Positions 1 to 64,000 of a stretch of DNA of 64,000 nucleotides are shown here, piece after piece. Within the stretch, counting starts at the first letter, position 1. Every line of letters begins with the position of its first letter. The translations under genes and the position numbers were made by a program. The stretch is from Craspedostauros australis (Eukaryota > Bacillariophyta > Bacillariophyceae > Mastogloiales > Achnanthaceae), in NCBI GenBank assembly GCA_026770025.1, contig JAMXDE010000058.1:1-64000 (forward strand), in the 5' to 3' direction. Under the pieces are notes generated by a model. That model worked only from the letters and a program-made list of their open reading frames with translations, was not told the DNA's origin and made no database searches.

Positions 1-3000
1 GTCTGGACCGATAGCCCCAACCGGCGCGATCCTCACCTTCAGGGCCCGAACAGGTTCCGTGAGCACATCCATGCCGGCGGCACAACGGCCCTCTACTATT
101 TGCAGCGGAGCATGGCGTGCACCCGCGGCATTCGCTGTGCAGAGCGCTTCATCGGCACTGCAAGCGTGCTTGGCACAATGAGGCTCGGGAAAATGCTGGC
201 ATGCCCAACTGCAACAGCTGCCAGCGCACTCTCAGGTGTACCCAGTGGCCTTGCCAAGGGCACGCATTGCCGTTGCGGAAAGTGTACCTGTTCCGTGTGC
301 GACCAAGCCCGGCGGATCAGGCCACTCGAGGCATACGGATTCCGATCCGATACCCCATTTGCTGGTGCTCACTTCCATGCTGACTACGGATTCATGTGCG
401 GTCGTTGACCAGCACTATGCAAGACTCGTCCCGCAATTCCACCAGACACATCGGGTGGTGTAGTCCATTGAAGGCTTCACTTCATATCCCCCTTTGTCAC
501 TGATGCCTACCAACAGGTACACCTGGTAGGTCCTCCAAGACAAGGTCTCTGCTGTGAACATCTTTACCAACCTCCTTCGGGAATTTGGATGCAAAGACGG
601 TTGCGAGGCGGGTGAGAAGTGGAACTCTGGAGGCGAGCTCCGCGCGGTCTGGTGCTTTCCAAACCGCCATCCAATCGTCCGGCCACACTCTTGATCTCAC
701 CAGGGCTGGGTGCTCATTGATGAATGGCAAAGTCAGCGGCTCAATCGGACGTTTTTGGTGTGATGACGGAGGTCGCTGCTGTATGCTTCAGGGTTGCATT
801 ATCCCAAGTTTTCTGGGCACGTGCCCTTACTCATGTGTGTACATCAATAATCGGTTTGTGGCATTCGAGCTCGACCTCACACCACTCCATACCAGCTCCA
901 CATGTTGTCCCACCCAATCTTCGACACCTCACGTTTTCGCTCCATATGATTGACGCAAACCAGGGTATCCACACGCGAAACTGAACGTCCACCCGTACGA
1001 TTGCATTTTTGTCGTCTACACTGCGACACCACGATCATGACTACATACGACTTGGCTCGGGGCTCATCAAATCGGCAGAATCTCTCATCTTTGATGAGGC
1101 GCACGTTCTCTGCTCTGACGTCCGCTGGAGCCTGCAACTTCTTTTTTTGAGGCTCGGGCTCAGCTAGGATCATGGAGGCACCGATGAAACTCCATATCCC
1201 AGGAAAGCCCTGGCCAGTGACATGATCTTCCGGTCGAGTGGCGCCCGGCCCGGTCACGTATGATGACAATGCCTACATGCAGTGGCGCAGCCGTGCTCCT
1301 TACTGATGGAGTCCGAGAGTCCCACTATCGTTCAACATGACAGGAGATTCCGTACGAGCGGCGTTTTCAACACGCCTCGTCCTTTCCGGCGACGATCCCA
1401 CCGCAGGTCTGGAGTTGCCAACATGATGAGCTATGCGGCAGATTGCAGCTCAAGGTGTGCAAGCCCGGCTCGGTTTCGGCGCGCATCCCAAGGTGGAGGT
1501 CCAGACTCAAGGGGTTGTATCTACTCGCCATTGACGCGCGTGAGATTTACTCTGTGCAGGATGTCGTGCAGGCCATACGTGATGCCCCGTCAGCAGGGTC
1601 GGGACGCATGCGATGCTGTGTTCGCCTTTGATGATATTCGCAATTCTCTCACGCAGCATGGCGTCCCGCAGCTGTATTTTTGATCAACTTCGGCACGTGG
1701 GGTCCATTCTCAGCGATATTGCCAATGGCGCATCCTTTGGATGCACCGCCCAAGCTAACTCAGCGACATCTTCTTCAACGCCGACGATTGGGACGAGTGG
1801 CAACAGGCGGGAGTACAAGCAGCTGGATCAATACCAACATCAAGGCATGTTTTGGCGATCCTATTGAGCCACCGCGGGATGTGGCAATCTTCGACTGGGT
1901 CTGGGTCTATGTCATCAAGGCACATGAGAACAACCGCAAGAAAGCTCGCGCCATGTGCGATGGATCAACCCATGGTGTCAGTGTACGCGTCTTTGGTCAC
2001 ACCTACGCGGCGACCCCAGACCTCACCGAGTTTCGCATCTCGTTGCCATTGCTGCAGTGCAAGGACTGCTGGTGTATGGAGCTGACGTTGCCAATGCATT
2101 GCGGAGGCGCCTGCCAGTGCGCAGAGATACTACATGCGGGCGGATGATCAATTTTGCAACTGGTGGCAACACAAGTATGGCAAAGTTCTGGACCGACACG
2201 TGGTGGTACCCGTTCTCAATAATCTCCAGGGCCATTCCTGAAGCGCCCAGACAGTGGAGTCCTACATGTCAACGCCCTTCTCAAGGACATGGGCTTCACT
2301 GCCACTACGCAAGCGCCGTGTTTGTACACTGGTGAGCTGTGCCAGAACAAAGTCTACGTACTTCGGCAGGTGGATGATTTTGCAGTGGCAGCACGCGATG
2401 AGGCTTCGTACACAAGATTCTGTGACATGCTCAATGCTCGTCTGAATCAGCCCATCCACTCGGCACGGTCTCTTCGCACATTACAATGGACTGGATCTCT
2501 CATCCAGGCGCGGCGGCACACGACGGTGCACTGCTCTACCTACATTGACAAGGTGCTGGAACGGCACGATTGGCAAGGGCTGAAGTCTTCGCAACGCCTC
2601 CCCCATGCGAGCGGATAATGGGCACGTGCGCCAGTTGGATCAGGCTGTTCTGCTGACTCAGATACCGAGCGGCAACGTCTGCAGTCCGAGTTCTTCAACT
2701 ACCGACAGGCCATTGGCGAGCTTACATGGGCCATTGGTTTCGTGTCGGTCCTGACATATCGTTCCCGGTGGTCAAGCTGAGTCAGTTCTCCATGAACCCT
2801 GCACGTGCACACTACGAAGCCGTCAAGTATCTTTTTTGGTACATTGCGGCCACCAGGGAGTTTGGTGTCACATATTGGCGACAGTCCCCTCTCATGCAGC
2901 TTGCGGATGTTCCCAACCCGCGACCAGCTGTCCCCTGCTGACGACAAGCGTCACAACACGACGGATCAGGCTACTATCCAGGCAACCTTCTCTGTATGCC

Positions 3001-3479
3001 TACATGGATGCTGATTGGGGTGCCGACACCAAGCATCGTCGGTCTACCAGCAGCATTGCTTTCCTTCTAGGTGGCGCAGCTGTCGCATGGAAGACTCGAG
3101 TGCAGCCCTACTGTCTCTCTCAGCACATCCGAGGTCGAGTTCCTTGCCGCCAGCGATGCTGGAAAGATGGCACTCTGGCTTCGGTCTATTCTTGATGAGA
3201 TTGGCGTTGCGCAGAAGCATGCAACGCTCATCTACAAGGACAATCGAGGTGCGAGAATGATGGTTAACGCCAACCAGCCGACACGGAACTCCAGGCACAT
3301 TGACATACGCACATTTGCCGTCAGCGATTGGGTGGACAGAGATCTTATCCTGATAACCAACGTGCCTTCGGACCCTCAATGCTTCAGACGTGTGCCACCA
3401 AACAGACGCCAGTGGTTCTGTTCTATTGGCATACGGATCTGCTCATGGACGCATACCGCCTTTCTACGTTCACCAGTGA
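1..3479 (+). pseudogene. Copia-type pol, copy 1, 5' truncated and heavily frameshifted
   Basis: This is the same Copia pol as at 17622-21066, entered inside the protease/pre-integrase region because the window starts there. It shows fragments of the GAG-pre-integrase zinc-binding segment, integrase, reverse transcriptase (RQVDDFAVAARDE) and RNase H (MDADWGAD, STSEVEFLAASDAGK). The reading frame changes repeatedly. Compared with copy 2 it carries about 34 extra bases net, mostly single-base gains and losses with few substitutions, for example three indels in the first 28 bases. The TAG that interrupts integrase in copy 2 is also present here at 461-463. The pattern suits an unpolished contig end at least as well as genuine mutational decay. 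It cannot encode a working polyprotein as written. Confidence 0.9.
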
Positions 3480-3720
3480 GTGCTCCCCATGGAGTGTGGT
3501 GATGCCTGTCTTCTCTACAACAGAGTCGATTCTTTTCGCTAGCTTACGCTAGTGCGTGTGTGTGTGGGGGGGGGGGGGGAGGCATCTGTACACCCGTACG
3601 ATGACAGACGTCATCATCAGCAGCAGCGAACACAACAAAAGTCATCACCATTCTGTGGCCATAAATCCATCATTAGCACCAAAGCACACACATCACTCTC
3701 TCACGATACTGACACTAACT
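3480..3720. other. Copia 3' flank with poly-G tract
   Basis: No gene is visible. The stretch begins just after the pol stop and includes a small inverted repeat (GCTAGCTTACGCTAG, near 3539) and a GTGTGTGTG tract running into about 14 G residues at 3565-3580. A purine-rich tract downstream of pol could be the polypurine tract of the element, but I could not find a matching LTR upstream of gag at 16480, so LTR boundaries are not assigned. The same text recurs at 21067-21307, with a poly-G run that differs slightly in length. Confidence 0.5.
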
Positions 3721-5030
3721 ACTGCAAGTATTGCCCCAACTAACCCTAACTGATACAAATTCATCACCCATTCATCCTTGATACAAATTCATCACACATT
3801 AACACCCTAGCCCTTGATACAAGTTCATCACTCACCAAACAACACACATTGGCTGATTTCTATTCCTATACCCCACCCCCAACCATGCAACTAACTCCTA
3901 AAAGTATTGCCGACGCAACCCTTGATACAAATTCATCACAGATTAACCCTTGATACTTATTCATCACACATTAACACCCTAACTCTTGCCATCACTCACC
4001 AAACAACACACATTGGCCAATATCTATTCCTATACCCCACCCCCAACCAACCAACTAACTGCTACAAGTATTGCCCTAACTAACCCTTGATACAAATTCA
4101 TCACATACTAACCCTTGATACAAATTCATAACACCCTGACCCTTTCCGTCACTCATGGCACAACACACATTGGCCGATATCTATTCCTATACCCCACCCC
4201 CAACCACCCAACTAACTCCTGAAAGTATTGCCCAAACTAACCCTTGATACAAGTTCATCACACATTAACCCTTGATACAATTCATCACACATTAACACCC
4301 TAACACCCTAACCCTTACCATCACTCACCAAACAACACACATTGGCTGATTTCTATTCCTATACCCCACCCCCAACCACGCAACTAACTCCTAAAAGTAT
4401 TGCCGACGCAACCCTTGATACAAATTCATCACAGATTAACCCTTGATACTTATTCATCACACATTAACACCCTAACTCTTGCCAGCACTCACCAAACAAC
4501 ACACATTGGCCAATATCTATTCCTATACCCCACCCCCAACCAACCAACTAACTGCTACAAGTATTGCCCAAACTAACCCTTGATACAAATTCATCACATA
4601 CTAACCCTTGATACAAATTCAGAACACCCTGACCCTTACCATCACTCACCATACCACACATATAGGCCAAAATCTATTCCTATACCCCACCCCCAACCAT
4701 GCAACTAACTCCTAAAAGTAGCGCGCAACCTAACCCTTGATACATATTCATCACCCATTAACCCTTGCCATCACTCACCATACAACACACATTGGCTGAT
4801 TTCTATTCCTATACCCCACCCCCAACCGCGCAACTGACTCCTGCAAGTATCGCCTAACCTAACCCTTGATACAAATTCATCACACATTAACCCTTGATAC
4901 AAATTAATCACACATTAACACACATTGGCCGATATCTATTCCTATACCCCACCCCCAACCGCGCAACTGACTCCTGCAAGTATCGCCTAACCTAACCCTT
5001 GATAGAAATTCATTGCACCCTAGCACCCTA
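3721..5030. repeat. Satellite A array, block 1 (copy 1)
   Basis: Tandem units of about 130-172 bases are recognised by TATTCCTATACCCCACCCCC, followed by CAACTAACTGCTACAAGTAT and CTTGATACAAATTCATCACA. The TATTCCTATA core recurs near 3861, 4025, 4182, 4354, 4518, 4678, 4803 and 4937. The units contain scattered ACCCTAAC telomere-like hexamers. Any open frames through the array are chance products of the repeat. Copy 1 has one unit of about 130 bases (roughly 4858-4989) that copy 2 lacks. Confidence 0.9.
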
Positions 5031-5099
5031 ACACCCAAACATGCAGTGAACAGAAATTACCATCAGTCACCACACAAAAACACTGTCCGATATCCATCT

Positions 5100-5196
5100 C
5101 AGACACTCACACACACTCGCACACACTCGCACACACTCGCACACACTTGCACACACTCGCACACACTCGCACACACTCGCACACACTCACACACAT
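5100..5196. repeat. CACACACTCG decanucleotide minisatellite
   Basis: About nine tandem copies of a 10-base unit, CACACACTCG with minor TTG/TCA variants. The same tract lies at 22555-22651. The apparent Thr-His-Ser open frames across it are repeat artefacts. Confidence 0.9.
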
Positions 5197-5340
5197 AGTT
5201 GGAACACACTGTGAAACGGCTGACATACTCTCATTACAATTCCATTAGCCATACACAACTTGTACGCTCAAATGGAATGCACAGCAACGGCCATCAATCA
5301 CCACACATCACACAAAGCAAACACTGGCCAATATCCATCC

Positions 5341-5393
5341 ACAGCCCATGGACACAGCCCATGGACACAGCCCATGGACACAGCCCATTGACA
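5341..5393. repeat. 13-base minisatellite ACAGCCCATGGAC
   Basis: Four tandem copies of ACAGCCCATGGAC, each carrying the palindrome CCATGG. They repeat at 22795-22847 in copy 2. Confidence 0.85.
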
Positions 5394-5559
5394 CACCCCA
5401 CATTCCTTGAACACTGTCAGCACGGTTCACATGTCGTTATGCAAGCCACACACACACACATCTCACACACCCAAAATGCAATGTACAGAAATTGCCATCA
5501 CTTGCCACACAACACACACTTTCAGCCACTTCCGGCTTCTCTCTCTCTCTCTCTCTCTC

Positions 5560-5704
5560 TCAACACCTCTGATCGCTGTAGTCACACATCCAACAACGGC
5601 AGGAGACGTCCCACACCACGCATGACATGGCAGGAGCGTGGCACATATGGCTGCCAACTCCATGATGCTCATTGCTACTGCCACACTCAAAGACTGATCA
5701 TGAT
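5560..5704. repeat. Single satellite B unit forming the 5' flank of the recombinase-type element
   Basis: The text from CACCTCTGATCGCTGTAGTC to CACTCAAAGACTGATCATGA matches the satellite B unit at about 11688-11823 closely, including ATCCAACAACG, GACATGGCAG, GCGTGGCAC and CAACTCCATGATGCTC. The first in-frame ATG of the following ORF (5705) lies at the exact edge where satellite similarity ends, so the leader of that ORF is satellite DNA. The copy 2 equivalent is 23015-23159. Confidence 0.75.
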
Positions 5705-7110
5705 ATGCCTTCCTTCCTTCCTGCCCATCCTGCTGTGGTGAATCCATACTGCAGTGGTGCTGCCAACAGTGGCATTGTCATCAACAATGATAGCTGCTGT
5801 GATGGTGCCAACAATGCCAACGACACAGGCAATTGTGGTGCCACCAACCAGACCACTGATGCTGATACTGCTGCTCCCCCCCAGCAGCTCACGCCCCCTC
5901 CTCCACCTGTCCCTGAGGCAGCCGCGGTGCCAACAGCCGCTCCTGTTCCCACTGACTCTATGTGGAGGTCCCTCCTGCACCTGAGGGATCCAATCCTGCT
6001 CGATCCAAGGCTGCCACCACTGCCAGAGCCTCTCCGTTGCTATGATGGGCCTGTGCTCGCTCCTGACAACGTTGTGACTCCTGACAAGGGTGCAGATCTC
6101 CCTGGCTATTCCGTACCTCCTGCAGATGTCGAGCTGGATCAGGTGTACGGCGACCACGCCCACAACAATGACAACAATGACGGCTCCCACCTCCATGGTG
6201 GTGTTGGCGGAGATGCTGTGTGGCAGCAGTGCTGGGCTTGCATCGTCGTTGCATTCTCCCCACAACAATACTTGGTCCCACATTGTTGCATTGGTCACAG
6301 ATTCCTTCACCTCCTCTCTCTCTCTCTGGAGCTCAGGGGGATTCGCGACTGGCTGTGGAACTCAGAGAAACTGCTGTTGCCTGCGGCAGTGGCTCTCCAG
6401 ACCACCCCTGGTGTGTGTGGCCGCAGCAATGTCCGGAAGTGGCTGCCCTCTTGCATGGATTTGTGGGAGACCAGCAAGTTTGCCATGCTGGTCGAGGCCA
6501 CCGAGCCAGAGCTGCGCCAGCATGCCATTCTATCTGGTGGCACCCGCAACGATGCGCCACATGCCCGTGCCTTCAAGTCAAAGGTTCTCTCTGGTTGTCT
6601 GCATATGCTGCGGTTCGCACCTTCACACACATCTTGTGAAGGTGGTGATCTCCTCTTGCCAGCAGAAATCGACACCAAGTCTGGTCTGCCCGTGGAGGAG
6701 ACACTGAGACTCAGGCATCCTGTCATGTCATACGTGATCCTGACATCAGTGGCAACGGGACAAGAGCATTCGAGCCATATGACGGTCCTGCTCCCACCCC
6801 TGTCCCTGTCAAGATCACCAAATGAGGTGGTTGGATCAGTTGCTTGCAAACTCTCCGGGGAGGCTGGTCCGGTCCAGGCGGTCTTGATGCTGTCCATCTG
6901 GGAAACTGGTTCCTGCGGTTTTGGCAGCAAGTCCAAGCATCTCCGCAAGGAGGTTGCTGCTTGGACCAACTGGCTCTCCAACTCCCATCCTCCATGGGCT
7001 GCCTACCGCGCCATGATGCCATGCCGCCTCATTGCTCTGGACAGGCGAAAGAGACGCGTCGAAGATGTTCAAGACTCCGAACCTGGACAGAGGGCATCTT
7101 TTGTGTTAAT
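5705..7110 (+). pseudogene. RT-associated N-terminal segment of a retroelement, RT core missing (copy 1)
   Basis: The open frame runs from ATG 5705. It has a Pro/Ala/Asn-rich start, then DNVVTPDKGADLPGYSVPP, DVELDQVYGDH, LSLELRGIRDWLWNSEK and finally SNSHPPWAAYRAMM with CRLIALD. From memory of the family, these blocks precede the reverse transcriptase of a retrotransposon-type protein common in diatoms and chytrids. The reading slips: the stretch reading GGLDAVHLGNWFLRFW at about 6865-6912 lies in another frame. After LIALD at about 7040 the expected RT core, including its YADD-type catalytic box, does not appear. The text passes instead into the zinc-binding start of a recombinase-like protein. 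I read this as an internal deletion fusing two element proteins. An identical remnant lies at 23160-24565. Confidence 0.5.
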
Positions 7111-8570
7111 TTCTACTGGAGCATCGGCAGTTTTCCAGCATGCCGAAATATGTGGTGTGGCAGGTGCTATTGCTATACTTCGGACAACCACCTTGGCTTT
7201 CATCACTTCCATCTTCAAGACGGCAACACAAAACGCAAGCGATCTGGACAAGAGAATGTTGATCAGCTGGGGTGCCAGAAGCGTTGATCGTGCAGCATAC
7301 AGCCAAGCACGCGATGGTGACCACCTACTGATTCCTTTCGAGCGCGATTATTGCATATTTGTCAAGCTGAAGCACAGACAACCCATCACACTCAACGCTG
7401 TTGACAAACGGATTATGGGTGCCATCCGGAGAGTCAATCTGGATGCTTTCTGGAGTCGAGCCTCCACCACCGCCAAGGCGAACACCAGCAGAGCCAAACA
7501 GATGATTAAGGCAGCACAAGAACTCGGTCTGGAGGGACCATTCGAAGCCAAAGGTCCGCTACCCGCATACGACCATTGCAGTTATCAAGTGGCCATTCTA
7601 ATGGTACTCGCGTTGCTGAAACCGGGACAATACTCCAAAACTCACATCCAGTACGACACTATCCGCAAATTGCGTGCCACCTACTCCAACCAAGTTCGCG
7701 CGTCAGCTGCCTCCACACAACAATCATTGAGCATGGGCAATCAGAATGATAAGTACCAATGGATCGCTCATGACCCATGTGGCTCCTTCTGGTTCTCCAG
7801 GTTCAACGAGGGCTGTTGACACTGAATGGGACAGGACTGGAGACCCAACAAAGGCTTCTCCACAGCACTTGTATTGGCAATCTTGGACATGGCACAACAA
7901 CAATTCGACGAATGTGAACACAACAACCCCAGAACAACATCGATGGGCTGCTTTCATGACCTGTGCTATGTTATCCTACACCATATCTCTTTGGGGTTCT
8001 GAGGCACAGATGTTGGACCCCAGGGCCACCATCAAGGAACAATCATGCCAAAAGCCAGACGACCATATCACCATTGTACTACTACAAGGCAAATTCAAAG
8101 GCAAACATCAGTCATACAAACATATCATCCCTCTATCCAAGCGAACCAAATCGGGTATCAACGTCCAAGGCATCATCAACACACCCCTGAGTGTGAAGCA
8201 GAAGTCGCAACAATATCACGGTCCCGCGATTTCATTGAAACAAGGTACCCTCTACACTCCAAAAGATCTCAACGATGCACTCCATGATGTCTTGGAGGGT
8301 ATATGGGAGACCAACCAAGGGTTGTTTCCTCCTGACATCACCAATGCATCCAAGCTACGCGAAAGCTACCACTGTTTTCAATCTTTCAGGCAAGCCTCGG
8401 ACACACGCGCTCTGGAGCAAAAGGTGAGCGAAAGGTGACACCAAACTGGTCAATGTTGGGAGAAACCAGGACCAGGAGGAGGACGGAGAAACGAAACCAA
8501 CATGCGATTCCACTATGCCCAATTCGATCTGCTTGTCCGACCGTTTCTACGCTACACCACCTCCATGTGA
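7111..8570 (+). pseudogene. Tyrosine-recombinase-like protein, frameshifted (copy 1)
   Basis: The segment reads in three successive pieces: a Cys/His-rich start (WCGRCYCY, LGFHHFH, GQENVDQLGCQKR) ending at 7287; a second frame with LIPFERDYCIFVKLK, NLDAFWSRASTT, AYDHCSYQVA and CGSFWFSRFNEG to about 7815; and a third with SLWGSEAQML, VLLQGKFKGKHQ, IIPLSKRTKSGI and SDTRALEQKVS. An in-frame TGA follows at 8436-8438, and the frame then continues to HYAQFDLLVRPFLRY and a stop at 8568-8570. A serine/glycine-flanked acidic motif after a helical segment, then a GK.KG strand, HxIP and a terminal R-rich block, are typical of the tyrosine recombinase fold. In this element W occupies the position where the family usually has R before GSE. 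The assignment to a DIRS- or Crypton-like recombinase is inference. It is inactive as written. Confidence 0.6.
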
Positions 8571-10190
8571 TGGGTGGTACTATTGGGGGAATCAAGAAGT
8601 GCCCAAAAACAGTTTGGAATGGGTCATCAATATCCAGTGCAAACTGGTGGACTGATTTGATGTTGGAAGGCAGAAGCCACACTCGTGATAGCATTCGCTA
8701 CATAAGGGCCAACACCTATATGCCAAATCATAGTCTGTGCATGACATCAAACCAATACTTAACAAGCATGGATTGACATGGTTGTACATGCAAGCATGCT
8801 CAACAACCATCCCAATAGCACTCATTTGACACTGTGATGAACACTACTACTCAAACCTGCATTCCTCGTTGTACCCTTCTCTTCTTACAAACGATGACAG
8901 ACAGCGTTCAACTCAAAGGCCATGATTGCTGCACCTCCCAAGATTATTCGTCACATGTTCAGAGACTATTCATCACACCTTTGGACATTATTCATCACAT
9001 GATTGTCCACTATCCATCACACATTCGAGTCCTACTCATCACACTCGTGAACCAGGAAAAACAGCCCGTCCTCATGAATCAAGAACAACCATGATGACGC
9101 TCGACAGGATGTCCTGACACTAACCCAAACAAGACAACGACACAAACAAAGACGTCAGCAGGGCAGTGGGCGAGAGCTTCATTCCATCTGGGGGGACAGC
9201 ATGCGCCCCCCCTACGGACAAAACAACTGCAGGTTTGGAACTTCAGAAAGGGTCACTACGACCGCAGGTTTGGGACATCACTGAGGGTGACACCAATCGT
9301 AAACAAGTGGAAACGAGATGTCACGAGGTCGAGAGCCGAAATACATGACAAGATAGCATGCAGGACTGTGGACCCCTACCACACATATGTGGAAGGGTAC
9401 AAGTGTGCAGATGCGGACGATGAAGCATCAGGATGAGGGCATGATAGAAGGTGCAGGAGGATGCATGAGCAAGACACATCGAATATGTTCAGGAATACAA
9501 CAATGCCTCGCTATGGCACCACAGAGAACGCCAACAATGAAATTGAAATTGAAAGAGAGAGTGAGAAAGAGAGTGAGAGTGAGGATGTGCTCACAGTTCT
9601 AAAACGGTATGATCTAAAAACAGCTTAGATTCATGCTGACTATAACCCTTGATTTCCAACAACTGTCAAGTAGGTAACCCATTGGTCCTACCAAGCTCAC
9701 ACATGACTCACACATGACTCACACACTGCTCACACACTGCTCACAAATGGCTCACACACTGCTCACATACGGCTCACACATAAAGGTTCATGCTGCGGAT
9801 AGTCCAAAATGCAAGGCACAGCCATTTCCATCACCCACCACATAATTCACACTGAGCCATATGTAGTCACAGCCCATACACACACTCCAGCCACCTTGCA
9901 CACTGACAACATGGTTGACAATGGTTGACACACAGTTCTGCAAGCTATATACAACTCACTCTACCAAAATGCATTGTACAGGAATGGCCATCACTCAACC
10001 CACAACAACAACTGGCCAATCTCGACCCCCAAGCACATGCACACACTCCAAACACCGCACACACTGTCCACATGGTTGACACATGGTTGGAACATAGCTC
10101 ACTCATGATGTTGCAAGCCAAACACAACTCATACACCCAAAAATGCAATAAACATCAATTGCCATCGCTAACGGCACACCGAAAATTAGC
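8571..10190. other. Non-coding segment between recombinase element and satellite A
   Basis: No convincing gene. It holds spaced TTCATCACA and ATTCATCACATG motifs that recall satellite A (8950-9040), a GA-rich run (GAGAGAGTGAGAAAGAGAGT, about 9552-9571), a cluster of CTCACACATGACTCACAC direct repeats at about 9685-9780, and CATGGTTGACA repeats near 9910 and 10070. Short open frames here do not resemble known proteins. The same text is at 26026-27645. Confidence 0.6.
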
Positions 10191-11515
10191 AGATATCTAT
10201 TCCTATACCCCACCCCCAACCACGCAACTAACTGCTGCAAGTATTGCCCAAACTAACCCTTGATACCAATTCATCACACATTAACCCTTGATACAAGTTC
10301 ATCACAAATTAACCCTTGCTACAAGTTCATAAAGCACCAACCCTTTTCATCACTCACCATACAACACACATTGGCCAATATCTATTCCTATACCCCACCC
10401 CCAACCAACCAACTAACTGCTGGAAGTATTGCCCAAACTAACCCTTGATACCAATTCATCACCCATTAACCCTTGATACAAATTCATCAGCCATTCACCC
10501 TTGCCACAAGTTCAGAACACCCTGACCCTGACCATCACTCACAGCACAACGAAAATTAGCAGATATCTATTCCTATACCCCATACCCTAACCCCAACCAC
10601 GCAACTAACTGCTGCAAGTATTGCCCAAACTAACCCTTGATACCAATTCATCGCACATTAACACTCTAACAAATTCATCAGCCATTCACCCTTGCCACAA
10701 GTTCATAACACCCTGACCCTTGTCATTACTCATGGCACAACACACATTGGCCAATATCTATTCCTATACCCCATACCCTAACCCCCAACCACCCAACTAA
10801 CTCCTACAAGTATTGCCCAACCTAACCCTTGATACCAATTCATCACACATTAACACCCTAACAAATTCATCAGCCATTCACCCTTGCCACAAGTTCAAAA
10901 TGCTGGAACCCTTTTCATCACTCACCATACAACACACATTGGCCAATATCTATTCCTATACCCCACCCCCAACCACGCAACTAACTGCTGCAAGTATTGC
11001 CCAACCTAACCCTTGATACCAATTCATCACACATTAACACCCTAACAAATTCATCACCCTATTAACCCTTGCTACAAGTTCATAAAGCACCAACCCTTTT
11101 CATCACTCACCATACAGCGCACATTGGCTGATATCCATTCCTATACCCCATACCCTAACCCCCAACCACGCAACTAACTCCTAAAAGTATTGCCCTAAAT
11201 AACCCTTGATACAAATTCATCATCGATTAACACCCTAGCCCTTGATACAAATTCATCACACAGCAACACCCTAGCCCTTGATACAAATCCAACACACATT
11301 AACACCCTAGCCCTTGATACAAATTCGTCACACAGCAACACCCTATTAACCCTTGCTACAAATTCATAACACCCTGACCCTTACCATCACACACAGCACA
11401 ACGAAAACTAGCTGATATCCATTCCTATACCCTAACCCCATACCCTAACCCCAACCATGCATACCCTAACTAACTCCTAAAAGTATTGCCCAACCTAACC
11501 CATGATACAAATTCA
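10190..11515. repeat. Satellite A array, block 2 (copy 1)
   Basis: The same satellite family as at 3721-5030, marked by TATTCCTATACCCCACCCCC and GATACCAATTCATCACACAT, with units of about 150-190 bases. Several units contain an extra CCCATACCCTAACCCC telomere-like insertion (about 10580, 10775, 11148 and 11425-11450). Block 1 lacks this, so the two blocks have evolved separately. Copy 2 is at about 27645-28970. Confidence 0.9.
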
Positions 11516-11610
11516 TCACACATACACACACATACACGTGCTCACACACGTGCTCACACACACACACACTCACACACTCACACACTCACACTCACTCACA
11601 CACCCAAAAT
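11516..11610. repeat. CACACA/CACGTGCT/CACACT microsatellite
   Basis: Mixed CA, CTCACACACGTG and CACACT repeats at the junction of satellites A and B. Copy 2 is at 28971-29065. Confidence 0.8.
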
Positions 11611-11654
11611 GGAATGCACAGCAACTGCCATCACTCACCACACAGCACCCACTT

Positions 11655-14600
11655 GCAGTCACTTCTGGCTTCTCTCTCTCTCTCAACACCTCTGATTGCG
11701 GTAGTCACACATCCAACAACGCCAGGAGGCGCCCCACACCACATATGACATGGCAGAAGCGTGGCACTTGTGGTTGGCAACTCCATGATGCTCGTTGCCA
11801 CACTCAAAGATGGATCATGATGGATGATGGATGATGGATGATGGATCACGAATTCTCACACATGCAGACACTTCTGGCCCCTCTCACAACACCATCCGCT
11901 GCAATCCTCGCACATCTCACAACGTTTGCACATGCCCAATGGCATGCATGACATGCCACATCCATATCACATCTGGTCAGAAACGACATGATGCTCATTG
12001 TTACCGTCACACTCAAACATGATCCAAGAAGGATCACAAAATCACCCACTTGCAGTCACTTCCGGCTTCTCTCTTAACACCTCCGATTGCGGTAGCCACA
12101 CATCCAACATCCCATACACACACCCCATGGCACATGTAATACACCACATCCATGTTACATGTGGTCAGCAATGACATGACGCTCATTGTCACACTCAAAG
12201 ATGGATCATGGTGGATGATGGATCACAAAACCTCAAACTTGCAGATACAATGCTAACCCTGACGGCTAACCCTAACTCTCACAAGACGATCAACTACAAT
12301 ATTTCACACATCCAACATCGCATACACACGCCCCATGGCACGCACAATACACAATACACAATACACCACATCTGTATCACATCTGGCCAGCAACGACATG
12401 ATGCCCATTGTCACACTCAAAGATGGACCATGATGGATTGCAAAACCTCAAACTTGCTGATACTTCTGGCTTACCCTAACTCTCACAACACCATCAGCTG
12501 CAATCCTTGCACATCTCACAACGCTCGCACACGTCGCATGGAACACATGACATGCCACATCCATATCACATGTGGCCGGCAATGACATGATGCTCGTTGA
12601 CATACTCAAAGATGAACCAAGATGGCTCACAAAATCACATACTTGCAGACACAATGCTAACCCTAACGGCTAACCCTAACTCTCACAACACCATCAACTG
12701 CAATCCTTGCACAACCACCAACAATCACACATGTCCCATGGCACACCTGGCATGGCACATCCGTAACACATCTGGCCAGCAACTACAGGATGCTCATTGT
12801 CACAGCCACAGTAACACTCAAAGATGGACCATGATGAATCCCAAAATCTCACACTTGCTGATACTAACCCTAACAGCTAACCCTAACTCTCACAACACCA
12901 TCAGCTGCAATACTCGCACATACCACAACGCGTACACACGCCCCATGGCATGCACAATACACAATACAACACATCCATATCACATGCGACCGGCAACGCC
13001 ATGATGTTCGTTTTCACACTCAAAGATGGACCATGATGGATGATGGATGATGGATGATGGATGATGGATGATGGGGATCACAAACTCTCACACATGCAGA
13101 CACTTCCGTCCCCTCTCACAACAACACCAACAACTGCAATCCTCGCACATCCCACAACACTCACACACGCCCCATGGCACGTACAATACACAATACACCA
13201 CATCCATATCACATGTGGCTGGCAACGACATGATGCTCGTTGTCACTGTAACAGTAACACTCAAAGATGAACCAAGATGGCTCACAAAATCACATACTTG
13301 CAGATACAATACTAACCCTAACCCTAACGGCTAACCCTAACTCTCACAACATGATCAACTGCACTAATCGCACATCCAGCATCACTCGCACATGTTTGAT
13401 GGCACGCATGACATGGTACATCCGTATCACATGCGGTCGGCAACTCAAAGATACTCGTTGTTGCCTTCACACTCACATGTGGATCATGGTGGAGCACAAT
13501 TTCTCGCACATGCTGTCATTTCCAGTCCCTCTGCAAACACCATCTAATGCAATGTATCACACATCCAACATCGTATGCACACGCTCCATAGCTATAGCAC
13601 GTACAGCGTACAGCGTACAATGTACAATACACCACCTCCATGTCACACGTGGCTGGCAACTCCACGATGTTCGGTGTCACAGTCACGCTCAACAGATGGA
13701 CCATGATGGATCACACAATCTCGAATTATGCAGATGCTTCTGGCCACTCTCACAACACCATCAACTGTGATACTCGCGCACCCCACAACGCTCACACACG
13801 CACCATGGCACATACAATACACCATACACAATACATCACATCTGTATCACGTGTGGCTGGCGACTCCAGGATCTTCAGTTTTGCACACAAACCTGGATCA
13901 TGATGGATCAAAATAATATCTCACACTTGCACACATTTCCAGATCCTCTCTCACCACCACCAATTGTGGTGATGGCACAACCAACAACGCTCACACACGC
14001 CCCATAACACTATTGGCACGATACAAGCGTGGCACATGCGGCCAGCAACTCCAAGATGCTCATTGTTACTGTCACAGTAACACTCAAAGATGGACCATGG
14101 TGGATCATGTTGGATCACAATAATATCTCACAATTGCAGTCACTTCCAGCCCATGTCTCAACACCATCAACAGCAATATACTTTACACATCCAACAATGG
14201 CCGCACTCGCCCATACCATGCATGACATCGACCAAGTGTATCACATGCGGCCAGCCACCCCAACGTGCTCATTGTCACACTCAAAGATGGATCATGATGG
14301 ATCGTGTTGGATCACAATAATATCTCACAATTGCAGTCACTTCCGGCCCATATCTCAACACCTCCAACTGCAGTAATCACACATCCAACAATGGTCATAC
14401 ACACTTCGAAGCTACCTTGACGTGGCACCAAGCGTGGAACATACAGCTGGCTACTCAATCATATTCATTGTCATGCTCAAGGATGGACCATGATGGATCA
14501 CAATATCTCACACTTGCACACATTTCCGGATACTCTCTCACCACTGCCAATTGCTGTAATCGCACATCTCACAACGTTCACACGTGCCCCATGGCACGCG

Positions 14601-14720
14601 CAATACTCCACCACCATATCACATGCAGCTGGCAACTTCACGATGTTCATTATCAGCCTCAAAGATGGACCATTTTGGATCACAATATCTCACACTTGCA
14701 GTCACTTGCAGTCATGTGCA
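11655..14720. repeat. Satellite B array (copy 1)
   Basis: About 14 diverged units of roughly 190-240 bases. Typical landmarks in order are CTCAAAGATGGACCATGATGG, ATCTCACACTTGCAGA, CTCTCACAACACCATCAACTG, GCACATCCCACAACGCTCAC, GCCCCATGGCACG, CATCCATATCACATGTGGC and GGCAACGACATGATGCTCG. The AAGATGGA landmark recurs near 11808, 12198, 12420, 12610, 12820, 13023, 13264, 14086, 14284 and 14661. Some units contain CTAACCCTAACGGCTAACCC telomere-like inserts (12249, 12656, 12862 and 13312). GGATGAT heptamer runs occur at about 11820-11846 and 13034-13074. Copy 2 is at about 29110-32175. Confidence 0.9.
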
Positions 14721-15392
14721 GTCACTTGCAGCCCCTCACTCACTGGCCAACACGCACACATAGACAGTGCACACAATGCACACAGTGCACACACACTGAT
14801 CACATGGTTCCCTGCAAACTTAAATGGCCAAATCACAACACACTGCCCATACACTGCCCATACACTGCCCATACAGTGCCCATACAGTGCTCACAACAAG
14901 GAAATGCACAAAAACACAAGATACAACATCACTAATAACCCGCAACCCTCCATACACGAGTAGCAAAGGCACACAAGACACACAAGGCATGCACAGAGAC
15001 AAGGCCATGGCACAACATGTCACCAACTGCTCACTACACACCCATGCATGATAACCAACCACACAAAAGAACAGGGCAATTTCCAGCACCCATCATACAC
15101 TAAGACACTGCTCACTGCAGGCCAAAGCACGATAATCCAGGACACAAAAGCATCACCCTAACAATTGACAGCACCAATCATACATCAAGACACAGCTCAC
15201 TACACCCCAATGCACAATAACCCCAAAACAATGTTGCTAATAGCCCCTAACACACTGGCAGCAAAAACATGCACACACACAAGTGCCCGAACAATGCCCA
15301 CAAAGTCAAAACTTGATCACACAACACGCCATTGCACGATAACCCACAATACAAGGACATTACTACACCCACGACACACATGAGCAGCAATG
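14721..15392. other. Simple-sequence-rich spacer
   Basis: No gene is visible. It contains a CAGTGCACACAATGCACA cluster at about 14765-14800 and an 11-base ACTGCCCATAC minisatellite at about 14840-14885 (three full copies here, four in copy 2 near 32297-32345). After that is A/C-rich text with loose repetition of CACAATAACCC and CAAGACACAGCTCACTACA. Copy 2 is at about 32176-32859. Confidence 0.6.
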
Positions 15393-15505
15393 GCACACAC
15401 TCACACTCACACTCACACTCACACTCACACTCACACTCACCCTCGCACTCAAACACACACTCACTCACACTCAAACACACACTCACTCACACTCAAACAC
15501 ACACT

Positions 15506-15558
<53 letters not shown>

Positions 15559-15585
15559 ACTCACACACTCACACACTCACACACT

Positions 15586-15642
<57 letters not shown>

Positions 15643-15659
15643 ACTCACACACTCACACA

Positions 15660-15712
<53 letters not shown>
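15393..15712. repeat. Long (CA)n/(CACACT)n/(CTCAAACACA)n tract, copy 1
   Basis: Over 300 bases built only from CACTCA, CACACT, CTCAAACACA and pure CA runs. In copy 2 (32860-33182) the order and number of the blocks differ, as expected from replication slippage. Long Thr-His or Val-Cys open frames across it have no coding meaning. Confidence 0.95.
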
Positions 15713-15713
<1 letters not shown>

Positions 15714-16200
15714 CACAGCGAACAACACACAACGCACAACGAACAACGTACAGACCAATGACTGTACACACACACGAACACACAATCCAACAAGTGACAG
15801 ACCAATTATCCACAATCCAGTCCACTACGGACGACGTACGGACGGTAATGTACACCAAGTCTCCATTTTCCGCAACTCCCAAATGTACCACCAAATGTCC
15901 ATGTCCCCCACCTCCCAAAATACCATTAAAACCCCAAAATAGTGACAAACTTCAACACCCCACAGCTCGCTCAATATCCACCTGTTGACAAAATCGAGCG
16001 TCACTACAGGTGCCCAAAAGCCAACTCCACACCACCAACAACAAAAAAGCCAAAAATATCAACCCTGACTTTCACAGGTTCCGGCTTTTATAAACCCTAA
16101 CTTAAAAAATAACGCCCTTGACTTTCAGAGGTTCAGGTTTCTGTCAACCACAACCCTAACCCTAACTAGCCCTAATGATGAACTTGTCAATCGCTGTCAT
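15713..16200. other. Spacer with telomere-like end (copy 1)
   Basis: No gene is visible. The shared part includes ACGGACGACGTACGGACGG near 15827 and a C-rich run (CCCCCACCTCCC). It ends at TATAAACCCTAAC (16089-16101). Beyond that, copy 1 alone reads GACTTTCAGAGG, a near-repeat of the preceding GACTTTCACAGG, and then CAACCCTAACCCTAACTAGC at 16151-16170. Confidence 0.6.
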
Positions 16201-16485
16201 AGTGTCCACACAAGCAACCAATCAAACCCTAATGTACGAGGAAACAACACGGTGACGTAGGACGGCCAGACCGATGTTTGGGCCGGTTGACGGTCGACGT
16301 ACAGACATTTCTAGGGGCACACAATAACGTACGGTCAACGTACAGAAGTTAATGTATGGAAAATGATCCGCAACTCCCAGACAACACGACATACTACGAG
16401 CCAAGCGATACACCGTGTGAAACATGTACACCACTATACAGCATGATGAACACATGTTCACGCACATCCACTTGTACACACACAA
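16201..16485. repeat. Fragment of the higher-order subtelomeric repeat
   Basis: The text from AGTGTCCACACAAGCAACC, through AATGTACGAGGA, ACACGGTGACGTAGGACGG and CCAGACCGATGTTTGG, to ATACACCGTGTGAAACATGT closely resembles the block that starts at 33597 and recurs at 36577 and 37716. It stops near CTTGTACACACACAAAG, where Copia gag-like sequence begins. The Copia element is therefore joined to this repeat rather than to unique DNA. Confidence 0.8.
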
Positions 16486-16734
16486 AGTGCCCAGCTTTGA
16501 TGGGTCCGTGTCCGGTTTTGCCACCAGACTCCTTGGTTTCCAGCACGTCGAAGGCTTGGTGTTCCAGCGCACTGTGTACTGTGTCCACTCTGGAGCTCAG
16601 TTGTATCTTCCTCGAAGAGCTCTGCGGGCACGGGTACTCATTGGAACACTATCGTACCATGCTGCGCACCATCACGTCTCCAAAGTCTCTCCCCTTCAAC
16701 CTTCACGTGGAGCAGATGGCGCAGGAGATCCTGG

Positions 16735-17139
16735 ATGTGCCGACCGCCGGCGTCCAGCCCACGGCTCATCGCGTCAGCACTCGTTCCGGACGAGGGTGGC
16801 TCCGATCGCGAGCGTTCGCGTCGCCCCACCAACGCTTTCTACAAACCAGACCCTGATGCGTTCTGCCCCGCTTGTTGCTCCATGGGACATGGCCCTGCCA
16901 CATGCAAGGCTTTTGGACGTGCTTCTCACATGCAGCACTACATCCAAGAGCACCCCAAGGAGGTTGAGACCATCCAGAACAATTTCCGCACTCACTTCAG
17001 CCGCGACAAGCGCAAGGCCACCGCGCGTGCTCTCCAGCGTTTTGGCGACCGTGGTGACGAGCACTGGGTCGACTTGCTCCTTTCGCCCGACGTGGAGGAG
17101 TCTTTGGACCAGGATTTTTGGTCTGCCGGTCAGGGATAG
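16735..17139 (+). CDS. Copia-type Gag C-terminal part with CCHC zinc knuckle
   Basis: The nucleocapsid-like part of Gag binds element RNA in the virus-like particle. The 134-residue frame from ATG 16735 contains CPACCSMGHGPATC (residues 44-57), an exact Cx2Cx4Hx4C knuckle, followed by a basic helix-rich segment and an acidic end (SPDVEESLDQDFW). Upstream, from about 16490 to 16740, Gag-like text (HGYSLEHYRTMLRTI) lies in a different frame, so the full Gag is frameshifted. The stop at 17137-17139 overlaps the open pol frame by 22 bases in the -1 frame, an arrangement compatible with -1 frameshifting. No perfect slippery heptamer is seen (GATTTTTGG at 17113-17121 is the nearest). The equivalent of copy 1 lies outside the window. 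Confidence 0.65.
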   Translation: MCRPPASSPRLIASALVPDEGGSDRERSRRPTNAFYKPDPDAFCPACCSMGHGPATCKAFGRASHMQHYIQEHPKEVETIQNNFRTHFSRDKRKATARALQRFGDRGDEHWVDLLLSPDVEESLDQDFWSAGQG

Positions 17140-20100
17140 GTGCAACCCCTGATGAGCAGCAGAATCCTCTCACGCGTGGTAGCGGGGTGCTTGCAGGTCG
17201 TCGTCACGATGAGGCATCCTTGCTTGCACTACCTGCACCGCCCGACACAATACCCTGCAAGATGGTGCGTGTCGAGCTACTGCCGGTGTGTCTGGTGCGT
17301 GCAGCTGCTGTTGTTGATAGCAACGTGCACCTGTGGGACCCCAGCAATGGAATCGAACAGTGCGATCCCGGTGCCAACGTCAGCGCTACTCCCGACCGCT
17401 CCATCATACAGGCATGCCAGTCCTACGATAATCCGGTGCCCCTGGCAGCCGCCAATGCGAGCGCTGCGTGCATGATGTGCCCTGGCATTGGCATCTTGGC
17501 AATCCCCATTTCCGATGGCAGTCATATTCGGGCTGTCACACTGTATTGCCCAGAGCTCACTGTGACATTGATTTCTCCGCAGGCCATTGTGCGGCAAGGG
17601 GACAATCCGTTCCATTGGTACGTCCTGGACGATAGCCCCAACGGCGCGATCCTCACCTTTCAGGGCCCGACAGGTTCCGTGAGCACATCCATGCGGCGGC
17701 ACAACGGCCTCTACTACTTTGCAGCGGAGCATGGCGTGCAACCCGCGGCATTCGCTGTGCAGAGCGCTTCATCGGCACTGCAAGCGGAGCTTTGGCACAT
17801 GAGGCTCGGGAATGCTGGCATGCATCAACTGCAACAGCTGCCAGCGCACTGCTCCGGTGTACCCAGTGGCCTTGCCAAGGGCACGCATCCGTTGCGACAC
17901 TGTTCCGTGTGCGACCAAGCCCGGCGGATCAAGGCCACTCGAGGGCATACGGATTCCGATCCGATACCCATTGCTGGTGCTCACTTCCATGCTGACTACG
18001 GATTCATGCGGTCGTTGGACCAGCACTATGGCAGAGACTCGTCCCGCAATTCCACCAAGACACATCGGGTGGTGTAGTCCATTGAAGGCTTCACTTCATA
18101 TCCCCTTGTCACTGATGCCTACACCAGGTACACCTGGGTATTTCCTACCAAGACCAGGTCTCTGCCTGTGAACATCTTTACCAACCTCCTTCGGGAATTT
18201 GGATGCAAAGACGGTTGCGAGGCGGTGAGAGTGGACTCTGGAGGCGAGCTCGCGCGGTCTGGTGCTTTCCAAACCGCCATCCAATCGGCCGGCCACACTC
18301 TTGAGCTCACCAGGGCTGGGTGCTCATGGATGAATGGCAAAGTCAAGCGGCTCAATCGGACGTTCGGTGTGATGACGAGGTCGCTGCTGTATGCTTCAGG
18401 GTTGCATCCCAAGTTCTGGGCACGTGCCCTTACTCATGTGGTGTACATCAAGAATCGGTTGTGGCATTCGAGCATCGACACCACTCCATACCAGCTCCAA
18501 CATGGTGTCCAACCCAATCTTCGACACCTGCACGTGTTCGGCTCCAGAGTGATTGTACGCAAACCGGGGTATCCAGCCGCGAAACTGGACGTCCACACGT
18601 ACGATGGCATTTTTGTCGGCTACACTGCGACACCCACGATCCATGACTACTACGACTTGGATTCAGGGCGCATCAAATCGGCAGGCAATCTCATCTTTGA
18701 TGAGGCGCACTTCTCTGCTCATGAACGTCCGCTGGAGCCGCAACTCCTTTTTGATCTCGGGCTCCAGCTGGATCATGGAGGCACCGATGAACAACTCCCA
18801 GATCCCATGAAAGCCAAGGCCAGTGACATGAGTCTTCCGGTCGAGTGCGCCCGCCCTGTCACGTATGATGACAATGCTCTACATGCAGTGGCGGCAGCGT
18901 GCTCTACTGATGGAGTCGAGAGTCCCAATATCGTTCACATGACAGGAGATCCGTACGAGCGAGCGTTTCAACAGCGCCTCGTCCTTTCCGGCGACGATCC
19001 CACCGCAGGTCTGGAGTTCCAACATGATGAGCTATGCGGCAGATTGCAGCTCAAGGTGTGCAAGCCCGGCTCGGTTTCGGCGCGCATCCCAAGGTGGAGG
19101 TCCAGACTCAAGGGGTTGTATCTACTCGCCATTGACGCGCGTGAGATTTACTCTGTGCAGGATGTCGTGCAGGCCATACGTGATGCCCCGTCAGCAGGGT
19201 CGGGACGCATGCGATGCTGTGTTCGCCTTTGATGATATTCGCAATTCTCTCACGCAGCATGGCGTCCCGCAGCTGTATTTTGATCAACTTCGGCACGTGG
19301 GGTCCATTCTCAGCGATATTGCCAATGGCGCATCCTTTGGATGCACCGCCCAAGCTAACTCAGCGACATCTTCTTCAACGCGACGATTGGGACGAGTGGC
19401 AACAGGCGGAGTACAAGCAGCTGGATCAATACCAACATCAAGGCATGTTTGGCGATCCTATTGAGCCACCGCGGGATGTGGCAATCTTCGACTGGGTCTG
19501 GGTCTATGTCATCAAGGCACATGAGAACAACCGCAAGAAAGCTCGCGCCATGTGCGATGGATCAACCCATGGTGGCAGTGTACGCGTCTTTGGTCACACC
19601 TACGCGGCGACCCCAGACCTCACCGAGTTTCGCATCCTCGTTGCCATTGCTGCAGTGCAAGGACTGCTGGTGTATGGAGCTGACGTTGCCAATGCATTGC
19701 GGAGGCGCCTGCCAGTGCGCAGAGATACTACATGCGGGCGGATGATCAATTTTGCAACTGGTGGCAACACAAGTATGGCAAAGTTCTGGACCGACACGTG
19801 GTGGTACCCGTTCTCAATAATCTCCAGGGCCATCCTGAAGCGCCCAGACAGTGGAGTCTACATGTCAACCGCCTTCTCAAGGACATGGGCTTCACTGCCA
19901 CTACGCAAGCGCCGTGTTTGTACACTGGTGAGCTGTGCCAGAACAAAGTCTACGTACTTCGGCAGGTGGATGATTTTGCAGTGGCAGCACGCGATGAGGC
20001 TTCGTACACAAGATTCTGTGACATGCTCAATGCTCGTCTGAATCAGCCCATCACTCGGCACGGTCTCTTCGCACATTACAATGGACTGGATCTCATCCAG

Positions 20101-21066
20101 GCGCGGCGGCACACGACGGTGCACTGCTCTACCTACATTGACAAGGTGCTGGAACGGCACGATTGGCAAGGGCTGAAGTCTTCGCAACGCCTCCCCATGC
20201 GAGCGGATAATGGGCACGTGCGCCAGTTGGATCAGGCTGTTCTGCCTGACTCAGATACCGAGCGGCAACGTCTGCAGTCCGAGTTCTTCAACTACCGACA
20301 GGCCATTGGCGAGCTTACATGGGCCATGGTTTCGTGTCGGTCTGACATATCGTTCCCGGTGGTCAAGCTGAGTCAGTTCTCCATGAACCCTGCACGTGCA
20401 CACTACGAAGCCGTCAAGTATCTTTTTTGGTACATTGCGGCCACCAGGGAGTTTGGTGTCACATATTGGCGACAGTCCCCTCTCATGCAGCTTGCGGATG
20501 TTCCCAACCCGCGACAGCTGTCCCCTGCTGACGACAAGCGTCACAACACGACGGATCAGGCTACTATCCAGGCAACTTCTCTGTATGCCTACATGGATGC
20601 TGATTGGGGTGCCGACACCAAGCATCGTCGGTCTACCAGCAGCATTGCTTTCCTTCTAGGTGGCGCAGCTGTCGCATGGAAGACTCGAGTGCAGCCTACT
20701 GTCTCTCTCAGCACATCCGAGGTCGAGTTCCTTGCCGCCAGCGATGCTGGAAAGATGGCACTCTGGCTTCGGTCTATTCTTGATGAGATTGGCGTTGCGC
20801 AGAAGCATGCAACGCTCATCTACAAGGACAATCGAGGTGCGAGAATGATGGTTAACGCCAACCAGCCGACACGGAACTCCAGGCACATTGACATACGCAC
20901 ATTTGCCGTCAGCGATTGGGTGGACAGAGATCTTATCCTGATAACCAACGTGCCTTCGGACCTCAATGCTTCAGACGTGTGCACCAAACAGACGCCAGTG
21001 GTTCTGTTCTATTGGCATACGGATCTGCTCATGGGACGCATACCGCCTTTCTACGTTCACCAGTGA
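17118..21066 (+). pseudogene. Copia-type Pol (protease, integrase, RT, RNase H), copy 2
   Basis: Domain order is that of Ty1/Copia. Protease region with CDPGANVSAT; GAG-pre-integrase with LWHMRLGNAGM and HCSVCDQARR; integrase with HADYGF and VRVDSGGEL; reverse transcriptase with VLRQVDDFAVA; RNase H with YAYMDADWGAD, STSEVEFLAASD and KDNRGARMM. An in-frame TAG (18075-18077) splits integrase. The frame shifts near 19200, 19360 and 19690; the last looks like loss of one T in a TTTGCGGAG-type context. The third acidic residue of the integrase DDE triad, normally the E of NGxxER, is lysine in NGKVKRLNRT, so strand transfer should fail even without the breaks. The stop is at 21064-21066. No LTR pair was found. 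Confidence 0.9.
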
Positions 21067-21307
21067 GTGCTCCCCATGGAGTGTGGTGATGCCTGTCTTC
21101 TCTACAACAGAGTCGATTCTTTTCGCTAGCTTACGCTAGTGCGTGTGTGTGTGGGGGGGGGGGGGAGGCATCTGTACACCCGTACGATGACAGACGTCAT
21201 CATCAGCAGCAGCGAACACAACAAAAGTCATCACCATTCTGTGGCCATAAATCCATCATTAGCACCAAAGCACACACATCACTCTCTCACGATACTGACA
21301 CTAACTA
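21067..21307. other. Copia 3' flank, copy 2
   Basis: Same content as 3480-3720: small inverted repeat GCTAGCTTACGCTAG, GTGTGTGTG running into poly-G at about 21152-21165, and no gene. Confidence 0.5.
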
Positions 21308-22487
21308 CTGCAAGTATTGCCCCAACTAACCCTAACTGATACAAATTCATCACCCATTCATCCTTGATACAAATTCATCACACATTAACACCCTAGCCCT
21401 TGATACAAGTTCATCACTCACCAAACAACACACATTGGCTGATTTCTATTCCTATACCCCACCCCCAACCATGCAACTAACTCCTAAAAGTATTGCCGAC
21501 GCAACCCTTGATACAAATTCATCACAGATTAACCCTTGATACTTATTCATCACACATTAACACCCTAACTCTTGCCATCACTCACCAAACAACACACATT
21601 GGCCAATATCTATTCCTATACCCCACCCCCAACCAACCAACTAACTGCTACAAGTATTGCCCTAACTAACCCTTGATACAAATTCATCACATACTAACCC
21701 TTGATACAAATTCATAACACCCTGACCCTTTCCGTCACTCATGGCACAACACACATTGGCCGATATCTATTCCTATACCCCACCCCCAACCACCCAACTA
21801 ACTCCTGAAAGTATTGCCCAAACTAACCCTTGATACAAGTTCATCACACATTAACCCTTGATACAATTCATCACACATTAACACCCTAACACCCTAACCC
21901 TTACCATCACTCACCAAACAACACACATTGGCTGATTTCTATTCCTATACCCCACCCCCAACCACGCAACTAACTCCTAAAAGTATTGCCGACGCAACCC
22001 TTGATACAAATTCATCACAGATTAACCCTTGATACTTATTCATCACACATTAACACCCTAACTCTTGCCAGCACTCACCAAACAACACACATTGGCCAAT
22101 ATCTATTCCTATACCCCACCCCCAACCAACCAACTAACTGCTACAAGTATTGCCCAAACTAACCCTTGATACAAATTCATCACATACTAACCCTTGATAC
22201 AAATTCAGAACACCCTGACCCTTACCATCACTCACCATACCACACATATAGGCCAAAATCTATTCCTATACCCCACCCCCAACCATGCAACTAACTCCTA
22301 AAAGTAGCGCGCAACCTAACCCTTGATACATATTCATCACCCATTAACCCTTGCCATCACTCACCATACAACACACATTGGCTGATTTCTATTCCTATAC
22401 CCCACCCCCAACCGCGCAACTGACTCCTGCAAGTATCGCCTAACCTAACCCTTGATAGAAATTCATTGCACCCTAGCACCCTAACAC
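21308..22487. repeat. Satellite A array, block 1 (copy 2)
   Basis: Copy of 3721-5030, lacking one unit of about 130 bases. In copy 1 the text CCGCGCAACTGACTCCTGC occurs twice (near 4827 and 4959); here it occurs once (near 22412). Confidence 0.9.
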
Positions 22488-22554
22488 CCAAACATGCAGT
22501 GAACAGAAATTACCATCAGTCACCACACAAAAACACTGTCCGATATCCATCTCA

Positions 22555-22651
22555 GACACTCACACACACTCGCACACACTCGCACACACTCGCACACACT
22601 TGCACACACTCGCACACACTCGCACACACTCGCACACACTCACACACATAG
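22555..22651. repeat. CACACACTCG minisatellite (copy 2)
   Basis: Identical counterpart of 5100-5196. The 13-base ACAGCCCATGGAC minisatellite follows at 22795-22847, and the single satellite B unit at 23015-23159. Confidence 0.9.
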
Positions 22652-23159
22652 TTGGAACACACTGTGAAACGGCTGACATACTCTCATTACAATTCCATTA
22701 GCCATACACAACTTGTACGCTCAAATGGAATGCACAGCAACGGCCATCAATCACCACACATCACACAAAAGCAAACACTGGCCAATATCCATCCACAGCC
22801 CATGGACACAGCCCATGGACACAGCCCATGGACACAGCCCATTGACACACCCCACATTCCTTGAACACTGTCAGCACGGTTCACATGTCGTTATGCAAGC
22901 CACACACACACACATCTCACACACCCAAAAATGCAATGTACAGAAATTGCCATCACTTGCCACACAACACACACTTTCAGCCACTTCCGGCTTCTCTCTC
23001 TCTCTCTCTCTCTCTCAACACCTCTGATCGCTGTAGTCACACATCCAACAACGGCAGGAGACGTCCCACACCACGCATGACATGGCAGGAGCGTGGCACA
23101 TATGGCTGCCAACTCCATGATGCTCATTGCTACTGCCACACTCAAAGACTGATCATGAT

Positions 23160-24565
23160 ATGCCTTCCTTCCTTCCTGCCCATCCTGCTGTGGTGAATCC
23201 ATACTGCAGTGGTGCTGCCAACAGTGGCATTGTCATCAACAATGATAGCTGCTGTGATGGTGCCAACAATGCCAACGACACAGGCAATTGTGGTGCCACC
23301 AACCAGACCACTGATGCTGATACTGCTGCTCCCCCCCAGCAGCTCACGCCCCCTCCTCCACCTGTCCCTGAGGCAGCCGCGGTGCCAACAGCCGCTCCTG
23401 TTCCCACTGACTCTATGTGGAGGTCCCTCCTGCACCTGAGGGATCCAATCCTGCTCGATCCAAGGCTGCCACCACTGCCAGAGCCTCTCCGTTGCTATGA
23501 TGGGCCTGTGCTCGCTCCTGACAACGTTGTGACTCCTGACAAGGGTGCAGATCTCCCTGGCTATTCCGTACCTCCTGCAGATGTCGAGCTGGATCAGGTG
23601 TACGGCGACCACGCCCACAACAATGACAACAATGACGGCTCCCACCTCCATGGTGGTGTTGGCGGAGATGCTGTGTGGCAGCAGTGCTGGGCTTGCATCG
23701 TCGTTGCATTCTCCCCACAACAATACTTGGTCCCACATTGTTGCATTGGTCACAGATTCCTTCACCTCCTCTCTCTCTCTCTGGAGCTCAGGGGGATTCG
23801 CGACTGGCTGTGGAACTCAGAGAAACTGCTGTTGCCTGCGGCAGTGGCTCTCCAGACCACCCCTGGTGTGTGTGGCCGCAGCAATGTCCGGAAGTGGCTG
23901 CCCTCTTGCATGGATTTGTGGGAGACCAGCAAGTTTGCCATGCTGGTCGAGGCCACCGAGCCAGAGCTGCGCCAGCATGCCATTCTATCTGGTGGCACCC
24001 GCAACGATGCGCCACATGCCCGTGCCTTCAAGTCAAAGGTTCTCTCTGGTTGTCTGCATATGCTGCGGTTCGCACCTTCACACACATCTTGTGAAGGTGG
24101 TGATCTCCTCTTGCCAGCAGAAATCGACACCAAGTCTGGTCTGCCCGTGGAGGAGACACTGAGACTCAGGCATCCTGTCATGTCATACGTGATCCTGACA
24201 TCAGTGGCAACGGGACAAGAGCATTCGAGCCATATGACGGTCCTGCTCCCACCCCTGTCCCTGTCAAGATCACCAAATGAGGTGGTTGGATCAGTTGCTT
24301 GCAAACTCTCCGGGGAGGCTGGTCCGGTCCAGGCGGTCTTGATGCTGTCCATCTGGGAAACTGGTTCCTGCGGTTTTGGCAGCAAGTCCAAGCATCTCCG
24401 CAAGGAGGTTGCTGCTTGGACCAACTGGCTCTCCAACTCCCATCCTCCATGGGCTGCCTACCGCGCCATGATGCCATGCCGCCTCATTGCTCTGGACAGG
24501 CGAAAGAGACGCGTCGAAGATGTTCAAGACTCCGAACCTGGACAGAGGGCATCTTTTGTGTTAAT
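23160..24565 (+). pseudogene. RT-associated N-terminal segment, RT core missing (copy 2)
   Basis: Counterpart of 5705-7110 with the same frame breaks: the Pro-rich leader, DLPGYSVPP, LELRGIRDWLWNSEK and SNSHPPWAAYRAMM then CRLIALD, followed by abrupt loss of RT homology. Because the breaks and the deletion are identical in both copies, the element was already dead before the 17.5-kb block was duplicated. Role assignment rests on remembered family consensus blocks and is moderate only. Confidence 0.5.
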
Positions 24566-26025
24566 TTCTACTGGAGCATCGGCAGTTTTCCAGCATGCCG
24601 AAATATGTGGTGTGGCAGGTGCTATTGCTATACTTCGGACAACCACCTTGGCTTTCATCACTTCCATCTTCAAGACGGCAACACAAAACGCAAGCGATCT
24701 GGACAAGAGAATGTTGATCAGCTGGGGTGCCAGAAGCGTTGATCGTGCAGCATACAGCCAAGCACGCGATGGTGACCACCTACTGATTCCTTTCGAGCGC
24801 GATTATTGCATATTTGTCAAGCTGAAGCACAGACAACCCATCACACTCAACGCTGTTGACAAACGGATTATGGGTGCCATCCGGAGAGTCAATCTGGATG
24901 CTTTCTGGAGTCGAGCCTCCACCACCGCCAAGGCGAACACCAGCAGAGCCAAACAGATGATTAAGGAAGCACAAGAACTCGGTCTGGAGGGACCATTCGA
25001 AGCCAAAGGTCCGCTACCCGCATACGACCATTGCAGTTATCAAGTGGCCATTCTAATGGTACTCGCGTTGCTGAAACCGGGACAATACTCCAAAACTCAC
25101 ATCCAGTACGACACTATCCGCAAATTGCGTGCCACCTACTCCAACCAAGTTCGCGCGTCAGCTGCCTCCACACAACAATCATTGAGCATGGGCAATCAGA
25201 ATGATAAGTACCAATGGATCGCTCATGACCCATGTGGCTCCTTCTGGTTCTCCAGGTTCAACGAGGGCTGTTGACACTGAATGGGACAGGACTGGAGACC
25301 CAACAAAGGCTTCTCCACAGCACTTGTATTGGCAATCTTGGACATGGCACAACAACAATTCGACGAATGTGAACACAACAACCCCAGAACAACATCGATG
25401 GGCTGCTTTCATGACCTGTGCTATGTTATCCTACACCATATCTCTTTGGGGTTCTGAGGCACAGATGTTGGACCCCAGGGCCACCATCAAGGAACAATCA
25501 TGCCAAAAGCCAGACGACCATATCACCATTGTACTACTACAAGGCAAATTCAAAGGCAAACATCAGTCATACAAACATATCATCCCTCTATCCAAGCGAA
25601 CCAAATCGGGTATCAACGTCCAAGGCATCATCAACACACCCCTGAGTGTGAAGCAGAAGTCGCAACAATATCACGGTCCCGCGATTTCATTGAAACAAGG
25701 TACCCTCTACACTCCAAAAGATCTCAACGATGCACTCCATGATGTCTTGGAGGGTATATGGGAGACCAACCAAGGGTTGTTTCCTCCTGACATCACCAAT
25801 GCATCCAAGCTACGCGAAAGCTACCACTGTTTTCAATCTTTCAGGCAAGCCTCGGACACACGCGCTCTGGAGCAAAAGGTGAGCGAAAGGTGACACCAAA
25901 CTGGTCAATGTTGGGAGAAACCAGGACCAGGAGGAGGACGGAGAAACGAAACCAACATGCGATTCCACTATGCCCAATTCGATCTGCTTGTCCGACCGTT
26001 TCTACGCTACACCACCTCCATGTGA
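24566..26025 (+). pseudogene. Tyrosine-recombinase-like protein, frameshifted (copy 2)
   Basis: Counterpart of 7111-8570. The Cys/His-rich start ends at GCQKR (24742). The middle frame carries NLDAFWSRASTT and CGSFWFSRF, and the last frame SLWGSEAQML and SDTRALEQKVS. The in-frame TGA is at 25891-25893 and the final stop at 26023-26025. The only substitution I noticed against copy 1 changes Ala to Glu (KAAQE to KEAQE) at 24966-24968. Confidence 0.6.
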
Positions 26026-27645
26026 TGGGTGGTACTATTGGGGGAATCAAGAAGTGCCCAAAAACAGTTTGGAATGGGTCATCAATATCCAGTGCAAACT
26101 GGTGGACTGATTTGATGTTGGAAGGCAGAAGCCACACTCGTGATAGCATTCGCTACATAAGGGCCAACACCTATATGCCAAATCATAGTCTGTGCATGAC
26201 ATCAAACCAATACTTAACAAGCATGGATTGACATGGTTGTACATGCAAGCATGCTCAACAACCATCCCAATAGCACTCATTTGACACTGTGATGAACACT
26301 ACTACTCAAACCTGCATTCCTCGTTGTACCCTTCTCTTCTTACAAACGATGACAGACAGCGTTCAACTCAAAGGCCATGATTGCTGCACCTCCCAAGATT
26401 ATTCGTCACATGTTCAGAGACTATTCATCACACCTTTGGACATTATTCATCACATGATTGTCCACTATCCATCACACATTCGAGTCCTACTCATCACACT
26501 CGTGAACCAGGAAAAACAGCCCGTCCTCATGAATCAAGAACAACCATGATGACGCTCGACAGGATGTCCTGACACTAACCCAAACAAGACAACGACACAA
26601 ACAAAGACGTCAGCAGGGCAGTGGGCGAGAGCTTCATTCCATCTGGGGGGACAGCATGCGCCCCCCCTACGGACAAAACAACTGCAGGTTTGGAACTTCA
26701 GAAAGGGTCACTACGACCGCAGGTTTGGGACATCACTGAGGGTGACACCAATCGTAAACAAGTGGAAACGAGATGTCACGAGGTCGAGAGCCGAAATACA
26801 TGACAAGATAGCATGCAGGACTGTGGACCCCTACCACACATATGTGGAAGGGTACAAGTGTGCAGATGCGGACGATGAAGCATCAGGATGAGGGCATGAT
26901 AGAAGGTGCAGGAGGATGCATGAGCAAGACACATCGAATATGTTCAGGAATACAACAATGCCTCGCTATGGCACCACAGAGAACGCCAACAATGAAATTG
27001 AAATTGAAAGAGAGAGTGAGAAAGAGAGTGAGAGTGAGGATGTGCTCACAGTTCTAAAACGGTATGATCTAAAAACAGCTTAGATTCATGCTGACTATAA
27101 CCCTTGATTTCCAACAACTGTCAAGTAGGTAACCCATTGGTCCTACCAAGCTCACACATGACTCACACATGACTCACACACTGCTCACACACTGCTCACA
27201 AATGGCTCACACACTGCTCACATACGGCTCACACATAAAGGTTCATGCTGCGGATAGTCCAAAATGCAAGGCACAGCCATTTCCATCACCCACCACATAA
27301 TTCACACTGAGCCATATGTAGTCACAGCCCATACACACACTCCAGCCACCTTGCACACTGACAACATGGTTGACAATGGTTGACACACAGTTCTGCAAGC
27401 TATATACAACTCACTCTACCAAAATGCATTGTACAGGAATGGCCATCACTCAACCCACAACAACAACTGGCCAATCTCGACCCCCAAGCACATGCACACA
27501 CTCCAAACACCGCACACACTGTCCACATGGTTGACACATGGTTGGAACATAGCTCACTCATGATGTTGCAAGCCAAACACAACTCATACACCCAAAAATG
27601 CAATAAACATCAATTGCCATCGCTAACGGCACACCGAAAATTAGC
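26026..27645. other. Non-coding segment (copy 2)
   Basis: Same text as 8571-10190: TTCATCACA motifs, a GA-rich run and CTCACACATGA repeats. No gene is recognised. Confidence 0.6.
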
Positions 27646-28970
27646 AGATATCTATTCCTATACCCCACCCCCAACCACGCAACTAACTGCTGCAAGTATT
27701 GCCCAAACTAACCCTTGATACCAATTCATCACACATTAACCCTTGATACAAGTTCATCACAAATTAACCCTTGCTACAAGTTCATAAAGCACCAACCCTT
27801 TTCATCACTCACCATACAACACACATTGGCCAATATCTATTCCTATACCCCACCCCCAACCAACCAACTAACTGCTGGAAGTATTGCCCAAACTAACCCT
27901 TGATACCAATTCATCACCCATTAACCCTTGATACAAATTCATCAGCCATTCACCCTTGCCACAAGTTCAGAACACCCTGACCCTGACCATCACTCACAGC
28001 ACAACGAAAATTAGCAGATATCTATTCCTATACCCCATACCCTAACCCCAACCACGCAACTAACTGCTGCAAGTATTGCCCAAACTAACCCTTGATACCA
28101 ATTCATCGCACATTAACACTCTAACAAATTCATCAGCCATTCACCCTTGCCACAAGTTCATAACACCCTGACCCTTGTCATTACTCATGGCACAACACAC
28201 ATTGGCCAATATCTATTCCTATACCCCATACCCTAACCCCCAACCACCCAACTAACTCCTACAAGTATTGCCCAACCTAACCCTTGATACCAATTCATCA
28301 CACATTAACACCCTAACAAATTCATCAGCCATTCACCCTTGCCACAAGTTCAAAATGCTGGAACCCTTTTCATCACTCACCATACAACACACATTGGCCA
28401 ATATCTATTCCTATACCCCACCCCCAACCACGCAACTAACTGCTGCAAGTATTGCCCAACCTAACCCTTGATACCAATTCATCACACATTAACACCCTAA
28501 CAAATTCATCACCCTATTAACCCTTGCTACAAGTTCATAAAGCACCAACCCTTTTCATCACTCACCATACAGCGCACATTGGCTGATATCCATTCCTATA
28601 CCCCATACCCTAACCCCCAACCACGCAACTAACTCCTAAAAGTATTGCCCTAAATAACCCTTGATACAAATTCATCATCGATTAACACCCTAGCCCTTGA
28701 TACAAATTCATCACACAGCAACACCCTAGCCCTTGATACAAATCCAACACACATTAACACCCTAGCCCTTGATACAAATTCGTCACACAGCAACACCCTA
28801 TTAACCCTTGCTACAAATTCATAACACCCTGACCCTTACCATCACACACAGCACAACGAAAACTAGCTGATATCCATTCCTATACCCTAACCCCATACCC
28901 TAACCCCAACCATGCATACCCTAACTAACTCCTAAAAGTATTGCCCAACCTAACCCATGATACAAATTCA
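27645..28970. repeat. Satellite A array, block 2 (copy 2)
   Basis: Counterpart of 10190-11515 with the same CCCATACCCTAACCCC inserts. Confidence 0.9.
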
Positions 28971-29109
28971 TCACACATACACACACATACACGTGCTCAC
29001 ACACGTGCTCACACACACACACACTCACACACTCACACACTCACACTCACTCACACACCCAAAATGGAATGCACAGCAACTGCCATCACTCACCACACAG
29101 CACCCACTT

Positions 29110-32100
29110 GCAGTCACTTCTGGCTTCTCTCTCTCTCTCAACACCTCTGATTGCGGTAGTCACACATCCAACAACGCCAGGAGGCGCCCCACACCACATA
29201 TGACATGGCAGAAGCGTGGCACTTGTGGTTGGCAACTCCATGATGCTCGTTGCCACACTCAAAGATGGATCATGATGGATGATGGATGATGGATGATGGA
29301 TCACGAATTCTCACACATGCAGACACTTCTGGCCCCTCTCACAACACCATCCGCTGCAATCCTCGCACATCTCACAACGTTTGCACATGCCCAATGGCAT
29401 GCATGACATGCCACATCCATATCACATCTGGTCAGAAACGACATGATGCTCATTGTTACCGTCACACTCAAACATGATCCAAGAAGGATCACAAAATCAC
29501 CCACTTGCAGTCACTTCCGGCTTCTCTCTTAACACCTCCGATTGCGGTAGCCACACATCCAACATCCCATACACACACCCCATGGCACATGTAATACACC
29601 ACATCCATGTTACATGTGGTCAGCAATGACATGACGCTCATTGTCACACTCAAAGATGGATCATGGTGGATGATGGATCACAAAACCTCAAACTTGCAGA
29701 TACAATGCTAACCCTGACGGCTAACCCTAACTCTCACAAGACGATCAACTACAATATTTCACACATCCAACATCGCATACACACGCCCCATGGCACGCAC
29801 AATACACAATACACAATACACCACATCTGTATCACATCTGGCCAGCAACGACATGATGCCCATTGTCACACTCAAAGATGGACCATGATGGATTGCAAAA
29901 CCTCAAACTTGCTGATACTTCTGGCTTACCCTAACTCTCACAACACCATCAGCTGCAATCCTTGCACATCTCACAACGCTCGCACACGTCGCATGGAACA
30001 CATGACATGCCACATCCATATCACATGTGGCCGGCAATGACATGATGCTCGTTGACATACTCAAAGATGAACCAAGATGGCTCACAAAATCACATACTTG
30101 CAGACACAATGCTAACCCTAACGGCTAACCCTAACTCTCACAACACCATCAACTGCAATCCTTGCACAACCACCAACAATCACACATGTCCCATGGCACA
30201 CCTGGCATGGCACATCCGTAACACATCTGGCCAGCAACTACAGGATGCTCATTGTCACAGCCACAGTAACACTCAAAGATGGACCATGATGAATCCCAAA
30301 ATCTCACACTTGCTGATACTAACCCTAACAGCTAACCCTAACTCTCACAACACCATCAGCTGCAATACTCGCACATACCACAACGCGTACACACGCCCCA
30401 TGGCATGCACAATACACAATACAACACATCCATATCACATGCGACCGGCAACGCCATGATGTTCGTTTTCACACTCAAAGATGGACCATGATGGATGATG
30501 GATGATGGATGATGGATGATGGATGATGGGGATCACAAACTCTCACACATGCAGACACTTCCGTCCCCTCTCACAACAACACCAACAACTGCAATCCTCG
30601 CACATCCCACAACACTCACACACGCCCCATGGCACGTACAATACACAATACACCACATCCATATCACATGTGGCTGGCAACGACATGATGCTCGTTGTCA
30701 CTGTAACAGTAACACTCAAAGATGAACCAAGATGGCTCACAAAATCACATACTTGCAGATACAATACTAACCCTAACCCTAACGGCTAACCCTAACTCTC
30801 ACAACATGATCAACTGCACTAATCGCACATCCAGCATCACTCGCACATGTTTGATGGCACGCATGACATGGTACATCCGTATCACATGCGGTCGGCAACT
30901 CAAAGATACTCGTTGTTGCCTTCACACTCACATGTGGATCATGGTGGAGCACAATTTCTCGCACATGCTGTCATTTCCAGTCCCTCTGCAAACACCATCT
31001 AATGCAATGTATCACACATCCAACATCGTATGCACACGCTCCATAGCTATAGCACGTACAGCGTACAGCGTACAATGTACAATACACCACCTCCATGTCA
31101 CACGTGGCTGGCAACTCCACGATGTTCGGTGTCACAGTCACGCTCAACAGATGGACCATGATGGATCACACAATCTCGAATTATGCAGATGCTTCTGGCC
31201 ACTCTCACAACACCATCAACTGTGATACTCGCGCACCCCACAACGCTCACACACGCACCATGGCACATACAATACACCATACACAATACATCACATCTGT
31301 ATCACGTGTGGCTGGCGACTCCAGGATCTTCAGTTTTGCACACAAACCTGGATCATGATGGATCAAAATAATATCTCACACTTGCACACATTTCCAGATC
31401 CTCTCTCACCACCACCAATTGTGGTGATGGCACAACCAACAACGCTCACACACGCCCCATAACACTATTGGCACGATACAAGCGTGGCACATGCGGCCAG
31501 CAACTCCAAGATGCTCATTGTTACTGTCACAGTAACACTCAAAGATGGACCATGGTGGATCATGTTGGATCACAATAATATCTCACAATTGCAGTCACTT
31601 CCAGCCCATGTCTCAACACCATCAACAGCAATATACTTTACACATCCAACAATGGCCGCACTCGCCCATACCATGCATGACATCGACCAAGTGTATCACA
31701 TGCGGCCAGCCACCCCAACGTGCTCATTGTCACACTCAAAGATGGATCATGATGGATCGTGTTGGATCACAATAATATCTCACAATTGCAGTCACTTCCG
31801 GCCCATATCTCAACACCTCCAACTGCAGTAATCACACATCCAACAATGGTCATACACACTTCGAAGCTACCTTGACGTGGCACCAAGCGTGGAACATACA
31901 GCTGGCTACTCAATCATATTCATTGTCATGCTCAAGGATGGACCATGATGGATCACAATATCTCACACTTGCACACATTTCCGGATACTCTCTCACCACT
32001 GCCAATTGCTGTAATCGCACATCTCACAACGTTCACACGTGCCCCATGGCACGCGCAATACTCCACCACCATATCACATGCAGCTGGCAACTTCACGATG

Positions 32101-32175
32101 TTCATTATCAGCCTCAAAGATGGACCATTTTGGATCACAATATCTCACACTTGCAGTCACTTGCAGTCATGTGCA
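29110..32175. repeat. Satellite B array (copy 2)
   Basis: Counterpart of 11655-14720 with the same units and GGATGAT runs (about 29275-29300 and 30489-30529). A spacer follows at 32176-32859, with the four-copy ACTGCCCATAC minisatellite near 32297-32345. Confidence 0.9.
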
Positions 32176-32859
32176 GTCACTTGCAGCCCCTCACTCACTG
32201 GCCAACACGCACACATAGACAGTGCACACAATGCACACAGTGCACACACACTGATCACATGGTTCCCTGCAAACTTAAATGGCCAAATCACAACACACTG
32301 CCCATACACTGCCCATACACTGCCCATACACTGCCCATACAGTGCCCATACAGTGCTCACAACAAGGAAATGCACAAAAACACAAGATACAACATCACTA
32401 ATAACCCGCAACCCTCCATACACGAGTAGCAAAGGCACACAAGACACACAAGGCATGCACAGAGACAAGGCCATGGCACAACATGTCACCAACTGCTCAC
32501 TACACACCCATGCATGATAACCAACCACACAAAAGAACAGGGCAATTTCCAGCACCCATCATACACTAAGACACTGCTCACTGCAGGCCAAAGCACGATA
32601 ATCCAGGACACAAAAGCATCACCCTAACAATTGACAGCACCAATCATACATCAAGACACAGCTCACTACACCCCAATGCACAATAACCCCAAAACAATGT
32701 TGCTAATAGCCCCTAACACACTGGCAGCAAAAACATGCACACACACAAGTGCCCGAACAATGCCCACAAAGTCAAAACTTGATCACACAACACGCCATTG
32801 CACGATAACCCACAATACAAGGACATTACTACACCCACGACACACATGAGCAGCAATGG

Positions 32860-33069
32860 CACACACTCACACTCACACTCACACTCACACTCACACTCAC
32901 ACTCACACTCACACTCACACTCACCCTCGCACTCAAACACACACTCACTCACACTCAAACACACACTCACTCACACTCAAACACACACTCAAACACACAC
33001 ACACACACACTCAAACACACACACACACACACTAACCCTCGCACTCAAACACACACTCAAACACACACT

Positions 33070-33128
<59 letters not shown>

Positions 33129-33137
33129 ACTCACACA

Positions 33138-33182
<45 letters not shown>
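32860..33182. repeat. Long CA/CACACT/CTCAAACACA tract (copy 2)
   Basis: Counterpart of 15393-15712. It has additional CACTCA units at the start and an internal CTAACCCTCGCACTCAAACA block near 33032 that copy 1 does not have at that place. Confidence 0.95.
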
Positions 33183-33185
<3 letters not shown>

Positions 33186-33567
33186 CACAGCGAACAACAC
33201 ACAACGCACAACGAACAACGTACAGACCAATGACTGTACACACACACGAACACACAATCCAACAAGTGACAGACCAATTATCCACAATCCAGTCCACTAC
33301 GGACGACGTACGGACGGTAATGTACACCAAGTCTCCATTTTCCGCAACTCCCAAATGTACCACCAAATGTCCATGTCCCCCACCTCCCAAAATACCATTA
33401 AAACCCCAAAATAGTGACAAACTTCAACACCCCACAGCTCGCTCAATATCCACCTGTTGACAAAATCGAGCGTCACTACAGGTGCCCAAAAGCCAACTCC
33501 ACACCACCAACAACAAAAAAGCCAAAAATATCAACCCTGACTTTCACAGGTTCCGGCTTTTATAAAC

Positions 33568-33585
33568 CCTAACCCTAACCCTAAT
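33568..33585 (+). repeat. Interstitial telomere-like array (CCCTAA)3
   Basis: CCCTAACCCTAACCCTAA marks the exact end of the duplicated block and the start of the higher-order repeat region. It is the longest perfect telomere-type run in the window. Read on the + strand this is the C-rich strand, the polarity found at a left chromosome end. Confidence 0.85.
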
Positions 33586-33596
33586 AGACCTAATAG

Positions 33597-36500
33597 TGTC
33601 CACACGTGCAACCAATCAAACCCTAATGTACGAGGATTTAACACGGTGACGTACGACGGCCAGACCGAAGTTTGGGTCCATTGACGGACGACGTGCAGAC
33701 GTTTGTATGGGCACGCAATACACACGGTCGAAGGACGGACGTTTTTGTATGGAAAATGTTCATGTTCCGCAACCCCACGTACGACGGTCAGACCGATGTT
33801 TGGGTCTGTTGACGGACGACGTACAGACGTTTGTATGGGCACACGTCTACGTACGGTCGACGTACAGACGTAAATGTATGGAAAATGTCGATGATCCGCA
33901 ACTCTCCGAAAGTGCGGACGAATGTTCATCATCCGCAACTCCCAAACAACACGAGATACTGCGAGCCACGCGATACACCGTGTTAAACATGTACACCACG
34001 CTACACCATGATGAACACATGTACACGTACATCTATGTGTACACACACACGCACCACGTCCATACCTACACATCAACACCTCTACCATCTTTAACGGACC
34101 ACTACAACGTGAGATATCGATGATCAAAGTACTCAACATTAACCAGTACTTGCAATACACAGTGTCATGTACATGTAAGCACACACACATGTTGACCATG
34201 ACCATGCGCACATGTGACAACAAGATCCACACTCTGAATCAACTTGGTGATGGAGATAGTGATGCATGAGTACAACACAAACAACATGTGATAACACGTG
34301 CAACCGTGTTAATGTGAGATGAACATCGTCAATGGCAGATGAACATGGTCAACGGCAAATGAACTATCTGTCAACACCAAATGAACTATCTGTCAACACC
34401 ATTCCAACTACTGGAGGATGGCACAAGTCCCATGAAATGGCTGACTTGTGGGGGAGGAGGGGGAAGTCAACACCAAATGAACTATCTGTCAACACCATTC
34501 CAACTACTGGAGGATGGCACAAGTCCCATGAAATGGCTGACTTGTGGGGGAGGAGGGGGAAGTCAACACCATCAACTGTGATACTCACACATCCACGTGC
34601 TCACACACACGCACACGTGCACACTGCCACACCGTACAACCAGCCACAACACACAACAACACGTGAGACTGTGATGCAACAGTCAACACCAAATGAACCA
34701 TCTGTCAACATCAAATGAACTATCTGTCAACACCATTCCAACTACTGGAGGATGGCACAAGTCCCATGAAATGGCTGACTTGTGGGGGAGGAGGGGGAAG
34801 TCAACACCATTCCAACTACTGGAGGATGGCACAAGTCCCATGAAATGGCTGACTTGTGGGGGAGGAGGGGGAAGTCAACACCATCAACTGTGATACTCAC
34901 ACATCCACGTGCTCACACACACACTCCCAAACAACACGAGATACTACGAGCCACGCGATACACCGTGTTAAACATGTACACCATGCTACACCATGATGAG
35001 CACATGTTCACGTACATCTATGTGTACACACACACACACCACGTCCATACGTACACATCAACACTTCTACCATCATCAACGGACCACTACAGCGTGAGAT
35101 ATCGATGATCAAAGTACTCAACATCAACCACTACGTGCAATACACAGTGTCATGTACATGTGAGTACACACACATGTTCACCATGACCATACACACGTGT
35201 GACAACAAGAACCACACTCTGAATCAACTTGGTGATGGAGATAGTGATGCATGACTACACCACAAGCAACATGTGATAACACGTGCAACCGTGTTAATGT
35301 GAGATGAACATGGTCAATGGCAGATGAACATGGTCAATGGCGGATGAACATCGTCAATGGCAAATGAACCATCTGTCAACACCAAATGAACTATCTGTCA
35401 ACACCATTCCAACTACTGGAGGATGGCACAAGTCCCATGAAATGGCTGACTTGTGGGGGAGGAGGGGGAAGTCAACACCATTCCAACTACTGGAGGATGG
35501 CACAAGTCCCATGAAATGGCTGACTTGTGGGGGAGGAGGGGGAAGTCAACACCATCAACTGTGATACTCACACATCCACGTGCTCACACACACACACACA
35601 CTGCCACACAGTACAACCAGCCACAACACAACAACAACACATGAGACTGTGATGCAACAGTCAACACACAATGAACTATCTGTCAACACCATTCCAACTA
35701 CTGGAGGATGGCACAAGTCCCATGAAATGGCTGACTTGTGGGGGAGGAGGGGGAAGTCAACATCAAATGAACTATCTGTCAACACCATTCCAACTACAGG
35801 AGGATGGCACAAGTCCCATGAAATGGCTGACTTGTGGGGGAGGAGGGGGAAGTCAACACCATCAACTGTGATACTCACACATCCACGTGCTCACACACAC
35901 ACACAATGCCACACGGTACAACCAGCCACAACACACAACAACATGTGAGACCGTGATGCAACAGTCAACATCAAATGAACTATCTGTCAACACCATTCCA
36001 ACTACTGGAGGATGGCACAAGTCCCATGAAATGGCTGACTTGTGGGGGAGGAGGGGGAAGTCAACACCATCAACTGTGATACTCACACATCCACGTGCTC
36101 TCACACACACACACACTGCCACACCGTACAACCAGCCACAACACACAACAACATGTGAGACCGTGATGCAACAGTCAACACCAAATGAACTATCTGTCAA
36201 CACCATTCCAACTACTGGAGGATGGCACAAGTCCCATGAAATGGCTGACTTGTGGGGGAGGAGGGGGAACAACACCATCAACTGTGATACTCACACATCC
36301 ACGTGCTCACACACACACACACACTGCCACACAGTACAACCAGCCACAACACACACGATAACATAGTATGCCACATGTGACTATGACACTGCACACCATG
36401 ACACATAATATCTCACAAGAATATGGGATACAACAGGCTCAACAGTGTTGACATGACAGTGCATGGATACAGGTCAGTAGCTGTGATCACTAGTCTTCGA

Positions 36501-38765
36501 TTGAGTTGAAATGTGACTTTCTGAAATAACACGGGGGTGCAATTAAGGTTACAGGTTACTGTAAACCCTAACAACCAATCAAACCCTAATGTACGAGGAT
36601 TTAACACGGTGACGTACGACGGCCAGACCGAAGTTGGGGTCGATTGTCGGATGACGTACAGACGTTTGTATGGGCACGCAATACACACGGTCGAAGGACA
36701 GACGTTTTTGTATGGAAAATGTCGATGATCCGCAACTCCCCAAAAGTGCGGACGAATGTTCATCATCCGCAACTCCCAAACAACACGAAATACTACAAGC
36801 CACGCGATACACCGTGTTAAACATGTACAGCACTCTACACCATGACAAAGGCATGTTCACGTACATCTATGTGTACACACACACGCAGCGTGTCCATACC
36901 TACACGTCAACACTTCTACCATCTCCAACGGACCACTACAACGTGAGATATTGATGATCAAAGTACTCAACATCGACCAGTACTCGCAATACACAGTGTC
37001 ATGTACATGTAAGTACACAACCGTGTTCACCATGACCATACGCACATGTGACATCAAGAACCACACTCTGAATCGACTTGGTGATGGAGATAGTGATGCA
37101 TGAGTACAACACAAACAACATGTGATACCACGTGCAACCGTGTTAATGTGAGATGAACATGGTCAATGGCAGATGAACATCGTCAATGGCAGATGAACAT
37201 GGTCAATGGCGGATGAACATTGTCAATGGCAAATGAACTATCTGTCAACATCAAATGAACTATTGTTAACACATTCCAACTACAGGAGGATGGCACAAGT
37301 CCCATGAAATGGCTGACTTGTGGGGGAGGAGGGGGAAGTCAACACCATTCCAACTACTGGAGGATGGCACAAGTCCCATGAAATGGCTGACTTGTGGGGG
37401 AGGAGGGGGAAGTCAACACCATCAACTGTGATACTCACACATCCACATGCTCACACACACACGCACACCACTACACACACACCACTACACACATGATAAC
37501 ACAGTATGCCACATGTGACTATGACACTGCACACAATGACACATAGTATCACACAAGAATATGGGATACACCATGCTCAACAGTGTTGACATGACAGTGC
37601 ATGGATACAGGTCAGTTGCTGTGATCACCTGTCTTCGATTGAGTTGAAATGACACTTTCTGAAATAACACGGGGGTGCAATTAAGGTTACAGTTACTGTA
37701 AACCCTAACCCTATGTACGAGGATTTAACACGGTGACGTACGACGGCCAGACCGAAGTTTGGGTCGATTGTCGGATGACGTACAGACGTTTGTATGGGCA
37801 CGCAATACACACGGTCGACGTACGGACGTTTTTGTATGGAAAATGTTGATGATCCGCAACTCCCTGAAAGTGCGGACGAATATTCAACATCCGCAACTCC
37901 CAAACAACACGACATACTACGAGCCACGCGATACACCGTGTTAACCATGTACAGCACTCTACACCATGATGAAGGCATGTTGACGTGCATCTATGTGTAC
38001 ACACACACGCACCTCGTCCATACGTACACATCAACACTTCTATCATCTTCATTGGACCTCTACAACGTGAGATATTGATGATCAAAGTACTCAAGATCAA
38101 CCAGTACTTGCAATACACAGTGTCATGTACATGAAAGCACACACACATGTTCACCATGCCCGTACACATGTGTGACAACAAGAACCACACTCTGAATCAA
38201 CTTGGTGATGGAGATAGTGATGCATGAGTACAACACAAACAACATGTGATAACACGTGCAACCACGTTAATGTGAGATGAACATCGTCAATGTGAGATGA
38301 ACATCGTTAATGGCAGATGAACATTGTCAATGGCAAATGAACTATTGTCAACATCAAATGAACTATTGTTAATATCATTCCAACTACAGGAGGATGGCAC
38401 AAGTCCCATGAAATGGCTGACTTGTGGGGGAGGAGGGGGAACAACACCATTCCAACTACAGGAGGATGGCACAAGTCCCATGAAATGGCTGACTTGTGGG
38501 GGAGGAGGGGGAAGTCAACACCATCAACTGTGATACTCACACATCCACGTGCTCACACACACACACACACACTGCCACTATGCACACAATAGCACATGGT
38601 ATCACATGTGACTATGACACTGCACACCATGACACATAGCATCTCACATTAATGTGGGATACAACATGCTCAACAGTGTTGACATGACAGTGCATGGATA
38701 CAGGTCAGTAGCTGTGATCACCAGTCTTCGATTGTGTTGAAATGACACTTTTTGAAATAACACGG
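33597..38765. repeat. Higher-order subtelomeric repeat region
   Basis: Modules recur in fixed order. A CCCTAATGTACGAGGATTTA block leads into CGTACG-rich text (GACGTACGACGGCCAGACCG, GACGTACAGACGTTTGTATG). Next come CAACTCCCAAACAACACGA and GCCACGCGATACACCGTGTT, an ACATCAACAC and GAGATATCGATGATCAAAGT block, the GAACATGGTCAATGGCAGAT minisatellite, and hairpin/G-tract modules. Last is a tail with ATACAGGTCAGT and TGAAATAACACGGG that runs back into telomere-like CCCTAAC. Full starts lie near 33620, 36590 and 37716 and a partial one at 34925; a fragment is at 16201-16485. The region ends near 38765, where the text after AAATAACACGGG becomes unique. Confidence 0.9.
34403..38535. repeat. Fourteen hairpin-plus-G-tract modules
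   Basis: Each module reads CAACTACTGGAGGATGG, then the inverted repeat CACAAGTC ... GACTTGTG, then GGGGAGGAGGGGGAA. Between the 8-base arms lies CCATGAAATGG with CT, so a second CCAT/ATGG stem can form with a GAA loop. Hairpins start at about 34422, 34518, 34756, 34828, 35427, 35500, 35712, 35808, 36017, 36223, 37290, 37369, 38398 and 38473. Adjacent modules are spaced 72 or 96 bases apart. The modules are almost identical, while flanking DNA varies. No protein function is suggested. Confidence 0.9.
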
Positions 38766-39894
38766 GTGTTGGAAATCCGGGGTTATAGATATAGTCTAAT
38801 GCTTATTAAACTGTACCGTTTTAGAACTGTGAGAACAGCACACTCATTTCTCAAATCGTCGACTCGTTTGCCCATGATGATGTTGATGGCCTCCTGTAGA
38901 TGCCCCTCACAATCATCATTGCAATCTCTCTCTCTGTCATACCCATTTCATTGCTCATGACAAGTGCATTTCACCATGCTCGTCTGCTGAGGTATCGGTC
39001 TACACTCCTGAGGTGCATGCATGCTGATGCTTGATTCATTCTCTTCTCATCAGGCATCCATTGCTCATTCAGTACACTCTTCCATGTTGTTCACTCACTC
39101 TTCTCACATGTTCACTGACAATCACACTTGGTCAGAACATGAAGTTCTGGCACGATCAGTCCAGTCCTTCGATGCTGTTCCAGTCCGCGCTTTGTTCTCC
39201 TTTGCTGGTTCTCTGTCAGTCACGTAATCATGTTCTGGGTTCCGAGCGACTCAACCGTGATAGCGTTTTCGCATAGATGTTTCAGGTTAACCAGTCAACC
39301 CTCGTGCTTGGAACACTTCGGTGTTCCGGTCTCCCTTTCACATCCATCGTTCGCCATACCAGTTCGTCAATCCACTCAAACCATGTCTCACGATTAGTCT
39401 GTCCTTCGTCCGTCATACTCTTGACACACAGAGGAGGAGGTCCACAATCGACTTGGGAGTGTGTCCGACTTTGGTATATCGGTCAGTCTATTTTTGGTAT
39501 TATGGGAGGTGCGGCAATCTAGGATAACACGACATAGTCGCACCCTCGATTCCTGACATGTGTCCAGACACGTTCGGGAAAGGCCATTTTTTGACGGGTT
39601 GCGTACGGAATTTGACATTTCAGCGACGTCATTGTTCTGCCTGTCCAAACACGTTTTTGAAATAACTATCCGTTATTAGACGTTGACATTCAAATTCAAA
39701 TTTGATCTCTCGTTACATGTCACAAATCTCCTCGCATTTTGCCACCAAATCGCGTTTTGCTTTTCGCGGTGGTGTGCGGTGCTTGTTGCATGTTCATGTA
39801 GTGTTTGTATCGTCACCTTCTTGCGTCCCTCCTGCTCAGTTCACTTCCATCACTAGTAGTCTTCTCCATCTACCCATCAGTACCAATCAGCATC
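38766..39894. other. Transition from subtelomeric repeats to unique DNA, no gene recognised
   Basis: It begins TGTTGGAAATCCGGGG, which has the look of an LTR start (TGTTGG), but no matching second copy or target duplication was found. The stretch contains short open frames without recognisable motifs and a pair of related words, TGTCCAGACACGTT (39560) and TGTCCAAACACGTT (39641). The last 200 bases could be the 5' region of the pseudogene that starts at 39895. Confidence 0.4.
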
Positions 39895-42800
39895 ATGATC
39901 GTCTCTACCTCGAAAGCTGCGTCGAAGGACGCCAATCCTTCTCCCTCCAAGAAGCAGCATTTGCCATCCTCTCCATCCGTGCGCCCCTTTCCATCCGATC
40001 CGAATGATCGCAAAGAACTGTTTGCGCCATCTGCTGCTGAGAAGCTGTTGCCTCCACTGGATGTAGATGGTAAGCAGCATATTACGACATCTACAACAGA
40101 CAAGCTCTTGCCTCCTTTGATGAAAGGCACGACCTTCGACTACGAGTGTGACGTTCAGATCCAAACCAACAACGACCAGAATCGCACACTTCATGCAACC
40201 AACGAGAAACTCTTCGTTCGCGTGCACATCACCACCAACAATGGCATGATTCTTGACACCTCCAAGGTCACAGTGTAGGCCTTTGGACAGGGCTCCAACG
40301 CCGGGACAAAAGTGCAGGTCAAACTCTGCGTCCCGACTCCTGGAGCTTTCCCCCACTCCTTCCCGCACCGACTATCCAAACCAGCAACGAAAGCCAAGCG
40401 CATGCAACGCCGCAAGGCTGACGACGACAAAGCGTTCCGCCCCAACGGACGCAAGAAAGTCAAGAGCGGGAAATCTAACTCCGGAAGATTCCAACCCAAG
40501 CACAACACGAACAAGACAGATGCGTTTCAAATCATGTGCGAGGTCTTGCAGGAGCTCGGAGTGAAACAACTTGCGACTATGCTGGCCGACTTTCCTTGTT
40601 GCGGATTTGTATTGGGGCGCAAATCCGACAAGCAAGTGTGGAGCAAAGCAAAGAAGATCTTCGTGGTGGCCTCCAATGCGCTGTGGAAAGCCCTGATTCC
40701 GGCAATGAACTTGCCAGTTCCTCAAATGGAACAGGTGGTGGCATTCGTGCGCGCGGGGGTAGACTTGCTGCCTATCAAGCTGGCTCCTAACCTCTACACA
40801 ATTTGCCTCGTCGGCAAGAAGAACATTGCACGCACAGCAAGGTGCATTCTTGCCATGTCTGCCTCGCCACGTCAATGTACTAACCTCCTCTCGCGACACA
40901 AGAGCGGACTTCCTGGCGTTTAGCGTCTCGGCCTCTTGCCAGAGCAATACATCATCACGTGGGGCCAGCTCCTCACTCTGCGCAACTACTACGAGCTCTT
41001 GCGCGAGGGCAACGTGCTTGGTGCTGCTGTTCACGACTATCGCGTCAGCGCATACAGCTTGGCCGGCGTGGTGTCCTTCATCAGCAACACAACCACATAC
41101 AAGCCAGGCCTTTGTCACAGCATCAAGCAGGGAGGGGTGATATTTGAAAACATGCCAGTATTCGAACGTGGCGGAACGAGTGTGGGCGAGCTGTTCCATA
41201 TGTACAAGACTACGACGAACAATCCAGTCGGCGAGCCAGCATTCCGAGCAATGATGGGCCTGCTCACACGCAGAGGCAAAGTGATTACTGGTCTCTCCTC
41301 TTTTGAAAACTACTTCTGGATGGCAACAAAGACGCTGAAGGAGATGCTCGTGCGCTTGAATACCCTACTCGAGGATTCGTTCAACAGTGATGATGGACAT
41401 GACGACCTAACCTTGGAGCATATTCAAACCTGTGAGACATTGTTGCGCGATCTGGACCTTATGATCACATTCCTCAAGTGGGAGTATACCGCGCCGCACA
41501 TGCAGATCAAGTGCGAAGAAGACCCAATGCACTGCGCTCATTTCGCCCTTCGCAAGGATTCAAAAATGAAGCAGGCTAAGTCTACACTCGGCACCAAAAA
41601 CACAACAGCGCCTGCCAGCACCAACACGACATGCGCAGTCATTGATCCTCCTACAGTAACCACAGAGTGTGATGCCAATGCCCTTCCTCTCATCGCTCAC
41701 GATCAACAAGGCAAAGTATGCAACAGATGTGGACAAGTGATGCAATTCATGGATGATCGCATCGCACCATTCATCGAGACGCTCAAGGCCAATCATCTAA
41801 GTGACCACGCAGATGAACTACACACAATGCTGGAAGCGGTACCAGGCTTCAACAACGAGATCACTGCGTACATGGCACACCGAGTTCGAGCAAAGGTTCA
41901 ATTTGATCAGATGAACAAGTACAAGGCCAAGATCAACAACAATGATAAGTGTGCCTACATCGTCATCGACCATAAGCAGAAGATTCTGCCGATGGCACAA
42001 GGAGAATCGCAGACAGAGTAATGGGGCAAGAAGGGCATGTTGCTGCTTGGTGTCATGATTGTCACTTGCAAAAATGACGAATTCACCTACCGCTTTGTGG
42101 ACATATTTGTTCATGGCCGTCCCACCCAAGACACGCTTCAAGTTGGAGGACTACTCAAAATCATCCAGAAGAAGGTACGCGATCTCCTGCCATCAGTGAC
42201 AGAAATTATCCTGCAGTCGGACAACGCGGGCTGCTTCGCCAGCCACGAGCACATTGCGCTTGTCTCATCACGGATTAACAAGGACGCGGCAGCCAAAGGG
42301 CTTCCCCAATTCATCATTTGGATCTACACAGAAGCCCAAACCGGCAAAGGGCAAATCAACACTCACTTTGCCTACATCACTATCGTACTACGATCTTACG
42401 TGCAAAACGGCGGTAAAATTCAAACCGAACACGAGATCTTCGACGAATTGCAAATGGGAAATATCAGAGGTACTACAACTGTCTTGGTTGACACGTCGGA
42501 TTTGGAAGTCGCTGTGTGATGCACAAGACGAATGCACACATGAGGTTCCGCGCAAAAGGCATGAATGTGCGATCAACCCACGAAGTCCGGCACGGAAACG
42601 GCTACGCAGACTTGCTTGCAGCTTCAAATATCACTGCTTCAGTACGTGTGGAGGAAGCCGAATGGGAAGATTACGACATCATGAATTCTGACGTTCCTAT
42701 CATGATAGAACACCAGTCCACACAGGAGCCACTCACAGCAACATCACCGAGGAAGGAGAACAAGACTCTCAGGTTCGCGAAGAGTGCCACCGAAAGCAAG

Positions 42801-43544
42801 GCACTGACGTACCTCGAAGCAATCAACATGGCAGCCTTGGAGACCCCTGACGTAAGTACTGTGCTACAGGACACCACAGCAACAACAGAACACCCGCGAT
42901 TGGCTGAACCTGGCTGGGCTGCAAAAGCTGTATGACGAAACAAGCCCATTCGCCCCTGCCTTGTGAACGTGCTGGAAGAGGTTTGCAGAGTGGCACGCGC
43001 GGATCCGAAGAACAGGCCAACGGAGTACGAGGGATACCAGCGGTGCATGGAGACCACGGAAATGAAGACTGACTGGTATGCACGGGTACACGTGAACCCA
43101 ATGCGAGTGAAGCAGTACATGTCCGCTTCATATCAGCGCACGAAACCGAAGCCCGCGAACATCCGTACTCTGGAAAGTACGATCAAACGAAACGCAACTA
43201 ACGCAACGAACACATCCAACACAAAAATTTCCCCACCCCCAACGAACGCAAACAATGCTGATGCAGGAATCGTGCCTGCACAACAAAAAAGATCAGAAGA
43301 GGAAGAAATCGCGCTGCGACAAGAAGAAAACGAAGCCTCGGAGCGAATTGCGTGCGAGGCACACACGATGAAGGAAAATACGGAATCTCCTGACTTGGTG
43401 GAACAAAATGTGAGGACACAATTGTTGGAATGCGTGAGGGCAGCAATGGAGGGACTAAAAACTAAATTAGCCCTGCAATTGACCTCGACAGTCCTCCTTT
43501 TGCGATACCAACCAGTGCACAAACAAAACAGGATCTGGCCGTAG
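39895..43544 (+). pseudogene. DDE-transposase-like gene broken by in-frame stops
   Basis: From ATG 39895 one reading frame stays open to 42519 except for three stop codons: TAG 40276, TAG 40921 and TAA 42019. The frame ends at TGA 42517, and a second frame then carries the C-terminus (42519-43544) with a further TGA at 42933. Visible blocks are a CxxC pair (CNRCGQ), DHKQKILPM, ESQTE then WGKKGM, LQSDNAGCFA, TEAQTGKGQINTH and, near the end, DWYARVHVNPMRVKQYM. D..K..P, SDNAGC and an acidic-plus-GKG block in this order match a widespread eukaryotic family with an RNase H/DDE-like core known from transposon-derived proteins. The family name and activity are inference. It lies between the subtelomeric repeats and the SNF7 gene. 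No terminal repeats were found. Confidence 0.65.
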
Positions 43545-43701
43545 TGCGCTAGTTGCGTCTAGATTAGCGCAAAATCGAGGTGTCCATAAAAATTAAAATA
43601 AGACATTAAAGCAAAATCGGCGTCCGCTATGATTCTTATGTTTTCTTCTAGTTTATGAATATGTGGGTGTCTGGGTCAAAATCCCCGTATCTTCCCACCC
43701 C

Positions 43702-45126
43702 TCAGGACCGACTGCAGGTCCCGTCACTCAAGTGGGTCCAAATAGGTTGACGGATGGCCTCTTTGATCTCCTGTGCAAACACCAACTCCTCCTTGATGTC
43801 ATCCATGATGTCATCTATCTTCTCGATTCCAATCTCGGTGCGAGTCTGCTTCATTGTGGTGGATATCTTCTTCAACACCTTGAACGTTTCGGCGTTCTGA
43901 ACAGCACTCTCCAGGTTGATCAACTGGATCTCCAGATTAATTTTAGTATCGTGTATCTTGTCGATCTCAGACTCAATAGTTTCCCTCAGCTCGAGGGTGG
44001 AGATGGCGCCTATCGGTGTAGAGTAAGTATGGTAGAATAGCACGTGTTGTTGTGGCATGATGAAGAGAAGAGAGATGGAAGGTTTCCGTCATTTCGCACG
44101 GTGTCACGATCCATGGTTACATCGTTGTTTCATTCCACGGCAGTGCGAGTGCCAGCGATTGTGATGAATTCATTCGGTTGGAACATGGAAATGTCATCGT
44201 TCGATTCGAGCAGCAAGAAGGTGTTGAGTATTCATTATTGCGTCATGGCAGTGTCGCAGGAGCGACGGGTTTGTCAAGTGGTCGCGAGGTTTGCCATGGG
44301 ATGGGGCGACCAAACGTTTAATACAGGAGCGGCAGAGAACTAACAAAGAGCGAAGAAAATCAATTTCGTTCGTTGAACTCAAGTCTTGTTTGTGGCAAAG
44401 GTTGTGTGTGACATCATAGAGCACCACGCTGTGCAGGAACAGAAGAAGGAACAGCCCGCACATTGCCGTGTACTGCGATTGATCGCAATCATCCCCGTTG
44501 CCTTGCGTGCATGCATCCATCCATCAGCTCTCCCCCATGAGCCCCCATCCGCACTTCCACAGTCACCGACACGCGATATCATGCATGCATGCGTGCGTGT
44601 ACACACAGACGTCGCGAACATCTTGATCGCATACAAGCGCAGATTTGTTCCGAAACTCACCCGTTTTGTCGCCCATTGCTGTCCTCTTCTCGGCGGTTTC
44701 CATTACACTCTGCATCCTCTTGTGCAAGAACTCCTCTCTGTATTGCGGCACAGATCGCGGTGGTTGTGGGGCATCGAGCAACGTACGTTGTTGCAGAAAA
44801 TAGAGGTAGCAGTTGCCATGCATCATATCGTTGACAACATGTCGACGCAAGGTTGCGGAAGGCAGAAGAAGAAAGACGAACGAACATGGGTGAGATGCGT
44901 TTTGGTGATGAGACGTTCATGGTTGAAAGACAAGGCTCAAATTTGGGATACGACAATTCTTTTGTTGCAATACGAAAATTGCTTGAGCTTACCTTTTTTC
45001 TTGGGTTGCGATGAAGTCGTGGAGCTCCACGATGGTGGCCTGCAGGCTTGCCGGCGAGGCAGCGACGGTTGAGCTCTTGGAGACCGTCGACTTGGTCTTC
45101 TTCTTTCTGAACATTCTACGAAACAT
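43702..45126 (-). CDS. ESCRT-III subunit, SNF7/CHMP4 (Vps32) family, three exons
   Basis: SNF7 proteins polymerise on membranes for multivesicular-body sorting, cytokinesis and membrane repair. The model is exon 1 45126-44993 (ATG, basic start MFRRMFRKKKTKS), intron GTAAGC...CAG, exon 2 44737-44661 (EEFLHKRMQSVMETAEKR), intron GTGAGT...TAG, exon 3 44009-43702. Phases match at both joins. Exon 3 has the family signature: INLESAVQNAETF, MKQTRTEIGIEKIDDIMDD, then AQEIKEAI. The product is 172 residues, while the family is usually about 190-230. It ends IRQPIWTHLSDG without the acidic C-terminal helix that binds Vps4 and Alix-type partners. A further exon or a truncation is possible. The neighbouring transposase-like pseudogene lies only 160 bases downstream. 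Confidence 0.75.
44661..44737 (-). other. SNF7 exon 2
   Basis: A 77-base exon bounded by CAG at 44740-44738 and GTGAGT at 44660-44655. It continues the EKR of exon 1 into EEFLHKRMQSVMETAEKR and enters in phase 2 and leaves in phase 1. It supplies the second half of helix 1, so its inclusion is supported by both reading frame and protein family. Confidence 0.7.
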
Positions 45127-45148
45127 TGTGGATGTAGTTGGTTGGATG

Positions 45149-45250
45149 CTTGCTTGCTTGTTGCTTGCTTGTTGCTTGCTTGTTGCTTGCTTGTTGCTTG
45201 CTTGTTGCTTGCTTGTTGCTTGCTTGTTGCTTGCTTGTTGCTTGCTTGTT
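45149..45250. repeat. 11-base minisatellite GCTTGCTTGTT in the SNF7 5' leader
   Basis: About nine perfect tandem copies lie 23 bases upstream of the SNF7 start codon. On the coding (minus) strand the unit reads AACAAGCAAGC. It would be transcribed as part of the 5' untranslated region if the promoter lies beyond it. The Gln-Ala-Ser-Asn-Lys open frames through it are repeat products. Confidence 0.9.
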
Positions 45251-45259
45251 GTCTGGAGG

Positions 45260-46232
45260 AGTCGCAAAGATGGACGGACAAGAACGACGATGTACAAGTT
45301 TGAGGTTGTGGATGACAGATCGTTGTCGTGTGTTTTTAATGAGCCCGATCAGTGAGTCGACCTGCGCTTTGTTATGATCCGCGTGAGCGAAAAGCGACGA
45401 GGTTCACCCAGAATGCACTTCAGGCAAGGTCGCACTCCCTGCGTCCAACGAAGAATGCAGTGCGCGATCAAGCAGGGATACGTGGGAAACGGTTAAAATG
45501 GGGTCAACATGCGAACACGGGCATCGCCCAACCATGAGAGACTAGAGAACTCTGTGACGGTCCTACACGGTCCAATAACCCTTATAATCTGAATCTTTGG
45601 GGTTTACCACCCTCAATACCAATGCATGCGTGTGTCAACTTGTCACCAACAGAGCATGAATTCCAACTCGCACCGTCAACTCATCTGATGTGCCAAAACA
45701 AAATAATTTATAAATTTCACCGCGAACCCCATATGTATTCATAACGGACGTTTTGGTCAATATGAATTTGTATCCACTTTGTCCGATGTTGATTCGAACT
45801 ACTCTCGAAGAACAAGTTCGTCCGTGTGGGAGCTGCGCGCATGTGACGAACTCACCCACAACAGGGCGTGCGCGAAGATGGCGTGATGTCCGAATTTAAC
45901 GTCCTATTAACGCCATTCGTGGATGCTGCGAAGTTATCGCGCAACTGGGAAACCACCAACGGCTGCATTGAAGAAGCAACAAGTCCTCCCACGTTTCTGA
46001 ATGTCGTTCGAGTTCTTCCTGGTTACCACCAACACTGAGCAACGCAGAGCAACGCAACGCAGAAGATGGAAAGGAAGACCGACAGATGGATTCGTCAACA
46101 ACACAATAAAAGGCATAAGGACACCCACCTGACGTTCCGCTTGTGACTGACAGATACGCAGCTCGTGCGCGTACACTATTATAGAATACCACAGATATAG
46201 AATACTATTCTACTACAGATAGCAATCTCAAG
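45260..46232. other. Divergent intergenic region between SNF7 and TylF-like genes
   Basis: No gene is seen. The SNF7 gene runs left and the methyltransferase gene runs right, so both promoters should lie here. Near the right end are ACAATAAAAGG (46103) and a pair of ATAGAATAC words (46181 and 46197) that could act as TATA-like or initiator elements 35-130 bases upstream of ATG 46233. This is inference. Confidence 0.4.
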
Positions 46233-47402
46233 ATGCCTCGCGTCAAGCATGGCGGCTCGAAGAAGCCACAGGCGTCCTTCGTGATCAGAATGGTGGCCGC
46301 AGGGTTCATGCTGATGCTTGGATCGGTCGTGTACCTCAGCTTCTCGATCTCCCACAGCATCAACAAGCTGGAATCGTCGAGCACGAGCTCCCAACAGGCA
46401 CCGGCGCTGCGTCAGGCTCAGCGGCTGATGCCGGAGACGCAACCTGCAGCACGTGCAAGCGCAGGAGGCGGAGCATTCATCCTGGGACCGCCAGCCGATG
46501 CTATCGCACTCATCAAAAAGCGTCTGGAATGGCTGGACACCATCACGTTTTACGAAGACAAGGAGGACATCGACACGAGGGCCAAGATGGCCTATTTGGA
46601 GATGCTGAAGAGCACCGTGTCCGCGACGGCCTACGGAGCCAGCGAGATGTCCGTCATTCCTGCCTTGGGCAAGCGGAGGTCAAGGGTCAAGCCCTACAAC
46701 GAGAAGAGACGCCAGCAGGGAAACGACTGGACGTACCTTGGTTACACGATGACTGGCACTGCGAGGCTCAATAATGTGCGCGATCTGCTGATGGACGTCT
46801 TCAAGAACAACATCCCCGGAGACTACATCGAGACGGGCGTTTGGCGCGGGGGCAGCAGCATCTTTGCCAGGGGCGTCATCGAGGTCTTCGGACAAGGGCA
46901 TCGCCACTCCTACGTTTGCGATTCCTTCCAGGGCCTCCCTCCTGGTGACAAGAACATCCACAAGGGAGACACCGGCTGGGACAACACGCCTTACCTTGAG
47001 GTGTCGAAGGAGCACGTGATGGGATTCTTCCGTGAAGTCAACCTCCTCAACGAGGAGAAGGTGCACTTCGTCAAGGGATTCTTCAAGGATTCGATGCCAG
47101 GACTCAGCAAGCAGGTTGGCAAGTTCGCGGTCATGCGATTGGACGGAGACATGTACGAAAGCACGGTCGATGTGCTGTACACGATGTACGACAAGCTCAG
47201 CATCGGCGGTTACCTCATCATCGATGATTGGTGGGCCACGAAGAACGTGCCTTTCCCAGCCAAGGACGCGTGCGAAGACTTCTTCCTGGTTCACGGCATC
47301 AACCCCGAGATCATCCCTGTCGACAACATGTCGATCTATTGGAAGAAAACGGAGGAGGTCAACATCCAGTACTGGCGTTACGAGCAGAAGAAGTTCAAGT
47401 AG
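46233..47402 (+). CDS. TylF-type SAM-dependent O-methyltransferase with N-terminal membrane anchor
   Basis: A 389-residue single-exon protein. Residues 1-15 are basic (KHGGSKK), residues 16-40 form one hydrophobic segment (FVIRMVAAGFMLMLGSVVYL), and 41-95 are a Ser/Ala/Gln-rich stalk. This gives a type II membrane topology typical of Golgi enzymes. The catalytic domain (about 165-385) has the macrocin O-methyltransferase pattern: IETGVWRGGSS (199-209, SAM loop), VCDSFQGLP (228-236), VKGFFKDSMP (280-289), RLDGDMYEST (302-311) and YLIIDDWWA (327-335). The acidic residues in the last two motifs are those that bind a metal ion in the family. The natural acceptor, perhaps a sugar hydroxyl on a glycan or a secondary metabolite, cannot be read from sequence. 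ATG 46233 is chosen because the basic segment and anchor follow it directly. Confidence 0.9.
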   Translation: MPRVKHGGSKKPQASFVIRMVAAGFMLMLGSVVYLSFSISHSINKLESSSTSSQQAPALRQAQRLMPETQPAARASAGGGAFILGPPADAIALIKKRLEWLDTITFYEDKEDIDTRAKMAYLEMLKSTVSATAYGASEMSVIPALGKRRSRVKPYNEKRRQQGNDWTYLGYTMTGTARLNNVRDLLMDVFKNNIPGDYIETGVWRGGSSIFARGVIEVFGQGHRHSYVCDSFQGLPPGDKNIHKGDTGWDNTPYLEVSKEHVMGFFREVNLLNEEKVHFVKGFFKDSMPGLSKQVGKFAVMRLDGDMYESTVDVLYTMYDKLSIGGYLIIDDWWATKNVPFPAKDACEDFFLVHGINPEIIPVDNMSIYWKKTEEVNIQYWRYEQKKFK

Positions 47403-49282
47403 AGTGAAATTCGAGTTGAGTTCGTACTAGATGATGATGACAACGAGGATGAGGGTGACGATGAACAGTCAGCGGGAGAGATAAGCATACCGTCGACTCC
47501 AAAGCGAGGGCAAAAATGAGCGCCCTTCCTTCATCAGAATAGTATACAAGTGCATCTTACACACGGCAGTATCCCACTCCAGTCCAGCCATACAAGCGTA
47601 CGCAATGCCAATAGTCTCACTCCGCAGGATACAAACAGGTAGAGTACTCGTACGAGTGACGGAATGTGGGATGGGCCACTCGCATATCCCATGCAAGTAG
47701 GATCGCTCCGAGATTGATGCGCCTCCTTCGGATGTTCCGTGTGGACGAGTGGGATGTTGTCAAAGCTCATTAAGTATTATACCTGCTCCACGAGCACCAC
47801 AACGAAACTGTGCGACCATGGTTGGATACGAGCGAAGAGATCGGCATCCTACTCGTAACAGTACGACCTATGGTATGTGCAGAACCTCCTTGTCTCGTAT
47901 AATATGAGTGATAGGCAAATGAAGATGTGGCGGAGCATAGTACGATGCATGTCGGTCAGAGCGGGCTGCGCTCACTCTTCGTGCCAACGAACTCGAAGAT
48001 TCAAACTGCGGTCGAATTGGCAAGCAAGCATCGGACAACGGGCAACAGAAATCCGGCTGAGAACAAAACAACGGCATGTCTGGGGGAGATGATGTCGCTG
48101 CCAACCCGGATACAGGTGGGGTAGTCGTAGTGATGATAAATCGTTGAGAAACCGCCAATCGCAGAGATGCGGACATGTCCTCTTCTTTCGTGTATTTCTC
48201 CTATCTTCGTCCCATGCTAGCAAGCCACAGGCATCCCAACATGGCCTCACTCTGTTTGGACACATCTCGTGTGCGAGGAATGCGTGATGAAGCACCAAAT
48301 GCGATCTCACTCCTTGGAGTGTGTTATTTGTCCTTGTATCTACAGGTGGGGTAGTGGTGATGGTCGTGGGAGCGACGAGGGTGGCGGCAGGGGCTGTGAG
48401 GCCGGCGACAACAACAATTGAGAGTTCCACAGATCTCACAATACATAGCACACTGGGAGCAGCAGCCACGACGGCAACGAAATGGCAATTGATCCAACAG
48501 GGGAAGCGGCACCGCGATGTGTCTTCAATGGTTCTTGAGTTCTCGGAACTGCTCGCAATTGATGTTTGTTGGTATCCATCGTTTATCGCTTGTGAACTCG
48601 AGACTCACATTGCCGATGGCGGAGCAGCGCGTTTTCGTGAGGAGCGCTTCCCCTCTCTGTCTTTCTTTGCGTCTGCTTGTGGGTCGCAGCGTATGGCGCT
48701 CTGTGCTTGGAGACCGTGTAGCAGCATACGACTAGCTCATTGAGCAGAGTAGAGAACTGCAACTTTCGAAGAATCGTGGCGCGAATGCTCTTTCGAGAAC
48801 CGCTCCTTGCCTCTTTCTCCTTGTTCTCTTCTGGCCTTGTCGCGAGGACAGCAACCCACGAACGCTTGAATGGGGGTGAGATGACGCAGCCAAACGTTGC
48901 TGTGCACACGAGCTACTCACGTGCAGAGATACCGTTGATGTTGTCCGGATTGTGAGCCATCGCTGCTATGATTGCGCAGCTAGAACAAGACTGGAGTCAT
49001 CACCACTGACGAAGAATTGGTGAGGCAGGTTCGTGCGAGCTGAGATACGCTGATTGTATTCCTCTTTCCGTGTCTGCTCACGCAGCTGGTGCCAGAGCAT
49101 CTGTTCCTTTCCCTCTCTTGATTTACCTCGTCTCGACACATTCAGCAGACGTCTGCTCCGGGAGGAGTGCATGGTGCGTGCACCCACGAATGTTCGGTAC
49201 CTTGTCTCCTTCCGAGTGACAAACATCAGCAAGGGTTCTCTTTCCAGGCACCGCACTCGTGTGAATTCCAACAGAACAGAAT
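47403..49282. other. Intergenic region, no confident gene
   Basis: It begins with GATGATGATGAC-rich text probably belonging to the 3' UTR of the methyltransferase. A 20-base word TACAGGTGGGGTAGT followed by GTGATG-like text is repeated at about 48110 and 48342. On the minus strand, 49172-48972 encodes a charged segment (KEQMLWHQLREQTRKEEYN) with nearby splice-like sites (GTCAGT, TAG and GTGAGT), and ATGGCTCACAATCCGG starts at 48960. I could not join these into a gene model. Confidence 0.35.
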
Positions 49283-49285
49283 ACT

Positions 49286-49316
49286 GGAGGTGGTTGTAAG
49301 GGTCATAATTTCATAA
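49286..49316 (+). repeat. Left terminal inverted repeat of Harbinger-like element 1
   Basis: 31 bases, perfect inverted match to 51409-51439, preceded by ACT. Confidence 0.9.
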
Positions 49317-49711
49317 TCTGGGCCTCTCGGCCAATCATATCGCTTCATTTAGGGCACAAGATACCTTTCGGCTCCTCACTGAAATGGGGGTCAACGTCCA
49401 CATAACGTCAATCGAAATTATTATGAACTCCTTGTCCGCGAATATGAACGCTCCTCGGAGACCGTTCATAATTTCATAATCTCTCTGACGAGTCGTGGTA
49501 GTCCAAAATTCGTTCTCAACGGCTACATCGGAGCAAAACTTTGTGCTCACACCAGATTGATCCGATGTGCTCTACTGCAAATTGATTATTCGTTCCCACC
49601 CGTTTCATTGCAACTGTCTGTTGCAATTTAACTCCTTCTTTCGATGCACCTAGTGTAACCCTGTATTTATTATCTGATGAACTCCGGCAGATCATATCTT
49701 CCCCCACCATC

Positions 49712-50340
49712 ATGACTTCCACCCTCCAGTATCATCACCGGCACCAGGCTGCCTTGATTTCCATCATCCTTGTCATTCTCAAGCATCTTGCTGCACAGCA
49801 GCACCTCTTCATGTGTGCTGTGGCACACTGCATCCTCGAAACCATGCCAACAAGTGTGCGAAGGGGTCGGTACCTCAGCTCAAGCATCTTCCATCATCAA
49901 GCATTATCTTTCAGGTCTTTGATTTGAGAGCATGGCGACTTCATGGAGTTCTACAACTTCATTGGGCTTACCAGGCCATTGTTTGATCGATTGGCATAAC
50001 TGCTATAGCCTGGCATTGAAGCGTTGCCTGTTGATCCGTGAGACACGGTGCCACCACGACCATCATATATTCACTGTTGTAAGTTCGACTACATTGATGT
50101 CACTGCCATTGCAATGAAGTATCTGACTTCCAAGTCAGAATTGAAGATCCATTTCTGGTAGGATCTGCCTTTGTTGGAAGGTCGGAAGAGATCTTGGAGG
50201 ATGTAGGGAGCAATGGACATGGCAGAGGCTGAAGTTGAGGCAATGGAAGAGCACGCTCGCAAAACAGGGACTATGGATGACAATTGTAACCTGCCATACA
50301 AAGCGATGGCTCTTGAGAAGAAAGCAAAGGAAGATGTGGA
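49712..50340 (+). pseudogene. Harbinger-like transposase remnant (element 1)
   Basis: Segments of the N-terminal part of the transposase are readable: GRYLSSSIFHHQALSFRSL, a stop, FMEFYNFIGLTRPLFDRL, two stops, then KYLTSKSELKIHF and AMDMAEAEVEAMEEHA. The order (Arg-rich strand, F..F..L....FD.L helix, then a helix-turn-helix-like YLTSKSE block) resembles the region before the catalytic core of Harbinger-type transposases. At least four stop codons interrupt it, and no DDE core is recognised downstream. Function is lost. Confidence 0.5.
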
Positions 50341-51408
50341 ATGCATCAACGATACCAGAAGCAAAGAAGGTGCAAGTGGGAAGCTACAATGGCCATTTGT
50401 ATCATCAAAGCATTGACAATGAGACAATTGATGAGCAAACGATTGCACTGAATGCTGCAATGGTTGGGATAGGTACGTTGAGCATTCAATGAATGAAGGA
50501 GTGGACACCAGCAGCACAGCCAATAGAGAAAGGAAGGCAGGGGAAGCAGGAAAGTGGCAACGCAAAGTGAATAGTATGGAGATGAACTGCGGATGGCGAG
50601 GAGCAATACATATGTACATACATACACATCCATCTGGTATATGGCAGTTAAAAACTGCACTTGGGCAAGACATATGTATTTGTGAATGTGTGAAGCAGCA
50701 AGAGATGTGCGAAACTGGAGCTGTGGATGTGTCAGCATACAGCCCCATTCAGCGAGGTTGAGTATCATCCTGCCGATATTGAATTGGACAACATGACATT
50801 TTAGCAAGCTATGTGGCATGTTGTCCACGAGGGTTAGATATATTTAGATAGCTCTTATGACACAAGTACATGGCTTGTGCTCACTGTGGATGGAACTAAT
50901 GCTGTCATTGTTGGTCGATACCAGACTGCGATGGTATCCAACAGTGTGGGTGGTGATGTTGTGACAGCTTCGGTGTTGCGTTGATTCCTCACGTTGTGGA
51001 CGATTGGGCTCTGTTGTGTGCTTCCTCCCTTGCGTGTGTTGTGTCAAGTAGCACAGTGTTGTTTGTGGCATCCCTACATGCCCATGTTCACGGCAACAGC
51101 AACACTTGCGAATACTATGCAGCATAATTTTATATAATACAATGGAGCACAGTGACTCATCCTATGGTATGAGAAGTATACTATACTCTCCACAACATAA
51201 TAGGATGAACTTGATGCTTATCTTAACAATCCGCAAGTGATGACATGACAACCCTGAACAGGGTGATACGAGGAAAATGGTCGTGGAGAGAAATGGCGAT
51301 GCATGGAAGGAATCAATGGATTGACAGGCACTGATTTAGTCTTGGGGGCAGATTTGTATACGGGACTGATGTTCGTGACTTGAAATCGGGGTGAACGAGG
51401 CTGACCAG
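50341..51408. other. 3' part of Harbinger-like element 1, no gene
   Basis: No coding motif is recognised. Short plus-strand frames (for example NEGVDTSSTANRERKAGE near 50489) have no family resemblance. This is where the catalytic domain would be expected, so it is either deleted or decayed beyond recognition. Confidence 0.4.
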
Positions 51409-51439
51409 TTATGAAATTATGACCCTTACAACCACCTCC
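51409..51439 (-). repeat. Right terminal inverted repeat of Harbinger-like element 1
   Basis: 31 bases, perfect inverted match to 49286-49316, followed by ACT. Confidence 0.9.
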
Positions 51440-51450
51440 ACTCCATCAAT

Positions 51451-51475
51451 AGAGGACTTTCGCATTCTGTTCCCC
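51451..51475 (+). repeat. Left terminal inverted repeat of Harbinger-like element 2
   Basis: 25 bases, perfect inverted match to 59030-59054, preceded by AAT. It starts only 8 bases after the ACT that ends element 1. Confidence 0.88.
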
Positions 51476-51821
51476 CCGCCCCTGTGTCATGTCGCGGTTC
51501 GCATTAACTCTCGAGTACGAAAAACGCACAGGACTGATTCGTGACAGAATCATGCTTGGATTAACTCGAGCGATATTGCGTTCGCGCCAAAACTGTGCGA
51601 TTAATTTAGTCACGTTCGTTTTGATTCGTGCTGAAGAACATCACATTTGCTGATGCCTCTGTCGACACATCACCTCCTTCCGGTTTTTGGTAACTGCATG
51701 ACAGATTTCCTCCACACTGCACTTGATGCTATACTCGTGGTTTCTTCCATTCTTCCGCGTTCACTACGCTTTCGCATATACAACCTTTCTCCACGCACTA
51801 TAGCTGGTCCTTCTCTTTCTA

Positions 51822-52440
51822 ATGGTGCTGCGTATTTGGAACTCCCTTCCTGAGAGGCAGGCATTGCAAGAAGCCCACAATCGATTTGTTGAGGCTGTGA
51901 ATCAGCTTTCACAGATTGATGTGCACGGTCTGAACTACACTGGTGTTGCCATTCTTGTGGAGTACTTTAGTCACGTTATTGCATTAGGCTGCCATGTGCT
52001 GGAGATGCAGCAGCTCTATCTCGGTCCATTGGGTCCTCCTCCTTTGTATACAAACAGAAACATTGCCATCTCAGAATTGGCTGACACCAAAGCTATTCCT
52101 CACTTCCACTTCCAAGCATGCTACCTCCAACGCTTGGCTGACCGTCTCTGGCCACAGTTCCAGGCAGTGTCCAGTGAGAATGACCCTGCATGCATTCAGG
52201 TCAAGAACCGATACTTGGTATCCTATGAAATGGGATTGCTGCTCATGCTGTACCGTCTGGCACATCGTGGACGTTTCTGTGACATGGAACTGAGATTCAG
52301 TATGAACAGCATCCGCATCTCCTGCATTGTTTGTACTTTCTACATCTACTTCTATGCCATCGCCTTACTGTACCTGAGCAATATCAAATTATGTCTTCCT
52401 CGGTTCGCCATCTATGCTAAGAACAGTCATCGTCTTGTTG
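51822..52440 (+). pseudogene. Harbinger-type transposase N-terminal fragment (element 2)
   Basis: An open frame of about 205 residues whose middle reads FHFQACYLQRLADRLWPQF, then LLLMLYRLAHRGRFCDME, then RFSMNSIRISCIVCTFYIY. This is the order seen before the catalytic core in HARBI1-like proteins: F.F...DL..L...L, then E.L...L.RL......D....FG.S...IS.I. The similarity fades after KNSHRLVALCQR (about 52448). The frame runs on to 52589, but that part looks like Copia flank read by chance. The DDE core is absent, consistent with interruption by the retrotransposon. The track codon at 51822 is an ATG, but the true start is uncertain. Confidence 0.6.
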
Positions 52441-52852
52441 CCTTATGCCAGCGGACGATTGATGTTCATACAATTGATGTTGTTTTGCTAATGATGATGG
52501 ATGTAAGACCAAATTATGATTACTTGAGCTATCTCTCTCTTCTGCTGTCTGCACCTCTTGGTCGATCGTATTCATGCATTTCGAGATGATTCGGTTTGCA
52601 CTTCTCCCAAACCCGAGCCATTCTCTATTAGTTTTCTCGTTTTGGTTGGAGGTCAGTGATTGAAGAAGTGTCTTCTCATATGCAATTATTTCTGCACGAT
52701 CAAATCTTTGTGCAGGGTTTTCACGTGACCGGAGGCGTGGGAGATGGGGTGAAACCTGTCTGTTCTGAAAATTATGTCCGTGCAGGGCAGTCATTTGCTC
52801 AGTGTGGATCCTACTCGTGGTTTGTGCGGTATTGTCTGTCCATTGACACTCA

Positions 52853-52898
52853 TCGTTCGGATTCGGCCAGATTCGTGAATTGGCACTACATCTGCACA
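52853..52898 (-). repeat. Copia LTR-like terminal repeat, 3' end
   Basis: 46 bases, starting TGTGCAGATGTAGTGCCAAT on the minus strand and abutting the purine tract at 52899-52909. It matches 58733-58778 with two mismatches. Confidence 0.6.
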
Positions 52899-52931
52899 CT
52901 CCCTCTTGTCGGTGGCATGAGTGGACCGCGC

Positions 52932-54800
52932 TTACCATCCCAATAGTTGCAATCGCAGAGATTCGAATAGTGGATGTGCCAAGGGCTTGGTGAATACATC
53001 GGCCATCTGGTCCAACGTGTCGACCTTTTCAATGGTGATGAGCCCTTTGCTGACAGCTTCATGGAAGTGATGGTATTTGACATTGATGTGTTTGGTACGA
53101 GGACGCATTGTTGGAGTCCATCGAGTCGTCTCGGTATCCGTGACTGGGGACTCGGTGGAAGATACCAATCAACAAATGGCGCCAACAACAAGTTCGCGCC
53201 GAAAAACACAACTCCTCCATCATCCTACGACTTCTGCCATGTTCATTGAAGCTTCAGATCCTCAGACGATGATGCAACATCTTCAAGCATCGCCATCCTT
53301 TGTTCGGTCAGCAAATCGACGACATCAGAGTCATCGGTCATCCTGTTCGATCACCGCTCTACTAAAACTGAGAGCCTGCACCTCGTGCTTTCGCACGATG
53401 CATGCATGCCCTCGTTCAATCTCGCACTGCAGTAGAAGACGCAAGTCATGTAATCATAAATCAACCTTTCACACTATTTCAAGACGCATTCTGGGTGTGT
53501 TTGTGAGTTCGAGGGCACCGGAGTTGTCCTCAAATGCTGTGCAGTGAACTTTTGGCGGAGAAGTGTTGAATGACGATATGTGCTGCTTAATTTCATTGAT
53601 GAGGTGTATGATGGGTATAACCTCTCATAGAGCTTGGCTGAGAGCCATGTACTTGGCTTCTGTGGTGCTGAGTGCGACTTCTGTTTGCAGTTTGGAGTTC
53701 CATATGATGGGGAATCCTTCATACAGGACAACGTGTCTGGTACAACTTTTGCCGTGTTGGGGTCGTTGTTGGCTTGTGTGAAGCCTCCTGCAAAGTCTGC
53801 ATCAGCATAGCAGTGAATGGAGTCATTGGTAGATGAGATGTGGAGTCCCATATCCCATGTGTGAGCGAGGTATCGTACAATCCATTCAATGGCATCTTTG
53901 TGTGACTTCATCGGATGAGCCATGAAGCGTGCGCATTGATGGACTGTGAAGCAGATGTCAGGTCTTGTCGATCATGTGAGGAAGTTGAGCATCCCCACAA
54001 CTGACCGATATTCGAATTGCCAAGTAGCAGCAGGGCCACTGGTGTCCTTGTATAGGAGTGGTTTGACGGCTGGCGTCGAATTGGTTCGTCCTGGTGAGTC
54101 AGGATTGATCTTGGCTGCTCGTATGATTCGATCTATGAGTTGCGGTTGTGTGAGTGTGATGGTGTCATCAGTACGTTGGATGTGAACGCCCAGATACTCA
54201 TTCATGTTGCCTTCATCGGTTAGTGTGAACCGTGCCTTGAGGCACTCGATGATGTCATCGATCTTGTGTTTGCGTGGGCCAATGATGATGGTGTCATCAA
54301 CGTACAGCAGAATGGATGTGTTGTCCTTGTAGAGAAGGCATTCATCGACTTGGCTTTGCTGGAATCCATGCTGCATCAGGCTGTCAACCACATGCCGATG
54401 CCATACCAATGCTGCCTGCTTGGTGCCAGACAAATTCTTCTTGAGTTGGAGAACGTGAGACCTGTTGTCTCCGTCCACATTGCACCCCTGAGGTGTTTGC
54501 ATGAAGATGTCACATTCCACATCCGCTTGTGGGAACGCCAGAACGAAGTCAATTTGAAGAGTGTTCCAGTGCTGTTTGATGGCCATGGTGAGGAATATCT
54601 GGATGGTGGACCATTGCACAACAGGTGCGAATGTTTCCCAGTAGTTGACACCATGTTGTTGCTCTCCTCCATGCACGCATAGCCGTGCTTTCCACTTGTA
54701 GATTTCGCCGGTTGCAAGTCTGCGTTTGCGTTTGAATGACCAGACGGCTTTCAGGATCTTGTGCCCTTTTGGCACATGATTGCGTTGGACGACCTCTCAA
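52932..54800 (-). pseudogene. Copia reverse transcriptase, RNase H and C-terminal tail
   Basis: The RT frame (54775-53972) contains ATGEIYKWKARLCVHGG, NYWETFAPVVQWSTIQ, QIDFVLAFPQADVE and the catalytic YVDDTIIIG, all standard Copia RT blocks. It passes with a break into RNase H (53923-53474), with YADADFAGG followed by a frameshift. The tail RTKHINVKYHHFHE, LDQMADVFTKPL and LRLQLLGW (53120-52932) is the classic end of Copia Pol. At least three frame breaks separate these parts, so no intact enzyme is encoded. Confidence 0.85.
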
Positions 54801-55356
54801 TGCTGTCTGGATTGGTGGTCTTCGATTTCCTTGTGCATTGCCCTGATGAATTTGTCGCGGTGAGGCTGCTTCTGCATTATCCCCCAGTACATAGTGTCAT
54901 CGTCTGCAAGTGTTGCTGCGAATGACATGGGGTGCAGATCGCCCGAGTTCATGTTGAGGACGTCAGATGCGTGGAAGAATTGAGCAGTGTATGTGTGGTA
55001 GGATTGGAGTTGGAGTGTAGGCTGGTTGGTCTCTGCACATTCTGTTGCGGATGGAGCGGATCGTGATGCGTTCTGTGTGGCGATGGCGTAGCTCCCTCTG
55101 AAGGTGAGCTTGCTGGTTGTCTTGGAACACTGTGCCTTGGAAGGCTGGACCTCGGAAGGTTGTGCAACTTGTGCTGCATGTCAAGCTGGAATGGCTTGGC
55201 GTCAGGTGCAGTGTGTGTGGTCCCTGGAGGACACGTGCTTGCGGAAAGCTGGTGCTGAACAGCACGTGTGATGCATTTGGAGCGCATCTGCTGCGACGGC
55301 TTGGCTGGTTCGTCGATGTGTGTGAGACGCTGCCACTGTGATGCGCCAGGACGCAT

Positions 55357-56955
55357 TAGTGGGTTGGTCTTGACCGTTTGGAACCTGTCATCGAAGTTCA
55401 GATGGAACTGTGGCTATATGTACCCTGTGTCGATCTTGAGAACGATAGGTACGCAGCTCGCATGTTCAGCTGACATGCCAAGGAATATGGCAACGTTGGC
55501 TCGGCTGCTCCACTTGGGAACCTGGGATCCCTGTTGCAGTGCGGCCTTGAGGATGTATACAGGGCATCCAAATGTGTGAAAGTGTTGCATTGAGGGTCAG
55601 ATCTTGATCTGCGCGAATCGCTGGAGTGGCAATATACCTCCCTCTCGAGCAGCATTCCTTTGGATCTTGGAGGTGTAGTGCGGAGTATACGGCCATAGAG
55701 ACGGATGAATGGCATCAGGACAATGGTGCTGCGCAAGCAAGAGTATCGAGCAAGTGGACTCTTGGAGGTTGCGGATGCGTCGCTTGGCAACGCCATTCTG
55801 ATGGTGAGCATTGACTCCACAGAATGTGATGGTTTGATTGGCTGCTGCGACAGCCGTGCGGAACAGCTGCTCAGCGAATTTGTCTTTGTCGGGGTGGTAG
55901 TGGTGTATGTAGACACCGAATGAGTGAGCATAGCGCTCGAAAGCCTGATTGGCTTGCAGTGTGTTGGCACCAGACTGGGTGAGCTGCAAGTGAACGTAGT
56001 CAATACCAAGGTACTGATCAACAAACACTGTCACGCATGTGTATTGCGACCAGGTGTGCATGCCGTTTTGCTGCGGAAGTACCCCAGGCTGGCAGGAGAA
56101 AATCTGGTCGACTGACACTATATGCCCTGGGAATCGCGCTCGTTTGACAACGTGCATGATATGGTTTGGCTTGCACCGACAGACAGCTTTGCCATAGATG
56201 CACCCAGAGCAGAGAGGGAACTTGGCCTTGGCCAAGTGTCGTGGTATGATGCTGTGTGACGCCATGTTGTGCAAGACACGGAAGGGTAGGTGTCCCAAGT
56301 GATGATGCCACCGGAGTAGCTGTCCTTGTGCGTCAGACGCACCAACAGGTTGTGTTGCCAACTGATCACGGACCAGTGTGTTGTTGTCTTGGAGAGGATC
56401 GGGCCTCAGCTTGGCAAGCTTGGGATCTTCGTGAACCTACATCAAGTCATCGGGGACATTGTTGATGTTGAGAAGTTCTGAGTTGCTTGGAGGACTGGAA
56501 GTAGCAAGGAATGCTGGTGCATGTCACTTGGTGTTGGTGACAGACATCAAAGGCAGGTTGGTGCCTAGATGATGATACACTGTGACCTTGCAACGTGAAG
56601 AGCGCAGGACAGTGTAGTTGCTGTATGTCATGCAGGTACGCAGGTGCCTGTCATGGTGATCGTGGGGACCTTGGTCAGACCATTGCTGCGGACAGAACAG
56701 ATGGATGCGAAGCCATGGCGCATAGTATGCATTGGATATCTTAATCCGCAGTGGCCTGCCATTGTTGTCAAGTATTGTCCATGACAGTGTGCCCTTGGAT
56801 TGGATGGGGATGGACTCTCCAACTCCTTCTATGGTCATACCATGGATAGGTTGAAGATCGTTGTTGAAGTTGCCGCATTGTCCAGAGACTGTGGCAAACA
56901 TGCAAGTGTTGATTCCGATTGGCACATCACCCATCCAATGCAATGCCATCTGCAT
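55357..56955 (-). pseudogene. Copia protease, pre-integrase and integrase region
   Basis: The 56955-56524 frame has GVGESIPIQSKGTLSWTI and NAYYAPWLRIHLFCPQQW, the second half of a Copia protease-like segment; the catalytic D(S/T)G is not seen. The 56361-55597 frame has LLRWHHHLGHLPFRVLH and CSGCIYGKAVCR (pre-integrase HHCC), then ISVDQ-like VSVDQIFSCQPG, VFVDQYLGIDYVHLQ and NGVAKRRIRN. The last motif has K where the catalytic E of NGVAER normally stands. A shifted frame continues with VPKWSSRANVAIFLG, HLNFDDRFQTV and a Pro/Thr/His-rich linker to about 54950. Confidence 0.75.
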
Positions 56956-57015
56956 TGCAGAGGTGCCTTGCAGGTCTGTGACTGATAAGGTTGACTGGAT
57001 GGGCGTGCTGACATG

Positions 57016-57965
57016 TCAGTTCTCGCTGATGTTTCCATTGCTGGGAGCGGAATGCTGACTACTGTTGAAGTTTCCATTGCCGTTGTCGAAGTGGATGTGA
57101 GGAGCTGACTTGGTGTGCACCTTGGCGGATTTGGATGAGGACGATTTCTTGTCATACAAGCGCTTCTTCCCAGAGGAGTCAGCATGCTTGCCAGATCGGG
57201 CATGACAGTTGGATGTCTTGTGCTTGCCCCATGCCTTGTGGTTGTCACACCAGTGGAAGGTGGTTCCCTGGTGGACAAAGTGCCTGGGGTTGTTGCCCTT
57301 TGGCGGATCTTGATTGGCAAGAAGGTAGTTGCCGCCTTGTGGCAAGCTGTCTCTTTGTTGTCCTTCTTGTTGTTTGCTTGCTTGCTGGATGATTTGGTGA
57401 GTGATGCTTTGAGCTGCTTCGTCTTGGCCCGGAGAGCAAGGAGCTGCTTGTCGCAAGAAAGGCGGTTCCATGTGCTGGCATTGACCAAGCTCTGTTACTT
57501 GGTCTCAGCAGTATTCATGAGACTGATGTAGTCTGGAGTACCGCAGTCGCTGCAGTGCTGGATGTGGCTGACAAACTCTTCATTGTATGATATGTCGTAT
57601 GCAGTGATGAGTGCAAAGGTGACTTTGCTGCCAACTGTTTTGCCTTTGGACTGGAGAGTGAAGACTTGGTTGCAAACGTGGTTGTTCAGCTTCTTGATGT
57701 TGTTGTTGAAGTCTTTGAGCTTCAACCAATGTAGATTGATACCAACCGCACCACTCCAAGCACACTCCCAAGAGTACGGCCATGGAGCCTGCAGTGTTAG
57801 ATCCGTCTGGAAGTTATTGAAATATATGGATGCTGATATCACGCAGTACTGCGTTGGACGAGACTGCACAGTACGCATCACCTTGTACAGCATTATGCAT
57901 ACCAATGCATTGCACAGGCCGTTTTCAGAGATCCAATCAACTGGACAACTCCAAGCACACTCCAA
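57016..57965 (-). pseudogene. Copia Gag remnant
   Basis: Two frames. The upstream one (57965-57495) has LHWLKLKDFNNNIKKLN, then YNEEFVSHIQHC and a stop. The downstream one (57471-57016) is Gln/Ser/Asn-rich and carries WCDNHKAWGKHKTSNC, a Cx2Hx5Hx4C zinc-binding knuckle variant common in Copia Gag, followed by a Lys/Ser-rich region. The N-terminal limit is uncertain. Confidence 0.6.
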
Positions 57966-58350
57966 AACGTGCGGTCATCCAGTGCGAATTCCTAGATCAG
58001 TTTACAAGGGATCCAATTCTATGGATGCTGATACCAAGCAGAACTGAACAATACGCATTGCGCTGTACAACGTTCTGAGCATGTGTGCATACAAAATGTC
58101 AATCATACTCCAATCCAACACTTCGATGCCTCCGAATCTCCTCCAAAGTGTACGAATATTGAGTTCAAAGTGATCGATCCATGTGGGAAGGACTTAAATC
58201 TACAGATCAAGATGTCGTTTGATGCGTAGCTCACAGTGCTGCCATGCACAAAACGCCATGATATCCAGATCCATTGGTATGAGTACCTTCCAGAAGGATC
58301 CAAGACCTCAAACTTCGTGGCTGTACCCCATGGAGTGTGCTTGGAGTGGT
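57748..58350. repeat. Direct and inverted copies of a module of about 130 bases
   Basis: A module starting CCACTCCAAGCACACTCC at 57750 is followed by a diverged direct copy (ACTCCAAGCACACTCCAAAA at 57947) and a weaker third one near 58138. An inverted copy reads CCACTCCAAGCACACTCC from 58350 leftwards to about 58215. The first and the inverted copy share TTAGATCCGTCTGGAAG versus TTGGATCCTTCTGGAAG and ATACGCATC-like ends. The arms could form a long imperfect hairpin. The inverted copy encodes DPSGRYSYQWIWIS on the minus strand. The origin is unknown. Confidence 0.6.
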
Positions 58351-58732
58351 GGGGTTGTTACAATCAAGTATGCTTGACCTTTTGTATGCACATATGACCA
58401 ACACAGTACACACAGTGACCAAACAGTATCGCAGGAATGGAGTACATGTAGTCTGAAACTCCTTGCAGTTGGATGTAGACCATTCCAAGGTCGGTACATG
58501 CCAATGGCGATGTCAGCATGCAATCGATAATAGCTGATTCGACCCTCTGCTCAACAGGATTCATCGACAACATCATAAACTAGAGTACTCTACGCTGTCC
58601 AAAAGGGAAATGGTTGATGTGTACACTTCGTGGCTAAGCTAACATTTTCAATGCTGTCGCAGTGATACGCCGACCATTTCAGTCATCCAATCATCGTGCC
58701 AGGCACCAAAACGACCCGGTTAGTGAATTTGC

Positions 58733-58778
58733 TCGTTCGGATTTGGCCAGATTCGTGAATTGGCACTAAATCTGCACA
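58733..58778 (-). repeat. Copia LTR-like terminal repeat, 5' end
   Basis: 46 bases, starting TGTGCAGATTTAGTGCCAAT on the minus strand. Just inside lies TGGTGCCTGGCACGA (58705-58691 on the minus strand), which begins TGG as a tRNA primer-binding site would; this reading is speculative. Confidence 0.5.
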
Positions 58779-59029
58779 AAAAGTCAACGACAACGACAAC
58801 GACAACGACAACCACGACCAAAACTTTGGAAGTAGCACAAAATGAATGGCTGTTGTTGGTTTGCGCCTGGAATTGGTATCTTTTGCCGGGACTGTGGGAA
58901 CAGAATATCATTCTGTTTACGACGCCTGAACAGAATGATATTCTGCTCGCCGAGGGGGAAGTTCGCATCCCGCCCCCTGAAAAGTGTCTCTATCAGGTTA
59001 TGACTCCCTTGTGGGACTGCTCGGGACTG

Positions 59030-59054
59030 GGGGAACAGAATGCGAAAGTCCTCT
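59030..59054 (-). repeat. Right terminal inverted repeat of Harbinger-like element 2
   Basis: 25 bases, perfect inverted match to 51451-51475, followed by AAT. Confidence 0.88.
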
Positions 59055-59056
59055 AA

Positions 59057-59183
59057 TGTGCACGAGTCCGAACCGGCTCGTGCATGTGCGACCTATTCTA
59101 CTCCACAGCGGAGCACAACAGGACGCTGCTCCAATGGTCGCCCCGTCGCAGATGGCGCAGCAGCACATACCAGATTCGCAGGA

Positions 59184-59215
<32 letters not shown>

Positions 59216-61118
59216 TGTGTGTAGCGCCCAAAAGAGGGAGGCGTGAGGGCAGAAGAGACAGCCCCTGGCATTATCGAACTGAATTAAACGGGATGAGAGC
59301 ACACGTCATGCAATACCTGCACAGTGGAGAACGTGGAGATCCGGCAAGAGAGAGGACGATACGGAATGGTCTCTCGTGGTGGGAGTATCCGTATTCGGAC
59401 AAGGAAGGAGAGACAAAGAGGAGGAGACGATTTGTTCCCTTGCGAAATGGCGCGCCTCTCTCATCATCTCAGTATCCATTTTCGTGAGTACTATTCGCTG
59501 ATTTTGATGTGGATACCGGTGCGACTCTCGAAGGTTGAGTTGGAGAAGTGGTGGAAAGAGAAAAACACGACGGTGAAGGTACTGTTATGAGCTATCCGCC
59601 TGCGACGCTTGCGATTGGCTGATGTTGGTGTTGGTTGTTGCTGTTGCGAAAACGCGTGACGTCACCGCTCGTCCACTGGTACCCCAATTCCAGATGGCCA
59701 ACGTCATGGGGACCGGTCGACAAACAGCCCATGTCGCACCCAAGACCAACAGCATAAATCATGACACCAAATGAAACCCGCAAGACAGCCCAGCAAAGAA
59801 GAATCGCTTTGTGTCACGCGTTGGTGGCAGTCACAAATAGGCTGAATGGTGAGAATACGAAGGATCGGAGTGGGCGAAAAATGGAGGTGTGTGGAACAGT
59901 TGCGCAAGAGTGGTGGTGATTGCGAGAATAGTTCACGCGTGGGCACTCGTGGCTTGTACTCGCACACAAGGACCCTGGTGAGGTTATCGCTTCTGTTGGC
60001 TCGCAATTGGTTGGTTGCTGCGCAACTGGGAGACGACAACGGAGCTGGTGACAAAGAAGGACTCTGTCGTTTGTTTTGTTTCAAGTACACTTGTTTCAAG
60101 GGATTTGTTTCAAGCAATTGTTTCAAGCATTCGGCACAAACTTGGCGACACCCACGCCCACACCCACTTTCTTGGTGCAAAGAGCAGAGGCAGGAGAAGG
60201 CGGCAAGGCAGCACGGAGCAGAAAGAGACCGCAGACGACCACGACTTGGACACGGTATAGTACTATACGAGTGCGTAACAACCAACAACCAACAATCAGC
60301 AATCAGCAATCAAAGTTCAGAACGAAAGCACGCAAAGACAGCAGAACGGGTCGCGACTCACTCATTGCCCCTGAGGTCGTCAGCTCACATCGCATCCATG
60401 ACAACAACGACAACACAATCATCCTTCTTTTTCTGATCGCGCAGCTCCGAGTACGAGTACGAGTACGAACACAGACACAAATACGGACACAAATACGGAT
60501 ACAAATACGGATACCGATACTCCCGCGAAGAGGATCGGCAGCGCGAACAAGAGCACTCGTACTCGTATTAGTACCAGCAGTAGTACCAGCATTAGTACTA
60601 CCATTAGTGTTGGTACTCGGACTCGCAATCCATCTCGGATCCATCGTCCACAACGGAGTTTCCGCCATCAAGACTAATACTGATACAAATACACGACCGA
60701 TAGCATACGACTAGCAGAATAGGTCGTACAGGCTACTCGCACGCACACTCCCATTTTCATCAGACGGCATTTCTGCACATCAAGTGCACAATTACAAACA
60801 GGAAAAGAGCAGTCGGTCCTAAGATCGGAATAGGAGGATTCTTGGACGACCCACTACAACAGTATTCTGCTGGAGCATTCCACGCAGACAAGTGCACAGA
60901 TTAGGTCAAGACGATCAGGTTAGTACAGACCAGAAGAGATTGTATGCGAATACACTCGAGCAGAGTACCTACACACTCTCCTCCCTAGAGAGAGAGAGAG
61001 AGACTAGAGGTTTCTCCACGAATACCCAATACTATTGCAGGGCATACGGATAGTGCCATATTCGCAGCATATCATACCAGACCATAGTCGCACCATACAA
61101 ACTCATACCCCAACGAGG
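59057..61118. other. Upstream region of the MORN gene, no gene recognised
   Basis: Contains a GA dinucleotide run (59187-59214), a 9-base word TGTTTCAAG repeated about four times (60088-60126), AACCAACAACCAACAATCAGC-type repeats (60280-60310), and GAGTAC/AATACGGACACA hexamer-like repeats (60445-60520). A second GA run is at 60990-61006. Open frames across it are low complexity. The final few hundred bases are probably the promoter and 5' UTR of the MORN gene. Confidence 0.5.
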
Positions 61119-64000
61119 ATGGCAACTGCTGCGATGGTATCTCCACCAGGAGCGAGCGGCTCTCGCCATGTCCATGATCACGGGCACGCCCACGCTCATG
61201 CACATGCACACCAGAGTGAACGAAATCATCACCATCAGCAGCAACAACACTCACAGGAGTCTTGCGGAAGACCTGGGCGGCTGAAAAACCCACGTGACTA
61301 TGACCATGATGATGCCAACTTCAATGGCAACTACAATGGCAACTTCAATGACAGCAACGATCGAGTCGATGCCGACGATGTTGGAGCCCATGCCCCTGCC
61401 TTTGGACGCCATAGCAGCACGGGCGGTACTACCGCTCGACCAGCTTACGCATCCGCGCCTGTCAATGCTAGCGCCAATTCAACCGCCAATGCAAGTACCA
61501 GGGAACCAGCGACCGAGTACGTGGACAAGATCGATCTGTACGGAGAGGGCATCTACACAGGACAGGTCTTGACGGATTCCAGAGCACCGCACGGATCGGG
61601 ACGTATGGAGTACTATGCCAGCGACACGCCGCATAGCCAACCAGGCAACATGAATGAGTCCAAGACCCAGCAGGCCGGGGTCACCATGTACGACGGCGAA
61701 TGGAGTCAAGGCCAGTGGCACGGCCATGGCAGCATTCACTTCGCCAACGGTGACTCCTACTTTGGTCATTTCGAGTGGAACCTGCGCCACGGCCAGGGCA
61801 CCTACGTCTGGGAGGACGGCAGAACTTACGAGGGTGGTTTTCAGCAGAATCGCCGCCATGGCGCGGATGGCACCTTGACCTGGCCGGATGAATCCTCCTA
61901 CAAGGGGGATTTCGATTGTGGTCAGCGCACCGGAACGGGGGAATACATATACGCCTGCGGCCATCGCTACAAGGGACAGTGGGTCAACAGCAAATACGAA
62001 GGATACGGGTGAGTTCGAACTTTCTTCATGGCCAGGCTGCATACTTTGTACGCTGCTATTGCTTTCACGGGCTGTCTGGGCTTCCCCGTCCATCCAATCA
62101 CCACCCGCTCACTCACTCACTCACCCATTCATCTTCACTCCACTTTCCCATCTTCGCAGCGTGTTCACATGGAACGACGGTCGCGAGTACCGAGGAGAGT
62201 GGAAACATGGTCTGCGACATGGTCAGGGCGTTGAGTTCCGAACTGACGGCGGAATCAGCTTCCAAGGCGAATGGAGGGATCACGAACGCATGCACGTCAA
62301 CCGAGCCGCCTCCATGACTCACAATCGAGCCAGCTACGGGGACATGAGCCTGCAGAACCGCGATCGTAGCTCCAGCTACAACCATCTCCAACAAAATGCG
62401 TGTAACGACCATTCAAACATGCATTCGAATGCGAACACAGCAGGAGATGCTGGTGCAAGTGCCAACGCTCAATTCCCCAATCGTAATTTTGCAAGCCGGC
62501 GCACGAGCACATCGCTGCGAGCAACCCGGACGATCGACGCCGTCGCATTCGGAATCAGTGCGGATCATACATCAGTGGCGGATGCGGAGAGCACTTTTCG
62601 TAGCCTGCGGTTGACACGCAGCGTTAGTGGTGGCGGCACCCACCAACAGCACGGTTCAAACACGCAGCGTCAGTATCAGTATCAACATCAACAGCAGTAT
62701 CACACATCGCACCAGCACATTCCAAACAATCACAACCAACACCATCGAAGAGGATTTTCAGACGTTTCGCCCCGAGCATTGCATCGCACCCAACAGGCGC
62801 AACCATCTGCGCATATCCCACCGCGCATGTCGCAAGCCGCTGCACAGCTGCCATTCCCAGCACAAAACACCCAGCGCTTCACGCGAAACGAATTCACCAA
62901 TTACAGCAACAGCGACTTTTACGGCAACACTCCAGACTCTGCCAATAGAAGAATCGGAAACGCCGTGTCATCGGTGGACAATATGCAGTATCCGCAACGA
63001 TCGCAGCAGTACCGACAGACAGACCCAAGCCAGCAATATCAACAGCAATACCAAAGCCAAAACCAAGGTCAACAGCAGCAACAGCATCACCCTCGGCACA
63101 GACATGATTTCTCGCGTGGCGCATCGTATCTTGGCTCGGACGCTGCTCCAACCAGCCACATGATGCGCTCTCCATCACCATCCACGTCCCTTCGCAGCAA
63201 CAGAAGCGTCACGCCATTGCCTTCCGATCCACAGGCGAATCAGGCGGCGCACGGCTACGGCAACTTCCATTCCAGCATCAACGCCAGTGTTGCCAACAGT
63301 CCCATGATCAATGCAGACAGCACCGATCGCGATCGCAGCGGTAGGAACAACAGGAGCATCGCAAGCAATAGCACCGCCTATGCCAATAGCAACGGCGGCA
63401 GCAACAGCATCCGAGGAATGAGATCAGTGATGAAGGGTGCGGCTGGCAATGTGACACCAACAACAAACACAGCAGAGTCACCCTCTCCACCCGTCCGCCC
63501 CCCTGTTGCGGTGACGAACGTAGCATCAAATGGGTTGCCAAGCTTGGGGAACCTTGGTGTTGGAGCTCATAGCGTGAATATCCCAGTAGCTCGGCATCGA
63601 ATTGGACAGCGAAATCGACCCAGGGATCTTGCTGGCAACGACCAACCGGATGATCAGCACCTCCCACCGGAGATGCGTGGCCCACCGCGTGCGCAGCTTC
63701 CGGAGCGGCCACCTACTGGTGATCTTCCACTGGCCAGCGGAGCACCATCATCTGTGATGGCACCGATTTCGGCCCAACTGGCACCAGGTGAAGTAGACTC
63801 GCCCGATTCTGCAGCCAGCGGTCAACGAAAGCGAAGCGGGTCTAAAAAGAAAAGCAGGAGCCGAGCCAAAAACAGCGACGGCAATGCAGCAGGAGCAGAC
63901 GAAGGGAGCCAACGGACCCGCGTGCGTCCTGTGCGTCGTGGACATTCCAATTCCGCGTCGGATGTTGGCTTAGCCACCTCATCCGACGAAGACGGCGAGG
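61119..64000 (+). CDS. MORN-repeat protein with long disordered C-terminal half (3' incomplete)
   Basis: Exon 1 is 61119-62008 and exon 2 is 62160 to beyond the window, with no stop in 613 codons, giving at least 910 residues. ATG 61119 is the first in the open frame. Residues 17-45 are His-rich (HVHDHGHAHAHAHAH). Residues 140-340 hold about seven MORN repeats, for example YDGEWSQGQWHGHGSIHF, YEGGFQQNRRHGADGTL, YKGDFDCGQRTGTGEY, YKGQWVNSKYEGYG and YRGEWKHGLRHGQG. MORN arrays form extended beta-hairpin sheets that bind lipids, membranes or protein partners at the cytoskeleton and cell cortex. After residue 345 the protein is Ser/Asn/Gln/His-rich with QYQYQHQQQYH and QQQYQSQNQGQQQQQ, then basic SKKKSRSRAK and an acidic end. 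It has no enzymatic domain in view. Confidence 0.85.
62009..62159 (+). other. Intron 1 of the MORN gene
   Basis: 151 bases from GTGAGT (62009-62014) to TTCGCAG (62153-62159). Splicing joins GG to C, restoring GGC (Gly) in the middle of a MORN repeat (KYEGYG joined to VFTWNDG). Without splicing, a TGA at 62010-62012 ends the frame. The middle contains CACTCACTCACTCACCC. Confidence 0.85.

Follow-up and report, generated by a model that had tools for sequence, protein, structure and literature searches.

An Arrayed 65-bp Module in the Telomere-Associated Repeats of Craspedostauros australis: a Possible Protected Protein-Docking Site Rather than a Random Repeat

A 65-bp module, arrayed in 14 copies in a 64,000-bp stretch of Craspedostauros australis DNA (the window; positions 1 to 64000 of contig C56), resembles, as judged from its letters, a protected site at which a chromosome-end protein might dock more than it resembles a random repeat. 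On the variation among its copies, the likelier, although not the sole, reading is that the module is under constraint within the telomere-associated repeat to which it belongs. The modules were read on 26 of the 90 contigs of the assembly (74.8 Mb, with TTAGGG telomeres). A short site that hardly varies and is arrayed near the ends of so many contigs provides a handle for finding a chromosome-end protein of this organism, and with it one could ask whether protein binding, rather than exchange alone, shapes subtelomeric satellites.

RESULTS

Module array and repeat unit

The motif CACAAGTC-N13-GACTTGTG matched the window 14 times in a span from 34422 to 38498, always on the plus strand and always as one identical 29-mer (i.e., CACAAGTCCCATGAAATGGCTGACTTGTG), while the maximum count over 100 shuffles of the window was 0. 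Directly 3' of the 29-mer, every copy carries an exact GGGGAGGAGGGGGAA (Table 1). The first-pass annotation had described 14 near-identical modules of hairpin plus G-tract here, and that description holds, with all 14 hairpins and all 14 G-tracts exact. Sequence conservation begins 21 bp ahead of the hairpin, and the conserved block measures 65 bp, plus ~30 bp past the G-tract behind array-end copies. In the repeat unit, a telomere tract or a short CCCTAA remnant is followed by the core, then by 20-bp and 22-bp minisatellites, and then by the modules, the spacer of which contains a CA microsatellite. The modules are spaced as 72- to 74-bp tandem copies or at ~204 to 261 bp, with 96 bp among the other distances. 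A protein-coding repeat was ruled out by these spacings (72, 74, 96, and 204 to 261 bp) and by the frames: no reading frame is shared across copies, and the longest frames differ between core units.

TABLE 1 Coordinates of the repeat features in the window
Feature	Position	Strand	Basis or remark
Short internal CCCTAA tract, ahead of first core unit	33567..33584	+	Direct reading
Core, telomere-associated unit 1	33605..34316	+	Landmark 33630; outer limits approximate
20-bp and 22-bp minisatellites before module 1	34317..34400	+	Family used as control
Module 1 (65 bp: ATTCC..hairpin..G-tract)	34401..34465	+	Exact 29-mer then GGGGAGGAGGGGGAA
Module 2	34497..34561	+	Exact 29-mer then GGGGAGGAGGGGGAA
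Module 3	34735..34799	+	Exact 29-mer then GGGGAGGAGGGGGAA
Module 4	34809..34873	+	Exact 29-mer then GGGGAGGAGGGGGAA
Module 5	35406..35470	+	Exact 29-mer then GGGGAGGAGGGGGAA
Module 6	35480..35544	+	Exact 29-mer then GGGGAGGAGGGGGAA
Module 7	35691..35755	+	Exact 29-mer then GGGGAGGAGGGGGAA
Module 8	35787..35851	+	Exact 29-mer then GGGGAGGAGGGGGAA
Module 9	35995..36059	+	Exact 29-mer then GGGGAGGAGGGGGAA
Module 10	36205..36269	+	Exact 29-mer then GGGGAGGAGGGGGAA
Core, unit 2	36575..37150	+	Landmark 36593; outer limits approximate
Module 11	37273..37337	+	Exact 29-mer then GGGGAGGAGGGGGAA
Module 12	37347..37411	+	Exact 29-mer then GGGGAGGAGGGGGAA
Core, unit 3	37700..38274	+	Landmark 37717; outer limits approximate
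Module 13	38377..38441	+	Exact 29-mer then GGGGAGGAGGGGGAA
Module 14	38449..38513	+	Exact 29-mer then GGGGAGGAGGGGGAA
Downstream conserved box GTCAACACCATCAACTGTGATACTCACACATCC, as behind other array-end modules	38514..38546	+	Direct reading

It had also been proposed that the module is conserved while the neighboring text varies. This applies to the minisatellites, the spacer, and the core, and it fails for the conserved stretch downstream of array-end modules, where 124 of 132 copies of the box CAACACCATCAACTGTGATACTCACACATCC are exact. At a threshold of at least 22 of 31 letters, the box CAACACCATCAACTG...CACATCC had 202 matches in the fetched subtelomeric loci (132 directly 3' of a module, 11 where the preceding module or G-tract is altered, and 59 elsewhere) and none in 140 kb from 14 contig starts without telomeres. 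The 59 matches that follow no module or G-tract show that the box is common to an older, diverged satellite further inward. This satellite (~180 to 200 bp) was observed at positions 11684 to 14400 of the window and in loci L020, L021, L027, and L028, often with telomere-like TAACCCTAAC pieces immediately 5' of its box. As for an origin of the module from it, the box is shared and homology of the hairpin part was not established. A mobile insertion with target duplication (GTCAACACC on both sides) is not supported, no empty site being present among the contexts seen.

The remainder of the window has features of its own. A tandem duplication of ~17.5 kb covers positions 3714 to 16000 and 21300 to 33500, whose repeat arrays and reading frames occur a second time at an offset of 17.45 to 17.59 kb. 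Copia-type pieces (SH3_retrovirus and RVT_2) occur at 18168 to 21063, ahead of the second duplication copy (the scan covered the side of that copy), and a second Copia-type element lies at 53972 to 56361 on the minus strand. There are also a TylF-type methyltransferase frame (46233 to 47402) and a MORN-repeat frame (61035 to 62012).

Distribution and orientation in the genome

Within three mismatches, the assembly contains 375 copies (200 on the plus strand and 175 on the minus strand), while the same search with the reversed sequence returned none. Among the 100 of these 375 matches that were listed, all are exact and all lie no more than ~22 kb from a contig end. A landmark in the core matched 62 times on 26 contigs (38 plus and 24 minus, with both strands on no contig); the plus matches all lie within 38 kb of the contig start, and the minus matches all lie within 40 kb of the contig end. 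From the nearer contig end, the landmark points inward in 61 of the 62 cases, the exception being a match in the middle of C86 (36 kb versus 39 kb from the ends), which points inward from the farther end. On 21 of the 26 contigs, one match lies 337 to 504 bp from the contig end; this distance is 1.4 kb on C15 and >10 kb on C32, C34, C56, and C86.

A terminal CCCTAA array adjoining the repeat was seen at C3, C5, and C11 only; the start of C56 is without a telomere, and exact modules were absent from 14 fetched contig starts showing no telomere. The G-tract shares its strand with CCCTAA, i.e., it is opposite the telomeric G-strand. The repeat is therefore present in multiple copies near many ends and in a fixed orientation to the telomere, as is characteristic of telomere-associated repeats. 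The label "subtelomere," which had been assigned from the window, is confirmed by the repeat abutting terminal CCCTAA arrays on other contigs, and the proposed search at other chromosome ends found the module genome-wide, on 26 contigs rather than on one, which goes against the refuting case named in the annotation of a module confined to this contig.

An unusual array was observed at positions 8599 to 22342 of C47, where 13 landmarks are 1,141 to 1,143 bp apart and have one private variant in common, and where 12 modules all carry the change G19A (one unit in L038). The array looks like the product of amplification of a single unit, and a circle as the source of the amplification would be a guess.

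Sequence variation among copies

Around the landmark matches on 26 contigs, we fetched 251 copies (i.e., about two thirds of the 375; threshold, at least 45 of 65 letters), and we analyzed 248 of them, one with a damaged G-tract, after dropping three truncated copies. The 29-mer is exact in 239 of the 251 copies, has a single change in 11, and is truncated in 1. No variant was found in 248 copies within the 22 bp at module positions 13 to 34 (GGAGGATGGCACAAGTCCCATG); one variant inside this otherwise invariant stretch occurs on C5, outside the fetched sample. Module position 12, by contrast, is split between A (151 copies) and T (96 copies), with G in a single copy.

Without this A/T site, the module had a pi of 0.0036, compared with 0.09 for the 20-bp repeat, 0.06 for the 22-bp repeat, and 0.10 for 16 bp of the spacer; the respective Tajima's D values (-2.4, 0.1, -1.5, and -0.4) presume independent copies and serve for comparison only. 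The core diverged by a mean of 7.1% between contigs (398 pairs). At equal identity thresholds from 0.75 to 0.90, the number of rare variants per site and copy ranged from 0.0041 to 0.0015 in the module, from 0.0116 to 0.0083 in the 22-bp repeat, and from 0.0126 to 0.0052 in the 20-bp repeat (i.e., ~3 to 7 times more in the neighboring minisatellites).

The A/T state agreed in 48 of 97 pairs of tandem neighbors 72 to 74 bp apart (chance expectation, 0.52) and in 50 of 85 pairs of copies 200 to 262 bp apart. It tracks the left flank, with 38 A and 7 T behind TTAACAC and 78 A, 83 T, and 1 G behind CAACACC. Since both states are common and tandem neighbors agree at the level of chance, the recent spread of one copy fails to explain the invariance. 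Local homogenization as the sole cause is hard to square with the A/T pattern, while frequent wide exchange could suffice.

The main, if somewhat doubtful, alternative to constraint is neutral concerted evolution, by which a nonfunctional subtelomeric minisatellite would be kept identical by frequent exchange between ends, most strongly where the copies are longest and most alike. The variable copy number of the arrays (72- to 74-bp tandem copies and the 1,143-bp unit array in C47) and the rarity of module variants besides those at the A/T site are consistent with it, as are the continuity of the conserved stretch, which takes in downstream satellite sequence, and a gap to the minisatellites that narrows to ~3-fold at some thresholds. 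However, both minisatellites (20 and 22 bp) in these units are still 3 to 7 times more variable, differing flank alleles persist 1 to 7 bp from the module, and tandem neighbors share A/T alleles no better than by chance. The first-pass annotation had left the choice between homogenization and selection; that pair of explanations is supported, and the lower variation relative to the minisatellites, together with the A/T pattern, leans toward selection.

Hairpin and pairing

The 29-mer is predicted to fold with an 8-bp outer stem, a 4-bp inner stem, a GAA loop, and a 2-nt CT bulge. Its energy is -11.8 kcal/mol as RNA (z, -5.0 on the plus strand and -3.5 on the minus strand) and -7.9 kcal/mol as DNA (z, about -5.3 and -5.2 on the two strands). 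In a 53-nt stretch with the flanks and the G-tract, the plus-strand RNA is predicted to form the same hairpin with an energy ordinary for its composition (z, -0.9), and the minus-strand RNA has a z of -3.2. The 29-nt stem thus folds as had been described, although in the 53-nt context the plus-strand RNA does not stand out.

Genome-wide variant searches, which covered 28 of the 29 positions and which most double changes would escape, turned up 12 distinct single changes, distributed over 27 copies (a truncated copy not counted); at position 15, no variant was present in the 251 fetched copies. Five changes affect unpaired positions (A14G, C20T, T21A, T21C, and T21G; 9 copies), and seven affect paired positions (A11T, T17G, G19A, G22C, A23G, T28A, and G29A), with G19A accounting for 12 copies of the one C47 array. 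Of the distinct changes, 1 lies in the 5' arm and 6 lie in the 3' arm; these numbers are small, and such an asymmetry would not be expected if the module acted purely as a hairpin. As six of the seven stem changes break a pair and only A23G keeps one (a wobble pair), the variation does not decide for or against pairing. No compensatory pair was found in the 251 fetched copies, which contain too little variation to reveal one.

It is improbable that the arrays are transcribed and that the 12-bp hairpin acts as a structured element in telomere-associated RNA, on either strand. The stability of the 29-nt fold on both strands would fit such an element, and changes at unpaired positions are above expectation (5 of 12 changes at 4 of 28 positions, P = 0.02; 9 of 16 when counted by contig and place, P = 0.0001). 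Both excesses, however, hang on position 21, a bulge base, alone (2 of 9 without it; P = 0.26). The broken pairs and the ordinary plus-strand energy with flanks also argue against this role, as do the lack of any double change in the 251 fetched 29-mers (one truncated copy aside) and the lack of an Rfam match at gathering score in the window. The structural reading of the first-pass annotation is thus retained as a predicted fold and weakened by the pair-breaking changes and the single bulge base.

G-tract and array junctions

The quadruplex potential ascribed to the G-tract must be reduced: no tract has four runs of at least three G, so that a three-tetrad quadruplex is impossible within one tract and only runs of two G fit. 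The letters would allow a form with two tetrads or a purine mirror repeat; GGGGGAGGAGGGGG reads as a perfect purine mirror repeat and has a G4Hunter score of 3.14. At five junctions, which fall into three kinds according to their flanks, the repeat family meets other DNA in the 3' arm of the hairpin or in the G-tract. These junctions were observed at L001 1492, L032 2213, L020 1296, L049 3420, and L021 about 2500 (script orientation).

The mirror repeat and the placement of the junctions would fit a DNA-structure element, i.e., a cruciform or a structure of the purine tract at which forks stall or which favors recombination between ends. We regard such an element as very unlikely: one tract allows two tetrads at most, the G-tract varies more than the hairpin 5' half, and the junction count covers module sites only and hence indicates no enrichment.

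DISCUSSION

We tentatively favor the view that the modules are arrayed, sequence-specific protein-binding sites in telomere-associated repeats, which may work as the SPE2 arrays of Plasmodium do, with no known relation in sequence. A sequence-specific DNA-binding protein would recognize the block, and the recognized part is probably the bipartite palindrome CACAAGTC-N13-GACTTGTG together with the GGAGGATGG flank and the purine tract. Through the numerous sites at each end, that protein would be loaded and would mark the end, and it might, for example, recruit subtelomeric chromatin or drive telomere-ward RNA. Copies would spread by exchange between ends, and variants would be purged by selection.

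Protein binding would be the simplest account of sequence constraint at sites that are arrayed, oriented, and specific to ends. The constraint itself is supported by arrays near contig ends, at all module positions that were listed or read, by the fixed orientation of the repeat, and by less variation than in neighboring repeats of similar copy number, with conservation measured within one genome. Several points count against protein-binding sites. The repeats that recombine most could be the ones homogenized most; the functional limits are blurred, since the downstream box is as constant as the module; the A/T site is tied to the left flank; and stem-breaking variants exist (e.g., in the 12-copy C47 array), as does the one change on C5 within the 22 bp. 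A composite chromosome-end element, in which a dedicated end-binding factor would read the palindrome and the purine mirror tract and also guide exchange between ends, with junctions forming inside, appears unlikely.

In the X and Y' elements of yeast, where telomere tracts lie between units, and in alpha satellite, which carries the CENP-B box, constrained boxes that bind proteins are embedded in end or satellite repeats that vary. The module would resemble these systems as a constrained box in a variable repeat. No described family of such design was recognized in the open-licence literature, as judged by titles and the opening parts of abstracts.

The human 61-29-37 repeats, as portrayed in one report, are TERRA promoters in CpG islands with NRF1 sites (PMC6600276). 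They are likewise short subtelomeric tandem repeats, one unit of which is of similar size (29 bp), but the 65-bp module contains no CpG and lacks their CpG-island character. The avian PO41 repeat is also a conserved subtelomeric tandem repeat with C-rich and G-rich strands; in the account available, the pairing of its RNA is attributed to long transcripts that contain inverted repeat tracts (PMC4301066), whereas each module unit has a predicted hairpin of its own.

In the telomere-associated repeats of Plasmodium falciparum, arrays of the SPE2 motif are bound by the ApiAP2 protein PfSIP2 and occur with lncRNA-TARE; about 15 motifs are reported per TARE 2-3 region, and of 777 predicted sites, 94% are located either within subtelomeric repeats or ahead of subtelomeric var genes (PMC2829057, PMC3218844). 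As far as these accounts describe it, SPE2 is, like the module, a bipartite palindrome that is present many times at a chromosome end (about 15 versus 14 in the window) and keeps its position between ends. SPE2 differs in also being located upstream of var genes, while the constant block of the module is longer and its binding protein is putative. The likeness is one of design, the sequences not having been compared and no relation being known. We therefore take PfSIP2/SPE2 as a working analogue, with no claim of membership in that system.
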